DNA from: Planctomycetota bacterium
GTDB lineage: Bacteria; Planctomycetota; Planctomycetia; Pirellulales; UBA1268
DNA: 64,000 nt
Reading direction: 5' to 3'
NCBI GenBank assembly: GCA_003669585.1
Contig: QWOQ01000007.1
Location: forward strand, 418,694-482,693
Under the pieces are notes generated by a model that worked only from the letters and a program-made list of their open reading frames with translations, ran no database searches and had not been told where the DNA came from. Made by a program: the position numbers and the translations under genes. Positions 1 through 64,000 of this stretch are shown here, one piece after another; within the stretch, counting starts at the first letter, position 1, and every line of letters begins with the position of its first letter.

Positions 1-2562
1 ACGGCCACCTACGAAATTTCTCAAAACAAACGCGATGTGGTGACCAAGTTGCGCAAGCTCGCCAAAGAGGCCGGGCCCGATCGCATCTATTTCGCAACCG
101 ATCCAGATCGAGAAGGTGAGGCGATCAGTTGGCATCTTGCAGAGGTTCTTGGAATCAACCCCGCTCAAGCGCAGCGCGTCACCTTTGACAGCATTACGCG
201 AGATGCAGTGATTAGCGCTTTCGAAACACCTCGCGGCATCAACATGGGGCTCGTCAACGCGCAGCAAGCTCGACGCGTTCTCGATCGCATTGTTGGCTAT
301 ATGGTCAGCCCGGTTCTCTGGAAAAAAGTAGCCGGTGGCATGAGCGCCGGCCGCGTACAAAGTGTTGCTGCGAGAATGGTCGTTGATCGCGAACGTGAAA
401 TCATGGCGTTCGTTCCCGAAGAACGATGGAGTGTGACGGCCTGCTTCACGCCCGATGCCTCGCGAACCAGTGAACTCGCAACGGCGTGGGAAAAGCTCGG
501 CGAGCAACGCGACGAGAAGGGACGAGGACCAACCAAGAAATTACTCTCGTCATGGCTGAGCGAACGAGGCACATTCGAAGCCCATCTCGTTGAAGTGTCG
601 GGTCAAAAATTTGAGCTGGGTTGCTCTGCTGTCGTGATGCGAAATCTACTTCCAGAAATGACAACGATTGCCGAAGCCACAGGGCTCATTGAATTGAAGA
701 ATTCCACCACGGAAGATCTTTCGGGAAAGGGTCCAGCCCGTTTTGTTCGGACGCTTTCCGGACGAATTGCTCCCGGTGTGCGTTACGTCGTCAAAAGTGT
801 TGAAACGAAACGCACGACTTCAAAACCTGCCGCCCCGCTGATTACCAGCAGTCTTCAGATCGCCGCGAGCAGCAGTCTTGGTTTCGCAACTGGCCGCACG
901 ATGGGCGTTGCACAAAAGCTCTACGAAGGAATCGAGATTCCTGGAGAAGGACTCGTAGGTCTTATTAGCTACATGCGCACCGACAGCACATCCCTCAGCA
1001 GCGAAGCCATCAATCAGGCTCGGTCGTATATCAAGACGAATTTCGGAGATGCTTATCTTCCGGACAAGCCTCGTTTCTACGGCAATAAAAATGCCCTGGC
1101 GCAGGAGGCTCACGAGGCGATTCGTCCCACCGACATGCGTCTTCATCCAGACGACATTCGCGAATCTCTTTCCGATGAACAGTACAAACTCTATCGTCTT
1201 ATTTGGTCTCGCACTGTGGCCAGCCAGATGACCGATGCCCAGTGGGATGCGACCGCCGTGTTGCTCGAACGAGCCGACAAGGCAACCGGTGCCATATTTC
1301 GTTCAAGTGGAAGAGTTCTCGTTTTTGATGGCCATCTCAAATCTACAGGATTGATTACCGGCGAAGACGAGACGATGCCAGCAATGAAGGAGGGGGGGGA
1401 GACCGCTCCATTTTGCATCGATCCTTCTCAGTCGTTCTCCAGTCCTCCACCTCGTTTTAACGAAGCAAGTCTCGTTAAAAAACTTGAAGAAGAGGGAATC
1501 GGACGGCCATCCACCTACGCGAGCATCATCGATACGATTGAGGCTCGGGGGTATGTTGAACAACCCGATCGTCGCTTCCGCGCAACCGATCTCGGCATGG
1601 TGGTAAATGACTTTCTGATGCAGGTGTTTGCCAAGCAGTTCATGGACTTTGGATACACTCGCGACGTTGAAGGAGATCTCGATCGTGTTGCACAGGGGCA
1701 ACTCGACTGGCGAGAGATGCTTGCGGAATTTCATTCTAAGTTGGTACCAGCCATCGGCTCAGCCGCCGACACCTCCAACATCAAAGCGCTTCAAGTTCCA
1801 GCGCTCTACGCCTGCCCAACATGCAGCAAGCGAACGGCGTATCGTTTTGGAAAAAATGGCTGGTTTCTCAGTTGCATGGCCTATCCACAGTGCACGTATG
1901 CCGCCCCGATCAATTCTCACGGCCGGCCGATGCTTCCCGAAAAAGTTGATCTCGCTTGCCCACGAGATGGCAGTCCTCTGGTACTTCGAAAAAGTCGGTT
2001 TGGGGAGTTCCTCGCATGCAGTTTGTCGGGATGTGATTTTAAAATGTCACTGGATCGCAAACGGGGAATTAAATTTCCATCGCCGCCACCCCTCAAAACC
2101 GATTTGGATTGTTCTAAGTGTGGCTCCACGCTCAATCTACGCGAAGGAAAACGCGGCCTCTGGCTCGGCTGCAGCATGTTTCCGAAATGCCGCGGTCGCC
2201 TGGCATGGTCCAAAGTTCCCGAATCTGCTCAGGCCGATTTGGAATCGCAATTGAAGGCTCTTTCTGCCGGTCACAAAACATTTGAAATCCGACGATCGAC
2301 GGACAGTTCGTTTGTCACGGAAGGGACACCGGTCGATTCGCTTTTGATTCCGGGCGGAAATCTCGAACTGCCCGTTCATCCCGACGCTCAGTCCGATGGA
2401 AGTGAATTCCATTTTGAACATATTCGCTCAGGACTCGACGAAGCTCTGCGCATCGGACTCATCCTTGCACCTTTGGAACCTATCAAGAAGAAAAAGTCTG
2501 CAAAGTCGACTGGAAAATCAAAGAAAAAAACGGCTGTGAAAAAAAAGCCCCTTAAAAAATAA
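1..2562 (+). CDS. topA: DNA topoisomerase I (type IA), 5' end outside the window
   Basis: Relaxes negatively supercoiled DNA by transient single-strand cleavage. The reading frame is open from base 1, so the true start lies upstream; 853 codons are visible. The second half of the TOPRIM domain opens the fragment with its DPDREGE acidic motif, and the active-site tyrosine lies in SYMRTDS near codon 325. Three C-terminal four-cysteine zinc ribbons follow (about nt 1810-1890, 1955-2040 and 2108-2200), then a lysine-rich tail. This is the usual domain order of bacterial TopA, including the DNA-binding zinc region. Function is firm; only the N-terminal part of TOPRIM is missing because of the window edge. 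Confidence 0.97.
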   Translation, partial: TATYEISQNKRDVVTKLRKLAKEAGPDRIYFATDPDREGEAISWHLAEVLGINPAQAQRVTFDSITRDAVISAFETPRGINMGLVNAQQARRVLDRIVGYMVSPVLWKKVAGGMSAGRVQSVAARMVVDREREIMAFVPEERWSVTACFTPDASRTSELATAWEKLGEQRDEKGRGPTKKLLSSWLSERGTFEAHLVEVSGQKFELGCSAVVMRNLLPEMTTIAEATGLIELKNSTTEDLSGKGPARFVRTLSGRIAPGVRYVVKSVETKRTTSKPAAPLITSSLQIAASSSLGFATGRTMGVAQKLYEGIEIPGEGLVGLISYMRTDSTSLSSEAINQARSYIKTNFGDAYLPDKPRFYGNKNALAQEAHEAIRPTDMRLHPDDIRESLSDEQYKLYRLIWSRTVASQMTDAQWDATAVLLERADKATGAIFRSSGRVLVFDGHLKSTGLITGEDETMPAMKEGGETAPFCIDPSQSFSSPPPRFNEASLVKKLEEEGIGRPSTYASIIDTIEARGYVEQPDRRFRATDLGMVVNDFLMQVFAKQFMDFGYTRDVEGDLDRVAQGQLDWREMLAEFHSKLVPAIGSAADTSNIKALQVPALYACPTCSKRTAYRFGKNGWFLSCMAYPQCTYAAPINSHGRPMLPEKVDLACPRDGSPLVLRKSRFGEFLACSLSGCDFKMSLDRKRGIKFPSPPPLKTDLDCSKCGSTLNLREGKRGLWLGCSMFPKCRGRLAWSKVPESAQADLESQLKALSAGHKTFEIRRSTDSSFVTEGTPVDSLLIPGGNLELPVHPDAQSDGSEFHFEHIRSGLDEALRIGLILAPLEPIKKKKSAKSTGKSKKKTAVKKKPLKK

Positions 2563-2627
2563 ACGCGGGCCTTTCTGGCAACATCATCACAATTCAACCG
2601 GTGATGCTCTCAATCGCAATCTGCCTC

Positions 2628-3044
2628 CTACATAGACGCAAATGGATTGGCTCCGGAGGAAGTATGATCGACCGCCACGGCCATGGCCGTGGCATGGCTG
2701 CGACAATGCGAGATGCTTACGAGTACTTGACTGATTCCCAGAGCGTCTGCCGCCTCCAAAGCCCCTCCTTGCAAAGTACAGTGAGGCCTTCCGCCAGGAC
2801 CATTGATCACCTCAATGTCTCGCCAGCTGATTCCTCGCCGCCATCCTGTTCCAAGGGCTTTCAACACAGCTTCTTTCGCAGCCCATCGTCCAGCAAAATG
2901 CTGCGTTGCCATACGCCGACTTTTGCAGTAGTCGATCTCCTTTGTCGTGTACACACGAGTGACGAATAGCTCCCCGTGCCGTTCGATCATCTGTGCAATC
3001 CGGAGGCACTCTGTAATGTCGGTTCCGATGCCGAGAACACTCAT
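2628..3044 (-). CDS. acpS: Holo-[acyl-carrier-protein] synthase
   Basis: Transfers 4'-phosphopantetheine from CoA to a serine of apo-ACP, activating it for fatty-acid synthesis. The 138-residue product has the family's N-terminal GIGTDI motif with the Mg-binding Asp near residue 8, and the [16 protein letters not shown] block with the second metal-binding Glu near residue 58. A C-terminal [14 protein letters not shown] segment corresponds to the usual SISH motif. The ATG overlaps the trpS stop by 4 bp, so the two are probably translationally coupled. It converges on topA. Length is slightly above the typical ~125 residues because of a short C-terminal tail. Confidence 0.95.
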
Positions 3045-4081
3045 GGCTGCACCGATCGATCAAGACCACATGCTTTTCGTGCACGCTCGAGTACCGCGCG
3101 TGCCTGCACTCGAGCTCGAACGGCTCCATCGCTGAGAATTTCCTCGATACGCCCGTGGTCGGCTTCGAGAACCTGTCGTCGATCTCTGGCCTGTGCAAAA
3201 AATTCATCGCTTGCATCTGCAATCGCCTTTTTTATCTGACCGTAACCGAATCCTCCTGCCCGGTATGTATCAGCCATCGCGTCACGTTTTTCTTCAGATG
3301 CCACGAGACTGTAGAGCTGATACAGATGATCACTGTGAGGATCCTTGGGCTGCTCCACCGGCCGAGAGTCTGTTGTCATACGCATGATTTTCTTTCGTAG
3401 AACTGTGGGATTTTCAAAAAGATCGAGAGTATTGTCGTAGCTTTTTGACATTTTGAATCCATCCGTTCCGGGCACTTTTGCAGCGCCGTCTAATACACGA
3501 GCCTTAGGAAGCGTGAACACTTCTCCGTACAGATGATTGAACGTGTTGGCAAGGTCGCGACAAACCTCGATGTGCTGTACTTGATCCTCACCGACAGGCA
3601 CGATCGTTGCGTCATACGCCAGAATATCTGCAGCCATGAGGACTGGGTATGAGAAAAGTCCTGCGTCCGCTGGAATGCCTTTTGATTTCTTTTCTTTGTA
3701 CGCGTGGCATCGTTCAAGCAGACCCATCGGAGTTACGGTCAACAGTAACCACATCAGCTCAGTGACTTCCGGCACATCCGATTGCACATACAGTGTGGCT
3801 TTCGTGGGATCGAGTCCTAATGCTACGAGATCGATTGCCGCATCCCGGACAAGCGACCGCAGCAGGGCCGGGTCTCGCACCGTGGTTAACGCATGGAGAT
3901 CGGCAATAAAGTAAAACGATGAACCAACATTTTGAAGTTCAATGTACTGCCGTATCGCTCCAAAATAGTTTCCCCAATGGAATCTTCCCGTTGGCTGAAT
4001 GCCCGAAAGCACTCGCAGGGGAGTGGCTTCTCTGGGCGACTGCATCGAAATATCAGCGTCGGTCATGCTCACTCGGTTCAT
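3041..4081 (-). CDS. trpS: Tryptophanyl-tRNA synthetase
   Basis: Class I aminoacyl-tRNA synthetase that charges tRNA-Trp. The 346-residue protein shows the HIGH-type signature as HWGN (residues 35-38, after GIQPTGRF) and the KMSKS loop as FKMSKSYDN near residue 212. The [15 protein letters not shown] and [10 protein letters not shown] blocks typical of TrpRS lie between them. The start codon directly follows the pyrD stop with no gap, and the 3' end overlaps acpS by 4 bp, giving a pyrD-trpS-acpS transcription unit on the minus strand. About 20 residues precede the conserved core, so a slightly later start is possible. Confidence 0.96.
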
Positions 4082-5083
4082 CTACTGCGCAGAGGGTATT
4101 GTGGGAACCGTCGCCGATGCGCCGGGAAGCGTGAGTGTGCCAATGATATCGGCCAGCCGGGAAGAGCCCAGCTGGGCAACGGCCGCCGGAAGGGCTTCAA
4201 GCAAGCGAGTCGATATTACCGGCTCAGCAAAATTGGCCGTTCCAATTTGCACCGCCGAAGCTCCTGTGACAAAAAATTCCATACAGTCATCCACTGACAT
4301 GATGCCTCCCGCGCCGATGATTGGAATCGTGACCGCTTGACGAACCTGATACACGCACCGCAGGGCAATCGGCTTGATCGCTGGCCCGCTGAGCCCTCCC
4401 ATTCCATTTCCCAAAAGTGTTTTACGGCGACGCCAATCGACTCCAAGCCCAAGGCAGGTATTGATGAGCGTGACCGCATCAGCTCCCCCGTCGGCCGCGG
4501 CGCGTGCGATGGTTGCAATGCTCGTTACGTTGGGCGTGAGTTTCGCCAAAAGAGGGAGTGATGAAACAGCACGCACTCCCTCGACAACCAATCGGCATGC
4601 CAGTGGATCAGTTCCCAAATCAACTCCATGGCTCACGTTGGGGCAGGAAATATTGAGTTCTAAGGCTGCAATGCCCGGCACCCCCTCGAGATGTTTGGCG
4701 AGCAATACAAATTCCTCCGTTGTGGCTCCCGCGATACTCACAATCACAGGCGCACCGCAGGCAACCAACCATGGCAGTTGTTTTTCAACAAAGGCCACGA
4801 CTCCGTCATTGTCTAAACCGATTGAGTTGAGTAATCCAGCAGCAGTTTCGACGGTTCGCCAAGGGTGATTCCCAATGCGTGGAGAAAGCGTAATTGTTTT
4901 TGGAACAACGCCGCCCAAATTTCCTACGGCCACATAGCCGGCCATTTCACGTCCATATCCGAACGTGCCACTGGCAACGAGAATCGGATTCGGAAGCTTC
5001 AGCCGACCAAGTGATACCGAAAGATCACAGGACGATTCATCAGACTGTGATGAAGGAGCATTTTGCAAAGGACGTTGGGGCAT
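4082..5083 (-). CDS. pyrD: Dihydroorotate dehydrogenase, class 1 type
   Basis: Oxidises dihydroorotate to orotate in pyrimidine synthesis using FMN. The 333-residue protein is a TIM barrel with the substrate/FMN region NPILVASGTFGYG near residue 35 and the catalytic-base cysteine in ELNISCPNVSHG near residue 147. The cysteine, rather than serine, indicates a soluble class 1 enzyme; the IIGAGGIMSVDDCMEFF phosphate-binding block follows. Class 1B enzymes use a PyrK partner, which is not in this window. The first gene of the unit that continues into trpS and acpS. The first ~20 residues are low-complexity, so the start could be a few codons later. Confidence 0.94.
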   Translation of the reverse strand: MPQRPLQNAPSSQSDESSCDLSVSLGRLKLPNPILVASGTFGYGREMAGYVAVGNLGGVVPKTITLSPRIGNHPWRTVETAAGLLNSIGLDNDGVVAFVEKQLPWLVACGAPVIVSIAGATTEEFVLLAKHLEGVPGIAALELNISCPNVSHGVDLGTDPLACRLVVEGVRAVSSLPLLAKLTPNVTSIATIARAAADGGADAVTLINTCLGLGVDWRRRKTLLGNGMGGLSGPAIKPIALRCVYQVRQAVTIPIIGAGGIMSVDDCMEFFVTGASAVQIGTANFAEPVISTRLLEALPAAVAQLGSSRLADIIGTLTLPGASATVPTIPSAQ

Positions 5084-5570
5084 TGAGATTCATCGAGAAC
5101 CGTTGCTGCTTTGAAGCGTGCTGGGAATCTCAATTGTAAAAGATAAAGACTCAAAGAATACGATACGGCTCTTCAGTGCGTTACTTTTTAATCAGTTCTT
5201 CTCGACACGAAAATATATTTTTAGAGTCTAATTCGCTCTGCTCGACAGCGGCAAATGAAGACTTTTCATTTTGGACGTTTTCAAAACAGCATGCGGGAAA
5301 GTTTGGAGAGAGTCTGGAACGATCCAAAACAGGGATTCTACGAACTCAAAAACGTTCGCCCTCAACCGAAGAATCAGAAAATGTGTCACTTGAAGAAAAA
5401 ATGGGGGATTTTAGGGTTTTGGCACGAATAGGCTCATTTTATTGACTCACCGAGAATACCGATCGCGCTGAGAATATGGATTAAATCAATTTTATGGCCG
5501 TTCCGATCCGATACTTTTAAAGCTCGGATAGTGTTTGCTGGAAACAATCGCTTTAAGGCGTTTCGAATTG
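5084..5570. other. Intergenic region between pyrD and the HU-type gene
   Basis: About 490 bp between divergent genes. No reading frame here resembles a known family. It must hold the minus-strand promoter for pyrD-trpS-acpS, but no convincing -35/-10 pair is visible for that direction. The plus-strand promoter lies at its right edge. Confidence 0.5.
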
Positions 5571-5599
5571 TTGACATTACCCGTTGCCGCCAATAGGCT
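5571..5599 (+). promoter_or_regulatory. Sigma-70-type promoter of the HU gene
   Basis: A perfect TTGACA at 5571-5576 is followed by a 17-nt spacer and TAGGCT at 5594-5599, about 80 bp before the HU ATG. The same -10 variant recurs at two other promoters in this window, which supports it. Confidence 0.7.
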
Positions 5600-5679
5600 T
5601 CGGACGATTTTCGACTCTTATTTTCAAGCGGCTCTTTGTTGGAGCACTGAGAAAGTTTGTTGGCGGGAGCGTCCGAGCT

Positions 5680-6036
5680 ATGACAAAAAAGGACATTGTT
5701 CGGACAATTTCAGAGCACATTGATCTGTCTCAACTCAAAACAAAGGAACTGGTTCAAAAAACTTTTGATGCCTTAATTGAGACACTTGTGCGGGATGGTC
5801 GCGTAGAACTTCGAAATTTTGGTGTTTTTCAAATCAAAAAACGCGAGGCCCGAATGGCTCGAAATCCACGAACGGGAGAAAAAGTTCCTGTAAAAGCGAA
5901 ATCGGTGGTGACATTTAAGCCCGGGAAGGAAATGGAATTGCGAGTACGAGGCTTCAAGGAACCCGGTCAAGAATCTCACCAGGGGCCGCAGGGACCAACG
6001 GACGAAAAAATGACGGATTTCACGCCACAAACATAA
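5680..6036 (+). CDS. HU/IHF-family DNA-binding protein
   Basis: A histone-like dimeric protein that bends and compacts DNA. The 118-residue product matches the HU fold throughout: an N-terminal helical dimerisation part ([14 protein letters not shown]...), the [19 protein letters not shown] strand region, the [11 protein letters not shown] beta-arm with its DNA-intercalating proline, and the [11 protein letters not shown] end. A Gln/Pro-rich tail of about 25 residues follows. The ATG at 5680 was chosen because the homologous core begins exactly there and a GGGAG lies 12 nt upstream. The frame stays open further upstream, but that part is not HU-like. Driven by the promoter at 5571-5599. Confidence 0.93.
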
Positions 6037-6214
6037 GAATATGGTTACTTACGATTTTATAGCCTGCGGTAAGGCTTGAAAATGGGAAGTCACGGCAAAA
6101 CAGATCGACAACAAAGGTTGAATTCTGACTGATCGAACAAGAAAGTTCTCTCGCATCAAACTCAACAAGATCGCTACATACTCTAACGCGTTTAGGTCAT
6201 TGGAGGACCGGGTC

Positions 6215-6433
6215 ATGAGACATCTACGATTTATCCTGCTTGTCGGAGCACTCGTGTTGCCGAGTTCGGGGTGCCTTATTCCGATGTATTCAGGCGACCC
6301 TGTCCGCCGGGCACAGCAGTTGATTTACACATCTGAAGATTTGCGAGCGATTACCGATGAGTGGGAACGAATCTGGTTCCTCGACCAGCCCTCACACATG
6401 ACGCCCTATCGTACTCATGGCGGAATTCTCTAA
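6215..6433 (+). CDS. Small putative lipoprotein
   Basis: A 72-residue secreted protein of unknown function. The N-terminus (MRHLRF, then a hydrophobic stretch) ends in a lipobox-like PSSGC, suggesting lipidation at the cysteine and membrane anchoring. The mature part is only ~50 residues and contains a WERIWFLDQPSHMTPYRTHGG segment. The ATG at 6215 is preceded by GGAGGA at 7 nt spacing; a TTG five codons earlier is in frame but lies in front of that ribosome-binding site. It converges with the next gene and overlaps it by 4 bp. Confidence 0.72.
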   Translation: MRHLRFILLVGALVLPSSGCLIPMYSGDPVRRAQQLIYTSEDLRAITDEWERIWFLDQPSHMTPYRTHGGIL

Positions 6434-6864
6434 ATTTTGATCTGGGCCGCCTGCGCAACAATGAGTTCGAGCGGCACAAGGTTTCCCTTGTTGCATCCTG
6501 GGCATTGTTGTGAGGCCTCTTCCCACGCATCCGGTGAGGAAAGATTGGAATCCCAAAACGGCCATGTTCGGCACTGCCTCGGACGATCGTCGTACGCCAA
6601 ACAGTGACGTGTGTGAGGATCCAGGAGTACACAGTCTCCGCCTTCTCGCTCTCGGAGCGATTTTCGAATTCCGACGAGGCGAACGTATTGCTCCTCGAAT
6701 TCACTCACTGTCAACCCAGTACGAATCGCAAGTGCTGCAATCTCTGCCTTGTTGACCCATACAAAACCCTCCGAACCGGTACAGCAATCGCCGCACTGAG
6801 TGCACTGAAATCTCAATCCGCCTGAGTACCAAGGTTTTGTGTTGTCCTTGCCTTCCATAGCCAT
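6430..6864 (-). CDS. YkgJ-type cysteine-cluster protein (putative zinc/iron-chelating)
   Basis: The 144-residue protein begins its conserved part with FQCTQCGDCCTGSEGFVWV, the CxxCxxCC cluster of the YkgJ/UPF0153 group. Further cysteines lie in DCVLLD...HCLAY, RPRQCRTWPFW and QQCPGC. The family is thought to bind zinc or iron-sulfur; its role is unknown. The start at 6864 places about 20 residues before the first cysteine. It lies downstream of moaA on the same strand with a gap of 113 bp, so co-transcription is possible but not shown. Confidence 0.85.
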   Translation of the reverse strand: MAMEGKDNTKPWYSGGLRFQCTQCGDCCTGSEGFVWVNKAEIAALAIRTGLTVSEFEEQYVRLVGIRKSLREREGGDCVLLDPHTRHCLAYDDRPRQCRTWPFWDSNLSSPDAWEEASQQCPGCNKGNLVPLELIVAQAAQIKI

Positions 6865-6977
6865 TTTTCCTTTTGTTTTCTACGTTTCTGCGCAGACTCT
6901 TTTCAACAGCAATCACGCACTGCGAGAATGCGTTGTTTTGCGGATATCCGCAATTCTACTGAATCCGAAAGCATAGC

Positions 6978-7991
6978 TCATCCACCAATTTGGTACATCG
7001 CGCGTTCCGGTCGCTCAAACTCCTCGGTTCCAATGCCATGTGCCCGGGCTTTTGCAGTTACACAGTCATGGAGCAACAACGCCATTTCCTTTTTCCAGTC
7101 TGATGGTTCACGCTCGTCAAACGTCTTTCGAAGAATCTGTCTCGCATCCCATTCAACGGTTGAAAAGAGACAATTTCGCAGTTGACCGTCCGCAGTCAGC
7201 CGCAGTCGATCGCAGCGATCGCAAAAGGCATTGCTGACTGAATCGACAAAACCAACGACGCCTATTCCATCAGCCCATCGATAATCAATCGCGGGCTGTC
7301 CAGGGTCAATCTGCTTTTGCTGCACCAGCGGTCCTACCGAATCGACCAGAATCTTTCGTACCTGCTCGCCGGTGAGCACCGAATCGGCAGTCCACTCTTC
7401 ACTGGCATCAAGCGGCATAAATTCGATGAACCGCAACGTAAGACCCTGCTGTCGAGCAAACCTTGCCAACGGCACAACCTCGCGTTCGGTCAGATTTGCA
7501 ATCGAAACAGCATTTATTCGTATTGTCTGAAATCCGATTTTTTGTGCGGTCGCAATTCCGCGAAGTACCTTCTGCAGTCCGTTGAATCGAGCCAGCGACT
7601 CAAATGTTTTTTCGTCGAGACTGTCAAGACTCACGTTGAGTCTCGATAGCCCTGCATGGAAAAGATCGGAAGCTTGTTCTTCGAGCAAGAGTCCGTTGGT
7701 GGTCAACGTGACTTCATCGATGCCTTCGACGTTCACCAGCATCCCAACGAGTCTGTGAATTTCTTTTCTTACGAGCGGCTCGCCACCGGTTAGCCGAACG
7801 GTGCGCACTCCCAAGGATGCTGCGACAGAAACTATGCCGACAATCTCTTCAAAGGAGAGAAGTTCCTCTCGTGGTTTGAATGTCACCACACCCGCTGGCA
7901 TGCAATAGGTACAGCGGAAGTTACATCGATCCGTGACGCTCACGCGCAGATCGGTGTGAACTCTTCCAAACGAATCGACAAGGTGATTCAT
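6978..7991 (-). CDS. moaA: GTP 3',8-cyclase, molybdenum cofactor synthesis
   Basis: Radical SAM enzyme that starts molybdopterin synthesis from GTP together with MoaC. The radical SAM CxxxCxxC motif is in DRCNFRCTYCMP, RLTGGEPL follows, and the C-terminal cluster is in CDRCDRLRLTADGQLRNCL, both typical of MoaA. The ATG at 7991 was chosen because it overlaps the moaE stop (ATGA) and is preceded by AGGAGGAG; an in-frame start 19 codons earlier lies inside moaE. The protein ends with FERPERAMYQIGG, matching the usual MoaA C-terminus. Last gene of the moaD-moaE-moaA run; no moaC is visible in the window. Confidence 0.96.
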   Translation of the reverse strand: MNHLVDSFGRVHTDLRVSVTDRCNFRCTYCMPAGVVTFKPREELLSFEEIVGIVSVAASLGVRTVRLTGGEPLVRKEIHRLVGMLVNVEGIDEVTLTTNGLLLEEQASDLFHAGLSRLNVSLDSLDEKTFESLARFNGLQKVLRGIATAQKIGFQTIRINAVSIANLTEREVVPLARFARQQGLTLRFIEFMPLDASEEWTADSVLTGEQVRKILVDSVGPLVQQKQIDPGQPAIDYRWADGIGVVGFVDSVSNAFCDRCDRLRLTADGQLRNCLFSTVEWDARQILRKTFDEREPSDWKKEMALLLHDCVTAKARAHGIGTEEFERPERAMYQIGG

Positions 7992-8464
7992 GACCACTCC
8001 TCCTGTGAAATCGCAGGAGTCATGCGTCCTCCCTCTGGATGGATCCAACGCCGCTGGCCGTCAGAGGATTCTTCGCACTTCCAGATCGGAACCGAATCCT
8101 TGACTCGTTCCATGAGCCACTCGACGGCAGCAAATGCTTCGGCCCGATGGCCTGCGGATACGCACACGACTACGCTTGCCTCGCCCACCGGAACTCGTCC
8201 GAGACGATGCACAATGACACACTCACTGAGCGACCAACGATTGAGTGCACGAGAGGCCAGACCGTTCAAGTGATGCACCGCTGCTGCCTCATGAGCTTCG
8301 TACTCGAGAGCATGCGTCACAACACCTCCTGTAGAGCCCCGAGTGGTACCTACAAAAAGCACTCGTGCGCCAACAGAAATATCAACGGGATTGTGTACAT
8401 ACGATACGGCGTCGATCGGGCCACGGACACATGCGACGCGAGCATTTGAGTGGAATGGTTTCAT
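7988..8464 (-). CDS. moaE: Molybdopterin synthase large subunit
   Basis: MoaE pairs with thiocarboxylated MoaD to insert the two dithiolene sulfurs into precursor Z. The 158-residue protein shows the family's VGTTRGSTGGVVTHALEYEAH block (VGxxR and LEYEAY positions) near residues 38-58, then SECVIVHRLGRVPVGEASVVVCVSA with the conserved His-Arg-hGxxxxGE element, and VPIWKCEE near the C-terminus (conserved PIWK). It lies 8 bp after moaD and overlaps moaA by 4 bp, so the three are an operon. Confidence 0.94.
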   Translation of the reverse strand: MKPFHSNARVACVRGPIDAVSYVHNPVDISVGARVLFVGTTRGSTGGVVTHALEYEAHEAAAVHHLNGLASRALNRWSLSECVIVHRLGRVPVGEASVVVCVSAGHRAEAFAAVEWLMERVKDSVPIWKCEESSDGQRRWIHPEGGRMTPAISQEEWS

Positions 8465-8472
8465 GATCTCGT

Positions 8473-8778
8473 TTATCCACCACTCACAGGCGGAAACACA
8501 TTTACCTCTGCTCCCTCACAGACCAACATGGTGTCGTCGACAACCTCATGCTCAATAGCAATCGCAGACAGCGACAAGAGTTTGACAATTGACGGACAGA
8601 TCTGACCGAGTTGAATTCGCAGTACCTCAGCGGTGCCAGACTTCCAATCTAATTGAATCTGACGAGTGCCCGCGACCTCCGCCAGACCGGCAAACAGGTT
8701 CACAACAAGCGTTCCACAGCCCAGATCGGGTTGCGAATCATTCTTCAAAACTGTTTTCACGTGGTCCTGCATTTTCAT
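8473..8778 (-). CDS. moaD: Molybdopterin synthase sulfur-carrier subunit
   Basis: A 101-residue ubiquitin-fold protein ending in the required Gly-Gly (FPPVSGG), which is thiocarboxylated for sulfur transfer. The beta-grasp core begins VVNLFAGLAEVAG around residue 24; the ~20 residues before it are extra, so a later start is possible. VNVFPPVSGG matches the family end. It lies 5 bp after the FAD/Fe-S dehydrogenase gene and 8 bp before moaE. Confidence 0.92.
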   Translation of the reverse strand: MKMQDHVKTVLKNDSQPDLGCGTLVVNLFAGLAEVAGTRQIQLDWKSGTAEVLRIQLGQICPSIVKLLSLSAIAIEHEVVDDTMLVCEGAEVNVFPPVSGG

Positions 8779-8783
8779 CTTTT

Positions 8784-11700
8784 CTATGACGTTACGAGCC
8801 GAGCTGTTGAAGGATTCAAAATACCATCAAATTTGGATGAAATTCCATACGCTTTGGCCAAAATCTTTATTGGATGAATTGTCGGCTTGGTATTTCCTTG
8901 TTCCATTTGTAATCGACAGGCACTGCACTCAGTAGCGCCCGCCTCGACCGCGGATGATCGCAGCGCCGTCAAAAGCGCCCGACCTTGTCGAAGGCTCGAT
9001 CGGTAGTGCTCCCTCGCCAGTCCATAGGTGCCGGCCATGCCAGAGCAGCCATGATCATTTCCCTGAATCGAAAGACCCGGTATGAGCCTCAGCAGCTGTT
9101 CTGTCGAAGTATCACCGTGCAGCCGAGAGTGGCAGGGAGCATGATAGAGAACGCTCACCGAGAGCGGTTGAAAATCGAGACGCAGTCGGCCTTCGCGATG
9201 CAGCTGAGTCAGATAGCTCATTGCATCAGTCGTAGCGGCAACAACCCGATCGGTCTCTTCGTCATCAACGAGTAAAGGATAGTCGTGTTTGATGCAGGTC
9301 ACAGCCGATGGTTCGGTTGCTACGATGGTGTATCCTTGTCGAACCGCCTCGGACAGAATTCGAATATTCACCTTCGCCACTCGCCGTGCCGCATCGACAT
9401 CCCCCGCGGACACAAGTGGCATTCCGGAGGAGACCTGTCGAGGATCAATGAACACTCCGATCCCGTTGTGTTCCAGCACCGCGACAAATGCCTCCGCGAG
9501 CAAAGGATCGTGCCAGCGGGCAAATGTATCGAGAAAGTAAAAAACTCGCGGCCCACTGCGTCTTGATGGACGGGTGAGCTGTCGGCGAGTCGCCCATCGC
9601 ATAAACTGGTTACCACTAAACTTAGGAAGTTTTCTCCCCTGCGCAACGCCACACATCTTTTCCAGAACCCAGCGAGCCTGCGGATTTGCAATCATGGCAT
9701 TTGCAATCGGTCGCATCGCCCCACCGAGCGATGACATCAGATCGACTCGTGAAAGAAACCACTGCGACATACTCAAACCATGAGCTGCAACATGTGCGGC
9801 CTTGAGTTCTAGGGCAATCGCTGGCACATCGACTCCGGCTGCGCAGTCAATCCGACACTGATGGCAATTTACGCAGAGATCAGCCACTTTTTTCACCGCA
9901 TCGCTCTCCCAGTTTTGGAAGTCCATCGCTCCGCTTTGCAACGCAGCCATCAGAGTGGCTTTGGCGCGAGGTGAGGCTTCTTCCACCGGAAGCGCCCGGT
10001 AGATTGGGCACATTCGCATGCCCTGAGATTGGCTGCGACAAGCACCGCATCCATTACACTGCGAACTTTGACTCTGCGGGTCATCCTCTCCCCAGAGAAG
10101 GAGTGGCAGCCGAGTGGATGAAACGGTAGCCGATCGTTCCGCCTCGATAAAAGTGTTTGTTTCAGAGCGTTGCACTCTTTCGGCCACGAGCTCGCCTTCG
10201 ACCGCTAAAATCTGTACGGGAGCAATCGCGGGCGCGAGAATCGCTTTTTGTGCCGACTCTTTTTGAAAGAGAAACTCGGGACGCAATCGCGCACGATTTC
10301 TCAGTCCTTCCCCATCCGTAATTTTTCCTGGATTGAGCGAGTCTTTGGGGTCGCACGCCTGTTTGATACGCCGAAATACTCTTGTCACCTTTGGAAAATA
10401 TTGCGACTGATGAACGGTTCTAGAAATACCGCAACCTTGTTCGGCGCCTATGGTGCCTCCAAGAGTCGCCACCATCTCGTGAAAAGCATCGGCAAACTGC
10501 AGGACGCGACCGATCGATTCCGGATCGGATGTATCGATAAATGGACGCACATGCATCTGTCCGTGTCCGGCATGACCGAAGAGGGTTGCCGTTATTGCAT
10601 GAGATTTGAGCACGTTTTGATACCGAACAAGAAACTCTGCAAGAACCGCCGGAGGAATCGCACTGTCTTCGACCAGCGGTACGGCCCGGCTGGTTGTCTG
10701 CACTCCGTGAAGTGTTGGAGTGACCTGTCTAGAAAGTCTCCAAAATAGATTTTTTTCGGCGAATGTTTCGGCGCGACGATGATGAATTGCCAAACGACCC
10801 TGCCCTTGCACGACTTCCACGGCATGAGCAAACAGCGACTCACACTCTCTTGTATCCTCACCGGTAAATTCGACGAGCAGACACGCTTCGTAGTGAGCAT
10901 CAATGAGTCGATCAAACGTCGAGTCCACACCACGTGCCAGCGCCAGGTGTCGCTTATCGAAAAGATCGCACGCCGAAACCCCAAGCGGAACAAGTTCCGT
11001 GACAGCCGCCGCCGCGCGATCGAGTGACTCAAAAAGAAAAAGCCCCACCACTGTAGCTCGGTCCATCGGCGAGGTGAGAAGTGTTGCTTCAGTGACCAGT
11101 GCCAGGGTTCCCTCTGAGCCACACAGCAACCGCTCCATGTGAATCCCGTTCTCATCCTGAAGATTTTTTAGACAATACCCTCCGGACGAATAACTTTCAG
11201 AACTTCGCACGTCGGCAAGTACCTGCTCCTCTTCAGAAAGAATTACTGAGAGTGCCGCTGCGAGCTTTGCAGTTGTATTGGTGGGCTGAAAAAGTGTTTC
11301 ACTCGATTCGAGAGCCACTTCGGGCATGGTTGGGCCCCATTCGGTAATTGTCCCATCCGCCAGAACAACTCGGGCACTGGTAAGCCGATTTCTCATATCG
11401 CCGTGCCGTAAAAATCGACTCCCGGAAGTGTTGCGACCGATCATTCCGCCAATGGTCGTCACCGTGGCCGTTGCAGGATCGGGACCAAGAGTTCGACCGA
11501 TTTTCCCAAGATGTTCTTCCAGATGCGAATCGATTACTCCCGGCTGAACGCGTACAAACTCATCTCGAGTTTCAAGGATGTGACGCATGAACCGTGAAAA
11601 ATCGATGACAATTCCTTCGCCAAGAGACTGTCCCGCCAAACTTGTGCCTGCCCCTCTGGCATGTACACCAATCCCATTTTCACAGGCGTACCGCACGACG

Positions 11701-11864
11701 GCACTGACGTCTTCGGTCGTTCGCGGACGAACCACCCCCAGTGGCCGCACTTCGAAAAGACTTGCATCTGTCGAGTACATCGCTCTTGTCACATCGTCGC
11801 AAAACACCTCTCCCGAGATCGCCCCGCGAAGATCATCTTGAATACGCTGCGCGACTGGATCCAT
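8784..11864 (-). CDS. FAD- and Fe-S-containing D-2-hydroxyacid (D-lactate-type) dehydrogenase, YdiJ-like fusion
   Basis: A 1026-residue fusion. The N-terminal half is an FAD-linked oxidase: PLGVVRPRTTEDV, the GAGTSLAGQSLG FAD-binding loop near residue 65 and TIGGMIGRNTSGSRFLRHGD, then an FAD-oxidase C-terminal domain. The second half carries two 4Fe-4S sites (QCNGCGACRSQSQGMRMCP and CVNCHQCRIDCAAG) and CCG-type cysteine domains (APCHSRLHG, NDHGCSGMAGTYG, GATECSACRLQM), as in GlpC. Enzymes of this architecture oxidise D-lactate or D-2-hydroxyglutarate and pass electrons to the quinone pool; which substrate applies here cannot be read from sequence. It directly precedes moaD by 5 bp, so it may be co-transcribed with the moa genes. 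Confidence 0.88.
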   Translation of the reverse strand: MDPVAQRIQDDLRGAISGEVFCDDVTRAMYSTDASLFEVRPLGVVRPRTTEDVSAVVRYACENGIGVHARGAGTSLAGQSLGEGIVIDFSRFMRHILETRDEFVRVQPGVIDSHLEEHLGKIGRTLGPDPATATVTTIGGMIGRNTSGSRFLRHGDMRNRLTSARVVLADGTITEWGPTMPEVALESSETLFQPTNTTAKLAAALSVILSEEEQVLADVRSSESYSSGGYCLKNLQDENGIHMERLLCGSEGTLALVTEATLLTSPMDRATVVGLFLFESLDRAAAAVTELVPLGVSACDLFDKRHLALARGVDSTFDRLIDAHYEACLLVEFTGEDTRECESLFAHAVEVVQGQGRLAIHHRRAETFAEKNLFWRLSRQVTPTLHGVQTTSRAVPLVEDSAIPPAVLAEFLVRYQNVLKSHAITATLFGHAGHGQMHVRPFIDTSDPESIGRVLQFADAFHEMVATLGGTIGAEQGCGISRTVHQSQYFPKVTRVFRRIKQACDPKDSLNPGKITDGEGLRNRARLRPEFLFQKESAQKAILAPAIAPVQILAVEGELVAERVQRSETNTFIEAERSATVSSTRLPLLLWGEDDPQSQSSQCNGCGACRSQSQGMRMCPIYRALPVEEASPRAKATLMAALQSGAMDFQNWESDAVKKVADLCVNCHQCRIDCAAGVDVPAIALELKAAHVAAHGLSMSQWFLSRVDLMSSLGGAMRPIANAMIANPQARWVLEKMCGVAQGRKLPKFSGNQFMRWATRRQLTRPSRRSGPRVFYFLDTFARWHDPLLAEAFVAVLEHNGIGVFIDPRQVSSGMPLVSAGDVDAARRVAKVNIRILSEAVRQGYTIVATEPSAVTCIKHDYPLLVDDEETDRVVAATTDAMSYLTQLHREGRLRLDFQPLSVSVLYHAPCHSRLHGDTSTEQLLRLIPGLSIQGNDHGCSGMAGTYGLAREHYRSSLRQGRALLTALRSSAVEAGATECSACRLQMEQGNTKPTIHPIKILAKAYGISSKFDGILNPSTARLVTS

Positions 11865-11962
11865 GGCTCACTCACGTTCAACAAAATAGAAACAACTTGA
11901 TTTGTGTGTGGCACAATGCCTTGGCAATGAGTGCATAACGACCCAACGATTGAGCCATTATT

Positions 11963-12439
11963 TTACAGCTTTTTCGATCCGGCAAGCGATTCGCTGCGGG
12001 CAAGAAACTGACGATGACGTTCATGTGTTTCCAAATTAAATCCAGTAAATGTTCCGTGCGATTCAACTCCTCCGTAGCGAGCTTGACAGCGATAGCATGC
12101 GAGACAGTTTGGTACCACCATGTAGAGCACCACATCGACGAGTGCGGTAGCAAAGAGAATGGCAAACGTGGCGATGAGTTCATGCCATGCCCATGCTACA
12201 CAACTCCCAGCAAGCCCCGCGGTCACGATCCACACTCCGAGCTTCTGAGGAAAGTTTTTACGAACAAACAGTTCTGCGCTCGGACAGACTAAGCAACGGG
12301 TCAGCCGATCATTTCCGATGGACTGTGGTGCGATGCGCACGATCAGTTTGCACTTCTGGCAGCTAAGAATATCTGTTGATTCAATTGAATCCTGCCGACA
12401 CGTTGCATGGCACTGCGGACAGCAATATTCAATCCACAT
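11963..12439 (-). CDS. Zinc-ribbon membrane protein of unknown function
   Basis: A protein of about 158 residues, not recognised. It has N-terminal CxxC pairs (YCCPQCHATC, LSCQKCK), a third RCLVC, one or two hydrophobic helices (VWIVTAGLAGSCVAWAWHELIATFAILFATALVDVVLYMVV), then a fourth pair NCLACYRCQARYGG. The pattern suggests zinc ribbons on one side of the membrane. The ATG at 12439 is 22 nt after the stop of the preceding gene; an in-frame TTG at 12490 would overlap that gene by 29 bp. Confidence 0.7.
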   Translation of the reverse strand: MWIEYCCPQCHATCRQDSIESTDILSCQKCKLIVRIAPQSIGNDRLTRCLVCPSAELFVRKNFPQKLGVWIVTAGLAGSCVAWAWHELIATFAILFATALVDVVLYMVVPNCLACYRCQARYGGVESHGTFTGFNLETHERHRQFLARSESLAGSKKL

Positions 12440-12461
12440 GGAATGGAACTTCCGAAAGTGT

Positions 12462-13220
12462 TTACACAGGCCAATGAGTTCTCGTTGCAACCAATTGCGA
12501 TGACAGCTCTCCTACAATGGCGGCCAAGCAGGCCACATAGAGAATACCCGTAGCACTTTGAGTATTCGGAATTTCAAGCACTTTGCGAGTCATGTAAAGA
12601 AGAAATGGCAGGCCGGCGAGTCCCGCAATCCACCGAAGCGCAACGAGCGACGCGATCGACGCATCAAATGGCAGTGCCGCGATTGCAGGAATTCCAGCAA
12701 TGGAAATCACTAATTGCACACTACAGGCGAACAGAGTCCAGTTCACACTTTGTCTGAGTGCTCCAACGCTCATGCCGGGCGAATTGAGATACCAATGGCC
12801 AAGGAGCATGGCATTGACTGTCAATCCCGTGACAAGTCCGGAAACAATGCCTGCCACCGCAACTCCCATTGAGGACGCCGCCACATCTGATGTATTGGAC
12901 GCACATAAATTCATCCACACTCCAGCAGACGCAAGGAAACCACCGGCAAGTACCGTCGCAATCATTCCTCCACGACGACGATCTCCAAGCCAAAGCACAC
13001 TGCCAATCCATGCGGCTACGGCGGCGATTGCAGGAAGGCTCCAGAACATTCCCTCAACACTCGAAGCAATCGTCAGCGAAGCACCTGTGGCAAGTCCGAG
13101 AATGACCAGTAGATTGATGCGAAAAAATCCGCTCGGCACGATCGATGCTGGCGTGAGCGCAAGAGCCATACACATGCCCCAAGCGAAGCGACATAAAAAC
13201 GAAGCCAGTAGCGTCATCAC
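12462..13220 (-). CDS. Multi-spanning membrane protein, unknown function
   Basis: A 252-residue, almost wholly hydrophobic protein with seven or eight predicted membrane segments and few charged residues. A conserved-looking GHWYLNSPGMSVGALRQ segment sits near residue 145, between membrane helices. No family is recognised. It is followed 22 bp later by the zinc-ribbon membrane protein and preceded 17 bp upstream by folE, so folE and the two membrane proteins may form one minus-strand unit. Confidence 0.75.
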   Translation of the reverse strand: MMTLLASFLCRFAWGMCMALALTPASIVPSGFFRINLLVILGLATGASLTIASSVEGMFWSLPAIAAVAAWIGSVLWLGDRRRGGMIATVLAGGFLASAGVWMNLCASNTSDVAASSMGVAVAGIVSGLVTGLTVNAMLLGHWYLNSPGMSVGALRQSVNWTLFACSVQLVISIAGIPAIAALPFDASIASLVALRWIAGLAGLPFLLYMTRKVLEIPNTQSATGILYVACLAAIVGELSSQLVATRTHWPV

Positions 13221-13237
13221 CCCTCACTCGAAATGCG

Positions 13238-13909
13238 TCAGGTCGATCGCGCTCCATACATGAGCGACATCACCTCGGAACGACTTGAAAGATTCGAACG
13301 AAACAACCCCTTCATCGCCGAAGTCACACACAGACTTCCGGGCTTGCGCACTCCTCGAATCGTCATGCAGGTATGGGATGCTTCTACAACGACGGCGACT
13401 CCCTTGGCGTCGAGTTCATCGACAAGAATATCTGCGAGCATTTCTGTCATCCGTTCCTGAACTTGCGGCCGATGCGAAACGACCTCGACAATTCTCGCAA
13501 GCTTACTGAGTCCTACCACGCGTCCATTCGGCAAGTATCCGATGTGAACCTGACCCACGAATGGCAGAAGATGATGTTCACACATGCTGTTAAACGCGAT
13601 ATCTCTCACCAGTACAAGCTCATCGTATTTTTCAGTAAAGGCTTTTTTTAAGTGCGTTCGTGGATCTTGATGGAGTCCGCTGAAAAGCTCCGCGTACATA
13701 CGAGCGACACGAGACGGAGTGTCAATCAATCCTTCTCGATCTGGATTTTCTCCCACCGCGAAGAGGATCTCTCGAACAGCTCGCTCGATGCGGGCATGGT
13801 CGACCTGCGATTGAACAGGGTTCCCCGAAGGCGATCGTGCATCGCACGAAAAATCTGGCGACTGATTCTTATTTTGAATGTGGCTTGCTTGCGAATGCTG
13901 AGTTGCCAT
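13238..13909 (-). CDS. folE: GTP cyclohydrolase I
   Basis: Converts GTP to dihydroneopterin triphosphate, the first step to folate and pterins. The 223-residue protein has the zinc site cysteine in [12 protein letters not shown] (Cys-Glu-His-His) and the second zinc cysteine in [17 protein letters not shown]. It also has the [24 protein letters not shown] helix and ends in [11 protein letters not shown]. About 35 N-terminal residues before [13 protein letters not shown] are low-similarity, so the start may be later. It is the first gene of a likely unit with the two membrane proteins downstream. Confidence 0.96.
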
Positions 13910-14072
13910 GGTTGAAAATAGATTTGGGCCGCAGACATCAAATATCTCAAAACCGCTTGTTCGAGTGTACTCGCAAAGTCCCGGAGATCATTGCCACCCT
14001 GAAAAAGTCCCAAACGATCGACACTCGGAGACATTTTTTGAAAAAATCTGCGTGCGACAAATCGAATGCTTT

Positions 14073-14765
14073 TTAGTTCACGCTAAACCGTGGGGGAAAA
14101 TCGCGCCGGGTTGCCGCCTCTCGACCTGCGATGGCCTCGAGCAGCATGGCCGTTCTTTGAAACACATCCGTCTCGCTCAGCAGCTTGATCTTCCACTCCA
14201 TACTCAGCTCGAGCGTGTAGGCGACAATGTCAGACAACATGCCCAGAGTGATCTGATTTCCGAGCAACTGATCGAGCTGCTCAGAAGCATCTGGAATTTT
14301 TGGAAGCACTTTTTTGAATGCCACTAAAAGCCGCTTTTGCAGTTCAATACCGAGAGAGGGAGGGGCATTCTTTGGAATAATGTCTTCAACAATCTCAGCC
14401 TCAGCCAATCGAAACGACTTCATGGGGGGCAGTTCGCGAACGAGCTGGATTCGTCTTACGCCCAACAGCAGCACGTTGTAGGTGCCTTGGTCTGTTCGTT
14501 GATGCGTTGCAATTCGACAAAGGCATGCGGTCTGATGCAGCGGCGGCCTGCCTTCGTATTGCTGCTCCCATCCATCAGCGAGAAGCCCTAAAGCAATCAA
14601 TCGGTCATCGGCGAGCGCCTCTTCAAACATCGTTTTGTAACGCGGCTCAAAGATGTGCATCGGTTGCATAACGTGAGGAAACATAACCAAGTTTGGCAAC
14701 GGAAAAATCCGCGCCACACCTGAAAACTGCTCGGGAGAAAAAGCCAACGGCTCGTCGAACGACAT
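14073..14765 (-). CDS. LON substrate-binding-domain protein (no protease domain)
   Basis: A 230-residue protein made of the Lon N-terminal (LAN/PUA-like) domain: ARIFPLPNLVMFPHVMQPMHIFEPRYK near residue 17, then GTYNVLLLGVRRIQLVRE and a helical C-terminal half. No AAA+ or Ser-Lys protease domain follows. Stand-alone proteins of this type are common in bacteria, and their role is poorly known. It stands alone between short noncoding gaps. Confidence 0.85.
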   Translation of the reverse strand: MSFDEPLAFSPEQFSGVARIFPLPNLVMFPHVMQPMHIFEPRYKTMFEEALADDRLIALGLLADGWEQQYEGRPPLHQTACLCRIATHQRTDQGTYNVLLLGVRRIQLVRELPPMKSFRLAEAEIVEDIIPKNAPPSLGIELQKRLLVAFKKVLPKIPDASEQLDQLLGNQITLGMLSDIVAYTLELSMEWKIKLLSETDVFQRTAMLLEAIAGREAATRRDFPPRFSVN

Positions 14766-14865
14766 AAGTTTTGTGGAAAATTTAAGACTTCATAGAAACC
14801 AATAAACCCAAGCTCTGTTGAAGATACCCAAAGTCAGATGGAAATGGCAGCTCTTTGAAAGAGAG

Positions 14866-15267
14866 TCATGGTGGTGGTGGATCGAGGTGAATCTCCGGCA
14901 GGAGATCTGGGTTGAGTTCAATTTTTGGAAAGTCCTCAGTGCTTGCGGCCACCTCCGCCAGACACAAATCAAATTCCATAAGAAATTTTTGGATATCGAG
15001 CCCCAGATGCCGGGGAGCAAAGAGCTCGAGATACCCATGGACACTTTTGTGGAGCTTGCGGGCACCACGAATATTTCCATTTCCAAAATGATAGAGCGCC
15101 ACTGCGGCTTGGATCAGTCCTTGATAGTATTTTCTCGACGGACCGCGGTACTCGGTCCACAATTCTTCCCAGACTTCATGGCTTTCGTAGTAATCGCACT
15201 CATTGAATTTCTCAATCCCGGAGAGATAGAGCAATTCGTACTCTTCAGATTCACTCATCATTTCCAT
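14866..15267 (-). CDS. DUF309 family protein
   Basis: A 133-residue all-helical protein with the DUF309 signature: FNECDYYESHEVWEELW near residue 17, then YYQGLIQAAVALYHFGNGNIRGA near residue 42. The His-Glu pair of the first motif and the Gln/His positions of the second suggest a metal- or ligand-binding helical bundle, but no function is established. The C-terminus is a proline run (DPPPP). Confidence 0.85.
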   Translation of the reverse strand: MEMMSESEEYELLYLSGIEKFNECDYYESHEVWEELWTEYRGPSRKYYQGLIQAAVALYHFGNGNIRGARKLHKSVHGYLELFAPRHLGLDIQKFLMEFDLCLAEVAASTEDFPKIELNPDLLPEIHLDPPPP

Positions 15268-15644
15268 TCTTCTTCTCTATGCAGGAGTGATTCGAGGCGT
15301 TTTCCCTTTTCTCGAATACAATCGTTCTAAAGTCTTTTGCACGCAGCGACCCTCAACTCGAATGCTGAAAAACATTTCACAATTATAGCCATTTTACGCG
15401 ACTATGCCCTCCCCTCTGGTTTGCGGCATGGGATCGTTGCATCAATTCCTAGAAATAAATCCTCGGGGCAATCGATCGAGTCGACCTGTTGTGAGCTTGC
15501 TGCCACCATTCAATTGTGAGCGGCATACGGTGGGTTTATTGCTCAATTGGTTCATTGGAGTACTGTAGTTTGAAGGAGTTTGATCCGCTCACACTCGAGC
15601 GTCTTTCGACATGTATACGACCGATTTACGGAGTATTTTCGACT

Positions 15645-16388
15645 GTGTCCATTCGCCGCTGCACAAAAAAACGTCACACTGTTTCAACGACTCATGACGG
15701 ATTCAATGCCGGCAGAGCCAAACGCATTTCCACCATGCTTCTTCGCGCGTATCCAGAGGCACGCTGCTCCCTTTCTTTTGCCAGCCCATTTCAACTTCTG
15801 ATCGCGACCATTCTCTCAGCACAGTGCACAGATAAACGGGTCAACGGAGTTACTCCGGTCTTGTTTCAAAAATGGGCTACCGCGGAAATCATGGCAGAAG
15901 CACCGCTTGAGGAAATTACCCGTGTGGTCAAAAGCACCGGATTTTTTCGAGCCAAAGCTCGAAACATCAAGCTCTGCTCTCAGCACTTGGTCGAACACCA
16001 TAACGGACGCGTTCCCCAGACGATGAACGAACTCGTAGCGCTTCCAGGAGTCGGGCGTAAAACGGCAAACGTCGTTCTTGGCACAGTCTTTCACACGGCC
16101 GTTGGAGTCGTGGTGGATACTCATGTGGGAAGAATTTCTCGCAGGCTTGGTCTTTCCTGTCACAGCGACGCCGTTGGGATCGAAAAGGATCTCGTCTTGC
16201 TTCTTCCCAAAAATCGATGGATCGGCTGGAGCCACTGTCTGATCGAACACGGCCGCAACGTTTGCCTCGCCCGCCGACCACACTGTGGGAGCTGTATACT
16301 CGCTCGCGTCTGCCCAAAAGTAGGCGTTCCCGCCGCTGTTCAAATTTCTGAATGCCACCGCTTGGGAAAGAACCCTGTCAGCACGTAG
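15645..16388 (+). CDS. nth: Endonuclease III
   Basis: DNA glycosylase/AP lyase that removes oxidised pyrimidines. It has the LLIATILSAQCTDKRVN segment, the helix-hairpin-helix LPGVGRKTANVVLG containing the catalytic Lys, the catalytic Asp in VVVDTHVGRISRRLGL, and a C-terminal 4Fe-4S cluster CLARRPHCGSCILARVC. GTG at 15645 was chosen: it gives 247 residues, close to the family's length, and has GGAG 11 nt upstream. The frame is open back to a GTG at 15516, but the extra residues have no family similarity, and the first in-frame ATG (15735) would trim part of the first helix. Confidence 0.92.
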   Translation: MSIRRCTKKRHTVSTTHDGFNAGRAKRISTMLLRAYPEARCSLSFASPFQLLIATILSAQCTDKRVNGVTPVLFQKWATAEIMAEAPLEEITRVVKSTGFFRAKARNIKLCSQHLVEHHNGRVPQTMNELVALPGVGRKTANVVLGTVFHTAVGVVVDTHVGRISRRLGLSCHSDAVGIEKDLVLLLPKNRWIGWSHCLIEHGRNVCLARRPHCGSCILARVCPKVGVPAAVQISECHRLGKNPVST

Positions 16389-16428
16389 ACTGTCGACCAT
16401 CGAAACAACCACCTGTCGGGAGACACCG

Positions 16429-17049
16429 ATGATCCTCTCCGGCCACGAAATTAAACGGCAACTTGGGACGAATATTGTCATCACTCCATTTGATGAATTA
16501 AAACTCAACCCCAACAGCTACAACCTTTCGCTTCACGACGAACTTCTTGTCTATGAGGAAGTCGTTCTCGACATGCGTAAAAGCAATCGCGTGCAGCGGG
16601 TGAAGATTCCACAAGAAGGATTAGTACTGACACCGAATCAGCTCTATCTCGGACGGACCATTGAACGCACCGAGACCCACAACTACGTGCCGATGATTGA
16701 GGGCCGCTCTTCGATTGGCCGCTTGGGATTGTTTGTGCATGTCACGGCCGGCTTTGGTGACGTTGGCTTCTGCGGCTATTGGACGCTTGAAATGTTTGCC
16801 GTTCAGCCGATTAAAATTTATCCGGGCGTATCGATCTGCCAACTTTTTTTCCACCAAATCACAGGCGACATCACTGAATATTCGAGTGACAAGTATCAGA
16901 ACAACCGAGATATTCAGCCGAGCATGCTCTTTCGTGAGTTGTCTCCAGACGGTGAAACAGATCCACAACTCGAACTTGCTTTTCACGCTGAGCAACGCGT
17001 GCAAAAAGTTGGTCGTTCACTTATAGAGACTGTGACGAATGCTTCCTAA
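16429..17049 (+). CDS. dcd: dCTP deaminase
   Basis: Deaminates dCTP to dUTP (or to dUMP in bifunctional forms). The 206-residue protein has the N-terminal MILSGHEIKRQL and LNPNSYNLSLHDEL blocks, the IEGRSSIGRLGLFVHVTAG motif and the catalytic Glu in GFCGYWTLE. The SSDKYQNNRDIQPS C-terminal region also fits. A DCD-only versus DCD-DUT activity cannot be decided by eye. It overlaps the next small membrane protein gene by 11 bp and starts 40 bp after nth, so nth-dcd may be one unit. Confidence 0.94.
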   Translation: MILSGHEIKRQLGTNIVITPFDELKLNPNSYNLSLHDELLVYEEVVLDMRKSNRVQRVKIPQEGLVLTPNQLYLGRTIERTETHNYVPMIEGRSSIGRLGLFVHVTAGFGDVGFCGYWTLEMFAVQPIKIYPGVSICQLFFHQITGDITEYSSDKYQNNRDIQPSMLFRELSPDGETDPQLELAFHAEQRVQKVGRSLIETVTNAS

Positions 17050-17233
17050 ATTTCTGGCGTGGACTGCTTTTGCTTTGGCCATGCTTTTTGCCATGCTGTC
17101 GAGCGTCGGGATTCTTGCAGGTGGACTCCTGGGCACTTCCACGGCGACCGCGATGGTTTTCAGTGGCGCAGCATCGCTTGGAATCGCAATCGTTTTGGCA
17201 ATCATCGTCATGGTACTTGCGGTGTTCGACTAG
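17039..17233 (+). CDS. Small hydrophobic membrane protein
   Basis: A 64-residue protein with two membrane helices separated by a Gly-rich turn (VGILAGGLLGTSTATA) and almost no soluble part. No family recognised. It begins inside the last codons of dcd in another frame. The strongly hydrophobic composition and tight coupling argue for a real gene, but nothing else supports it. Confidence 0.55.
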   Translation: MLPKFLAWTAFALAMLFAMLSSVGILAGGLLGTSTATAMVFSGAASLGIAIVLAIIVMVLAVFD

Positions 17234-17389
17234 TGTCGCTGTCTTTGCAGCCCACTCCACCAACCGCCGATAGCTCAATTGGACGATTCGAGATAGGCTG
17301 TTGCCGCTCACTGCCACTTTGTTGGCATGCTTTGTATTGTTCATTCGCTTTCGCATTGTCCTTCAGTTTGATCGGAAAGGATTCTTTCG

Positions 17390-19165
17390 GTGCTTCGAAC
17401 CCATACCTGCGGAGAATTGCGTCCAAGCAAGATCGGATCAACCGTCACTCTTTGTGGCTGGGTGGATCGGGTCCGAGATCACAAGGGAGTGCTCTTTCTT
17501 GATCTGCGAGATCGATGGGGACGCACTCAAATCGTGATCGGTCCCCAGAGCAGTCCGGAAGCGTTCGAGGCGGCTCGTCAAGTACGCCCGGAGTGGGTGG
17601 TGCTCGCTGAAGGCATCGTATCTCCTCGTCCAGAGGGAACCTTGAATCTTAAACTACCAACGGGGGCCGTAGAACTTTCATGTTTGAAGCTCACGGTTCT
17701 CAATCAGGCTGAGACTCCTGTTTTTCAACCCGGGGCCACCGAGCTTCCGAGTGAAGAATTACGACTCAAACACCGTTGGATCGATCTGCGCCGACCCGAG
17801 ATGCAGGCCAATATTTTTTTGCGGAACCGTATCGTCAAAATCATGCGAGATCATTTTGCCGACCTTGGATTTATTGATATCGAAACTCCAATGCTCGGCC
17901 GTAGCACGCCGGAAGGGGCGCGCGACTATCTGGTTCCCAGCCGCCTTGATCACGGATCATTTTTTGCACTGCCACAGTCGCCTCAACTGTATAAGCAACT
18001 CCTCATGATGGCTGGATTCGATCGTTATGTCCAGGTTGCACGATGCTTTCGAGACGAGGATTTGCGTGCCGATCGGCAGCCTGAGTTCACGCAACTCGAT
18101 CTGGAAATGTCGTTTGTTGAGTCTGACGATGTCATGAATGCCGTCGAAGGACTGGTGGTTCGAACGGCGAAGGAAATTCTTGACATCGAGGTCCCGCTTC
18201 CGCTGCCACGATTGTCATGGGATGAGTGCATGGAGCGATTCGGACACGATGCTCCAGACTTGCGATTTGGACTTGAGATCCGCGACCTCACAGATTTTGC
18301 TCTTCACACGGACTTTCGCGTTTTTCGATCGACTGCCGAATCGGGTGGTCGTGTGCGCGGCATTCTCGTGCCAGGTGTGGCAGTCAAGTTTTCTCGCAAA
18401 GATCTCGATGCACTCACGTCGGTGGCTGTTGAAGGCGGAGCCAAAGGACTCGTCTGGCTCAAGGTGGAACCCTCCGGTGAGCTCTCTGGGCCGGTCGCAA
18501 AAAATCTTGGGGACGCGTGCGTTGCGGGCATCATTGATCGACTTGGTGCAACTGCCGGCGATCTCATTCTTATCGTTGCCGATACCTTTGAAATTTCTTC
18601 GAAATCACTGCACATGCTGCGAAAGCGACTTGGGACCCAGCTTGAACTTTACGATTCCAAGGCGATGCATTTTTCATGGGTCGTTGACTTTCCGATGTTT
18701 GCGCACGACTCCGTCACGGGCAACTTGGCTGCGATGCACCACCCTTTTACTGCGCCGAGAACTGAAGATTTTCCAAAGCTGCAATCCGCCCCTACGGCAT
18801 GTCGGGCGCAGGCCTACGATCTGATTATCAACGGTTCGGAAGCGGGCGGTGGAACGATTCGCATACACGATCCGCAGGTGCAGCAGCAGGTATTTTCATT
18901 GTTGGGCATCTCACCAGAAGAAGCACAAGAACGGTTTGGTTTTCTGCTCGATGCGCTGCGATCAGGTGCGCCGCCGCATGGTGGCATTGCACTTGGAATC
19001 GATCGATTCGTCATGCTGTTTGCAGGTTTGGATTCTATTCGTGACGTTATTGCATTTCCAAAGACGCAGTCGGCAAGCGATCTCATGACTGGAGCGCCTT
19101 CGCAGGTGGAACCAAAACAGCTTCGCGATTTGGGCATCCGAATCGTGTCAGCGCCTGCTCAATAA
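17390..19165 (+). CDS. aspS: Aspartyl-tRNA synthetase
   Basis: Class II synthetase of the bacterial type, 591 residues. Order: OB-fold anticodon-binding domain (TLCGWVDRVRDHKGVLFLDLRDRWG), class II motif 1 to motif 2 (DFADLGFIDIETPML, ARCFRDEDLRADRQPEFTQLD), the bacterial GAD insertion, and motif 3 (GGIALGIDRFVMLFAG). The start is GTG at 17390, which begins directly at the conserved MLRTHTCGEL. Whether it is discriminating (Asp only) or also charges tRNA-Asn depends on whether the genome has asnS, which is outside the window. Confidence 0.97.
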   Translation: MLRTHTCGELRPSKIGSTVTLCGWVDRVRDHKGVLFLDLRDRWGRTQIVIGPQSSPEAFEAARQVRPEWVVLAEGIVSPRPEGTLNLKLPTGAVELSCLKLTVLNQAETPVFQPGATELPSEELRLKHRWIDLRRPEMQANIFLRNRIVKIMRDHFADLGFIDIETPMLGRSTPEGARDYLVPSRLDHGSFFALPQSPQLYKQLLMMAGFDRYVQVARCFRDEDLRADRQPEFTQLDLEMSFVESDDVMNAVEGLVVRTAKEILDIEVPLPLPRLSWDECMERFGHDAPDLRFGLEIRDLTDFALHTDFRVFRSTAESGGRVRGILVPGVAVKFSRKDLDALTSVAVEGGAKGLVWLKVEPSGELSGPVAKNLGDACVAGIIDRLGATAGDLILIVADTFEISSKSLHMLRKRLGTQLELYDSKAMHFSWVVDFPMFAHDSVTGNLAAMHHPFTAPRTEDFPKLQSAPTACRAQAYDLIINGSEAGGGTIRIHDPQVQQQVFSLLGISPEEAQERFGFLLDALRSGAPPHGGIALGIDRFVMLFAGLDSIRDVIAFPKTQSASDLMTGAPSQVEPKQLRDLGIRIVSAPAQ

Positions 19166-19195
19166 ATAGAGTCTGCCGAGATTTGATTGTACCGT

Positions 19196-20155
19196 TCAGG
19201 TTTCTCCCAAAGAAATGATCATGCGTCCCGTGAGTGACTGCCCCTTGTGAAGATGTTTCCAGCCCACTGACTCCGGAAACTCTGCATGGCCCGGAATACA
19301 TGAGTACGGTTCAATGCAGATCGACTTTCGGTGCGGCGGCGTAAACAGAACGCAGCTAGAAAAGATTTCGTCGCACTGCACACTCACAGCAAGACCCGCG
19401 TCAGGATCGATGAGCTTCGCTGTTGACCAACCATTGACGAACGTAAGATCTGTGAAAACATCGTCGTATTCCGCGGTACCGAGCGGTACCGATCCTGGAA
19501 AATTCGCAATCGCCGTCGACGAACACTCTTTCACAAAGCAGGGCGGCCCGTTCGGCAACAGATTCAAAAGTGGTTGCCATTTGTGGGCTGAGAGATCAAT
19601 CCGCATCTGTTCATTGTCGCCAGAGCCAAGTGGCATGCGAAAGTACGGATGCAATCCGAATGCAGCCGGCATGTCGCCATATGCATCGACCTTCATGGTG
19701 AAATGAAGCAGTCCACCGGTAATCGCCCATGTCGCTTCAAGACGAAAGTCACATGGCCATTGCAAACGTGCCTCAGGGGAATCTTGGGACAGAATAAATT
19801 CACCTGTGACGCGATCGTCTGATTGTTCCGTCACTCGCCAAGGGCGTTCGTGTACGAGTCCGTGAATCGGACGGCCGAGCTTATCTTTTCCCTCGAGTTT
19901 ATATTCGCGTCCTTGATAGATGACATCTGTTGAAGGCAGCCTTCCGGGATACGGAAAGAGAATGGGGATTCCACCAGAGGTGGCGCGAGCCGATCGATCA
20001 CGATAGTTTTCCGGTGCCCAGAGAATCTCTACACTTTTTTGATTGTGCATGAGGTTCAAGGAATCGCAGATGAACCCTCGACCGGGAAGAATTGAAGCAG
20101 ACGCGCCGCTGCGGGAATCGGCTATCTGAATGACATCGAGTTGATTGACGAGCAT
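19196..20155 (-). CDS. Aldose 1-epimerase family protein
   Basis: A 319-residue galactose-mutarotase-fold protein, probably interconverting anomers of a hexose or hexose-6-phosphate. Family features: SGGIPILFPYPGRL, GRPIHGLVHERPWRV (the conserved His-Gly), PAAFGLHPYFRMPLG with the catalytic His, and the C-terminal CIEPYS (catalytic Glu). The ATG at 20155 has GGAGG 8 nt before it; starts at 20170 and 20239 are in frame but leave that site inside the gene. Converges on aspS. Substrate not determinable. Confidence 0.87.
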   Translation of the reverse strand: MLVNQLDVIQIADSRSGASASILPGRGFICDSLNLMHNQKSVEILWAPENYRDRSARATSGGIPILFPYPGRLPSTDVIYQGREYKLEGKDKLGRPIHGLVHERPWRVTEQSDDRVTGEFILSQDSPEARLQWPCDFRLEATWAITGGLLHFTMKVDAYGDMPAAFGLHPYFRMPLGSGDNEQMRIDLSAHKWQPLLNLLPNGPPCFVKECSSTAIANFPGSVPLGTAEYDDVFTDLTFVNGWSTAKLIDPDAGLAVSVQCDEIFSSCVLFTPPHRKSICIEPYSCIPGHAEFPESVGWKHLHKGQSLTGRMIISLGET

Positions 20156-20362
20156 AAAAATTGCCTCCATGAAAAAGAGCACTTTACTGAATTTGAAAAA
20201 TGAATTCGATACGCTTTCAACATGAATTCCCTCTGACACATTTGATTACGGCACTCTTTGATCTCTTTGAGAGCCTCATTCGGAAGAAAGAGTGCTCATC
20301 GAGAGTGCCCCCTTCCATTTGAACGCAAAATCCGGCATCTTTGCGTCAACCATATTTCAGAA

Positions 20363-20436
20363 GGGCGAATAGCTCAGTTGGTTAGAGCATCTCGTTTACA
20401 CCGAGAGGGTCGGGGGTTCGAGTCCCTCTTCGCCCA
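20363..20436 (+). tRNA. tRNA-Val (anticodon UAC)
   Basis: A 74-nt cloverleaf: acceptor GGGCGAA pairs with TTCGCCC at 20429-20435, D-arm GCTC/GAGC, anticodon stem TCTCG/CGAGA with loop TTTACAC (anticodon TAC, valine GUA), and T-arm with loop TTCGAGT. CCA is not encoded. The gene is the attachment site of the adjacent integrase gene, which reads into its 3' half. Confidence 0.95.
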
Positions 20437-21760
20437 CTGTTCGTTTGTACACTACTCCGGTTTTGTTCGGTAAAACTGTGATAACTCCGGAAGATTCATC
20501 GGTTTCTATTCCGTTTTGCGATTCTTGACGAAGTGTTGCAAATGCTTGCTGCGTTCGATTTTGCGCTGTCCGTGCGTCGGATTCTGCGTCGGATTTTCGA
20601 CCGGCATTTACGACAGCTTCAAAGTGATGATTGCGAGCTTGCAAGTAGTGAGCTGATGCGATGGCTGGAGAGTGTCCCATCCATGCGGCACACTCGTGGG
20701 CAGGATGCTTCTCCACCCAATCCGTTTCACACGAGGCACGCAGATTTTGAAACAGTCTAGGCCACGGCTTGCAGCCTGCTCGCGCCACGATCTTTTTAAA
20801 CGTCGTGCGGAGATTCAAACCACCTCCAGCAGCCTTAGGAGCCACTAGCGCAGAGCCTTCGGGTGCCTGCTCGAAGGCTTCCCTCAGAATCTCATGCAAG
20901 GCAGGCTGAATTGGCACCACACGGACCGCATGATCTCCGCCATGATGCTCTGTCTTTTTCGACAGCACAGTGAGCCTACCTTTTTCCCAATTCACGTCTG
21001 CCCACGTGACAATGCCAACCTCAGACGGACAGCGCAGGCCAGCATAACGACACAGACCGACTATCACCTTCCACTCAATCGAAGAGCACGCGTTCAAGAC
21101 TGACTCAATCGTTTCTGTTGAAACATAGAACAGTCGCGCAGCATTTACTTGTGAGCCGGATCGCATATCTTCAAATGGGCTTTTCGTAATCCAGTTCCAA
21201 CGAACAGCTTTTTTGAATACTTGTTTGGCAACCATCACTCGTTTTGCCACCGTGGCAGGTGCCAAACGATTGTCGCTCGTCGTGCGTTTCTTGCGAGTGC
21301 CTTTCGTGTCCTTTGCGATCGAACTACGCCAGTTGTCTGCCAGTTCTGGCGTGATCTCCGTAATAGGTTTTTGCGGCCCATAGAAGACAAGCAGGCTATC
21401 GAGTGTTTGCTTGTAAGCCATGATCGTCACAGGCCCGGCTTGAGCTTTGTCAATGAATGCTTTTACAAGATGCTCAAGCGTCACAACAGCAGCAGCTTCA
21501 CGTGGCAACACGAGACCACCATGAGAAAGTTTGGTGTGTGCCTGCTCGGGAAGATCGCGCAGCCATGCTGCCAGTTCCGCTGAGAATGAAATACCACCTA
21601 CTAAGCAAGCTTCGATTGCCGATATTTTTCGTGCCCACTCTTCGGCCACCTTGATCGGTGTACGACCTAAGTGAATGGCTCTGCGTTCACCGTCGACACC
21701 TCTAAAGAAGATCCGAATCAGCGTGCCCTTCGCCCCCGTGCCTCGACTTATGCTTGCCAT
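20396..21760 (-). CDS. Tyrosine recombinase/integrase with its end inside tRNA-Val
   Basis: A 454-residue site-specific recombinase, presumed to integrate and excise the neighbouring element at the tRNA. N-terminal arm-binding domain, central SAM-like core-binding domain (TIMAYKQTLDSLLVFYG near residue 135), then catalytic domain: first Arg in CRYAGLRCPSE, Lys near HHGGDHAVRVVPI, second Arg in FQNLRASC, His in WMGHSP and the nucleophile Tyr in SAHYLQ. The usual HxxR histidine is replaced (Gln-Asn-Leu-Arg), a variant seen in planctomycete integrases as far as I recall. The last ~14 codons lie in the tRNA's 3' half, ending GEEGLEPPTLSV, a common end where integrases abut tRNAs. An AGGAGA precedes the ATG. 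Confidence 0.93.
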   Translation of the reverse strand: MASISRGTGAKGTLIRIFFRGVDGERRAIHLGRTPIKVAEEWARKISAIEACLVGGISFSAELAAWLRDLPEQAHTKLSHGGLVLPREAAAVVTLEHLVKAFIDKAQAGPVTIMAYKQTLDSLLVFYGPQKPITEITPELADNWRSSIAKDTKGTRKKRTTSDNRLAPATVAKRVMVAKQVFKKAVRWNWITKSPFEDMRSGSQVNAARLFYVSTETIESVLNACSSIEWKVIVGLCRYAGLRCPSEVGIVTWADVNWEKGRLTVLSKKTEHHGGDHAVRVVPIQPALHEILREAFEQAPEGSALVAPKAAGGGLNLRTTFKKIVARAGCKPWPRLFQNLRASCETDWVEKHPAHECAAWMGHSPAIASAHYLQARNHHFEAVVNAGRKSDAESDARTAQNRTQQAFATLRQESQNGIETDESSGVITVLPNKTGVVYKRTVGEEGLEPPTLSV

Positions 21761-21828
21761 CTGAAAAGTCTCCTGTTGATATCTTCGATCCTACCGCATC
21801 ACAAATCTCCAAACCCACATTTTTTCTT

Positions 21829-22206
21829 TTATAATCCACTGGCATCGGCACCACGTCGGATTCCGTCTGTCGGCCGTCCACCAGCGTCGCCAGATAGACA
21901 TACCTCACGAACCGCGCGCCTATCTCGAACGAGTCTTGTGGCTGCTGTCGCTTCCGATTTTTCTTTTTCTTGGGGGAGCCTATACGAACACTTCGGAAGA
22001 TCGCGCAGCCACGCAGCAGCTTTGGATGGAGGTGAGACTCCACCAACGATGCACGATTCGATTGCAGCCACCTTCCGAGTCCACTCGTCACCTACTCTGG
22101 TCGGCACTTTCCCAAGATAGATCGACTTCCGTTTTTCATTGGCATCGTGAAACAGAATTCGAATCAGTGTGCTGCTGCGTCCTTTGTCTCTGCACGTCGA
22201 TGACAT
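21829..22206 (-). pseudogene. Truncated second integrase
   Basis: The first ~65 residues (STLIRILFHDANEKRKSIYLG..., then VAAIESCIVGG and AAAWLRDLP) are clearly homologous to the start of the neighbouring 454-residue integrase. After that the similarity stops, the frame becomes Arg-rich and unlike any recombinase, and no catalytic domain exists. It lies directly upstream of the intact integrase in the same orientation, as left by an older tandem insertion or duplication followed by decay. Confidence 0.8.
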
Positions 22207-22417
22207 TTGTTTTTTCTTCTCAGTTGATGCCTGTCAGTGGATCATGTTCGTCCGCGAACGATACGCCGGTTACGAATTCCAAAAACAAATCAGTCGTACG
22301 AAGTTGATGCATTTCAAACGCCATATTTTCTCACCCCTGCTGTGACCCATAGTCGATTGCATTTGTCTAGAAAATATTTTTTATCCAGCATGGTTTTGAT
22401 TTCAATTGGTGATACCG

Positions 22418-22660
22418 TCATGCGTCAACTCCTTTTGCTGGGGAGGCTTCGCGGGTCAGCCATGCATTCAAATCAGCGAGCGGGTAAAGCACCGCGCGAC
22501 GCTTTCCATGACCACAACGCACGCAGGGAATCGAACCGCGAGGGGTTGTCAAACTCCATAGAGTGCGTTCGCTGATACCGAGAGCCCTCGCAGCATCGCG
22601 AGGACGCAGAGCCAGGGGTGCTTGATTCGAATTTTTTACAGCGACCCAATTGTTAGTCAT
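22418..22660 (-). CDS. Excisionase/AlpA-like helix-turn-helix protein
   Basis: An 80-residue DNA-binding protein: LRPRDAARALGISERTLWSLT is a MerR/excisionase-type helix-turn-helix, followed by a wing (GSIPCVRCGHGKRRAVLYP) and LADLNAWL. Proteins of this form accompany integrases and direct excision or regulate the element. ATG 22660 was chosen because an AGGG lies 5 nt upstream; a TTG four codons earlier is in frame. It overlaps the end of the decayed helicase frame by 8 bp. Confidence 0.8.
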   Translation of the reverse strand: MTNNWVAVKNSNQAPLALRPRDAARALGISERTLWSLTTPRGSIPCVRCGHGKRRAVLYPLADLNAWLTREASPAKGVDA

Positions 22661-23570
22661 AGCATCCCTCAAGAAAATATTTCTCGCTACATCCGCGCAT
22701 CATTGTTTGAGATCCCTGTGTGGTAGTCGGTCGACAATTTTCATTACCGGGTATCGTCCACGGCCTTCCTTTACGAATCGCACCAGACCAATTCCTTGGA
22801 GCGCACGAAGACCGCGAAGCATCTGACCTGCCGACAGTCGCATCTTCTTTTGCAGACAACTCAACGTTGATCGTCTCGTGTATTTTCTCGGGAAGAGAGA
22901 TCGCATCTGTTGTGTTGACTTGAAAAGTCGTCGTGTTGAACTTTTCGGAGAACCCATCGGCATTGAGCCAGCGAAGTATCATTCCCGTCATTTGTGCGTG
23001 CGAGTAGCTAATTTGACATCGATAAAACATCCAAGACAAATTGAATGCTTGGCACTCGGAACTTTCTATGGCTCGACACGCGCCGAGAATAGAGCGTGCG
23101 AGCAGCGTGCCTGATAGCTGTGGTTTCTTTGCTGTCGGATTTTTCGCGTTCATCCTCGCAGCCCAGCGACTCGTGTTTCCGCTGTGACGCTTCAAACGGT
23201 GTACCTCGTCATAGACGAGAACGTCCCACTGAGATCCTTCGATGAGAGAGAGACGCCACACACTCTCATAGTTCACGACGCCGATTAGCGGCGTCGTGTC
23301 TGCTAAAGCTTGAATGAGCTGTTTTATTGTCTTCGCAGACGAACCCTGATTAAGAAGCAGCACTCTTGAGTCGAGTCCCCACATCGTGACCCGTTTGAGC
23401 TGCACAGGGATCACACTCTTGGGGTAACAGACCAGCACTCGCTTTGGTTGCCATGATCGCAGCAACTCAATCACTGCTCGCGTCTTGCCAGACCCCATCG
23501 ACAGGAGAGATTTCCTTCTGTCGATCGTCCAGTGGTGAGCGTTGGTCTGATGCTGCCAGATTGATTTCAT
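22653..23570 (-). pseudogene. Decayed SNF2-type helicase N-terminal part
   Basis: Begins like an SNF2/DEAD-box helicase: SMGSGKTRAVIELL (Walker A), VLVCYPKSVIPVQLKR, PLIGVVNYESVWR, and DVLVYDEVHRLKRHSG with a DEVH-type Walker B. The region after QLSGTLLA is eroded but still alignable in frame (NADGFSEKF and SLPEKIHETINVELSAKE fit the family). It then turns into unrelated sequence where the second RecA lobe should be. The N-terminal region has also lost residues around the Q motif. About 300 residues remain of an expected ~450-600, so it is unlikely to be active. Confidence 0.72.
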
Positions 23571-23574
23571 TATC

Positions 23575-23610
23575 GTAGACTCGCTATTAATTGGTGTCTT
23601 GCGAGTCTAC
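23575..23610. repeat. 10-bp perfect inverted repeat (possible operator or terminator)
   Basis: GTAGACTCGC at 23575-23584 is mirrored by GCGAGTCTAC at 23601-23610 with a 16-nt loop. It sits in the gap between the helicase relic and the upstream HTH gene, just before the helicase start. A plus-strand GGGTTTTTG follows the second arm, but no plus-strand gene ends here, so an operator is as likely as a terminator. Confidence 0.55.
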
Positions 23611-23628
23611 AGGGTTTTTGACTACTCG

Positions 23629-24159
23629 TCAAGACAATTTTCTGGGTCGTCCAAATAAAGTTTCGCCAGAAAGTTTTTTCCGCTCGATGCTGAGTCGGTT
23701 CTCAATGCAGCTTGCTTTGCTGATGATCCATGTGCGATTGACCGCACGACCGCTCCAACTAACTCGCCCGATTATTTGATTCTCCAATGCAAGTGAAGAC
23801 ACCCAACTGGTAGAAACACTTAGTATTTTGCCCGCTTCGGCTGTTCCGATGGCATCGTGCAACGCTATTTTGGGCCTTCCTTCCGCAGCCAGATACTCAA
23901 AAACCTCTGATCTTTCCTCGAGATATTCTCTCGGACGGCGTCGAACTCGACGCTTCAACGACAATATGTAGTCTTGGTAGTTTTCTTCGGCTTGTAGGCG
24001 GCTGTACACCTTCGAGAGTCGATCTCCTGAGATCGATATCCCAACAAGAATGTCTACCGTTTTGATCAATCCAGCAGACGCCATTCGTGCCGGTCGCGTG
24101 AAATGCACGCCCATTATTGCCGCAGCTTCCTGCGCAGAAATCGCCTCGTCCTTTCTCAT
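23629..24159 (-). CDS. DNA-binding-type helix-turn-helix protein of the mobile element
   Basis: A 176-residue protein not assigned to a named family. It contains two excisionase-like helix-turn-helix segments: ISAQEAAAIMGVHFTRPARM near residue 7 and TAEAGKILSVSTSWVSSLAL near residue 115, joined by a basic linker (LKRRVRRRPREYLEERSEVF). This suggests a regulator or excision factor that binds two sites. The ATG at 24159 has GGAG 6 nt upstream. It lies between the truncated UvrD-like gene and the helicase relic on the same strand. Confidence 0.6.
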   Translation of the reverse strand: MRKDEAISAQEAAAIMGVHFTRPARMASAGLIKTVDILVGISISGDRLSKVYSRLQAEENYQDYILSLKRRVRRRPREYLEERSEVFEYLAAEGRPKIALHDAIGTAEAGKILSVSTSWVSSLALENQIIGRVSWSGRAVNRTWIISKASCIENRLSIERKKLSGETLFGRPRKLS

Positions 24160-24193
24160 TTTTATCTCCATTATTTCAAAGAGTAGCCAGTCA

Positions 24194-24568
24194 CTACGGG
24201 AAAGATAGATGAACGCCTGTCGCTCTAGCGGTCTTGAGACCGATATCACTGACAAGAGCATTACTGAGCCACTCCATGTCGTCCTTTTTGCTCGTGATCA
24301 CTTGCCCGCTCTCAACACCGATCTGCCGATATGCGACGGAATGCACGGTTTTGAACCAGCCGTGTCGCTCGAGCGTGTTCTTGTCGATGCCCCAAGCGTT
24401 CGCTGCTCGCTCTGCTGCCTCGCCACGAGCAGCGCGTGTAAAACTTGAGAACCCGAGCACATAAGGATTCCTTCCAACCTCAGGCAGCGACATCGCCTTT
24501 TCCAACGCAGCGATGATCGTGCGAGTCTTCCCGGTGCCTGCACCACCGATTATGCGAGTAACCTTCAT
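24194..24568 (-). pseudogene. Truncated UvrD/Rep-type helicase, N-terminal fragment
   Basis: The 124-residue fragment has the superfamily I Q-motif/Walker A region (RIIGGAGTGKTRTII near residue 5) followed by FSSFTRAARGEAAERAANAWG and HGWFKTVHSVAYRQIG, which corresponds to motif Ia (TFTRAA...) and the downstream HS-A block of UvrD-like enzymes. It stops after ~125 residues, whereas the family needs 600 or more, and no continuation is visible. The ATG at 24568 has AGGGG 7 nt upstream. Confidence 0.7.
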
Positions 24569-24939
24569 TTTTTGACCCCTTTTTGGCATGGTATCTGCAC
24601 GGCGAGCAAAACCCCCCCTTTGGCAACTAGAAAATCCAAAAAAAACAAGCTGTTTTTCGTCATTTGGACGGACTCATATTTGTCGAAAAAACAACTCGGT
24701 AAAGCACAAAACATTGGTTTCACCACTCCACGGACGCACTTTTCCTCATTTTTCAAACGCCCCGTCCAACGCCCCGTCCAACACAAGTCTTTTGACTGCA
24801 TAGGGTTAATGTCTCTTGGACGGATGGACGGGCATAAATCGACCTTTCGACCCCTGTTGGCATAGGGGGCCAAAAAGGTACTTATAGGGATATTGGCGAC
24901 GACCGCCTTCAGACAGAATAAAATAAAATTTATTTTCAT
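24565..24939 (-). CDS. Doubtful small reading frame in the mobile element
   Basis: A 124-codon frame whose ATG overlaps the stop of the upstream gene by 4 bp and whose end overlaps the truncated helicase start. The product resembles nothing recognised and its composition is irregular. The DNA contains a direct repeat of CGCCCCGTCCAA at 24760-24780, more like intergenic sequence. Listed because of the coupled start only. Confidence 0.25.
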   Translation of the reverse strand: MKINFILFCLKAVVANIPISTFLAPYANRGRKVDLCPSIRPRDINPMQSKDLCWTGRWTGRLKNEEKCVRGVVKPMFCALPSCFFDKYESVQMTKNSLFFLDFLVAKGGVLLAVQIPCQKGVKK

Positions 24940-25400
24940 TTTTCACCCACTGATAAAGCCTGTAACGCATCGAGCCAAATCTTGTCGAACGATACAAAAT
25001 CTCCACGCTTTCCAGACGCGAGCCTTGGTCTGACGTGGACAAAGTCCCTAGCGTCAACCAACCGTAAGAGTCGGTGACGAATGGCTTGTCGCTCACTGGG
25101 GGCAACGTCGTGAGCGTCTCCGATCTCTTCCCATACTTTTGTCCATTGGAAGAGCACGCACCCGTCAGGCATCAGGCAAGCTCTGCCGTTCTCGTGAGGC
25201 TCTGGCTTATCGATATCCTTGCAGGAAGTCGCCTTGTTGAGCGATGTCCAGAGGTACCCTGCAAGCGTTGCATAACGAAGGCTGGAGGTTCCGACCATGA
25301 TGTTGTTTGCGTGATCTCGAGCTTTTAGGAGTTGCGTGCAAAGCCCTACAACCCGTTTCCAATCGCTCTTCTTAGAGGCGACTTGTGACCGGCGAGGCAT
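24936..25400 (-). CDS. Hypothetical protein of the integrated element
   Basis: A 154-residue, mainly helical protein, not recognised. Segments such as CVLFQWTKVWEEIGDAHDVAPSERQAIRHRLLRL look like a winged-helix-type domain near residues 85-125, so DNA binding is possible. Positioned at the head of the minus-strand series that runs to the integrase. Confidence 0.5.
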   Translation of the reverse strand: MPRRSQVASKKSDWKRVVGLCTQLLKARDHANNIMVGTSSLRYATLAGYLWTSLNKATSCKDIDKPEPHENGRACLMPDGCVLFQWTKVWEEIGDAHDVAPSERQAIRHRLLRLVDARDFVHVRPRLASGKRGDFVSFDKIWLDALQALSVGEK

Positions 25401-25778
25401 GTCAGTGGTGCTATCTCGTCGGAGTTCCGTTCCAGATGCTCTGCGGGTAGTCTGGTGCGAACAGCAAGTATTTCATGGCATGGGACGCAGAGCAGCGCGT
25501 GATGCCTACCTAATCACCTAGGGAAATAAAAACCCGTGGAATTACGGATTTTTTTGTCCATTTCCCGTCTGCAACGGGTCTGCGTGTGCGTCTGTAACAT
25601 GCGGTCTACTGAAACTTCCTTCAGCACTTCTTGCACCCCCCATCCCCCTTTTCTGCACGAGACATTCGCGACGCTTTTTATTGCAGCAATCGTGCATTGC
25701 ACGAGGCATCTTTTGTCTGAGTGACAAGAGACAAGTGTTGTCTTGATGTGTCAGATTCAAGCTCGTTTTATGAATGAG
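25401..25778. other. Intergenic region between the integrated element and cas3
   Basis: About 380 bp without a supportable gene, separating divergent units. It is rich in short palindromes: the TGCACGA half-site occurs at 25654-25660 and again in the perfect palindrome at 25690-25704, and AGACAA/TTGTCT with a 3-nt centre lies at 25729-25743. These could bind a repressor of the cas operon. Confidence 0.5.
25690..25704. promoter_or_regulatory. Candidate operator palindrome upstream of cas3
   Basis: TCGTGCA, one central T, TGCACGA: a perfect 7-1-7 palindrome about 75 bp upstream of the cas3 -35 box, with a third half-site at 25654-25660. No candidate regulator gene lies next to it. Confidence 0.4.
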
Positions 25779-25806
25779 TTGACAGTTTTTGATTTTACCC
25801 TAACCT
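25779..25806 (+). promoter_or_regulatory. Putative promoter of the cas operon
   Basis: TTGACA at 25779-25784, a 16-nt AT-rich spacer and TAACCT at 25801-25806, 47 bp before the cas3 ATG. No clear ribosome-binding site separates it from cas3. Confidence 0.5.
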
Positions 25807-25853
25807 CCGCTCTTGGGTGGTGTGGGTGACAAAGAGTCCAACGCTGTTTTGAA

Positions 25854-28800
25854 ATGGACATTTCAATTCCCAAGACGAACCGTACAACTGATTTCGATAC
25901 CTTTTTTGCCGTCGCGACGCGTCTGAGCGGGCCGTATCCGTATCAGCGGGAATTGGCGACCGACGTAAGCCTTCCAGAATTGCTGAGTGTTCCGACGGGC
26001 GTGGGCAAAACGGCGGCCGCAATTTTGGGCTGGCTGTGGCGACGGCGATTTCATGGAGATGCGGGCATTCGCGACGCAACGCCGCGGCGGCTTGTTTACT
26101 GCTTACCGATGCGGACGCTGGTGGAGCAGACCAGAGATTTTGCCAACAATTGGTTGAATCGACTTGGAATGCTGACGGAGAATACTGGCAACTCTCCGGT
26201 GAACGGCTGGGCTAAACAACAAGGCGACACGGGACGACGCATAGCTGTGTCGATCTTGATGGGTGGCTCAGAAAAGGACGAACTCCGCGATTGGTCCCTC
26301 TGGCCCGAACGGGACGCGATCTTGATCGGGACGCAGGACATGCTGCTGTCGAGAGTACTCAATCGAGGCTACGCCGCCGGTCGAGCGCGTTGGCCCCTGG
26401 ATTTTGCGTTGCTGAACAACGATTGCCTGTGGGTGTTCGACGAAGTGCAACTGATGAGCACCGGGCTGGCCACCAGTTTGCAGTTGGACGCCTGGCGAAA
26501 GTCGCTGCCACTGCAGGACGAGGACGGATTTCGTAAGGCAGCCGAAGGGACGGTTGCGCGGTCCTGCCATTCATTGTGGATGAGCGCGACTTTGGCGAAG
26601 CACTGGTTGGAGACGGCAGTCGATTGGAAGCCGCGAATTCTGACTGCATGGAAACGGATGGAAGAGGACCGCGCGAACTTTCGGTTACGGGACTGCGGGA
26701 CGTCCGGCCCGCTGGCTCCGTTGTTCGCGGGCGGGAACAAGCCGATTAAAAAAGAGGCCGTTGCCAAGATCAAAGCCATACGCGGGGCGAAGGATGGGAA
26801 CCGAGCCGAGGCCGAGTATCTCACCGACCTGACGAAAGCCATCTTGAACTTCTTGAAGCAGCGGTCCCCCGCCGGTGTGACACTGATTATCGTAAACACA
26901 GTCGATCGTGCGCGGGGCTTGTTTCATCTGTTGGACCGGGCCAACAAAAGTTCGCCGCAGCCGTTGGCCGGTGTAGTGCTGCATCTCATTCACTCGCGGT
27001 TTCGGCCGGCGGAGCGAGAGACTTGGAAAACAGTGCTCGACAAAGACAACTTGTCGCCGCGTGTGATCATCTCGACACAAGTGGTCGAGGCAGGCGTTGA
27101 CCTCTCGGCGAGCGTGCTGTTCACGGAACTGGCTCCATGGCCGTCGCTGGTTCAGAGATTCGGACGGTGTGCGAGGTACATCAAATCCGAAACGGGTTGC
27201 GCTGAATCAGGGAAGGTCTATTGGATGGACACGCTCGCCGCGCCGCTGCCGTATGACGAGACAGAGCTGAAGTCCGCACAGGACGCTCTCCAGCAACTCG
27301 ATGATGCGGGGCTTGCTGGGTTGGAGCGATTGCTCGGCAAGCTCGATGATGACCACATCCAGCCGGACGAAGCACAGCGACTCTTGAACGAAGAACGCCG
27401 CAAGCTCTTCCCTTACGCCCCGCGCTTCGTGCCGCGTGACAAAGACCTGTTCGACCTCTTCGACACGACGCCCGACTTGACCGGGGCTGACTTGGATATC
27501 TCGCGGTTCATTCGCGATGGCGATGAACGCGACGTGCAGGTTTTCTGGCGAGACATCACGACCGACAAGAAGCCTCGCAAGAAGCTCAAGGCGCGACGTG
27601 AGGAACTTTGTCCGGTGCCATTCATCACGTTCCGCAAGTTCGTCGAGAAGTTGCCGTATCAGCATCGAGCCTGGCGCTGGAATTACGTCATCGGAGATTG
27701 GGAACGTGTCATTGTCATGGAGGATCGCAGCGAAGTGATCTTCCCCGGCCAGGTCTTTCTGCTCGATTGCGAGTGCGGGGGCTATGACCTCAATGCCGGT
27801 TGGAGTTCCGAATCGAAGGCACGAGTGGAACCTGTGCCAATCGATGACGCTCAGTCTGCGGCGGAGACTTCGATGCCCAAACGTGACGACGAGTCCGGCG
27901 ACGCTGACACGGACGAGGAACACGATGAAGGCGAACGACTCTCGGCGATTTCAGAGAAGTGGCAGTCGATCGAGCAACACACTCGCGATGTTTGCACTCG
28001 TCTCGACGCATTGCTGACGCAGTCTCAGTTGGGTGACTCATTGACGGAGAGCGAGAGCCGAGTGCTGCGAATCGCGGCCCGGTGGCATGATCGCGGCAAA
28101 GCTCACGATGCCTTTCAAGCCAAGCTCAAGGTCGATGAACTGAATTCGCCGGTTGCCAAAGCTGAGTTGTGCAACGAGCCTGCCGCCAAGGCTCCCAGTG
28201 CTGCGTGGAGGCGAGACAAACTTCAAGCGTTATCAACGGCGACACGCTTCGTACTGCCATCAGAAGATTCGTCTGCCGCCGAAGTTGATGAGAACTCAAC
28301 ATCGAACTCACCCACTGCGGACAAACGCCGTCCAAAGTTTCGGCACGAATTGGCGAGCGCGTTAGCGATTCTGAAAACCCTGTGGCAAGCCGATTCAAAA
28401 CACTTGGCGTTCGCATGGCCGGATGGGTTGGAAGCTGCTGGCTTTTCACGCGACGAACCCGAACCCTTGCCGGACGCCGAACGCGAACAGGCATCACGAC
28501 TCATCGACGAATTGACGTCGTTGACACCGCCCGAAGTGGACTTGCTGCTGTACATCGTCGCCGCGCATCACGGCAAAGTGCGGATGTCGCTGCGTTCTGT
28601 CCCCGAAGATTTGCGGACTGAGCTGACCGATGCGTGTCCGCCTCAGGCACGGGGCGTTCGCGACAACGATCCGCTTCCCAAGTGCCGATTACCGGGAACT
28701 GACAATGCCAACGCGGGCTGGACTGCACCGCCGGTCACGTTGCATCTCGACCCGATGGAACTCGGCCTTTCTGGTCGCTATGGCGCGTCATGGCGCGAAC

Positions 28801-28940
28801 GAACTCAGCGGCTGCTCGAACGCCTCGGTCCGTTTCGTCTCGCGTACCTCGAAAGCCTGCTTCGCATCGCCGACTGTCGAGCCTCCGCCGAGGAAGACGC
28901 CGCCGCCAAACTTGCCACCGCGAAGGGGCCGCATCAATGA
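25854..28940 (+). CDS. cas3: Cas3 helicase-nuclease, type I-G form with C-terminal HD domain
   Basis: Unwinds and degrades target DNA after Cascade binding. 1028 residues. The helicase comes first: Walker A SVPTGVGKTAA (residues 47-53), CLPMRTLVEQT, the DExH-type box as FDEVQLM near 190, MSATL near 240, and the C-terminal lobe with STQVVEAGVDL and QRFGRCAR near 430. The HD phosphohydrolase lies at the C-terminus: ARWHDRGKAHDAFQ near 745 and AAHHGKVR near 903. Helicase before HD is the reverse of most Cas3 proteins and is characteristic of subtype I-G (old I-U). A long acidic linker separates them. Its stop overlaps the csx17 ATG (ATGA). Confidence 0.95.
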   Translation: MDISIPKTNRTTDFDTFFAVATRLSGPYPYQRELATDVSLPELLSVPTGVGKTAAAILGWLWRRRFHGDAGIRDATPRRLVYCLPMRTLVEQTRDFANNWLNRLGMLTENTGNSPVNGWAKQQGDTGRRIAVSILMGGSEKDELRDWSLWPERDAILIGTQDMLLSRVLNRGYAAGRARWPLDFALLNNDCLWVFDEVQLMSTGLATSLQLDAWRKSLPLQDEDGFRKAAEGTVARSCHSLWMSATLAKHWLETAVDWKPRILTAWKRMEEDRANFRLRDCGTSGPLAPLFAGGNKPIKKEAVAKIKAIRGAKDGNRAEAEYLTDLTKAILNFLKQRSPAGVTLIIVNTVDRARGLFHLLDRANKSSPQPLAGVVLHLIHSRFRPAERETWKTVLDKDNLSPRVIISTQVVEAGVDLSASVLFTELAPWPSLVQRFGRCARYIKSETGCAESGKVYWMDTLAAPLPYDETELKSAQDALQQLDDAGLAGLERLLGKLDDDHIQPDEAQRLLNEERRKLFPYAPRFVPRDKDLFDLFDTTPDLTGADLDISRFIRDGDERDVQVFWRDITTDKKPRKKLKARREELCPVPFITFRKFVEKLPYQHRAWRWNYVIGDWERVIVMEDRSEVIFPGQVFLLDCECGGYDLNAGWSSESKARVEPVPIDDAQSAAETSMPKRDDESGDADTDEEHDEGERLSAISEKWQSIEQHTRDVCTRLDALLTQSQLGDSLTESESRVLRIAARWHDRGKAHDAFQAKLKVDELNSPVAKAELCNEPAAKAPSAAWRRDKLQALSTATRFVLPSEDSSAAEVDENSTSNSPTADKRRPKFRHELASALAILKTLWQADSKHLAFAWPDGLEAAGFSRDEPEPLPDAEREQASRLIDELTSLTPPEVDLLLYIVAAHHGKVRMSLRSVPEDLRTELTDACPPQARGVRDNDPLPKCRLPGTDNANAGWTAPPVTLHLDPMELGLSGRYGASWRERTQRLLERLGPFRLAYLESLLRIADCRASAEEDAAAKLATAKGPHQ

Positions 28941-31354
28941 ATCAACCACTCTCGTTGCCCGGTTGCACGCCCGAACCACTCGGCAACTATCTCAAAGCCC
29001 TCGGCCTTTTCCGCCTTGTCTCCGAGCAAGCTGATCCCAACGCCAGAGCATGGTGGAAAAAAGGTTGCTTGTGGCTTCAAACGGGATTGTCACGCACCGA
29101 ACTGGAAGAGTTTTTCTTGGTCGGAGTCGGAACCGAGAAATCACCGGTCTATGCGCCAACACCGATCTTTGCTCCTTGGGGTGGAAGACCCGGCTTCTAT
29201 GCGAACGGCAATACAAAAGCGCGGGAACGTCAACAGCGATTGATGCAGACCGCCCATGTGAGATTCGACCAATGCCGCGAGACACTTCAAATTATCACCA
29301 GCCTTCTCGCTGCGAGGGGTTGGATTGACGACTACGAAAAGGTCACGAAGAAGGACGCAACGAAACAGGAGTGCATTCGAGCGTGCCGAATGATCGTCCC
29401 GCCAGCGGCCACCGAGTGGTTCGATGCCGCCATCGCGATGGAAGAGTCGGAAACGTATGGGGCACTCTTCGGGACTGGTGGCAATGAAGGCAGCACGGAT
29501 TTGACAAACAACTTCTTGGAACTCGTTGAAGACGCACTCGGTTTCCCGACACCTAAGCCGTTCTCCAACGAAGGGCTGCAAGCTGCTCTTTTCCTTGCTC
29601 CGCGATCCGCAGGCAGCGATGTTCCAGGCGGACAGAGCTTTCCATCGACCGCTGAGGCTCCCAATGCGGGGCAGGACTTTGTCGGCAAGACTTCCACGAA
29701 TCCGTGGGATGTAGTTCTCATGATGGAAGGCTGCGTCTTGTTTGCCGGTGCTCTCACAAAACGACTCTCGCAATACGGGAAAGGCAAGGCCGCGTTTCCA
29801 TTCATGCTCTCGTATGTCGCCACCGATGCGTCGGGCGAGTCCGTGAGAGAGCAACCCAAGCAAGACGTGAAGTCGGAGAAGTGTCGCGCCGAATTCTGGA
29901 TGCCGATTTGGAATCAGCCGTGCTCGCTCGCGGATTTCAAGGCGATGTTGGCGGAGGGACGCTTGCAACGCCGGAACGGCGCGAATGCAGAGCATTCTGT
30001 GCGAGCGATGGAAGCCGTTGCAGCGTTGGGCGTGTCGCGCGGGATTCGCAGCTTCAAACGATTCGGACTTTTCGAGCGTCGAGGTCAGGGCTACTATATC
30101 GCCTCGCAGTTGGGAGACTTCATCGTTCCCGACAAGCCAGTGAGATCGCTCGATCTCATCGAGCAAATCGATGAGTTTCGTAACCAAGCCTACACCAGCT
30201 TGCGCGAAGGTCCGCGCGTGCCAGATCGGGTCTTGTATGCTCGCGCCAATCTCGAAAAGGCGGTTGCCAGAGTCCTGCGACGCGACATTGGCGCTGATGG
30301 AGTCGATGCGGCATCGCTGGTCGGTGTTGTGGTGGGTGCGGCCCAGTTGGAGCGAGAGGTCTCGACGCTCAAAGATCACAGCAAGATGTTGCGGCCGTGT
30401 CAGTGGCTTTGTGGGTTGTGGCAAAAGCGATCCAATGGTCTTTCGTTCGATGACGGAACCGAAGAGTTTCGCTTGGCGAGTGCAGTTGCTGCGATCGCAC
30501 CGTGGGGCAAAGTTGAACGTGCCGGTCGCACGATCCCAGCCGTGGATGCAATCCGATGCAACTTGTTACCGATCTCGCGGGACACGTCTGCAACTCGATA
30601 TTGGAATTGGGATGACACGTCCCGATCCGCCGTTTGGTCAACGAGCGCGACACTGCTCGACAACTTTGCTCGCGTCATGCAACGGCGTCTGATTGATACG
30701 ACACGCGGAGCCGGTGTTGGACTGCCGCTGGCGAGCTTCTACGGTGCAAGCTTCTCGGACTTACTGAAGCTGTGGAATCAGCAACTCGATGAAACTCGAA
30801 TTGCTGATCTGATTCACGGCCTTTCGCTGATGAAATCGTGGGCTTCAGACGACGAAGGCCGAGCAGGTGACACGTTCACGCCGGACCTATCACCGACGGC
30901 TGTATGGTTCGATGCGCTGGATCAACCGCATGCGACATTTGAACTACCGCGAGACTTGTCAGGGCGCGATCTGCTTTCGGCAACGGACGTACAAGCTGCG
31001 TTCGAGTTGCCGCGTGGTTATGCCCTCTTGAAGCTGTGTTTCCTCGGCGGCAGATTGCCGCCGCGCCCCATCGAAAAGCAAGCGGCTCGCAGTGACGGGA
31101 CCGAGCCGTACCCGTCGGCGAGCATCGACATTCTCAGAATGCTCTCGGCTGGTCGAATGCCCGACGCGATGAGCCGCGCTGCGGCCAAGCTCAAAGCACT
31201 CGGCTATCCGACTCTGATCCCTGACGCCGCGTTGCGTTCCGCCGAATTCGACCTAGCACCTTCTGAATGCCGACGCCTCGCCGGCCTGCTGCTGATTCCC
31301 ATCCGGCACCCCGGTGCCCTTGCCAGTCTGGTCATTAAACCCAAACCCTTTTGA
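28937..31354 (+). CDS. csx17: Csx17-family protein, presumed large subunit of type I-G Cascade
   Basis: An 805-residue protein beginning LPGCTPEPLGNYLKALGLFRLVSEQ, the recognisable N-terminus of the Csx17 family, which accompanies csb1 and csb2 in type I-G loci and is thought to play the Cas8-like large-subunit role. No catalytic motif is visible, as expected. The ATG overlaps the cas3 stop by 4 bp; a longer frame exists upstream but would lie within cas3. It is followed 14 bp later by csb1. Confidence 0.88.
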   Translation: MNQPLSLPGCTPEPLGNYLKALGLFRLVSEQADPNARAWWKKGCLWLQTGLSRTELEEFFLVGVGTEKSPVYAPTPIFAPWGGRPGFYANGNTKARERQQRLMQTAHVRFDQCRETLQIITSLLAARGWIDDYEKVTKKDATKQECIRACRMIVPPAATEWFDAAIAMEESETYGALFGTGGNEGSTDLTNNFLELVEDALGFPTPKPFSNEGLQAALFLAPRSAGSDVPGGQSFPSTAEAPNAGQDFVGKTSTNPWDVVLMMEGCVLFAGALTKRLSQYGKGKAAFPFMLSYVATDASGESVREQPKQDVKSEKCRAEFWMPIWNQPCSLADFKAMLAEGRLQRRNGANAEHSVRAMEAVAALGVSRGIRSFKRFGLFERRGQGYYIASQLGDFIVPDKPVRSLDLIEQIDEFRNQAYTSLREGPRVPDRVLYARANLEKAVARVLRRDIGADGVDAASLVGVVVGAAQLEREVSTLKDHSKMLRPCQWLCGLWQKRSNGLSFDDGTEEFRLASAVAAIAPWGKVERAGRTIPAVDAIRCNLLPISRDTSATRYWNWDDTSRSAVWSTSATLLDNFARVMQRRLIDTTRGAGVGLPLASFYGASFSDLLKLWNQQLDETRIADLIHGLSLMKSWASDDEGRAGDTFTPDLSPTAVWFDALDQPHATFELPRDLSGRDLLSATDVQAAFELPRGYALLKLCFLGGRLPPRPIEKQAARSDGTEPYPSASIDILRMLSAGRMPDAMSRAAAKLKALGYPTLIPDAALRSAEFDLAPSECRRLAGLLLIPIRHPGALASLVIKPKPF

Positions 31355-31368
31355 TACGGAGACGAACG

Positions 31369-32535
31369 ATGCCACTTGATCTTTCACCGCTTAACGATTC
31401 AACCCGCCTGTTGATCAACGCTGAGTTGGACGTTGCTTTCGGCGGCGGTCGCCGATTCCAACCGACAGGTTTTCCGGACCTTGGTCCTGCATTGTTCAAG
31501 GATGTTGATGGGGTGACTGATTGGCTCCTTGTCGAGTCGGTGCAGTCCATTGCCAATCGACTTGAGGCTGCGTGTTGGGACGACGCGGAGGAACACTATG
31601 ACGCGACCTGCGACAGAATCCCATTCGTTCGATCCGAGATCACACTACGAGGAAGTTCCAGAACCACCAGCACTCCGCAAGAAGCGCATCGACTCGCTTC
31701 GCCGTACATCCTCGCTGGCAACTACACATACACGCCCTCAGCACAGCAACAGAGTCCGCCGCAACAGGCTCAACCAGTGACCGAACCACTTTGGAAGCGA
31801 CTTTGTTCCGCAGCTGGACCACTTGCAATGAGCCTTGAGGATGACGCGCCGTTCCGGTTGCGAAATCACGCCGGGCACCTATTTCGATTTGATCCAGGCA
31901 GCTTGCTTCACGGTATGTGGCTCAGCACAAAGGTTGTTCCAACAGGCAAAACCAAGGCCGCACTTTGCGGCGGCAAAGTGCGTTTCCCTCGCATTATTTC
32001 AGGCTTCGTCGAAGCTAAAAATCCGCGAACGGCTCAATCGGGCGGCGTGAAGCGGGAGCGAATTCGGGATCAGTCGGAAGAAGGTGCCGACGCGGCATTG
32101 GGATTTGGTTCCATCCCATTTCCGCGAACTGACTTCACCTCTGGTGGGATATTCGCGCGGTTCAATCTCGACCTCAGTCTGCTGAGAACTTTGGGCCTCG
32201 GCAGGACTCAGCCGCTGGCGAATGGACAAACTCAATGCACGCCAGCAATTCCGCTACTTCAACAGCAGGGCATATTCACAAACGAAGAAGCGTTTCTCGT
32301 GACATGGACTATCTACAAGATTCAGCGGTTTCTCAGTCATGGGCTGAGTCTTCGGAGCGGCTGTCAGTTCGTGTTGAAGAATGTTTCCGTCGAGGGGCCA
32401 ACTGCATTCACATGGCCGATTGATACGGATGTCACAGCCGCCCTGACGACTCTGAAGGACGGTTTGTTTCCGCTGCTAACCGGCTCGCAAGGATGGGCGG
32501 CCCGAAACGTCACTTCGGTCACTTATTTAGGGTAA
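31369..32535 (+). CDS. csb1: Csb1 (Cas7-type backbone subunit of type I-G Cascade)
   Basis: A 388-residue RAMP protein of the GSU0053/Csb1 family, the crRNA-binding backbone of the effector. Features: FQPTGFPDLGPALF near residue 30, DWLLVESVQSIANRLE near 50, a long middle domain, and FPRIISGFVEAKNPR, IPFPRTDFTSG and TIYKIQRFLSHGLSLRSGC near the C-terminus. The ATG at 31369 has GGAG about 8 nt upstream. It is separated from csb2 by 5 bp. Confidence 0.9.
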   Translation: MPLDLSPLNDSTRLLINAELDVAFGGGRRFQPTGFPDLGPALFKDVDGVTDWLLVESVQSIANRLEAACWDDAEEHYDATCDRIPFVRSEITLRGSSRTTSTPQEAHRLASPYILAGNYTYTPSAQQQSPPQQAQPVTEPLWKRLCSAAGPLAMSLEDDAPFRLRNHAGHLFRFDPGSLLHGMWLSTKVVPTGKTKAALCGGKVRFPRIISGFVEAKNPRTAQSGGVKRERIRDQSEEGADAALGFGSIPFPRTDFTSGGIFARFNLDLSLLRTLGLGRTQPLANGQTQCTPAIPLLQQQGIFTNEEAFLVTWTIYKIQRFLSHGLSLRSGCQFVLKNVSVEGPTAFTWPIDTDVTAALTTLKDGLFPLLTGSQGWAARNVTSVTYLG

Positions 32536-32540
32536 CGCTC

Positions 32541-34694
32541 ATGTCGTTGACGATCTCGATTCGATTCCTGACCGGTCGCGCCAACTTGCATCATTGGCAG
32601 GCGCATCACAGCGATGGCAAGCTCGACTGGCCGCCGTCGCCTTGGCGACTCTTGCGCAGTCTCGTGGCTGTCGCTGGACGTGGCATGACTTCACTCCCGT
32701 GGCCACCGCATATGGCGGAAATGACGGTGGTTGTGCCGGGCACGAAGACCGTGTCCAAGAAAGGCATCCCTAAGCCGACGCAAGAGAAACTCGACTGGCA
32801 AAAGGCGAAACGCAGGCTGCGACTTGTCGAACTGCTGACCGACGGCGAGGCCGCTCAGTTTCGGACGGCGAATCCTTGGCAGGGCTTTGACGCAGCTCTC
32901 AAGGAGTTGCAGGCAAGGGCACTTCGGCAAGTGCCTGTGGCATTGTGTGACACACCGAACGACGACCTCGGAATAAACTCGCTCATCAGTTTGCTGTCGA
33001 GCATGTCAGACGCCCCGGAGATTTGGCTTCCGCGATCCAGTCATGGCCACACTCGACAGTACTTTCCCATTCACGAAGAAGGCATCGTCAAACCGTCCGG
33101 CGTGCCAGTGTTCGACACGTTCGCTGTTGTGGACAAGAACCTTCCTGTTCATTTTCAGTGGCCATACCTTGAACTATCCGAAGCCGATCCACAACTGAAC
33201 GAACTGCGCCGGATACTGTCCCGAATGACCTACTTCGGCCGAGCGGAATCTTGGTGCGAGGCGACGGCTCACGTCGGACTCAAGCTGGAAGAAGGACCGC
33301 ACACATCGTATTGGAAATGCGTTTGCGCTGGCGGAGTCGGCCAGCACTCGGCGTCTATCGACGACCGAAACTTCATCGTTGAGCGAAAGCTTGCACCGAT
33401 ACCAATCCAAACCGAGCAGTTTCGTAACGAAGTCTTGGAGTTCGTGTGGCGCGTGACTCCCCGACTAACTCGTGAAGCCTTTCGGCAGACGCTCCTCGCT
33501 GAATCAAACGCAACGATGCTGCTCCGATGTCTGCTCCGCGAGTCCAGCGCAGACATTGCAAGCAATCTCGACCGGCCGATCGGGACACGTTGGGTGCATT
33601 ACGCGGTGCCGCGAGCGATATTCGATTTGCCGTCCCCAAGACCGAAAACTCGGCTTCGTCCGCAAGAGACAATTCAAGTCGTCCGGTACGCGCTGAACTC
33701 GGTGACCATGAATCGCCCCGTATTGCCACCGCTGACGGACACGTTGCTCATCGGCGGAAAGTTTCGTGATGCCGCGCTCGCGATCTACGGAGTGGTGACG
33801 GGTAAGAAGAACTGGTTTGATTACGACGAAGCCGATCCATATCCGCGCAATTTGTGCGGTCACGAGCGAGATCGTAAGCCGTTGTGCGGTCACACGCACG
33901 CCTTCTTCTGGCCAACAGACGAAGACAACGACGGCTTCCTCGATCACGTCACGGTCTATTGCCCCGCTGGATTCGAGCAAAGTGAAGTCGATGCGCTGCG
34001 GCGACTCGTGCGAATTCGCCAGCGAGGCGGACGGCCGGACTTGCTCGTGACACCAGTATTTCTCGGCAAGGCCGAGGCCTTTGGACCGTGGCAACTCAAG
34101 CCTGGTGCTGAGCCAGTTCGGTCGTTCGTCTCTGCGACGCCTTACTTCTGCCCATTGCATCTGACGCACGGTAAAAACGGCAGTGGCAAGTTGCGTCCGA
34201 TCACTCCAATCCTGCAACGTGGTCTTGTCGAGTATGGGATCACGGCTGACGTCAAGCAAATCGACGAGTTGGTCTTTGACTACGCCCCAGCTGACCTGGC
34301 CGAAGTTTGTGAAAGTATCGCAGCGAACGTGGCTCGTCAGCCAATCCCCCCGCGACAGTTCTTTCCTGTGATCGAACCGCCATCGACATTTCCATCACTC
34401 TCTCAGCCTGACGGGTCTTGCAACTCGCGTTACAAAGGCGCGTGCATTCGAAATGCAGATGATCCGCAATATCCGTTCGGACTCACCGTTGGTCTGCTCG
34501 TCAATCACAGCACGAGGTTCGTTCGCACTCTCAGCTTTTGCCGCCGTCGTCGCGACGCCGAGGTCAAAGGCCCAGGCCGTCTGTTTCGAATCACTTTCCG
34601 CGAAACTCAGCCACCGCGTCCTTTCGCCCTCGGCGATCAATGCCACTTCGGTTTGGGCTTGTTTGTCCCGGAAATGGAATCAGCGGTTCGATGA
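32541..34694 (+). CDS. csb2: Csb2 (Cas5-Cas6 fusion of type I-G)
   Basis: A 717-residue protein of the Csb2 (GSU0054) family, in which a Cas5-like RAMP and a Cas6-like crRNA-processing RAMP are fused. The N-terminus (SLTISIRFLTGRANLHHWQAH...WPPSPWRLLRSLVA) is the family signature. Histidines around CGHTHAFFWPTDEDNDGFLDHVTVY (near residue 455) and a glycine-rich C-terminus belong to the Cas6-like part; a processing histidine is likely among them but cannot be named. ATG at 32541 chosen for the AGGG 9 nt upstream and family start. Confidence 0.9.
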   Translation: MSLTISIRFLTGRANLHHWQAHHSDGKLDWPPSPWRLLRSLVAVAGRGMTSLPWPPHMAEMTVVVPGTKTVSKKGIPKPTQEKLDWQKAKRRLRLVELLTDGEAAQFRTANPWQGFDAALKELQARALRQVPVALCDTPNDDLGINSLISLLSSMSDAPEIWLPRSSHGHTRQYFPIHEEGIVKPSGVPVFDTFAVVDKNLPVHFQWPYLELSEADPQLNELRRILSRMTYFGRAESWCEATAHVGLKLEEGPHTSYWKCVCAGGVGQHSASIDDRNFIVERKLAPIPIQTEQFRNEVLEFVWRVTPRLTREAFRQTLLAESNATMLLRCLLRESSADIASNLDRPIGTRWVHYAVPRAIFDLPSPRPKTRLRPQETIQVVRYALNSVTMNRPVLPPLTDTLLIGGKFRDAALAIYGVVTGKKNWFDYDEADPYPRNLCGHERDRKPLCGHTHAFFWPTDEDNDGFLDHVTVYCPAGFEQSEVDALRRLVRIRQRGGRPDLLVTPVFLGKAEAFGPWQLKPGAEPVRSFVSATPYFCPLHLTHGKNGSGKLRPITPILQRGLVEYGITADVKQIDELVFDYAPADLAEVCESIAANVARQPIPPRQFFPVIEPPSTFPSLSQPDGSCNSRYKGACIRNADDPQYPFGLTVGLLVNHSTRFVRTLSFCRRRRDAEVKGPGRLFRITFRETQPPRPFALGDQCHFGLGLFVPEMESAVR

Positions 34695-35310
<616 letters not shown>

Positions 35311-35320
35311 GGAATTCACT

Positions 35321-37111
35321 ATGTCTGTAGCTGCTGGGCCCGAGTCGTTACCCGACTATCTGCCGGCCCGAATGCTCAACGAGTTCGTCTATTGCCCACG
35401 GCTGTTTTTTTACGAGCACGTCGAGGCAGTGTTTGTCCATAATCGCGAAACAGTTGAAGGCACTATTATTCATGCTCGCGTGGATGGCGGCAACGGCAAA
35501 CTCGCTGCTGCAGAAGAACTCGCTCCCGACGATGTGATTCATGCGAGGAGTGTCACGTTGTCAAGCGACCGCGTTGGACTGATCGCCAAGATGGATTTAA
35601 TCGAGGTGGCTGACGGAACCGTGACGCCCGTCGATTACAAACGTGGCAAGCCGTTCGTGAAAGCGGATGGCACGCTCGATGTGTGGGACACGGATCGCGT
35701 ACAGATGACGGCCCAGGCCATCGTGCTTCGCGACAACGGCTACTCGTGCAGCGAAGCGGTGCTTTACTATTCGGCCACGAAACAGCGCGTGCGGATTGAG
35801 ATCGATGACGCTGCAGTTGAATGGGCGATCGAGAAGCTGCGTGCTGCCCGCGAAACGGCTGCCGCCGGCGTGATCCCACCACCACTGGTTGACAGTCCGA
35901 AATGCCCGAAATGTTCCCTCGTCGGCATTTGCCTGCCGGATGAAACACGGGCGATATGGACTGCGAGCCATGAGGCGAAGCAGGCTCAGCGTACTATGTT
36001 CGGCGAATTAAATATCATTGAAGCCCCTTTGGCGGATGAACTGCAGGAGCGGGAGGTCCGGCAGTTGCTGCCAGCTCGCGACGATCTCCGGCCGCTCTAT
36101 CTCAACACGCAGGGCCTGAGGGTTGGCAAGAGCGGGTATCTGTTGAAAGTGCAGGAAAAAGATCGGGTGGTAGAAGAGGTGCGGATCAACGAGGTCTGTC
36201 AGGTGAGCCTGTTTGGGAACATTCAAATCACCACACAAGCGGTGCAGGCGTTATGCGAAATGGAAGTGCCGATCGCCTATTTCTCGATGGGCGGCTGGTT
36301 TTATGGGTTGACGCAGGGGCTGGGCGTTCGCAACGTGTCTCTACGGCGGCACCAATTTCGCCTGGCTGATTCGCCAACATTTTGTCTTCGGATCGCCAGG
36401 TCTTTAGTGGCTGGCAAAATCCGCAATCAACGGACGCTTCTGCAACGCAACCATGTAGAGCCACCGGCCAGTGCTATTGGGCAGATGAAGTGGGCCATTG
36501 AAGAGGCTGAACGGGCAGAATCGATTCCGGAACTGCTTGGCATTGAAGGCAATGCCGCGAGAATCTATTTCGCCAACTTCCCCGGAATGATCAAAGCCGA
36601 TGACGAGCCTTGGAGCGAATCGCAAGGGAAGCCGGTTTTGTCATTTGATTTCACGGTACGAAACCGCCGCCCACCGCGGGATCCTGTCAACGCGATGTTG
36701 TCGCTGGCCTATAGCGTGTTGGCAAAAGACCTGACAATTGTCTGTCAGGCCGTAGGGTTTGATCCGTTCATCGGCTGCTACCATCAGCCGCGGTACGGAC
36801 GGGCACCATTGGCTCTGGACTTGATGGAGCCGTTTCGGCCTTTGATCGCCGATTCGGCTGTGCTGACGGCGATTAACACGAAGATGGTACAGCCGAGTGA
36901 TTTCGTGCAGGCAGGGCAGTCGGTAGCGATGACACCGGGTGGAAGGAAAGCTTTTTTTAGGGCGTACGAACAGCGGATGGACACACTCGTCACACACCCC
37001 ATTTTCGGGTATCGTGTAAATTATCGCCGGATGCTGGAAATACAGGCTCGTTTACTGGCGAGAGTGGTCACTGGTGAACTGAATACGTATCCTGTTTTTA
37101 CGACCCGCTGA
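35321..37111 (+). CDS. cas4-cas1: Cas4-Cas1 fusion
   Basis: A 596-residue fusion. Residues 1-~215 are Cas4: first cluster cysteine at C25 (EFVYCPRLFFYEH), RecB-type nuclease motif VDYKRGK near 102, and a cysteine group CPKCSLVGIC near 196, giving a 4Fe-4S exonuclease that trims and PAM-selects prespacers. From about residue 250 to the end is Cas1: LYLNTQGLRVGKSGYLL, LGIEGNAARIYF (metal-binding Glu), GCYHQPRYGRAPLALDLMEPFRP (His and Asp/Glu ligands). This fusion is characteristic of type I-G. ATG at 35321, with GAGG 8 nt upstream. Confidence 0.95.
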   Translation: MSVAAGPESLPDYLPARMLNEFVYCPRLFFYEHVEAVFVHNRETVEGTIIHARVDGGNGKLAAAEELAPDDVIHARSVTLSSDRVGLIAKMDLIEVADGTVTPVDYKRGKPFVKADGTLDVWDTDRVQMTAQAIVLRDNGYSCSEAVLYYSATKQRVRIEIDDAAVEWAIEKLRAARETAAAGVIPPPLVDSPKCPKCSLVGICLPDETRAIWTASHEAKQAQRTMFGELNIIEAPLADELQEREVRQLLPARDDLRPLYLNTQGLRVGKSGYLLKVQEKDRVVEEVRINEVCQVSLFGNIQITTQAVQALCEMEVPIAYFSMGGWFYGLTQGLGVRNVSLRRHQFRLADSPTFCLRIARSLVAGKIRNQRTLLQRNHVEPPASAIGQMKWAIEEAERAESIPELLGIEGNAARIYFANFPGMIKADDEPWSESQGKPVLSFDFTVRNRRPPRDPVNAMLSLAYSVLAKDLTIVCQAVGFDPFIGCYHQPRYGRAPLALDLMEPFRPLIADSAVLTAINTKMVQPSDFVQAGQSVAMTPGGRKAFFRAYEQRMDTLVTHPIFGYRVNYRRMLEIQARLLARVVTGELNTYPVFTTR

Positions 37112-37338
37112 ATGGCGGAGCATGGGATCATTGGCAAATCGGTTTTCATCACATTGTCGTCGCGAGCGGCGATGTGGCGATCAAAACACGGGAGCCGCTC
37201 GCATGGCCGTAAACCATTTCTGTAAAAAGCTTTATGAGTCTTGCATTGGGCCTACCACAGCATTTAGTAGGAACATACTGCGGGCTGCTCGCAAAAGACG
37301 ATTTAGCCCCTTACGCTCGTTGAAGTTACATAGATACT
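37112..37338 (+). promoter_or_regulatory. Putative CRISPR leader
   Basis: 227 bp between cas4-cas1 and the first repeat. A weak promoter (TTGCAT, 18-nt spacer, TAGTAG) lies near 37243-37272. The repeat's 3' end ATTGAAGC on the plus strand and the position after the cas genes favour plus-strand transcription, making this the leader end. Confidence 0.55.
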
Positions 37339-38751
37339 CTCTCCGCGGCTGAGAAGCCGCGGCCCCATTGAAGCTACGTTGACGCAGTCACAATGCCGGA
37401 TGCCAAGTCGATCTCTCCGCGGCTGAGAAGCCGCGGCCCCATTGAAGCATCGGTATTCGTCTCGTTCTCGGCGCAGCATGACAACTCTCCGCGGCTGAGA
37501 AGCCGCGGCCCCATTGAAGCACGCGATTGCGGCGGCGAAACGGTCATCCCGACCGGCGCTCTCCGCGGCTGAGAAGCCGCGGCCCCATTGAAGCGCGCAT
37601 GGCATGATCGGCCTTTACGATGGCACAAACTCTCCGCGGCTGAGAAGCCGCGGCCCCATTGAAGCTGTTCTGCCGAATAGAAACCCTGTCCTTGTCAACC
37701 GTCTCTCCGCGGCTGAGAAGCCGCGGCCCCATTGAAGCAATTGGTTGCGTGGGACTTACTAGAACCAGGCACCGCTCTCTCCGCGGCTGAGAAGCCGCGG
37801 CCCCATTGAAGCCCGGTCCCCCCCGGAGAAGTTGCCGGGGGCTTGACTCTCCGCGGCTGAGAAGCCGCGGCCCCATTGAAGCTTGCCAGCGATTTCGCAT
37901 TGCATTGTTATGTGATATAACTCTCCGCGGCTGAGAAGCCGCGGCCCCATTGAAGCAGTATCTCCCGGTAGGTGCGAGTGTCACCCCTCAATCTCTCCGC
38001 GGCTGAGAAGCCGCGGCCCCATTGAAGCGGGACCAAGGCCGACATGGTCTTTCAGTCGATTGCCTCTCCGCGGCTGAGAAGCCGCGGCCCCATTGAAGCT
38101 GTTCTGTCGTCACGTTGTTCGACGTTGAACGCATCTCTCCGCGGCTGAGAAGCCGCGGCCCCATTGAAGCAAGCGGTGCTCGAGAGAACATCGCGATGGG
38201 CAAGCCATCTCTCCGCGGCTGAGAAGCCGCGGCCCCATTGAAGCTGTCGAGGAAAATCTGTCTGGATGGTGGCGGCATGAGCTCTCCGCGGCTGAGAAGC
38301 CGCGGCCCCATTGAAGCCGTGACCACCTCTGTCGGAAGGCCACTCTATGGGGCTCTCTCCGCGGCTGAGAAGCCGCGGCCCCATTGAAGCGAGGCTGATC
38401 GGTAGAAAGAATCGCCGCCCTCGACGACTCTCCGCGGCTGAGAAGCCGCGGCCCCATTGAAGCCGTATCAACGGACAACCGCTGCCGTGACGGTTGTGTC
38501 TCTCCGCGGCTGAGAAGCCGCGGCCCCATTGAAGCCCTTTTGCACTGTGGATTGTCCCCGTGCGAATCTTCTCTCCGCGGCTGAGAAGCCGCGGCCCCAT
38601 TGAAGCCGCGAACCGGATAAACCCTGCCGACCGTGGACGGGATCTCTCCGCGGCTGAGAAGCCGCGGCCCCATTGAAGCTAGTTCCCGCTCGAACACATG
38701 ATGATCCTGCACATTCTCTCCGCGGCTGAGAAGCCGCGGCCCCATTGAAGC
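37339..38751 (+). CRISPR. CRISPR array: 20 identical 36-nt repeats, 19 spacers
   Basis: Repeats begin at 37339, 37413, 37485, 37559, 37630, 37703, 37777, 37847, 37921, 37993, 38064, 38135, 38209, 38282, 38355, 38428, 38500, 38571, 38644 and 38716; each is 36 nt. Spacers are 34-38 nt. The repeat contains a perfect 8-bp stem (CCGCGGCT / AGCCGCGG) closed by GAGA, a GNRA-type tetraloop, and ends ATTGAAGC, which would leave an 8-nt 5' handle typical of Cas6-type cleavage. No repeat shows a substitution, including the terminal one. No spacer was seen to match the rest of the window by eye. Confidence 0.99.
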
Positions 38752-38763
38752 ACTAGTCGGGGA

Positions 38764-38792
38764 TTGCGGATATCTGTACGTCCCCGTAAGAT
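38764..38792 (+). promoter_or_regulatory. Putative promoter after the array
   Basis: TTGCGG, 17-nt spacer, TAAGAT, 60 bp before the small membrane protein ATG at 38853. Confidence 0.4.
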
Positions 38793-38852
38793 AAGCAACT
38801 CTTAGGGAGGGGCAGTCCCTTCCATCCATCCCGTCGATTAAGGAGTGTAAAA

Positions 38853-39110
38853 ATGATTGCTAGGTACAACAACGTAAGTTTGGCTTTTGGCGTACCCGGC
38901 TTCATCCTGCAAGTGGTGGGGAATGTACTCGGATCGTCGAATCCGGGGCTGGGCGGGCTTCTTATTCTTGCAGGAACCGGCCTGCTTATCGCAGGGCTTG
39001 CCTACTACGCAATCGGAAAGGGTCGTAGCGGCTGGTGGGGCTTGTGTGGGTTTCTTTCGTTCATCGGCCTAATCATTCTTGCGTGCCTTAAGGATCGATC
39101 CAGCACGTAG
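38853..39110 (+). CDS. Small membrane protein
   Basis: An 85-residue protein with two or three membrane helices: VSLAFGVPGFILQVVGNVL, GGLLILAGTGLLIAGLAYYAIG and WWGLCGFLSFIGLIILACL, then a short charged tail. An AAGGAG lies 9 nt before the ATG. Similar small WGL-containing proteins exist in many bacteria; no function is known. First gene after the CRISPR array, with its own putative promoter. Confidence 0.72.
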   Translation: MIARYNNVSLAFGVPGFILQVVGNVLGSSNPGLGGLLILAGTGLLIAGLAYYAIGKGRSGWWGLCGFLSFIGLIILACLKDRSST

Positions 39111-39318
39111 CTCGTCATCGGCGCACAACCCCGGGATCAGCCTACGCCCGTTTCATTCGCCCCTCGACCGAGCACAACAAATAAAATATTTTTCATTCTG
39201 AATTCTGACTCTCCAGTTCCTCAAGCATTATTTTGAGCTTGGTTATTAAATTCGAATTTTGCCTCTCGACGACTGGGGGATTGCAATTCCGAAGGAGCGG
39301 ATCTGGTGAGACCTTCGA

Positions 39319-39621
39319 TTACTCTGATGGTCGATCTGGTGACTTATACCTGTATGTCACCGATTCGCCGTTCTCAATCCAACTGGCCTCACGTTTTTCG
39401 TAGTCATACTCAAAGCCTCTTCTGGAAGCCAGAAACCACGAGAATTGGTAGAAAACTCGGCTGATGATCGAAAATCCAAACAGAATCGTTATCAGCCAGA
39501 ACAACGATTTATCGAAGGCGGAGGTGACGGCGCTGCAACCAAGATGTACGCAAACACCCAGAAGCAGCAAAAGTCCGATGAAGCCGAGCGGTTCAGCGAT
39601 AACGTGGAGATTGTAGCCCAT
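39319..39621 (-). CDS. Small two-helix membrane protein
   Basis: A 100-residue protein with an N-terminal hydrophobic segment (LGFIGLLLLLGVCVHLGCSAV) and a second (LFWLITILFGFSIISRVFYQF), then a charged cytoplasmic tail (GFEYDYEKREASWIENGESVTYRYK). Not recognised. It stands alone on the minus strand. Confidence 0.55.
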   Translation of the reverse strand: MGYNLHVIAEPLGFIGLLLLLGVCVHLGCSAVTSAFDKSLFWLITILFGFSIISRVFYQFSWFLASRRGFEYDYEKREASWIENGESVTYRYKSPDRPSE

Positions 39622-39762
39622 CGGTGTTCATTTCTGTTTTCCGATGCGTTGGCTTTCATTGTCCCACATCGGATAGATGAACAGCATTCGTGGACCTCTT
39701 GTGTTTCTTCCACTCAGACCGACACTTTTGTCAGCCCACACCCTCGGAGATCAAGCCATTCA

Positions 39763-39972
39763 TCAGACCGAGGGCTTCGTCATCGTCACAGCTACTTGTG
39801 CCTCGTTGTCTTCACGATCCTTCTCACTCGCCGGGCTGCCCATCGTGAACTTGCCTGCTGGAATCTCAATCAACTCAATACCAATTGAATTGGTGACGCT
39901 CTTGAACTTCACTCCCTGTGCGAACACTGGCGCACAAAACAACATCGCAGCAACGACAAAAGCGACTCGCAT
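39763..39972 (-). pseudogene. SUMF1-like lipoprotein/secreted gene, N-terminal fragment
   Basis: The 69 residues start with a signal peptide (MRVAFVVAAMLFCAPVFAQ), then SVTNSIGIELIEIPAGKFTMGSP and QVAVTMTKPS, matching the first ~90 residues of the two-domain SUMF1 protein at 61356-63077. It stops where that protein continues FGLGKYEVTQGQW. Upstream lies a copy of the same leader repeat. A truncated relative. Confidence 0.8.
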
Positions 39973-40004
39973 TGAATTCCCCTTGAACGTAAGTAAATAG
40001 CTCT

Positions 40005-40058
40005 AAGGTGTGGTGACCGGGGTGAGATTATACGCGAGACGTGGGACGCGATAGCGAC
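40005..40058 (-). repeat. Dispersed leader repeat, copy A
   Basis: Near-identical to 43509-43557 and 63091-63144. Read on the minus strand it has the conserved core CGCTATCGCGTC, an A/T-rich TATAAT (TGTAAG in the other copies) and CCGGTCACCAC, and lies before the SUMF1 fragment. Probably a shared promoter/leader. Confidence 0.75.
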
Positions 40059-40071
40059 AAGACCTGCGCGC

Positions 40072-40140
40072 GCTGCGGCAGCGTCAGGCTTCAGCATCCG
40101 CCTCGCCATCCATGCCTACGCTACTGCTACTGTACCGACT
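40072..40140 (-). repeat. Dispersed gene-tail repeat, copy A
   Basis: Related to 42768-42848 and 61296-61355. It covers the last SUMF1 codons and the following untranslated sequence containing GAGGCGGATGC and AAGCCTGACG. Here it directly adjoins leader copy A. Confidence 0.7.
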
Positions 40141-40506
40141 GACTGCGGGCCACACGGAAACCCAGGCCGTCGGGGCGTAGCCGTGGTAGCGGAACGCCGA
40201 CCGACCGCCGCTAGGGCGACTCCTCCAGCCGCCGCCGCGATTCACGCGGGTCGCCTCGAACATCCCCTGCGGTATTGCGACCGGCCCCACTGGATCGACA
40301 CCGCCTGAAAGTTTTTTATCGTACCAATCCGAGCACCACTCAGCCACGTTGCCGTGCATGTCGTGCAAGCCCCACGGGTTGGGCTTCTTCATGCCGACCT
40401 TGTGGGCGTATTCCTCGCCGAGTGCGTTGCCGTCGAACCACGCGTACTCGCCCAGCTTTAATTCATCCTCTCCGAATGAAAGGCCGTTGTCGTTCCTGCA
40501 CGGCAC
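40084..40506 (-). pseudogene. SUMF1-domain C-terminal fragment with frameshifts
   Basis: Contains LSFGEDELKLGEYAWFDGN, HKVGMKKPNPWGLHDMHGNVAEWCSDW and RVNRGGGWRSRPSGGRSAF, the C-terminal half of a SUMF1/FGE-type domain like the second domain at 61356-63077. The upstream ACRAGTTTAF segment is present only in another frame, and the expected end GLGFRVARSQSVQ is also in a shifted frame. So at least two frameshifts are present and no start or N-terminal half exists. With the neighbouring N-terminal fragment it is a remnant of tandem SUMF1 genes. Confidence 0.82.
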
Positions 40507-40577
40507 GCGTACGCCAGCGCGCGGCGGCAGCGGTCAAGGTACGTTGGCTTCATACTACGCTAAGCACCACACAGCCA

Positions 40578-41243
40578 TCATTCTATCTGCTTTCCCTTGC
40601 GCATTATTTTCTTCGACGACGCCTTGAAGTCCCCAAAAATAAATGCGTCATCATCATCTTTCATCTGCCGCCAAGACGTCTTCACTTTGGGATCGCCAAT
40701 GCTCACGTATGCGTTAATATCAAGATCTTTGTCGGACAACTTGCGTATCTCCGACACAATGGCAGCATAGGCTGCATCCCGACTTGGCTTTTTTGAAAAT
40801 ACAATCGTCACCGAAAGCCATTTTCTTTGCGGCTTGATTCCACGGAGCGTTTGTTGTTCCTCAAGTTCAACAACATAGTCGGCTGTTTTTGAAGTCGTGC
40901 GAACGACGCCGCGATCCTCGTCCACAGTGAGCACTTTTTTTGTGCTGGAGTGGTAGACGAGGGAGCCGGAATACTGCGTATCGTCAAGTACATCCTCGCC
41001 CAAAAAACCTGTTGCCAAAATGTCGATCGTCGGATCAACGAGGATGGCGTGTTCCAGCGATTCGCGAACGATTTTGTCGACGGCTTCTGGCAACGGAAGT
41101 TTGTCGTAGAACCCAACGTTTAACATGCGCCCTCCTCCACGCACGTCCTCAAGCGTGACGTCGAAAAGTTTTGCTGCGGGTGCAGCCGAAGCTAGTCGCG
41201 ATAACATCAGCATGACGGTAACCAGAGTCAGTTTGGCGTTCAT
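40578..41243 (-). CDS. Secreted protein of unknown function
   Basis: A 221-residue protein with an Ala-rich signal peptide (LVTVMLMLSRLASAAPA). The mature part is mixed alpha/beta with a charged character: KLFDVTLEDVRGGGRMLNVGFYDKLP, DYVVELEEQQTLRGIKPQRKWLSVTIVF and a C-terminal acidic KDDDDAFIFGDF followed by a lysine tail. No family recognised. Confidence 0.65.
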   Translation of the reverse strand: MNAKLTLVTVMLMLSRLASAAPAAKLFDVTLEDVRGGGRMLNVGFYDKLPLPEAVDKIVRESLEHAILVDPTIDILATGFLGEDVLDDTQYSGSLVYHSSTKKVLTVDEDRGVVRTTSKTADYVVELEEQQTLRGIKPQRKWLSVTIVFSKKPSRDAAYAAIVSEIRKLSDKDLDINAYVSIGDPKVKTSWRQMKDDDDAFIFGDFKASSKKIMRKGKQIE

Positions 41244-41402
41244 GTGCTCCTCTTTCTATTGGTGCGTGCTTACCAGTTCACTTTTGCGTCTACCCAAAAC
41301 ACTACCCAGCGGATCTTCATAGTTTAGGTTGAATAAGTCGTGGACAAACTCTCTGTTCCCTGCGGGAAAAATATCCTAAATACTTTTATCCACAACAAAA
41401 AT

Positions 41403-41828
41403 CTATTTGTCTTTCCATCCAAAACCCCAACCAATTTTATAACCCCTGACAAACCCAGCATGGGAATTGGGGGCAACATTTTCTAGTTGTTCTTGTGCTA
41501 GCTCTTCTATTCTGGAATTTGCGGGAGAAATATTTGTTGTTGATCTTGTTAATTTCCCTCCCATAAAACCCATTTTAAATCCATCATCCCATCCTGCTTC
41601 GTTTGGTTCTTTTGCTCTTTTAGCATTGTTTTTTTTGGCCTCTTCAAACCATTTGCTCCAACCTTGTTCCCAATCCTCTTTCTTTTTTTTTGCTTCTTGC
41701 TCCTTAGCTACGCTCTCTGCTTCTCGTTCGTCTTTAATCTTCTTTTGGAATTTTGGGTCACTCATCATCCAGAGAGTTGGCACAACACCAAAAAGAACAA
41801 GACAAATCACGATTTTCTTAATCATCAA
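41403..41828 (-). CDS. Secreted or membrane-anchored coiled-coil protein
   Basis: A 141-residue protein with an N-terminal hydrophobic segment (IVICLVLFGVVPTLWMM), then a long highly charged coiled coil (KKIKDEREAESVAKEQEAKK...), and a Gly/Trp-rich end with GWDDGFKMGFMGGKLT and FVRGYKIGWGFGWK, two similar aromatic-glycine motifs. A CTCCTTT-complement site (AAGGAG) lies before the ATG. Function unknown. The DNA is AT-rich compared with the housekeeping part. Confidence 0.65.
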   Translation of the reverse strand: MMIKKIVICLVLFGVVPTLWMMSDPKFQKKIKDEREAESVAKEQEAKKKKEDWEQGWSKWFEEAKKNNAKRAKEPNEAGWDDGFKMGFMGGKLTRSTTNISPANSRIEELAQEQLENVAPNSHAGFVRGYKIGWGFGWKDK

Positions 41829-41929
41829 TTCTCCTTTTTGAAAATATTTTGATCTTCTTGGATTAGGAATGACATTCCAAAGCTAATCTCTCTTCCTCTG
41901 CCCAAATTTTGTCTTGAAGAACATGTTGT

Positions 41930-42154
41930 CTATTCTCTCTGCTTCGCGCAAGCACCACAGGTCCCGCCATTCTTGCTGCAGTGTTTACAGGAACTGCAAC
42001 TTTTGCATGCGGTACAGTTCTCTGAACCTGTGCAAGTTGCGAAATCTGCCTCGCCACAACAACTTTGTGTTTGAGCGCTGATGTATGGATGAATAATGAC
42101 GCCAGCGCCAGCAATGGTAGTGAGCACCACAACAGCAAGAAATTTGAGACTCAT
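41930..42154 (-). CDS. Small cysteine-rich secreted protein
   Basis: A 74-residue protein with a signal peptide (MSLKFLAVVVLTTIAGAGV) and a mature part of ~45 residues holding ten cysteines, in pairs and triplets such as SCCGE, CTAC, SCSSC, HCSK and CGAC. The spacing suggests metal binding or a disulfide-rich fold. The ATG at 42154 has GAGG 5 nt before it. A longer frame extends upstream but lies within the thermonuclease gene. Confidence 0.7.
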   Translation of the reverse strand: MSLKFLAVVVLTTIAGAGVIIHPYISAQTQSCCGEADFATCTGSENCTACKSCSSCKHCSKNGGTCGACAKQRE

Positions 42155-42248
42155 GATTTCCTCTTCGTTTTTAGCGACCGATATTTTTGACGCATATCTA
42201 ACAATAACACTGTCGCGCCGGCCGAAGAAACATCCAACTCGCCCCCAC

Positions 42249-42719
42249 TTATTTCTTGACTTTCTGATTAGATCTATAGTCCCAAGGTGCAACCGGATCC
42301 TGATCTTTCCAAAGACCTTTCTTTTTGGTTCTTGCTTCAGCTTCTGCTTCTGCAAACTTTTTGTCTTTTGAATATTTGGAATAGTGCCAAGCAAAGCCAT
42401 CGCTAATCATGGTCAAGTTGACATCTTGTCCATCAAGCAAAATTTTAGAGAGCGTGCGATTGTAAAGATCTTCTCCTTTTAAAATCAGTGTCACATCTTT
42501 TCCCATGATCAGAGAGGAAAGATGCTCTTTTGCTCTAGAACCAAAAGCCTGTTTCAGCTCTGGAGCATCAATCCCCTCAAGACGAATTTTTATTTGTTTT
42601 TTTTCAACAGTGAGAACAGTGACGCTGTCACCATCATGAACTGAAACAACTCTAAAAGAATCTTCACCAAAACAATTTATTGCCGGAAGAAGAAGCACAA
42701 TAAATAAAATATTTTTCAT
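42249..42719 (-). CDS. Thermonuclease (SNase) family secreted nuclease
   Basis: A 156-residue staphylococcal-nuclease-fold protein. After a signal peptide (ILFIVLLLPAINCFG) comes FRVVSVHDGDSVTVLT (metal-binding Asp), IKIRLEGIDAPELKQAFGSRAKEHL (catalytic Arg and Asp/Glu positions), and the second catalytic Arg in LYNRTLSKILLDGQDVN; GFAWHY and GLWKD follow. All catalytic residues appear present. The ATG at 42719 is preceded by a run of G residues; the codons before it lie in the tail repeat copy B. Expected to be exported and to degrade DNA/RNA. Confidence 0.88.
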   Translation of the reverse strand: MKNILFIVLLLPAINCFGEDSFRVVSVHDGDSVTVLTVEKKQIKIRLEGIDAPELKQAFGSRAKEHLSSLIMGKDVTLILKGEDLYNRTLSKILLDGQDVNLTMISDGFAWHYSKYSKDKKFAEAEAEARTKKKGLWKDQDPVAPWDYRSNQKVKK

Positions 42720-42767
42720 TTGGCCCCCCTTAGTTTTTTGAACTGAAACCCTCAATGTCAGATCCGC

Positions 42768-42848
42768 CGCGCTGCGGCTAACGTCAGGCTTCGGCATCCG
42801 CCTCGCCCTCCATGCCTGCGATTACTGCTACTGTGCCTACTGCCATTG
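42768..42848 (-). repeat. Dispersed gene-tail repeat, copy B
   Basis: Closely related to the sequence that ends the SUMF1 gene at 61356 (61296-61355) and the fragment at 40072-40140, though the gene upstream here (42861-43424) is unrelated. Suggests recombination between flanks. Confidence 0.7.
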
Positions 42849-42860
42849 ACCCGCAGAGGA

Positions 42861-43424
42861 CTATTTTTTCTTGAGCATGGTGACCGCAGCTTCGATCTCA
42901 CTATTGGGGATTTCGGAAACCCCTCCTTCGCAACGGCGGACGTTGATGGTTACGCCAGGGGCCAGATCGCGGGTCGTCATACCAATGACTAAGAGCTTTT
43001 CCGGGGAGTACACAAAGGCCTTATTAGCTGGGTTCGTGCTCCTGAGGCCTGTGCGCACGTCAACTCCAACGTTTTCCCATTGGGGCAAGGATGTTTGAAT
43101 CCACGTGCCGCCGTCGGCTTGTTTGAACACCTCTTCGATCTTGATGGTGCCAATATTGCCTAACTCTTCTCCGAGTTTTGGTAGCACGAGCATCTTGTTG
43201 GCACGCACAGATTTAATGGTCTCAGTGGCGTCCTTGGCACCTGTTGCATTGCCTTGTCGACGCAGGCCATCTGCGCGCTGCTGCAGTTTTTGGATCAACG
43301 CCACCTTGTTTTTTTGTTGAAAACGAACTGCATTAGCGAGATCGGGAGGCACTTCGGCTTGCAACATGGCTGCCAAACTTACGGTCATCATACCAACTGC
43401 AATCGACATAATTGAATATCGCAT
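42861..43424 (-). CDS. Secreted protein of unknown function
   Basis: A 187-residue protein with a signal peptide (SIAVGMMTVSLAAMLQA), an alpha-helical charged region (VRFQQKNKVALIQKLQQRADGLRRQG) and a C-terminal beta-rich region (ALEFVYSPEKLLVIGM-like, then TTRDLAPGVTINVRRCEGGVSEIPN). No family recognised. It lies between leader repeat copy B (upstream) and tail repeat copy B (downstream), the same arrangement as the SUMF1 gene at 61356-63077. Confidence 0.65.
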   Translation of the reverse strand: MRYSIMSIAVGMMTVSLAAMLQAEVPPDLANAVRFQQKNKVALIQKLQQRADGLRRQGNATGAKDATETIKSVRANKMLVLPKLGEELGNIGTIKIEEVFKQADGGTWIQTSLPQWENVGVDVRTGLRSTNPANKAFVYSPEKLLVIGMTTRDLAPGVTINVRRCEGGVSEIPNSEIEAAVTMLKKK

Positions 43425-43508
43425 GTCTCACCTTCCAGAAGTTGTGTTGGGAATTCGGATAGCCTTCCGCTGAATCAAGCTAACACATCCTTAGATCTCG
43501 GCCCACTT

Positions 43509-43557
43509 GTGGTGACCGGGGAGAGCTTACACGCGTGACGTGGGACGCGATAGCGAC
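43509..43557 (-). repeat. Dispersed leader repeat, copy B
   Basis: Same core as copies A and C (TGTAAG in the putative -10 position), about 85 bp before the ATG of the secreted protein gene at 42861-43424. Confidence 0.75.
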
Positions 43558-44065
43558 TGGCCGCTGAAACGCAGGTGAGTCTCATAGAAAAACAGAGCAT
43601 GATCTGATTTCTGCTTTCGCCAACCTCTATAAGGTTCCACTCCCGCAGCATGCCGGTCGGCTGCTTTCGGCCACCAAACTGGAACTCGTGGGTTACATTT
43701 TTCCAGCTAGCGAACGTCACAGCTCAGTACGCCAGCCACGGTGGGGGTTGCGCTGCAAGAAAAGCCGATGCCCCGAAGTATTTGTGCGACCTCGTCCCCG
43801 CATTGGCAAGAAAACGTGATGCGCGTCCGCAGATGCTGAGCTACTCGAGCGAGTTTGGTCTGACCCCTTCAGCACAGTCAAAAGTTTCAGTGGTTGTCGG
43901 GCCTGCCTTGGAAGAAGGAATAGCCCCGAGAATTTTTGATTGATTGTTGCGAATCATCCAATTTGTATGCGCACGGATGAACGGAAGTTTGGAAGCCCCT
44001 TAGTCCTAGAGATAGGAGGTACCCTCCCCCCGCTGACAATGTAATCGAGGTAGGACGGTCGGGGG
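43558..44065. other. Noncoding or decayed region
   Basis: About 500 bp. Short frames exist on both strands (43475-43720 minus, 43650-43943 plus), but neither has a recognisable product, ribosome-binding site or family match, so neither is called. Confidence 0.4.
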
Positions 44066-44094
44066 TTGACGCCCTATAGCTAAAATACTACCTT
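44066..44094 (+). promoter_or_regulatory. Putative promoter of the DUF805 gene
   Basis: TTGACG, 17-nt spacer, TACCTT, ending 34 bp before the ATG at 44129. Confidence 0.5.
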
Positions 44095-44128
44095 GTGGGT
44101 ATTAGTCGCCAACATCGGAGGGATCTGT

Positions 44129-44488
44129 ATGGGTTTTCCAGAAGCTATCCAAGTCTGCCTGTCCAAGTATTCCGACTTCAGCGGCCGCGCATCGCGGTCG
44201 GAATACTGGTGGTTTTACCTTTTCTTCGTACTCATGTCGTGGGGCGTGTCCGTTGTCGGCGCTATCACATTGGAAGAGGGTGCGGCGACAATACCTTCCC
44301 TTTTACTGAACTTGGCGTTTATGTTGCCCTCGTTTGCAGCTGGTGTCCGACGTTTGCACGACACCAATCATTCCGGGTGGTGGCTACTGCTGCTGTTAAC
44401 GGTTGTTGGAGTGATCTTGCTGATAGTATGGTTTGCGTCTAAGTCTGACGAGGGCGCAAACCGCTACGGACAGCCGCCCACCAGTTGA
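44129..44488 (+). CDS. DUF805 membrane protein
   Basis: A 119-residue protein of the DUF805 family: YSDFSGRASRSEYWWFYLFFVLM at residues 13-35, four membrane helices, and the AGVRRLHDTNHSGWWLLLLL motif near 75. Family proteins are small inner-membrane proteins of unknown role. GGAGGG lies 8 nt before the ATG at 44129. It converges on the broken GYF-domain gene. Confidence 0.9.
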   Translation: MGFPEAIQVCLSKYSDFSGRASRSEYWWFYLFFVLMSWGVSVVGAITLEEGAATIPSLLLNLAFMLPSFAAGVRRLHDTNHSGWWLLLLLTVVGVILLIVWFASKSDEGANRYGQPPTS

Positions 44489-44569
44489 CCTGCCCCATGA
44501 ATAACGCCAGTTCTTAAGTTAGGATTTTGCCACCTTGACGCTGCCCCCAACTTGGTACCAGCCGGGTTG

Positions 44570-44790
44570 TTAGCCATGCCCAGCTACCGGCCACGCAAAT
44601 TCGAACGGCGTCTGCTTGCTGACCTGACTGGCAGGCGTCCATGGGCCAGTCGTTGCCTTTGAAACGCCCCATCCGTCGAGCCCCCCCAAAAAAACCGCTG
44701 CTTTAGATCCGACGCACTGAGTCGCCCTTGCACTTCCTCCGTGAATGGATCTTGAACGTAAAACACCTGTGTTTTTGGCTTCTCGCTCAT
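44570..44790 (-). pseudogene. GYF_2-type domain protein interrupted at a homopolymer
   Basis: The frame from MSEKPKTQVFYVQDPFTEEV through LSASDLKQRFFWGG is followed, one base out of phase, by LDGWGVSKATTGPWTPASQV and ...EFAWPVAGHG with a stop at 44570. Together they make a 73-residue GYF_2 (DUF4339)-like domain with the conserved Trp and PW-TPAS element. The break falls in a T-run/G-run around 44685-44700, so it may be a sequencing error or a real slippage mutation. Confidence 0.75.
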
Positions 44791-45326
44791 AGGCAGGATC
44801 TCCTGTCGCAAATCACCGAGTTTTTTAAATGCATCGGTATTCCGTCCATCTACTCACAAGACCCCCATAGGGATCTTTTTTCCCATCTGCACGACGACGA
44901 AACCAATCGCACATATTGTCTAGAAGCTAGTTTTCAGGGGGCAGAGCACCACACAACGTGAGGGCGATCAATGAACGTAGCATGCAGTGCCACTTTTTCG
45001 GACCCCCGCACCCAAAGGGTGAAGTCATCTCGACATGGCCTTGCTGCTCTTCTCGGCCGCATCGCCGCGTTTTCGGCTTTGTGGACCGTCTTGAGTTTCG
45101 CAGGAATCCGCTCCAATAAATAAATAATTTTTACAGGGGTTTAGAAGTCAATATTCAAAAGAAATAAAAATAAATTGTGCAGTAAACACTTCTTTGATTT
45201 GAACAATCGAAATTACTACTAGTATAGCCTAGATCTTTTTTACATCGACCCCAACAGGCGGGTGGTTTTAATTCGTCATTTTGAAAAAAATTAACCCTCG
45301 CTAGGCTTATCACTTAATGCAGAACC
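44791..45326. other. AT-rich noncoding region
   Basis: About 535 bp with no supportable gene. A minus-strand frame near 44934-45116 contains VALHATFIDRPHVVWCSAP, which may be a leftover of a mobile element but is too short to assign. Confidence 0.4.
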
Positions 45327-45767
45327 CTATTTATAAGGCTTAAACAGTTTAAAAATTTGCCTAAATTGCTCGCCGCTTTCGTAGTAGTTTTGGGCATAAA
45401 TCACAAAACATCCCGTTTGATAATACTCAGGTTTGAGGACTTCCTTATTACCGGCTATAAGGTCTTTGCTCGCTTCTTTTGCATTGGCTTCCGTGTCGTA
45501 CAGAGTGATCATCAAAAAAGTATTCTGAATTTTTTTATTTATAGCGTCATGGTAGGTGGCAATCCCGACCTGCCCTTTGTCGGGGTTAATTACGAGATCT
45601 CCGATCTTGGTCACGGGATCTTGCATTTCAAGCCTGCCCCTGATGCCGTTTTTATCGAGGAATGACACAAAATCGGGTAGTGTCTTGCTGACTTTGGGTT
45701 TAGCACACCCCATAACCGCACTGGATGCAAGCAGAATCACTGTCACAAGCTTAAAAATGTTTCTCAT
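45327..45767 (-). CDS. Putative lipoprotein
   Basis: A 146-residue secreted protein: hydrophobic signal peptide with lipobox SSAVMGC at residues 15-21, then a compact alpha/beta domain (LPDFVSFLDKNGIRGRLEMQDPVTKIGDLVINPD, and NTFLMITLYDTEANAKEAS near residue 85). Function unknown. AGGAG lies 6 nt before the ATG. Transcription likely starts at the promoter 45831-45859 on the minus strand, inside a repeat shared with the glutamate-receptor-like gene. Confidence 0.72.
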   Translation of the reverse strand: MRNIFKLVTVILLASSAVMGCAKPKVSKTLPDFVSFLDKNGIRGRLEMQDPVTKIGDLVINPDKGQVGIATYHDAINKKIQNTFLMITLYDTEANAKEASKDLIAGNKEVLKPEYYQTGCFVIYAQNYYESGEQFRQIFKLFKPYK

Positions 45768-45784
45768 TTTTTCTCCTAGGTATA

Positions 45785-45946
45785 TTTACGACCCGTTTTC
45801 GAAGGGAGTGATCCCCCCTTTTAGGAGAGTAGCCTATTTAATTGCATTTCAATTGTCAACAATTTCCAAAAACTCATGAATTTTCCAGATCCAGATTTAA
45901 ATTGTCCCAAAAACTCTTTGGATCAAAGCCAGAATATGGCGGCAGG
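45785..45946 (-). repeat. Shared promoter repeat, copy 1 (TTGACA-N17-TAGGCT)
   Basis: About 160 bp closely related to 60940-61098. On the minus strand it contains TTGACA (45859-45854), a 17-nt spacer and TAGGCT (45836-45831), then the lipoprotein leader. Upstream of the -35 lies an imperfect palindrome around TCATGA. Confidence 0.75.
45831..45859 (-). promoter_or_regulatory. Promoter of the lipoprotein gene
   Basis: Perfect TTGACA and TAGGCT at 17-nt spacing on the minus strand, conserved in the second repeat copy (60982-61010, -10 TAGAGT). About 60 bp upstream of the ATG. Confidence 0.7.
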
Positions 45947-45967
45947 ATTTGGGGTTGTTGGGGCTGG

Positions 45968-46040
45968 AGAAGCAGATTTGGAGCTTCGAAAAATTGGTGG
46001 ATCAATTTGGAATTCGAACACAAATATCAACAGGGTGGCG
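45968..46040. repeat. Short dispersed repeat also at 58527-58597
   Basis: The plus-strand segments around GAGCTTCGAAAAATTGGTGG (45981-46000) and GAGCCTTGAAAAATTGGTGG (58552-58571) belong to a ~70-bp similar block. Its function is unknown. Confidence 0.6.
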
Positions 46041-46164
46041 CGCTGGCAATTTCTGGGATGCGTGTAAGGCATGGCATTCGCCCGGTTTCATGCGTAGACG
46101 CCTACCTGAGCGGGAATGTACCCACAGATTCTGCTGAAAAGGCCTCTGGAAAAGTTGATGTTCG

Positions 46165-47562
46165 CTAAGGCAAACGGAACGGACCGGAAAAAAACACGTG
46201 ACAAGACCTGCCGCGGCTATCCCGCATGTCTACTTTTAGTGTATGGCTTCCACTTGGAGACAGCGGCGCAGGGGAAGCATTGGCGGACGAAAGCATCCAG
46301 CGGTTTTCACGGTTATCGAAATGCAAAGACCACGAGACGCCCACTGAGAAAGGGGCAGGAATCGAGGCTGCCGCATCGCTGGAAAAGCTGAGGCGAGAAT
46401 CCCTTCGCAGCGAGATAAGGAGTAATCTTCCTGAATCATTGTCGATGGATTCCTCAATTTCTGTCTCGGCAATCAGCAGGAAGCCATCTGCTCGCGGTCG
46501 CCCGGTGTCGTCTAACAGATGACCCGCCAGAGAGCTACCCGGAGGGGCTATTGCCAGCATTCCATCCTTTTTCTGCCAAGCGGATCTTGATTCTGCCAGT
46601 TCCTGCGCCCTTCGCACCAGAGCGATTGACTCGGCCGCGCCTAGGACGAGGGTGTGCACGTCGGGAGCGTCGCCACGCATTGAACATATCTCAGGGGCTA
46701 TCGGCACAGCGGAGGCTTCAGATGGCTTCGGCACGGGAAGCCGTACCGTCAATGAGTCGGCCCCCTCGACGATTATGTGATCCGGGAATTCGGGGCCGAC
46801 GAATTCGAGTAACAGACGGCCTCGTAGGGAAAAGTCCCAGAGTTGCCGCTTTTCGTTGGATGGAGAGGTGTCACCGCCTGCGATATCGTTGGTAGAACGC
46901 ATGCGATAACTGCCTTTTGGGACAACCAAGAAGCATGGTCCATAAAAACCACATCCAGCTGCAGCTCTCACCATGCCAAGCGCATCCCGTTCAGTGTCGC
47001 GGCCGATCAAAGTCGCCCCGGGAGCGATCTCCCTCCAACGAGCCTGATCTGTTGTTCCGTGCTCAGGAGCCAGACCCAGCATTAGCATCCGTTCGGGAAT
47101 ACGCACAGGATCAACATCGTTAAGCTTGCCGTCCGTGACGACAACTGCGAAAAGTCGAGAGGTTTCAGGTGCCACGGACGACAAGAAATTATTCAGAACC
47201 GGCGACAGAAAGCTGCCAGCAGCCCGTTCGTTGGTGATTACTGCCGCGTTAAATAGGGTCTCGCCGAGATCGACCACGCCGTCGACGACATCGCCGACGG
47301 TAATGGTTCCCCAGCGTGAGGTGGCGGCAGTGGCAGCGTTGCCGAATCCCATGACCTTTAGACCCCAGGTTCGCGGTAGCGGCGACAGAAGCCGCGGCAG
47401 CCGGGTGACATCAGCCTGGGTCAACTGCGAGGAATCCGATAGATCGACGACCAGCAACACCATCCCGGATTGGCGAATTTCGACCGCTATTTCGACAACA
47501 ACGCAAGCGATGCCCTTCGCATCAATGCGATGCCGAACAGTCACCGTCGGCAAGTCATTCAC
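46165..47562 (-). CDS. vWA-like protein, last gene of the GTPase-associated operon
   Basis: A 465-residue protein. An N-terminal von Willebrand A-type Rossmann fold is suggested by MVLLVVDLSDSSQLTQADV (MIDAS-like DxSxS near residue 40), TRLPRLLSPLP, GDVVDGVVDLGETLFNAAVI and LFAVVVTDGKLNDVD. A beta-rich C-terminal half follows with no recognised family. vWA domains serve as metal-dependent protein scaffolds. GTG at 47562 overlaps the radical SAM stop (GTGA), so the two are translationally coupled. Its role may be to bind a modified or GTPase-presented partner; that is inference from context. Confidence 0.75.
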   Translation of the reverse strand: MNDLPTVTVRHRIDAKGIACVVVEIAVEIRQSGMVLLVVDLSDSSQLTQADVTRLPRLLSPLPRTWGLKVMGFGNAATAATSRWGTITVGDVVDGVVDLGETLFNAAVITNERAAGSFLSPVLNNFLSSVAPETSRLFAVVVTDGKLNDVDPVRIPERMLMLGLAPEHGTTDQARWREIAPGATLIGRDTERDALGMVRAAAGCGFYGPCFLVVPKGSYRMRSTNDIAGGDTSPSNEKRQLWDFSLRGRLLLEFVGPEFPDHIIVEGADSLTVRLPVPKPSEASAVPIAPEICSMRGDAPDVHTLVLGAAESIALVRRAQELAESRSAWQKKDGMLAIAPPGSSLAGHLLDDTGRPRADGFLLIAETEIEESIDNDSGRLLLISLRRDSRLSFSSDAAASIPAPFSVGVSWSLHFDNRENRWMLSSANASPAPLSPSGSHTLKVDMRDSRGRSCHVFFSGPFRLP

Positions 47563-48260
47563 TTTGTCTCGCCTCCTGCTCTTGGCACCACTACGAGTCC
47601 GCGTCGTTCAAGTTCCACAAGCCATCGGTTGAAAAACCCGCCATCAGGGCAGCCGGTCAGTCTCATGTGAGTACCGTCTGAAGACACCTGAATCTCTTGG
47701 AGAGCCGGCAGTTCTGCGGCGGCGGCGAGCAAGTCGCGGCCACGTGTGGAAAGTGGCACCAAGCCCTGATTTGCCGAGCCCCGCCAACGCCCCGGGTTCT
47801 CAAGGTCTTCACGATACTCCCCGTCGATCAAGATATCAGTTTCTGCGAGAAGAAGGCGCATTCCCTCGTGCCCATTGTTTACCATTTCGCGGTGTCGGTA
47901 GCCCGTATAAATGACGATGTTGCGACCAATGGCCCGTAGGCGTGCCGCAAGTCTTGCCAATGCGAGCGGTTGCTCGAAAGGCTCGCCGCCGGAGAAGGTC
48001 ACGCCGTCTACGCCGGCTAGTAATGCTAGCCGCTGGTAGACCTCATCGACAGATATTTTTCGGCCGGCCTCGAATGAAAAAAGGTCTGGTTTTAGGCAGC
48101 CCGGACAGCGGCGGTGGCAGCCCGAAACCCAAACCACCGATCGGGTGCCCGGGCCAGCGACGTACGAACGCTCCTCTATCGCGCCGACAACCAGTGTCTC
48201 GGTGTCTGTGGACGGCGCTGGCCGTGTCCCTCGGGGCATGAACGTCTCGTCAAGGTTCAT
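47559..48260 (-). CDS. Radical SAM activating-enzyme-like protein (NrdG/PflA-like)
   Basis: A 233-residue radical SAM protein. The 4Fe-4S motif CxxxCxxC is in VSGCHRRCPGCLKPDLF at C48/C52/C55, followed by GVTFSGGEPFEQPLALARLA (SAM-binding GGE) and IGRNIVIYTGY. This is the short single-domain form of glycyl-radical activases such as NrdG. No glycyl-radical enzyme is in the window, so its substrate may be an operon protein. ATG at 48260 is chosen because it forms an ATGA overlap with the AAA+ gene stop; a GTG four codons earlier is also in frame. Confidence 0.85.
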   Translation of the reverse strand: MNLDETFMPRGTRPAPSTDTETLVVGAIEERSYVAGPGTRSVVWVSGCHRRCPGCLKPDLFSFEAGRKISVDEVYQRLALLAGVDGVTFSGGEPFEQPLALARLAARLRAIGRNIVIYTGYRHREMVNNGHEGMRLLLAETDILIDGEYREDLENPGRWRGSANQGLVPLSTRGRDLLAAAAELPALQEIQVSSDGTHMRLTGCPDGGFFNRWLVELERRGLVVVPRAGGETK

Positions 48261-50275
48261 GGGTCGATCCACTCGTACCGCAGCAGGCTCCGATCGAAAG
48301 TCACTCCACCGATGTCGCCATCCGCGGCCTCATAATCGACCCGCATCACCCGTCCGCGGCAACGATCCGGCTCCATGAACAAGTCGGACGCAAGCCGATT
48401 GAGAACGAAGCGGTTGAGAAGATTGCGGACGCCTCGAGCGCCGTTGCGGTCAAAGCCGCTCGGATGAGCCATGAGCAACTGCTTGAAGGATGCAGTGCAG
48501 TGCATGTCGACGGGATGCCGCTCGCGGAGGCTGCGACGCATGTTCTCGATCTGTTGGTCGATGATCTGGGACTTCGCGTCACCCGCGGTCAGGAATCGGA
48601 ACACGAGGATGTTGTCCTCACCGATTCGATTCAGGATCTCTGGCCGGCCCAGCGTATTCACGAAGAAGTTTCGCACAGCTGCACGAAAATGTGCGGTAAG
48701 CCCTTCGTAAGGTAGTTCAGCAAGGCTGGCGTAGGCTTCGTCGGTATTCGCTGGCGGCAAGCCTGGTGGCGTTGCTTGGGCTCCGCTGTGGGCGCTCGGC
48801 CGCTGCGCAGGCGGAGCAGTGCCTATGTTTGACGTGAAGATGATGATCGACTCGCTGAAGTAAACCGTCTTGCCCATGCCATCCGTGAGTCGGCCGTCAT
48901 CAAGAATCTGCAGGAACTTGTCGAGGATACGGCCGTGCGCCTTTTCGATTTCATCGAACAGCACAACGCTGAAGGGCTTTTGCTGGATTGCGTTGGTGAG
49001 CTGTCCACCCTGGTCGAAGCCCACATAGCCCGGAGGAGCGCCGATGAGCCTCGCCTGCTGGTGCTCCTCTGAGTATTCGCTCATATCAAACCGCAGGAGT
49101 GCGGCCTCGTCACCAAACACGAGTTCGGCGACGGCCTTGCTGAGCTCTGTCTTGCCCACCCCGGTCGGCCCAACGAAAAAGAATGCACCACGCGGTTTGG
49201 ACGAGTGAACGCTGCCTGCGAGGTCGCTCAGGCCGAGCTTTGCACGGATGAGGACTGGGACGACTTCGTCAATCACCTCATCCTGACCTTTGACCCGCCT
49301 AGCGAGAACTTGCTTGGCGTTGCGAAGTCGCTCCGGATCCATTTTGGCCCAGGCGTTCTCCCGCGTGCCGAACTTAAACCTCGTCAGAAGTTGCGGGAAC
49401 TGCTTCGCGGAAAGCCCGAGGTGTTCGCGGCGGCTCAGCACTGCCAAACTGAAAAGATCCTGCATTCGGAGCCCCTCCGAGAGCTGCCCCAAGAGTGCGC
49501 ATTGCGACGCATCGGTGGCAAGATCCAAGCGCGGCTCGCCACCGGCGTCAAAGCTGGCCGCGAAGTGCCGGAAGAATTCCGATCGCTCCTCTGCGCCGGG
49601 AGGCCCAATGTGAACGGAGCGGGCTGACGGAAAGAGGGAGTTGAGCTCTTGGGGGATTTGGCTTTCGATGTCAAAAACAAGCAGCATCCGGGACGGCGTT
49701 GCACCATTTTGGCCGAGCAACGGAATGGACATGGCGGCCTTCTGCAGGAGCAGTGACAGCTGGCGGTCGGCGGAATCCTGGCGATCAGTGTATGCAAGGT
49801 ATCGGTCGGCGAATCGAAAGATCACCGCGCAACGAACGTCCTGCCGCGGCAGGACGTTCGCGAGCAATGTGCCGGTGAAGTCTGACGGCGATTGTTGAAC
49901 ATCCATCGGGACGAGCCAGTCTTCCAGTGGCGTTGCCTGTGGCGGGGATGCTACCGGAGTACGAGCGGTCTGCGGCGGTGAAGCGGACCGCGGTCCGCCG
50001 GCCATGAGGTCGTGCAGTGTTGCGAGCATCGGTCTACGCAGCACCACGATTCCGCCAGGATTGTCGTAGAGACAGACGATGTCGTAGCCCTGCCGCTCAA
50101 GCTCGAGCGCCAGCCAAAGATCGAATGTTACCGTTCTCTGATCGCTCCACTCCGCCGGCAGACGGCTTCGGATCGGTTCGTCGATCGTGTAGATGTCCTT
50201 GACATTGCCGTGGAGCAGCACGAGCGGATCCATGAGCAGCGCATCGGCCAGGTTTGATTTCCACATTGCGGTCAT
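48257..50275 (-). CDS. ClpB-like AAA+ ATPase with a distinct N-terminal region
   Basis: A 672-residue protein. Residues ~1-330 are an unrecognised region with proline-rich linkers and a P-loop-less Rossmann-like segment (RMLLVFDIESQIPQELNSLF). From ~350 comes one Clp/HSP100-type AAA+ module: KGQDEVIDEVVPVLIRAKLGL, Walker A FVGPTGVGKTELSKAVAE near 370, MSEYSEEHQQARLIGAPPGYVGFDQGG, Walker B VVLFDEIEKAH near 438, DGRLTDGMGKTVYFS sensor region, and a C-terminal small domain. ClpB normally has two modules; only the D2-like one is present. Start ATG 50275, 4 bp after the preceding stop, AAGGGG upstream. Confidence 0.85.
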   Translation of the reverse strand: MTAMWKSNLADALLMDPLVLLHGNVKDIYTIDEPIRSRLPAEWSDQRTVTFDLWLALELERQGYDIVCLYDNPGGIVVLRRPMLATLHDLMAGGPRSASPPQTARTPVASPPQATPLEDWLVPMDVQQSPSDFTGTLLANVLPRQDVRCAVIFRFADRYLAYTDRQDSADRQLSLLLQKAAMSIPLLGQNGATPSRMLLVFDIESQIPQELNSLFPSARSVHIGPPGAEERSEFFRHFAASFDAGGEPRLDLATDASQCALLGQLSEGLRMQDLFSLAVLSRREHLGLSAKQFPQLLTRFKFGTRENAWAKMDPERLRNAKQVLARRVKGQDEVIDEVVPVLIRAKLGLSDLAGSVHSSKPRGAFFFVGPTGVGKTELSKAVAELVFGDEAALLRFDMSEYSEEHQQARLIGAPPGYVGFDQGGQLTNAIQQKPFSVVLFDEIEKAHGRILDKFLQILDDGRLTDGMGKTVYFSESIIIFTSNIGTAPPAQRPSAHSGAQATPPGLPPANTDEAYASLAELPYEGLTAHFRAAVRNFFVNTLGRPEILNRIGEDNILVFRFLTAGDAKSQIIDQQIENMRRSLRERHPVDMHCTASFKQLLMAHPSGFDRNGARGVRNLLNRFVLNRLASDLFMEPDRCRGRVMRVDYEAADGDIGGVTFDRSLLRYEWIDP

Positions 50276-50279
50276 CTGA

Positions 50280-51101
50280 TTAGCCCCCTTCGGAACGGGA
50301 ACGCGGCAGTTCCTTGCGGCCTGCTTGGCGGAGTATTGGCCGATCGGCGAGGTCACGCCTTTCTGGTCGACATTCCATGCCACGCTTCCCCATTTGCGCG
50401 ACGTAATCAAGAAACGAGCCGACGCACCGTTCATCGGTCTGGCCTGCCCAGCGAGACTGCACAGCACCGTCTCCGAGTGGCAGCGAGACTGTGACCTCCT
50501 CAGCGCCTTTCTTGGCCACAATCGTGACGGGTTTTGTGACGTCCGTCGTGTCACCGGGGTTCACGATGTCAGTGAAGAAACCGGTCGCATGGAATGAGTC
50601 AATGATCGCCTGCTGCACATGTCGCCGCCGCTCGATTTTCTCCAATATATCAAGGGCATCCGCGACCAGCGATTCACCCTCGGTATAGGTGTCGTGGGCC
50701 TCTCGTAAAGCTTCCGGGCTCGCTGGCAGGTCGGCAATCCGCAAGCAGCGATCAGACCAAATAGCATAGCGGTCTGCGCAGGCCGCGGTCAGGCGAGTGT
50801 CTTCGACCAACGCGATTCGACGTGCCTCGACAGCATCACGGATTTCGATGAACTCAGTAGCGACGCGAGTCGACTCTTCCGAGGTCTTCGAATCGACCTC
50901 AACCAAGGGCGATGATTCAACCGCCGCCTGCTCGGGAACGATATTTTCGACCGGGGCTCGAGGGGCCGGCCGCCGCCGTGGCGTCTGTCTCGCCGCTTGC
51001 ACTCGTGCAGCGAACACTGCCTGCTGCTCATCACGCTGTTTGGCAAATACTGCGAGCTGAAGGGGCGAGAAATCGATCGTAAAGTCCTTAGGGCCGCTCA
51101 T
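50280..51101 (-). CDS. Unknown helical protein of the GTPase operon
   Basis: A 273-residue protein, not recognised. N-terminal FTIDFSPLQLAVFAKQRDEQQAVFAARVQAARQT (helical) is followed by a proline/arginine-rich linker and a long predicted coiled coil (EFIEIRDAVEARRIALVEDTRL ... ALDILEKIERRRHVQQAIIDSF). A small C-terminal domain then contains VTKPVTIVAKKGAEEVTVSLPLGDG. It may be an adaptor linking the AAA+ ATPase to the other components. It ends 4 bp before the AAA+ gene and lies 68 bp after the preceding gene. Confidence 0.65.
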   Translation of the reverse strand: MSGPKDFTIDFSPLQLAVFAKQRDEQQAVFAARVQAARQTPRRRPAPRAPVENIVPEQAAVESSPLVEVDSKTSEESTRVATEFIEIRDAVEARRIALVEDTRLTAACADRYAIWSDRCLRIADLPASPEALREAHDTYTEGESLVADALDILEKIERRRHVQQAIIDSFHATGFFTDIVNPGDTTDVTKPVTIVAKKGAEEVTVSLPLGDGAVQSRWAGQTDERCVGSFLDYVAQMGKRGMECRPERRDLADRPILRQAGRKELPRSRSEGG

Positions 51102-51169
51102 AAATCATTTCACTTTCGTTGGTTTCCGCAGAACGCTCGTCCTTGTAGGGGGCGGCAGTAGGGTAATCA

Positions 51170-51601
51170 TCACAAGTCATCGTCACCACCGCCGAGCTGT
51201 CGCTCCAGATTGTCTGCCCACCTGCCGACCTCTTGTATGTCTTGCCAAAGTCTCGATGCTAATCCCTCGTCATAGATGTCGATCGGCACGCAAGCGACCG
51301 CATCGACGGCCGGCGGATCACAATCCATACTCAAACAAAGCCCGTACCTCTGCCTACCCGCATTGAATTCGAGCAGCTTCCGGACTAGGGTGTGGTTATC
51401 GGCGAATCCCACTCGCGACACCAATCGAGCCACGATCATTCCATTGCTGTCGCCCGGGACCCTTGCAGCGGTGAGCTTTACTGTCTGTCGGCGCCCCTTT
51501 GCTACGGGCAGGTTTACAAGGATGCCGGTTGGGCTTGCTTCAACATTTATGCCCTTTATTGATCTGATTACGTGCCCCAAGCGTTGAATAATAGTCCCCA
51601 T
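51170..51601 (-). CDS. YbjN/CesT-like fold protein, tentative
   Basis: A 143-residue mixed alpha/beta protein. VNLPVAKGRRQTVKLTA, then NHTLVRKLLEFNAGRQRYGLCLSMD and VACVPIDIYDEGLASRLWQDIQEVGRWADNLERQL resemble, in pattern only, the YbjN/type III chaperone-like fold (a helix, a beta sheet, then a closing helix). If so, it may be a chaperone for another operon protein. It lies 9 bp after the zinc-finger protein gene. No firm family assignment. Confidence 0.55.
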   Translation of the reverse strand: MGTIIQRLGHVIRSIKGINVEASPTGILVNLPVAKGRRQTVKLTAARVPGDSNGMIVARLVSRVGFADNHTLVRKLLEFNAGRQRYGLCLSMDCDPPAVDAVACVPIDIYDEGLASRLWQDIQEVGRWADNLERQLGGGDDDL

Positions 51602-51610
51602 AAGTTGGTG

Positions 51611-53254
51611 CTAGCCTTTGATTGTGGATAGAGCATGTGGCCGTGCCACATTGAGTAAATAGGCAAGCACGCCCTTGTATGTATCGGCATCGATGTCGCT
51701 GTAAAGCCTCACGTCAACGAGTTTGAATTTGAGGGCGCCGGTAGAGGCGTCTACCGTCAGCGCGAGACGACCGAGGGAGAAGTTTTTATTCATCTGCAGG
51801 GCGGCGACGAATTTCTCCCGAAAGGCGGGGCCTATAGTCGATGCGAAAATAACGATCAGACTGCCCTTCGCCTCGTCGGGAGTAAATTCGATCGTCGCTA
51901 TAGGATCGCCGTCAGACAGTACCTCGTATCCGATATCCAGAACACTCAACCTTAATCCCGCCTTTTGAATAGCATCGGCGACGGTGGTGTCGGTATCGAG
52001 CATGTGTATCTGGCCGCCGGACGTCTTCAGTCTTTTTTTGAAATTCTTCGATAATCCATTGTCCTCGACCAGGCCGATCGTTTGCAGGATTCCGCGAAAC
52101 CCACGCTGGAACCATGCGGTCGAAGTGCTGCACCGTTCGAGCAGTACTCCGGGAGCAATGCGATTGTCGAGGCCAGCAATGTAGACAGAGGCCTCGCTAC
52201 CGCCCCCATCGAGCTTGTATCCCACTCGGTGTACATAGCAGCTTCTTATCTGAAATCTTAGGGCTCTTGCTGTCTGGGCCTTCTTGCTATCGGCACTGCC
52301 TTGCGACAGGGCTGCATTCAGCGTGGAGTGGAGCCGCCTCGCAACATTGGGAGCAATCTCGGGGCTGTACTGTTCCGCGCTTAAAGCTGCTGGTTTTCCC
52401 GAAGTCGTAATAGTGAGTGGAAGATCCTCGGCCCAGATCTGCGACATGCTTTCCGACAGACCTGCAATATCGAGATTCCATTCTTCAGACGCAATAACGT
52501 ACGACTCAGTGAGCGTTGACACTTCGGAGATCAGGGCGTGAAAGTGGCAAATCTTGGCGTAGCCACCACAGGGCCCACAGGTAGTGAACCCTTCGCCGTT
52601 GCACCCAGAGCAGCGGATTTGGCCGTCTGGGCCGCAGCTCGGGCAGCTCCGGGTACCTCTCGATAGGCACGTCGGGCAGTTAGCGGTAACACCGTTCGGA
52701 AATCTCGTAAGTCCAACGCCGTTGCAGGTCCCGCATCGCAACAGTTTCGTGCCGCCACAATCGCCGCATGCAACGCGGCCCGTCTCTCCGCAGGCTTGGC
52801 ATGCGTTATGCCCCGTTGCTCCGCATCGTGTGCAATCTTGTATCGTTTCGCCTCCCGGGAGGCGATGGGTATTGGACGCGGATTCCTCTGGAAAGGCGAT
52901 GTTTTCGATGGGCACCATGCTTAAAGGTGAGCCCGACGGCAGAGGTCGCGTGTCAGCAGTCGAATTGCTGGCCGGCTCCTCTCTCTTCTCAACCCGTCGA
53001 TTTATAAATTGCGTGTGAACGGTGACGAGGGACACCACCTGCCGCGCCCCCGACGTGACGGAAAACTTTCCTTCGAGCCGCCCGATTGGAATCTCTGAGT
53101 GCGAGTCTGCCCAGAGTCGCACAACGTTGCCGTAGGAGTCGAGCACCAATTGCTCGCTCGAGCCTTGGACCGGGTTGTCGAGTTGGTCAGGCGTTATCTC
53201 AGGCTGAAGGAGCCCAATGCGCGGAAGCTTGAAGGAAGGATCCCAGTTGGACAT
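51611..53254 (-). CDS. Protein with DnaJ-type zinc-finger repeats, no J domain
   Basis: A 547-residue protein. Residues ~135-240 carry a long series of CxxCxGxG-type elements (CTRCGATG, CQACGETG, CGDCGGT, CGTCNGVG, CPTCLSRG, CPSCGPDG, CSGCNGEG, CGPCGG), twice the number in DnaJ itself, and no J domain. N- and C-terminal parts are unrecognised; the C-terminal ~270 residues look alpha/beta. DnaJ cysteine-rich domains bind zinc and unfolded protein. Here it accompanies a ClpB-like ATPase, an inferred chaperone-like partnership. 13 bp separate it from the membrane GTPase-associated gene. Confidence 0.8.
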   Translation of the reverse strand: MSNWDPSFKLPRIGLLQPEITPDQLDNPVQGSSEQLVLDSYGNVVRLWADSHSEIPIGRLEGKFSVTSGARQVVSLVTVHTQFINRRVEKREEPASNSTADTRPLPSGSPLSMVPIENIAFPEESASNTHRLPGGETIQDCTRCGATGHNACQACGETGRVACGDCGGTKLLRCGTCNGVGLTRFPNGVTANCPTCLSRGTRSCPSCGPDGQIRCSGCNGEGFTTCGPCGGYAKICHFHALISEVSTLTESYVIASEEWNLDIAGLSESMSQIWAEDLPLTITTSGKPAALSAEQYSPEIAPNVARRLHSTLNAALSQGSADSKKAQTARALRFQIRSCYVHRVGYKLDGGGSEASVYIAGLDNRIAPGVLLERCSTSTAWFQRGFRGILQTIGLVEDNGLSKNFKKRLKTSGGQIHMLDTDTTVADAIQKAGLRLSVLDIGYEVLSDGDPIATIEFTPDEAKGSLIVIFASTIGPAFREKFVAALQMNKNFSLGRLALTVDASTGALKFKLVDVRLYSDIDADTYKGVLAYLLNVARPHALSTIKG

Positions 53255-53267
53255 GAGGGACTCTCGT

Positions 53268-55166
53268 CTATTTGCCGGCGGGAGCTATGTTATTGATGAG
53301 AACAGAGGCTGCCGATGCCAGCAGCATCAGGATCGTTGGCAGGTACCAGGCGAACTTCTGGCCCATAAAACGCTGGAGGGAAACGACAGAAATCTGCGTC
53401 GCCAGCCTATTGAAAACGCACAAGATGATCGTGAGCAGCCCCAATACACCCGGCACCCAGAGCCGCGTCCGGGCTTGGCTTATTGCCTGTCTAAGGGCTC
53501 CAACCTTTACCTTGGTAGTTTTCGTTGTTTTGCCTTTGTTAGCGACCCCAACACTATTCGTGGGCTGGCCGGCATCGGTGGCTAGGGATTGCCACGGTTT
53601 GTACTCGCGCAACACTGGCAAACCCACGCCGATAAAGGCAAGAAGCAATGATGAAAATACAGTGATCCGCCAAATCCACGCAAAACCGATCGACGAAGGA
53701 GCTTCGTTGAGAGTATTGCGGCGGTTATTAGAGCCCAAAAAATCACCGTCGGGCCACGTTAGGGTTCCGGCTTTACGATTAGGTCGGGGTTTGGGCCTTG
53801 GCATCATCACGCCCGCAGTGCCTTGGCCCATCGGATCTGATGCAACGGTGTGGGGCTCAGCCTTGGGTGGAGCAAGAAGATGGAGGAATTGCTGGTCGGC
53901 GTCTGCTGCCGGAGTCCGCGACGCAACGGCGATCGCATCCTCTCCAGCCTCCCGAATTGCAGCGGCGAGCGTTTTCGAAATTTCCCCGCCACTCCCGCCC
54001 AAGTTCTCGATTCCCACCTTCGTCGCGCAAGTCTGGAGAGACTCGTGGATTTCGAGAAGTTTTCCGAGCCTCGCGGTGCCGTTCGGCAGACTGGCCGCGT
54101 CCTTAACGATGTCCAGCGACTTCGAACAAAGCGAGGTGGAGATCGTCTCAATGGCTAGCTTCTCTAGCGAATTATGGTCGAGCACTGCCCCGGCCTTCCG
54201 AACGATCTCTATGAAGGCCTCAACGCTGTCCAAGTCGGAAGTAGTCTCGATCCGCTGCAGGGAATTACTGATCTCCGCAACGTAGCCGAAGTGTTCCGGC
54301 CGTGCATGCAACCGGTCGCACAGCCCTGCAAAACGTCCCGGACTATTGGAAATGAGGTCGGCGTATGTCGCTCTCGCAAAGGGGCTGGCAGGCTCCGTAT
54401 TTCCATCGCTCGCGAGGCTCTGGGCATCGATTATGAGAGGCTTACGTTCGCCTGAACGTGACATTATCGCGGCATAAAATGGTGACCCGCGATACGTGGC
54501 GAGAATCGATGCCTCCGGCAATCGGTCGTCGATGTCGATAACGTGGGTCGCAGCCACCCAGGACGAAAGCATTCCTCGGGGCAGAACGTCACCAATAGCG
54601 GCAATGATCTCGAGAACGGCTTTGCCCGCAATCTGCTTGGAGTCGGAGGTGGATTGCACTAGAACGACGGGCCTCTTTGTTTCCTGATAGCGGACAACAG
54701 TTTCAGCGGCGGCAGAGACAGCCTTCGCTAGCGAAGGACTCGCCGCGGCAGGAGGGGGCGGCGGATCCAGCCGTGGCTGCGGCTCGATCCAGCCGACAAC
54801 TGCCTGCCTCGGATCGGCGGCGTGAGCGGCGGCGCTACGCACTAAGTCACCGCACGATATGGAAGACTCGAGGGGCAAGAGTAAATGGCGGGCAAACGGG
54901 ATGCGTCGACCAGTGTGATCCGTACCCATCTCGATGCGTGAAAACTCAATTCGGCCGCACAGCATCCCAACGATGTATCGCGATTGGGTCGCCGCCGGCG
55001 CATAAGCCGTGTAGTCCCGATGTCGCTCGAGCTTTCGGGCCGCGTCCGCAGGAAAGCTGCGGGTGCTCGCTATGACACCTAGATCTGTGGCGCCCGGCAG
55101 GAGGAGTCTCGGTGCGGAGCCGTAGACAAGCTCATGAGCTTCGACACCGACAGGTCGGCTAGGCAT
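53268..55166 (-). CDS. GAP1-like GTPase-associated protein with C-terminal membrane anchor
   Basis: A 632-residue protein. The N-terminus (HELVYGSAPRLLLPGATDLGVIASTRSFP) resembles the N-terminal domain of GTPase-associated protein 1 (GAP1-N2 family) as I recall it. The middle is helical. Three hydrophobic segments follow near residues 510 (ITVFSSLLLAFIGVGLPVL), 575 (VPGVLGLLTIILCVFNRLA) and 615 (FAWYLPTILMLLASAASVLI), so the C-terminus is membrane-anchored. Its stop-proximal neighbour upstream is the GTPase gene, with an 8-bp overlap (55159-55166). Such pairs form the core of predicted GTPase-centred conflict systems. Family assignment by eye only. Confidence 0.7.
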   Translation of the reverse strand: MPSRPVGVEAHELVYGSAPRLLLPGATDLGVIASTRSFPADAARKLERHRDYTAYAPAATQSRYIVGMLCGRIEFSRIEMGTDHTGRRIPFARHLLLPLESSISCGDLVRSAAAHAADPRQAVVGWIEPQPRLDPPPPPAAASPSLAKAVSAAAETVVRYQETKRPVVLVQSTSDSKQIAGKAVLEIIAAIGDVLPRGMLSSWVAATHVIDIDDRLPEASILATYRGSPFYAAIMSRSGERKPLIIDAQSLASDGNTEPASPFARATYADLISNSPGRFAGLCDRLHARPEHFGYVAEISNSLQRIETTSDLDSVEAFIEIVRKAGAVLDHNSLEKLAIETISTSLCSKSLDIVKDAASLPNGTARLGKLLEIHESLQTCATKVGIENLGGSGGEISKTLAAAIREAGEDAIAVASRTPAADADQQFLHLLAPPKAEPHTVASDPMGQGTAGVMMPRPKPRPNRKAGTLTWPDGDFLGSNNRRNTLNEAPSSIGFAWIWRITVFSSLLLAFIGVGLPVLREYKPWQSLATDAGQPTNSVGVANKGKTTKTTKVKVGALRQAISQARTRLWVPGVLGLLTIILCVFNRLATQISVVSLQRFMGQKFAWYLPTILMLLASAASVLINNIAPAGK

Positions 55167-56754
55167 TCCAAAGGCCCCCCTTACGCTTTTTCGTCGCTTC
55201 AGGGTTGTCGAGTGTCAGCCCCGGTTTTCTCGGCAGAGGTTTTGGCGCTTCGCTCGTCGTCCCTATCGATGCCCCGGCCACCGGGGCATCGGACGCGTTC
55301 TTCGGTCGCTCCACATTGGGTATATGGCAGGAAGTGCCCGAACCCGGATCGACGACATTAGTGCCACAATACCCCCAGTCGACTGTGATCCGCTGCCCAG
55401 AGTCAGGGAATTGCAAGGTGAGGCGATCCGGAGTCTTGGCGACGACTGCAAGCGGCGATCCATGCCGCTTGTTCGATACTGCTGAGAAGACGAACTTCCA
55501 CCGGTACAGTAGCCAAAGCAATGGATCCGTCACACGAATCGGATTGATATCGCCGCGTCGCACCTGCAACTGGTCCGATCCATCAGGGGCCTTGCCTAGC
55601 TTTGGGCCTGTGCCGAGGGCACTGACAGGAAAATATCGAACAACGGAGAAACTCTGCTCTGCGACTTGCACGAACTGAGGTGCAATGTCCTGGAGGAGTT
55701 GCCGTACGAGGAGCGAATTGTGGTTAATCTCCTCGAGATGTAGTGCCGCGATGCCATGTTTCCCGAGCCACTCGATCGAAGTGTCGTCGATCGTGGCCCA
55801 GGAAGGAAGGAGCGAACGCCAAGCATCAAATTTCTGCACACACACAGCGAGCGGAATGTCTATGCGATCGCGGGAGGCAAGTCCGCGAAATGCACGAATC
55901 TGGTCGATGACGTTGACCAGCGTCTCAGTTTGTTCGCAGTCCTTGGTTATCTCGCTGATCTGCGGGTCGGATGACCCCGCGAGACGTTCGCGAACTGCTG
56001 CGTCCTGCAGAATGTCGAAGACAAAGATGACGCCGCTAGAGTGCGCGAGATGCCTTGTGGTCTGGTTTGATGCTTGACGGTGGTAATTATTTTCTGGATC
56101 AAAGGTCTCGCCGGCGTTGTCGTAAAATACGAAGTTGGCGTCGGCAACGCTCTTTCCAGCCAAGACGCGGGGGTGGTCGGGGGTCGGCACAAGCCGAAAT
56201 ATGAACGGCTTGGGGAGTAGTACGTCCATGCTATCAAGCGTGACGGCCGAAGTGTTGTGGCCTTCTCGCGTCTTTTCGAGGAAGGTGTTTTCGTCGCGTG
56301 ATCCCCGAAAGAGAGTCTTTTCAAGCCTCTGCAGGGATCTCGCCTCTGGGTTATCGCAGTAGGACAGCGTGAACTTGAATTGCTTGGCCATCTGCAGGCC
56401 CAGTTGGTGGAGCATCGCCGTGAGAAAGTAGGTCTTTCCAGAAAACGGCGCGCCACCGAGCGAGAAGAAGAATGGCCGCCGCTCCAGCAGTTCATGCGGA
56501 ATTTGCAGGTGGCACCGCGGGCAGGCGCGGTCGGTCATTTCCAACCCGTTTGGGTCACGAACGATCCCTTTGCGGTCCGGAGAAACTTCGTGGGGGCCAA
56601 ATCGTTTGTGGGCTTCCGGATCCTTGATGACTGGATCGCCGCGTAACAGGTCATGCTTAGACACGTACAAGGCGTCATCGTCGTGAAATTCGTACCAGCA
56701 GTGTGGGCAGACGACCTCACGGTGCGTGAGTTTCGAAAAATTTCTGGCGCACAT
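55159..56754 (-). CDS. TRAFAC-class GTPase with N-terminal zinc ribbons (double-GTPase-like)
   Basis: A 531-residue protein. N-terminal zinc ribbons: C2, then CPHCWYEF at C16/C19, and ACPRCH at C78/C81. P-loop GGAPFSGKTYFLTAML is at residues 100-108. A Thr/switch region and FYDNAGETFDP (a G3-like DxxGE) lie near 215, and VQKFDAW near 330 fits a G4-like (N/T)KxD position. The zinc-ribbon-plus-GTPase form and the segment CPHCW resemble the double-GTPase 2 family. GTP hydrolysis may switch the operon's effectors. Start uncertain: ATG 56754 was chosen for a GAGG upstream and because the homologous part begins there; the frame extends to 56928. Confidence 0.82.
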   Translation of the reverse strand: MCARNFSKLTHREVVCPHCWYEFHDDDALYVSKHDLLRGDPVIKDPEAHKRFGPHEVSPDRKGIVRDPNGLEMTDRACPRCHLQIPHELLERRPFFFSLGGAPFSGKTYFLTAMLHQLGLQMAKQFKFTLSYCDNPEARSLQRLEKTLFRGSRDENTFLEKTREGHNTSAVTLDSMDVLLPKPFIFRLVPTPDHPRVLAGKSVADANFVFYDNAGETFDPENNYHRQASNQTTRHLAHSSGVIFVFDILQDAAVRERLAGSSDPQISEITKDCEQTETLVNVIDQIRAFRGLASRDRIDIPLAVCVQKFDAWRSLLPSWATIDDTSIEWLGKHGIAALHLEEINHNSLLVRQLLQDIAPQFVQVAEQSFSVVRYFPVSALGTGPKLGKAPDGSDQLQVRRGDINPIRVTDPLLWLLYRWKFVFSAVSNKRHGSPLAVVAKTPDRLTLQFPDSGQRITVDWGYCGTNVVDPGSGTSCHIPNVERPKNASDAPVAGASIGTTSEAPKPLPRKPGLTLDNPEATKKRKGGLWNA

Positions 56755-56885
56755 CTCAAATCGCCTCGCGGTCGAGTTGGGGGTTCCGTCCATAGGAAAA
56801 GGGGGGCTGTATTTCCGGAAACGTACCACACTAGAGGGTGGATGTCTATGGGACGGTTTTTGCATTCGGAGCTTTGAATTCGTAG

Positions 56886-57572
56886 CTATGAATTGGGGGC
56901 TCGCTCCCAAACGCGGCGAAATCCACATCCTGCATTCCCGCTCGACGGATCGGCTGGACGCCGGGCTGTCAGCCCTAGGGTCGGCTCAGTGGACCGATAT
57001 CCGCGGACTGTGACCTTCTGCCCGGCAAGCCACGCGCGGCCGCGGACGCCACTGTCCGCCCGCCAGTAGCGACTGGCATACCCGTCAAAACACCACTCTT
57101 GGGCTGCGGCCGAAAGTGCGGGGTTGGCACGCTGCAGGAGCCCCGCCGCCATCGCGGTCTCCCATTCGGCTTCGAAGGGGAGTCTAGCGCCAGAAAAATG
57201 GCAAACCGCTGCGGCCTCGAACCAAGTGAGGCCGAGTGCAGGCAGATCCCCACGCGGAAGTTGCCAAGAAACAGGAGCGTCGGCGAGGGTCATTTGGCGG
57301 ATTGTTTCGCAGCGATTATCGACCGATGCTGGCTGCGCGGAATCCGAAAACGGATTGCCGTCCGCCGCCCGCCACCACAACGAATCGGCATATCCACCCG
57401 AGGTGACGAACGCCTCGAACGCCCGCCACGAGAGAAGATCCTGGTCGATCCACACATCGCCAATAAACCGTCGCATATGACGAGGAGAGGCGTTTGGGGT
57501 GCTGTCGTTACCGATCCAGTAATCGCCCGCGGGCAATTTGCGAGCGATTGGCATTTCTACGGGTTGTGGCAC
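56886..57572 (-). CDS. SUMF1/FGE-domain protein, first gene of the GTPase operon
   Basis: A 228-residue protein of the SUMF1 (sulfatase-modifying-factor/EgtB-like) fold: LPAGDYWIGND at the start, LGLTWFEAAAVCHFSGARLPFEAEWETAM near residue 115 (the typical W-EAxxxC...RLPxEAEWE block) and GCGFRRVW at the end. Only a single cysteine appears in the key block; a catalytic Cys pair of true formylglycine-generating enzyme is not seen. In several conflict systems this fold acts as an inactive or binding module. GTG at 57572; ATG at 57554 is also possible. A 57-bp gap separates it from its neighbour only if the later GTPase start is correct. Confidence 0.8.
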   Translation of the reverse strand: MPQPVEMPIARKLPAGDYWIGNDSTPNASPRHMRRFIGDVWIDQDLLSWRAFEAFVTSGGYADSLWWRAADGNPFSDSAQPASVDNRCETIRQMTLADAPVSWQLPRGDLPALGLTWFEAAAVCHFSGARLPFEAEWETAMAAGLLQRANPALSAAAQEWCFDGYASRYWRADSGVRGRAWLAGQKVTVRGYRSTEPTLGLTARRPADPSSGNAGCGFRRVWERAPNS

Positions 57573-57796
57573 CTGATTGCCCCACTGATTCGTTCGGCCG
57601 AAGTGCGTCGCTCTAGCTTTCCGTGGGAAAAGTCATCCCTAACCTTTTTCCACTCGGTCGACCTAGGAAACGCCGAGTGTTTCTTGGCAGGGCAATCGCA
57701 TCTTCTGAAGGCGTTTCAAGTCTTGCAGTTGAGTCGTCATAAAGCAAGCGAGTGGGAGTGCCGCTCGCTCTTGAGCCCCCGTTGTGGAGGACGACT

Positions 57797-58130
57797 TATG
57801 ATTGCTTCAAAGAGCCCTGCAATTTTTCACACTTTGATGACCTGACCGATATGGTCGTCATCGCCTCGTGCGCAGCAATCTGCGGCTTAAAGATGGGCTG
57901 ATGCCGAGCGATTCGGCAAGAAGAAGAAGGAATTTTTTGTCCGGTTTCTCTAGCTTTCCAGCGACATCCCATCGCACGACACACTTGGCCGAGTGTTCGC
58001 TCGGCTCGACACGTCCGAGTTCTATGCCTACCTGCAACGATGGGGTCGCTCGCTCAATAGCGAGTTAACCGATCACGGAGTCCGACTGGACGACAAGAAC
58101 CTCCGGCATCGTTCGGCGTCGGTCATCGCT
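57797..58130 (+). pseudogene. ISAs1-family transposase remnant
   Basis: Translation across frames gives FDDLTDMVVIASCAAICGLK, FGKKKKEFFVRFL-stop-LSSDIPSHDTLG, then RVFARLDTSEFYAYLQRWG. This matches the N-terminal third of ISAs1 transposases (the IPSHDTLGRVFARLD motif is diagnostic). An in-frame stop and at least one frameshift disrupt it, and it is cut off where the IS3-like remnant begins (about 58130). Confidence 0.8.
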
Positions 58131-58137
58131 TCAGCCG

Positions 58138-58341
58138 GGAGTTCTTCTCAAGATCCTTCAGCCGCTTGGCCTGGTCAATGCGGAGGCCACCGTACTGCTT
58201 ATTCTTTTCACGAGTACGTCTGCTCTGTCACGCCGATCTTCTTGATCGCCTCAATGACGGTCTTGCCTCGCCCTACCTCCACTTCGACCTCTAGTAGATT
58301 GGAGGATCTGCTCGGCCAGTTCTTTCTTTCCGCGTGGCATT
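58138..58341 (-). pseudogene. IS3-family OrfA remnant
   Basis: On the minus strand, an ATG at 58341 opens MPRGKKELAEQI, then LLEVEVEVGRGKTVIEAIKKIGVTEQTYS and QYGGLRIDQAKRLKDLE, in shifted frames. This is the OrfA helix-turn-helix and leucine-zipper region of IS3-type elements. OrfB and the catalytic DDE domain are absent. Confidence 0.75.
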
Positions 58342-58763
58342 GATGTTCTCCGTTATCGTTTTGACACTAGATTCTCTCTCTGAAAGTGGTGCTGCTTAAG
58401 GGGGGGCAGGTCAGATCTAGGATCGAAGCTCAACCAATAACCAAAACGCCTAACGAAGGTCACTGCACCGAACTCGGGTGGGCCGCGTGGGTTTCCAGTT
58501 CGAGCGTCTTGGGCCGCCCGGGTCTTGTTGGGGCGGCAGATGTAGGTTTGGGAGCCTTGAAAAATTGGTGGGTCAATTTGGAAGCTGAACAAGAATCCGT
58601 ACAGTTCTGTTCAGTTTTGTAAAAATGGCCCACAATTAAGCAAACTATCAACAGGCAATCACCATACCGCTGATTACCACATTTTGAACAAAACACTGTT
58701 TCCCATTTGTCTAAGACCTCAGTTGTATTACGGCTATTGACTTAGCAGAAATCGAAAAGGTTA
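58342..58763. other. Noncoding gap with a dispersed repeat
   Basis: About 420 bp. It contains the ~70-bp block at 58527-58597 related to 45968-46040. No gene supported. Confidence 0.5.
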
Positions 58764-59689
58764 TTATTGCCGCTTGTATGAGTCCAAGAACTTTTTCTCA
58801 AAAAGTAATCCCTCAATCCGGAAAGTTTCTGAAGTCGCATCATAGTTACTTACATTTATCTTGGAATTCCTGTTTTTAAATTTTTTCAAATATAAAAGTT
58901 GGACACTAACATACCCAAGCGAGCCAATAAAAACCGAAAAGCAGAGCCCGCAGAGCGACTGAAGCCCCTTGGAGCGTACGATTACTCGTTCTAATGAAAA
59001 CAATAAAGGTGGTAAGAGTGCCCCGGCAATACACCAAGCTACGAGAAGCATATAAGCAAAGGAAAAGAATGCGATAAGTGAAAAGTATAAATATTTTTTA
59101 ATTTTCTTTGCGCGATCTATCGCGATCGATCGAGAGCATAATGTACATATCCGCAGGATATCGGGCAGTCGACGGTTCTCGTCGAAGCTATCGCGATCGA
59201 TCGAGAGCATAATGTACATATCCCATATGATATTTCACATTGTTTTTCTAAAATTTTTCCGACAACATCACCTAATAAGGGTACAAGGTCCGAGAATCCG
59301 GCGACTGGAGCATAAGTAACTATCCATGTTTGGGTCTCCGCCGGAGCAAGCTCACTTCCGCAAACAATGCAGTTCCGTAGTATGATAGGTGATTTTTCGA
59401 CAATCTGTTTGCCATCTTTTCTAAAGACAAAATGGGTCTGCTTAGGAGGTGGACTAATTGAGAGCGGGTCTTGCGGAAGCTTCAAACGGACTGATTGCTG
59501 ATGCTGCGTCTGGGCCAATACCGGAGTCAGCGGAACCACTGGTTCGACGATCGCTGCCGGTGTAACTTCAGCCGGTGCGATGGCGGGAATCAAAATTGGT
59601 TGACCGCATTTCGGGCACTTTCCTGTTTTTCCTGCCCATGTGTCTTTTGCATTTATTTTAGCACCACAGTTGCACTGCACTCTAATCAT
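58764..59689 (-). pseudogene. Zinc-ribbon membrane protein broken by a 71-bp duplication
   Basis: The N-terminal part (MIRVQCNCGAKINAKDTWAGKTGKCPKCGQP) is an MJ0042-like zinc ribbon, followed by a Pro/Ala linker, a second CIVC...CTLC cysteine pair and, in the next frame, DRAKKIKKYLYFSLIAFF with two or three membrane helices. A partial tandem duplication adds 71 bp, so the frame ends at 59117. Without it the gene would encode 284 residues. The protein would have cytoplasmic zinc ribbons and a membrane end. The downstream part could only be made by restart. Confidence 0.8.
59117..59223. repeat. Partial tandem duplication, 71-bp period
   Basis: The 36-bp segment beginning CTATCGCGATCGATCGAGAG at 59117-59152 is repeated exactly at 59188-59223. 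The 35 bp between (59153-59187) are present once. The CGATCGATCGCGAT core is itself self-complementary, which may have promoted slippage. Confidence 0.9.
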
Positions 59690-59795
59690 GGCAGAAATGT
59701 CTCCCATTATGAAATTGCAAATTGCTTAATTGAAAAACTGAACTTGAACTTTGCACAACTGTCAAGCACTGATACGGCAACGCTTTGTGTTCAAA

Positions 59796-60914
59796 TTACT
59801 CACGAGAACCGAACCACTTTTTGTTCATTTCTTTAAAAAAACCAACCTCTTCGAGATTAAGAAGCGCAATATTAATACGCTCTCGAAGCGGACTTTCTGT
59901 AGGAATAGCGATGCCGTAACTCTGGTGTTCAAACAGCGGGCCAATCAGTCGAACCTCGCAGAAATTGGATTGATTAATTGTATAAGACAACATAGGAGCA
60001 TCAAAAACGACGGCTTCTGCACGACCACTCGCCACAATGGAAAATGCGTCTTCGAGGGACGCGCACTCAACAACCCGGGCGTTTATATCTTTAAGGCTTT
60101 GAACGCAATTAGTTCCCTCGAGTGTGGCCACAACTCGTCCCGAAAGATCCTCCGGACCAGCGATCGCGCCCGTGATTGCCTCAGCAGTCATTTGTGCAGA
60201 CAGTGTCGCCGTGAATGAAGAAACGAGGATAATACTGCCGATCATCCACGCGATCGCAACAAGGCGACCAAGAACGCTTACGGGTGACTTGTTTTCACAG
60301 CCTCCGGTGATAATTGTCGCAATACTCCACCACATAGCCTCCGAGAAACCTGCTGCGTAAGACTTTGGAAAGCATTCGGCATTCACAGAACGCTCGAAAA
60401 ACCATATGAGGTTTGCCGCTAGAAACGTTAGAAATATCAAGGCCCCTAGCATGGCAAGAAAATCACCGGACAAAAACTTTGATAACGTTGCTATCCATGT
60501 TGGAGCGATGCCGGAAGGAATCGCAATACGCAAACCCGAAGAATAAAAAAAATGTGTAAAATCGACCACTGACTCGCGATCCGACGTGATCGTAATCGCC
60601 GCAATAGCGGCATCCGCTTTGTTTTCCTGAAGGCTGCGTAACATATCAGCCACAGTCGCCTTAATATCAAACTCCGAACGTACATTAAGTTGCTTCGCAA
60701 TCTCGTTCCACAAGTCTATTGAATAGCCACGACAACCCGTTGTCTCAACAAAAACAAACGGTTTCACGTCCTTGACAACAATTCGGAGCACCTCTTCGCC
60801 TCGGGGCTCTTGGGCCGTTACGAATGATGCGAACCCTAAAAACACGACGACAAACACCAACAATCCCCGATTTGTCTTGTTGCGGATCATGTTTCGAACG
60901 TGCAATAACGGCAT
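59796..60914 (-). CDS. Prokaryotic ionotropic glutamate-receptor-like channel (GluR0-type)
   Basis: A 372-residue protein: signal peptide (GLLVFVVVFLGFASFVTA), periplasmic substrate-binding lobe S1 (GCRGYSIDLWNEIAKQLN, DAAIAAITITSDRESVVDFTHFF), membrane helix (AMLGALIFLTFLAANLIWFF), re-entrant pore AMWWSIATIITGGCENKSP, a second helix LVAIAWMIGSIILVSSFTATLSAQM, and lobe S2 to the end (SYGIAIPTESPLRERINIAL). The SSFTATLSA segment resembles the SYTANLAAF motif of eukaryotic receptors. The filter TGGCENKSP departs from the GluR0 TVGYGD-like form, so ion selectivity is unclear. Start 60914 or, more likely, 60890; promoter at 60982-61010. Confidence 0.87.
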   Translation of the reverse strand: MPLLHVRNMIRNKTNRGLLVFVVVFLGFASFVTAQEPRGEEVLRIVVKDVKPFVFVETTGCRGYSIDLWNEIAKQLNVRSEFDIKATVADMLRSLQENKADAAIAAITITSDRESVVDFTHFFYSSGLRIAIPSGIAPTWIATLSKFLSGDFLAMLGALIFLTFLAANLIWFFERSVNAECFPKSYAAGFSEAMWWSIATIITGGCENKSPVSVLGRLVAIAWMIGSIILVSSFTATLSAQMTAEAITGAIAGPEDLSGRVVATLEGTNCVQSLKDINARVVECASLEDAFSIVASGRAEAVVFDAPMLSYTINQSNFCEVRLIGPLFEHQSYGIAIPTESPLRERINIALLNLEEVGFFKEMNKKWFGSRE

Positions 60915-60939
60915 GCGGGCGCATTCAAGGAGGTGTCTA

Positions 60940-61098
60940 TGAAACCATTTACGAAGGGATCTACCCCCCGGTTAGAAGAGTACTCTATTCAATCGCATTT
61001 CAATTGTCAACAAAATCCAAAAACTCATGAATTTTCCAGATTCAGATTCAAATTGTCCCAAAGAATATTTGAATCAAAGCCAGAATATGGCAGCGCGC
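60940..61098 (-). repeat. Shared promoter repeat, copy 2
   Basis: About 160 bp related to 45785-45946, covering the promoter and ~85 bp upstream. It lies directly before the glutamate-receptor-like gene in the same orientation as copy 1 before the lipoprotein gene. Confidence 0.75.
60982..61010 (-). promoter_or_regulatory. Promoter of the glutamate-receptor-like gene
   Basis: TTGACA (61010-61005), 17-nt spacer, TAGAGT (60987-60982) on the minus strand; the same architecture as copy 1. Confidence 0.65.
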
Positions 61099-61295
61099 CC
61101 ATCCCGCCAGCACCAAGTTCTGAAATCAATCGGAATCGACCTGCCAAAATCGAACCAAGTGAAAATTCAATCTCGTTGCTCATCACAAAAATCTCAGGAC
61201 ACAAAAAAACAGATGCCTCAATAAAATACTTGAGTTCAATAACGCAGCCTTCTAGTAGTGAGAATAACTGCTAGAAGGTGGGGGGTTCACCTCTG

Positions 61296-61355
61296 ACTCG
61301 CTGCGGCAACGTCAGGCTTCGGCATCCGCCTCGCCCTCCATGCCTGCGCTTACTG
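61296..61355 (-). repeat. Dispersed gene-tail repeat, copy C
   Basis: Sequence directly after the SUMF1 gene stop, similar to 40072-40140 and 42768-42848. Confidence 0.7.
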
Positions 61356-63077
61356 CTACTGTACCGACTGACTGCGGGCCACACGGAAACCCATGCCGTC
61401 GCTGCTGCCCGACGGGGCGCTGGAGCCGCGGGACGCCGACCGACAGTAGCCCGGGGAGCCCCTCCAGCCGCCGCCGCGAATCACGCGGGACGAGCCCCGA
61501 CGAGGGCCGACCGGATCGGTGCCGCCTGAAAGTTCTTCATAGTACCAATCCGAGCACCACTCCCACACGTTGCCGTGCATGTCGTGCAAGCCCCATGGGT
61601 TGGGTTTCTTCGCTCCAACCTTGTGAGCGTATTTCTTGCTGCCTGTATTACCGGTGAACCACGCATACTCACCCAGCTGCTTTTCATCATCGCCAAATGA
61701 AAACGCCGTTGTTGTTCCTGCACGACACGCATACTCCCACTGAGCTTGTGTCGGGAGACGATACTCTTCGTCTGCTTTCAGTATTCCAGCATTGCGTTCA
61801 GTCGCTGTCAGCTTCTTACAAAACTCTATCGCATCGTCACAGTTCACATACGTTGCAGGGTTGTCCTCAACAATGTCAACACCGCCTGAATACGGCGCCT
61901 TGCCCATCACCTTCTTAAACTCACCTTGAGTCACTTCGTATTTGCCAAGCTCGAATGGCTTCGTCAGCGTTACAGCAACACCCGCGCCATCGCCCATCAT
62001 GAACGTCCCTGCTGGTATTTTAATCAGTTCCATACCAATTGAATTGGTGACACTCTCAACTGATTCTTTTTCAACCGGTTCGGGTTTCTTCATCTCCGGT
62101 CGCGTCTCTATGGCAACCGGCGGGGCGGGCTTCGCCTGCGTCCCTTGCCGACAGCGGGCCACACGGAAACCCTGATCGTTGTCGAGGTCGGTTCCCCCGA
62201 TGATGTTGCCGTGGCGGTGTGCCGACCGACATTGGTCTGAATAGTTCTCCCAGCCGCCGCCGCGATACACGTGATTCGCCCCCCTGTCGGGCCCAAGCGG
62301 ATCTGTGCCACCTGGAAGTTTTCTATCGTCCCAATCAGAGCACCATTCCCACACGTTGCCGTGCATGTCGTGCAAGCCCCAGAGGTTGGGCTTCTTCAAA
62401 CCAACCTTGTGAGCGTATTGCTCGCGGCTATCCTTGGCGTTGGTGGCAAACCACGCGTACTCGCCCAACTTTGATTCATCGTTTCCAAATGAAAACGCTG
62501 TCTTTGTTCCTGCGCGACACGCATACTCCCACTGAGCTTGTGTCGGCAAGCAGTGCGTTTCGTCTGCGTTCAGTGTTCCAGCATTGCGTTCAATCCTTGT
62601 CAATAGTTTGCAGAACAATGTCGCCTTATCCCAGGTCACATACGTTGCAGCGTTATCCTCACCTATCTGAACGTTTTTATAGTGAAAAAAGACTTTATTT
62701 TCAAATATTTCTCCCGCATCATTAATTGTGCCCGATTCACCACTTCTGTCCAACCACGGCTCCGTACCCATCACGCTCTTCCACTGCCCTTGAGTCACTT
62801 CGTATTTGCCAAGTCCGAATGACTGCGTCAGCGTCACGGAAACTTGGGACTCTTGGTATTCGACACGACCCGTCTCGCCTTTAGGGCTACCCATTGTGAA
62901 CTTTCCTGCTGGGATCTCAATAAACTCCATCCCAATCGAATTGGTGTTGCTCGGGAGTTTCACTGGTACTAAGCGGCGAGAGAAAGCGTCAACTTCTTTT
63001 TTTATTTTTTGTATTTCTTTTTGAGAACAACCCGCCATACAAAACAACATCGCAGCAACGACAACAGCGACTCGCAT
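61356..63077 (-). CDS. Lipoprotein with two SUMF1 domains
   Basis: A 573-residue protein with a lipobox (MLFCMAGCSQ near residue 16) and two tandem SUMF1 domains (about residues 45-315 and 345-572). Each has NSIGMEFIEIPAGKFTMG / NSIGMELIKIPAGTFMMG, LGKYEVTQG, CLPTQAQWEYACRAGT(K/T)TAFSFG and WGLHDMHGNVWEWCSDW, and each ends GFRVARC or GFRVARSQSVQ. The C-terminal Cys pair of true formylglycine-generating enzyme is missing (only QCRSA / YCRSA), so catalysis is unlikely and binding or structure more so. It lies between leader repeat C and tail repeat C. Two truncated relatives occur at 39763-40506. Confidence 0.88.
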   Translation of the reverse strand: MRVAVVVAAMLFCMAGCSQKEIQKIKKEVDAFSRRLVPVKLPSNTNSIGMEFIEIPAGKFTMGSPKGETGRVEYQESQVSVTLTQSFGLGKYEVTQGQWKSVMGTEPWLDRSGESGTINDAGEIFENKVFFHYKNVQIGEDNAATYVTWDKATLFCKLLTRIERNAGTLNADETHCLPTQAQWEYACRAGTKTAFSFGNDESKLGEYAWFATNAKDSREQYAHKVGLKKPNLWGLHDMHGNVWEWCSDWDDRKLPGGTDPLGPDRGANHVYRGGGWENYSDQCRSAHRHGNIIGGTDLDNDQGFRVARCRQGTQAKPAPPVAIETRPEMKKPEPVEKESVESVTNSIGMELIKIPAGTFMMGDGAGVAVTLTKPFELGKYEVTQGEFKKVMGKAPYSGGVDIVEDNPATYVNCDDAIEFCKKLTATERNAGILKADEEYRLPTQAQWEYACRAGTTTAFSFGDDEKQLGEYAWFTGNTGSKKYAHKVGAKKPNPWGLHDMHGNVWEWCSDWYYEELSGGTDPVGPRRGSSRVIRGGGWRGSPGYCRSASRGSSAPSGSSDGMGFRVARSQSVQ

Positions 63078-63090
63078 AGTATTCCCCTTG

Positions 63091-63144
63091 AAGGTGTGGT
63101 GACCGGGGAGAGCTTACACGCGAGACGTGCGACGCGATAGCGGC
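63091..63144 (-). repeat. Dispersed leader repeat, copy C
   Basis: Matches copies A (40005-40058) and B (43509-43557); lies 14 bp before the SUMF1 gene ATG. Confidence 0.8.
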
Positions 63145-63473
63145 GGGCACTGCCGCCGGTAATCGTTGTGCATTATTTCGTCGTTGCTGCCGTCTTCGCA
63201 ATCAGGACTCTTTGATTCTCTCGGAGAATTCCTGCGTTGACGATGAAAAACTCCCCACCCAGCGCTGGTTTCGAGAGAGCGGTGAAGCCGCCAAACAGCC
63301 AGACACGCCGTGAACGGCCTCAACCTTCACCCGATCAGCCGTTCGTCAACCGCCAGACGCTTGCGGAAGTGCCTTTGATCCAGATATACTTCTTTTGAAT
63401 GGTCTATACGTTTACTGGTATATACGTCTTTTGAACTGTCTATTAGTTTATAAAATATGCCCCTATAGAGCTA
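63145..63473. other. Noncoding region before the last gene
   Basis: About 330 bp without a supportable gene. It holds two short related stretches (TCTTTTGAATGGTCTATACG near 63391 and TCTTTTGAACTGTCTATTAG near 63427), an imperfect direct repeat just before the promoter that could bind a regulator. Confidence 0.5.
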
Positions 63474-63501
63474 TTGACATCCATTAAAATGGTGGTAGGC
63501 T
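63474..63501 (+). promoter_or_regulatory. Promoter of the last gene
   Basis: TTGACA (63474-63479), 16-nt spacer, TAGGCT (63496-63501), about 100 bp before the ATG at 63601. Confidence 0.6.
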
Positions 63502-63600
63502 AGTCTATTAGAATGGGTATGGGTGCCTGCGTCGGTGTCGCTCGTTGGCGACTCAATCATGCGTGGCATATGTCCATCTTTTCACAGGCGACTCCTCACA

Positions 63601-64000
63601 ATGGCACTACACGGATCAAGCACCAGAAGCTTTCCCGCGTCGTCCGCTCTCCATCGCTATGGAATGGCCTTGTTCACCCTGACATTCCTTCTTCTCGCCC
63701 CAAAATCGGTACGATCGGAAGGCAATCCCCGGGTGACGTTAGCGGTAACGAAAGCCTCGACCTTAGCGATCACTTTTGAGGCCGTCGCACGTGGGGAAGG
63801 CCGCGGCAGTCCCTTACCAGAAAATACGCTTTTGTTGGGAAAGAAGCTTGTTAACGCCACGGACAAATGCCCAGCCGTTTGGTTGGTAGAAACGCTCGAT
63901 GGGTCTGGTCGTCGTGGCTTTGTCTTGGCAACTGATGTGATTCGTGTCTCACGGCAACTGGACGGCCTGCAGGAAGGCGAGCGGCAACTCAGAAGCTCAT
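63601..64000 (+). CDS. Putative secreted protein, 3' end outside the window
   Basis: 133 codons visible. From codon 22, MALFTLTFLLLAPKSVRSEG looks like a signal peptide, then a mature region (VTLAVTKASTLAITFEAVARGEGRG..., KCPAVWLVETLDGSGRRGFVLATDVIRVS). No family recognised. Starts at 63559, 63601 or 63664 are all in frame and none has a clear ribosome-binding site; 63601 is a compromise. Runs off the window. Confidence 0.55.
   Translation, partial: MALHGSSTRSFPASSALHRYGMALFTLTFLLLAPKSVRSEGNPRVTLAVTKASTLAITFEAVARGEGRGSPLPENTLLLGKKLVNATDKCPAVWLVETLDGSGRRGFVLATDVIRVSRQLDGLQEGERQLRSS

Follow-up and report, generated by a model that had tools for sequence, protein, structure and literature searches.

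Nine genes of a planctomycete genome form one unit, and we propose, with a probability of about one half, that they are a transferable two-module conflict island of predicted defensive function, encoding a GTP-gated, membrane-tethered unfold-and-modify system. They lie in a 64,000-nt stretch of DNA (hereafter the window) of a Planctomycetota bacterium (Pirellulales; UBA1268; host genome G000, assembly GCA_003669585.1, contig QWOQ01000007.1, positions 418,694-482,693). In the open reading frames of the window, all nine are on the minus strand (46165–57572; Table 1). A preliminary description of this DNA had reported nine same-strand genes with small gaps or overlaps, an observation that is confirmed here, with junctions of −43 to +68 bp (in transcription order −43, −8, +13, +9, +68, +4, −16 and −4 bp). 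These spacings take the AAA+ gene (gene 7) from the ATG at 50275, to which its start was reset and where its homologue in a second genome, G490, begins. The overall interpretation given in that description is partly supported.

Table 1. Features of the nine-gene operon and its flanking repeat (window coordinates).
Feature	Coordinates	Strand	Basis
Gene 1, FGE-sulfatase/C-type-lectin-fold protein, 228 aa	56886..57572	-	Pfam FGE-sulfatase E 5e-14
Gene 2, zinc-ribbon TRAFAC-type GTPase (DO-GTPase-like), 589 aa	55159..56928	-	DO-GTPase1 profile and motifs
Gene 3, GAP1-N2-type GTPase-associated protein, 632 aa	53268..55166	-	hhalign and G490 homologue
Gene 4, DnaJ-type zinc-finger protein, 547 aa	51611..53254	-	8 CxxC motifs
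Gene 5, small alpha/beta protein, 143 aa	51170..51601	-	kept beside gene 4 in L172, L206
Gene 6, adaptor of AAA+/radical SAM module, 273 aa	50280..51101	-	hhalign to canonical-cassette adaptor
Gene 7, single-module ClpB-D2-like AAA+, 672 aa from ATG 50275	48257..50275	-	AAA_2 1e-47, ClpB_D2-small 1e-5
Gene 8, NrdG/PFL-activase-like minimal radical SAM protein, 237 aa	47559..48272	-	Fer4_12 2e-29
Gene 9, putative vWA-fold protein, 465 aa	46165..47562	-	DxSxS and TDG, conserved in L172
Degenerate direct repeat flanking operon, left copy	45955..46025	+	matches 58525-58596, 81-82% over two blocks
Degenerate direct repeat flanking operon, right copy	58525..58596	+	pairs with 45955..46025

Conservation of the nine-gene order in other genomes had been sought as a check, and we found it in one, G490, which belongs to another family of the same order and holds all nine genes on one strand with 23–54% identity; these two were the only complete nine-gene operons found. 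Because all nine keep their order and share a strand in G490, the unit goes beyond chance. The operon is also modular, with front and back halves that each occur apart. The front module was found without the back in G520, as a zinc-ribbon GTPase, a membrane GAP1-N2 protein, a DnaJ-type zinc protein and a small protein. The back module, also found without the front, consists of a coiled-coil adaptor, a ClpB-D2-like AAA+ protein and an NrdG-like radical SAM protein. Such separate occurrences are what would be expected if two unrelated systems adjoined by chance. That reading, to which we give next to no credence, is refuted by the G490 operon with its short or overlapping junctions, and a GTPase near the AAA+ gene in three separate AAA+ lineages of the tree also speaks against it. 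Homologues scattered in unrelated places, which the preliminary description took as grounds against a unit, were thus mostly not what we observed: the order is kept in G490, with the qualification that the modules also occur apart.

The G+C content of the operon was 0.581 in the window, against 0.486 and 0.490 for its flanks, and 0.574 in G490, against 0.636; since it is unlike its flanks in both genomes, it suggests a transferred island. The CRISPR-Cas locus said to lie nearby is present, about 7.4 kb from the operon with other genes in between. With regard to the question of transposon relics, one 99-bp match at 95% was observed elsewhere in the host genome. None of the 72,556 plasmid records matched the GTPase and 10 of them contained the adaptor, while 0 of 140 phage records matching the AAA+ protein covered 80% of it. 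A scan of one genome collection with the GTPase gave no match; its relatives were recovered by whole-genome searches.

In the front module, the homologue of gene 1 heads the G490 operon (40% identity). The gene 1 protein has four cysteines with no close pair among them; a true FGE has a catalytic Cys pair, and gene 1 is probably a binding domain, not a catalyst. Against DO-GTPase1, gene 2 scored E 6.8e-5 (22.7 bits, curated cut-off 27), and it carries N-terminal zinc ribbons (CPHC/CPRC) together with the motifs GAPFSGKT, DNAGE and QKFD. In the DNAGE stretch, D, G and E were invariant in 11/11 aligned rows, the E being the conserved Walker B-region glutamate. Gene 2 is 34–35% identical to the GTPases of L046 and L049, the two GTPase loci whose neighbours were profile-tested (GAP1-N2/GAP1-M matched), both adjoining genes that pass Pfam GAP1-N2. 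Gene 3 had no direct Pfam match, and a three-row profile that includes it matched the GAP1 proteins of these relatives (hhalign 97.5%, E 6e-12) up to the start of the middle region only; the counterpart of gene 3 in G490 scores above the GAP1-N2 threshold (E 2.8e-10). GAP1-M gave no Pfam match in either protein. The GTPase and GAP1-like calls of the preliminary description have thus survived profile searches, and its membrane tether is also upheld: three C-terminal hydrophobic stretches (hydropathy peaks 498-516, 567-585 and 606-624) make gene 3 a likely membrane anchor.

The label DnaJ-type for gene 4 is purely a motif call from its CxxC pairs, with no Pfam family and no J domain match found. 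The gene-4 type is patchy: its C-terminal part was present in 3/396 genomes of the order (G000, G490 and G520), each time in an operon with this GTPase, and this domain has so far been seen only in the front module. Gene 5 had no family above cut-off in Pfam and further profile searches, which gave no profile support to a CesT-like label, and its AF2 model was poor (pLDDT 49.7), too poor for a structure search; we take it to be possibly a chaperone fold of the CesT/YbjN-like kind.

In the back module, gene 6 had no family above cut-off and matched the adaptor of canonical cassettes by hhalign (94.8%, E 5e-8). It is built of a helical part and a small C-terminal domain, and the fold of a cassette homologue was predicted with a pLDDT of 86.8. 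Foldseek matches to the adaptor were weak (best E 0.014, spermine synthase) and were left aside. A Cys of the adaptor is invariant in a 43-row alignment. It belongs to a conserved Gly/Cys pair that might have been what the radical SAM protein acts on, a claim that we dropped because this pair is missing from the consensus of the ~540-aa form of the adaptor. Gene 7 has one AAA_2 stretch (454-629), the motifs GPTGVGKT, DE, GYVG and TSN, and a family-specific N-terminal domain. Its family formed one clade apart from ClpB (SH-aLRT 100), within which three lineages of those represented in the tree are GTPase-linked. The first N-terminal profile also caught a second AAA+ family (~600 aa, L067-L075) near ABC/PspA-like genes, sharing mainly an 'LHGNVxDL'-type N-terminal domain. 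The stretches examined around it gave no match to radical SAM, and it was set aside. For gene 9, the vWA partner of the preliminary description stands on its motifs (DxSxS, TDG) and not on profiles or structure: comparison with a vWA set that included one Pfam-positive protein gave 2.9%, and no Pfam family or PDB match was found. A hydrophobic stretch of this protein (21-39) was not adopted as a membrane helix.

Gene 8 carries C-x3-C-x2-C and GGEP motifs and matched the NrdG model with E 2e-29, at 102 bits against a cut-off of 126. This E-value would suit an ordinary anaerobic NrdG/PFL-type activase that is in the operon by happenstance, as would the NRDD and Gly_radical matches in 7/13 and 3/13 of the AAA+-family genomes tested. 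The sub-threshold score tells against this, as does the presence of a radical SAM gene with the AAA+ gene in 27/35 planctomycete loci. Furthermore, neither NRDD nor Gly_radical matched in G000 (95% complete), G490 (97%), G002, G519, G075 or G186 (only 79% complete). Since NRDD is present in 7/13 genomes, a link to glycyl-radical enzymes can be dismissed for some of them but not for all. Because these two profiles found no glycyl-radical enzyme in its genome, gene 8 is probably not an ordinary activase, and we hold happenstance to be very unlikely.

Relatives of the adaptor, AAA+ and radical SAM genes were found in both bacteria and archaea. Their partners vary between loci: a DO-GTPase-type gene was near the AAA+ gene in 14/35 planctomycete loci, an SF1 helicase was present in 60/80 back-module loci, and partner sets of helicase plus PIN or Ppx/GppA occurred. 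The helicase of these sister cassettes was MkoA-like in 7/7 tested (E 5e-94 to 4e-107), a similarity that may in part reflect the shared SF1 helicase family and that covers the cassette helicases alone. A sample of sister-cassette neighbours matched 51 PADLOC families, compared with 8 for a similar-sized control that was drawn from planctomycete loci only, some being GTPase/GAP1 loci. This tally counts families, not proteins, so one protein can match several, and it covers 131 of 136 neighbours, the five left out being those encoded between the helicase and adaptor genes. The ~455-aa protein between the AAA+ and GTPase genes (family f17) had no Pfam match in 2/2 tested. A DNA-level search of E. 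coli with the adaptor-AAA-radical SAM stretch of L126 found 0/5426 genomes covering 80% of it, a search that diverged copies could escape, and clpB matches alone were listed. The cassette is widespread and often beside defence-type genes, the defence association being strongest for sister cassettes and not for the nine-gene operon. We found no description of the triad and no system name in the literature, as far as searched, and it is apparently without one. The combination that the preliminary description could not name thus remains nameless in this part, and its GTPase/GAP1 part has had a published description since 2020 (PMC7159879).

How the two modules might work together can be sketched as follows. 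The membrane GTPase–GAP1 pair would act as a GTP-gated threshold switch, its trigger being the binding of a foreign or damaged target by the lectin-fold (FGE) protein, the vWA-like protein or both. Held by the zinc-finger protein and the small protein, the client would be handed on via the adaptor to the AAA+ ring, which would thread or remodel it by means of the GYVG pore loop. The radical SAM enzyme might then modify the exposed stretch by radical chemistry, which would either inactivate the client or activate an effector. The order of steps and the identity of the client are guesses, and 'antiphage', 'GTP-switched' and 'covalently modify' are terms that we infer. The nine genes include no obvious toxic effector, which counts against a conflict system.

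The same proteins could instead serve as a non-immune machine for membrane proteostasis or envelope stress, in which GTPase/GAP1 senses membrane stress and the DnaJ-zinc protein, the small protein and the AAA+ protein refold or extract proteins. The chaperone-like content, ClpB-like AAA+ protein and membrane GAP1 would fit this reading, and PMC11237479 reports that some PSP stress operons are accompanied by a DO-GTPase gene. Nevertheless, a radical SAM enzyme would be odd for pure refolding, the host has a separate 856-aa ClpB-like open frame (G000:C18), and the very patchy distribution, the island composition, and the MkoA-like helicases and PIN domains of sister cassettes point elsewhere; we consider proteostasis conceivable but rather doubtful. 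AAA+ proteins with vWA-like partners (as in MoxR/CoxE pairs) and radical SAM proteins are familiar in maturation, so that the AAA+, vWA-like, radical SAM and FGE-fold proteins could also equip a single dedicated enzyme with a cofactor or modification. A modifying role for radical SAM has precedent of a kind: in the portion of Kaur 2020 (PMC7159879) available, its sole mention concerns another, FtsH-type system, for which a peptide-modifying effector was suggested. A maturation cluster nonetheless seems unlikely, given an operon with no metabolic enzyme, an AAA+ protein that is ClpB-D2-like and not MoxR (bpMoxR E 0.06), and partners that change by locus while AAA+, radical SAM and adaptor recur.

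A broader proposal can be put forward, albeit tentatively and as something that may well prove wrong. The adaptor, ClpB-like unfoldase and radical SAM enzyme may be a general immune 'unfold-and-modify' core of bacteria and archaea that threads its target protein and alters it through a radical reaction. Such a core would represent an as yet undescribed form of immunity. Its sensors and effectors would be swappable, with plug-ins such as a Mokosh-type helicase with PIN or Ppx/GppA, a vWA/kinase/PP2C set or, here, the GTP-gated membrane switch. The operon connects two predicted immune families by way of one shared core, and with it the uncharacterised DO-GTPase/GAP1 switch would gain a definite, testable downstream machine. 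Should the core work in this way, immune outputs would come to include radical chemistry on unfolded proteins alongside nucleases, NAD depletion and pores. The operon also shows that, where a genome has no detected glycyl-radical enzyme, an NrdG-like radical SAM gene can have another identity.

Among known systems, the closest are the DO-GTPase/GAP1-N2 systems, whose GTPase–GAP1 pair was already predicted as a conflict system, planctomycete versions with FGS (FGE) domains being noted (Kaur 2020, PMC7159879, available text). As in the systems described there, the operon has a zinc-ribbon GTPase whose Walker B region contains a conserved glutamate, followed downstream by a GAP1-N2 gene with predicted C-terminal TM. 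Unlike them, it has no FNIII, GYF, tubulin, HSP70 or PP2C partner, and it adds a DnaJ-type zinc protein, a small protein, an adaptor, a ClpB-D2-like AAA+ protein and a radical SAM protein. Because FNIII, usual in GAP1-N2 systems, was not among the Pfam families of the nine proteins, the operon is filed, from its sequence, as a variant carrying the DO-GTPase/GAP1-N2 core pair and not as a standard member.

PADLOC matched the nine proteins only in the AAA+ core of gene 7 (the phage-defence candidate PDC-M37B 1e-29, DolB of Dodola 7e-19), a likeness limited to that core (PDC-M37B residues 458-578), and no PDC-M37B or Dodola partner was found; DolA is DUF6414, a family not seen among the nine. The likeness to Mokosh lies in the sister cassettes of the back module, which hold the MkoA-like helicase, and not in the operon itself, where no protein matched MkoA or MkoB. 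The PIN protein upstream in L126 matched MkoB weakly (2e-4), and to our knowledge the adaptor/AAA+/radical SAM triad is no part of Mokosh as named. MoxR-vWA ternary systems resemble the operon in the general plan, which pairs an AAA+ chaperone with a vWA-like protein and FGE-fold domains, but here the AAA+ protein is of another type and the vWA assignment is a motif call only. Gene 8 has the minimal radical SAM fold and C-x3-C-x2-C motif of NrdG/PFL activases and differs in having no glycyl-radical enzyme detected in its genome and in being recurrently partnered with AAA+. Finally, whereas the ClpB disaggregase has two AAA+ modules, gene 7 has one and belongs to a family that the tree splits from ClpB.

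Profiling the N-terminal domain of the AAA+ protein against 396 genomes of the order, with 22 stretches fetched around strong matches, led to a genome from another family, G490, in which locus L172 carries all nine genes on one strand and in an order identical to that of the window. The nine genes thus form one unit, as the preliminary description had held. All nine open reading frames (ORFs) that it had claimed were found in place in an ORF listing of the window, with junctions of −43, −8, +13, +9, +68, +4, −16 and −4 bp in transcription order when the AAA+ start is taken as the ATG at 50275, chosen since the G490 homologue starts likewise. With a G+C content of 0.581 within the operon versus 0.486 and 0.490 in its flanks, composition marks it as an island. 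The G490 operon (0.574) lies below its background (0.636) and the window operon above its own, while the two are nearly equal, a pattern in keeping with the island having moved as a whole. Only three of the 396 genomes, namely the window's own genome (G000), G490 and G520, were found to carry the C-terminal portion of gene 4.

Genes of the operon with their identity to the G490 homologues, and neighbouring features of the window
Feature	Position	Strand	Detail
Gene 1, FGE-fold protein		minus	40% identity
Gene 2, zinc-ribbon GTPase		minus	42.5% identity
Gene 3, GAP1-like membrane protein		minus	27.5% identity
Gene 4, zinc-finger protein		minus	25.7% identity
Gene 5, 143-aa protein		minus	32% identity
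Gene 6, 273-aa protein		minus	31.6% identity
Gene 7, AAA+		minus	53.5% identity
Gene 8, radical SAM protein		minus	42.4% identity
Gene 9, vWA-like protein		minus	22.8% identity
Type I-G cas block	25854–37111		Cas3g, Cas8g, Cas7g, Cas56g, Cas1g
CRISPR array	37336–38751		20 repeats
Degenerate direct repeat, two copies	45955–46025 and 58525–58596		81–82% identity
Repeated left-flank portion	60964–61094		88% over 131 nt

The CRISPR-Cas locus noticed earlier near the operon is a type I-G block about 7.4 kb off, with other genes between; its G+C content (0.571 over 25854-38751, versus about 0.49-0.51 around it) is near that of the operon. Two further repeats were observed in the window: a ~36-bp element (58380-58415) with at least eight other genome sites at 86-94% identity, resembling a dispersed repeat, and an exact 36-bp direct repeat (59117-59223) with copies 71 bp apart, within short ORFs.

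The GTPase, GAP1, zinc and small proteins (genes 2 to 5) also occur in the window's order in G520 (L206), where none of the other five genes was found within the stretch read. The GTPase was matched in 12 of 98 relatives, own genome counted. Several of the stretches fetched around these matches held a GAP1-like gene, and none held AAA+ or radical SAM homologues; in genome G075, the GTPase lies ~220 kb from an AAA+/radical SAM cassette. Both relatives tested had GAP1-N2 and GAP1-M above cut-offs. A two-GYF protein is encoded in one relative's GTPase/GAP1 operon, and GYF proteins with such planctomycete operons are reported in Kaur 2020 (PMC7159879). The GTPase motifs of gene 2 (P-loop, DNAGE, QKFD) are intact, with D, G and E of DNAGE invariant in 11/11 aligned rows. 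For gene 3, the membrane GAP1-like call was borne out by the N2 domain of GAP1, detected by profile, and by three C-terminal hydrophobic stretches, from which membrane tethering is probable. The vWA call for gene 9 is putative: conserved DxSxS and TDG motifs are the sole support for the label, and profile tests gave none. Measured against the FGE catalytic mechanism, the four cysteines of the gene 1 protein include no close pair, which argues for binding over catalysis. FGE-sulfatase domains were also seen in window proteins outside the operon, at 40084-40506 (Pfam 2e-14) and 61356-63077 (Pfam 3e-80). Structure modeling and profile comparison gave no fold assignment for gene 5.

The AAA+ and radical SAM genes adjoin in distant genomes as well. 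The 273-aa protein is homologous to the ~375-aa adaptor of those cassettes (hhalign 94.8%, E 5e-8), as is a ~540-aa form at other loci (95.9%), and the model of an adaptor homologue (pLDDT 86.8) shows a small alpha–beta4–alpha domain alongside long helices. Since its Walker A, Walker B, sensor and GYVG motifs are intact, the AAA+ protein likely threads proteins. The radical SAM protein keeps its cluster motif, and the only solved relatives found were PFL-activating enzymes. Among 13 genomes tested, NRDD was matched in seven and Gly_radical in three, with neither in G000 (95% complete), G490, G002, G519, G075 or G186 (79% complete). The gene 8 substrate in G000 is therefore very likely other than a glycyl-radical enzyme, a claim that does not extend to family f17. 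A second planctomycete AAA+ family of ~600 aa (G000:C18:336716-337426; L067-L075) shares the N-terminal 'LHGNVxDL'-type domain, and at L067-L075 ABC-transporter/PspA-like genes lie nearby, as judged by eye.

The association of the GTPase with the AAA+ family is recurrent. We compared 35 loci from planctomycetes that match this family strongly, 25 rows at E <1e-25 from the 396-genome search and 10 from other searches (5 + 5). A DO-GTPase-type gene lay within the stretch read at 14 of them, window and G490 counted, radical SAM and adaptor genes at 27 each and a helicase match at 14, all counts being lowered somewhat because contigs end within loci and the ORF caller was a simple one. A quick AAA+ tree without bootstrap, with several long branches and an unsure root, holds 12 of the 14 GTPase-linked loci (L195 and L196 left out) in three lineages: window and G490 (SH-aLRT 99), L076 and L174 (99), and the f17 clade plus one further row (100, with unlabelled rows inside). 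In f17-clade loci, the GTPase and GAP1-like genes lie downstream of the AAA+ gene. Four ClpB rows were separate from the family (SH-aLRT 100).

Scanning the AAA+ segment against one genome per species gave 541 relatives, of which the best 80 (L077-L156), from several bacterial phyla and archaea, were used. With profiles built here, radical SAM was detected at 75/80, adaptor at 64/80 and a long SF1 helicase at 60/80; contig ends cut many loci, at least seven were also fetched by other routes, and two of these seven, L098 and L145, supplied profile rows. All five cassette genes occurred at 38 of these best 80 loci, in 36 cases on one strand as helicase – variable protein – adaptor – AAA+ – radical SAM; L079 and L080 depart from this order or strand. 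The variable protein contained a PIN_4 domain in 3/3 tested (L083, L114, L126) and a Ppx/GppA domain at L063. The adaptor was found on 10 of 72,556 plasmid records, six from Moellerella and seven predicted conjugative; annotated names on three records were AAA domain, PIN domain, hypothetical, AAA family ATPase and 4Fe-4S single cluster protein. Among 131 sampled neighbour proteins, 51 PADLOC families were matched at 1e-10 versus 8 for 125 controls. Because families rather than proteins are tallied and the control is taxonomically narrower, this excess is only suggestive of a defence-type neighbourhood. The viperin (pVip) model was matched by 6/131 neighbours (best E 8e-17), and at L157 (12910-14892) the cassette is followed by genes for a small AAA ATPase, for another radical SAM protein, longer than the first, and for a hypothetical protein. 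Taken by itself, the five-gene cassette is a candidate for a defence system.

For the nine-gene operon, we propose that the FGE-fold and/or vWA-like protein would recognise a target at the membrane, and that the GTPase–GAP1 pair would then drive GTP-dependent release or assembly. The client could be passed via the zinc protein, the small protein and the adaptor to the AAA+ ring, where unfolding would bare a stretch that the gene 8 product could modify by a radical mechanism. Since none of the nine genes clearly encodes a nuclease, pore or NADase, client modification would be the effect itself, or the effector would be encoded elsewhere.

The GTPase–GAP1 pair is an already known predicted kind; its coupling to the adaptor/AAA+/radical SAM triad is absent from the accessible text of PMC7159879. 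No description of the triad was found in the literature searched, which covered few subscription papers and is not proof of absence, nor was a system name found for the L077-L156 cassette. PADLOC 2.0.0 gave no match for the adaptors tested, and its gene 7 matches (PDC-M37B, DolB, IetA) were confined to the AAA+ core. At L167 and L168, the triad occurs with two vWA-like proteins each and a kinase; one vWA-like protein tested passes Pfam VWA and another had no Pfam match. The L167 kinase matches Pkinase, and this locus also encodes an MkoA-like helicase and a phosphatase of the PP2C_2 family; these gene sets recall TerY-type triads. The likeness to Mokosh lies in the sister cassettes of the back module (adaptor, AAA+, radical SAM), whose helicase matched MkoA in 7/7 tested (5e-94 to 4e-107, with no other SF1 helicase as control).
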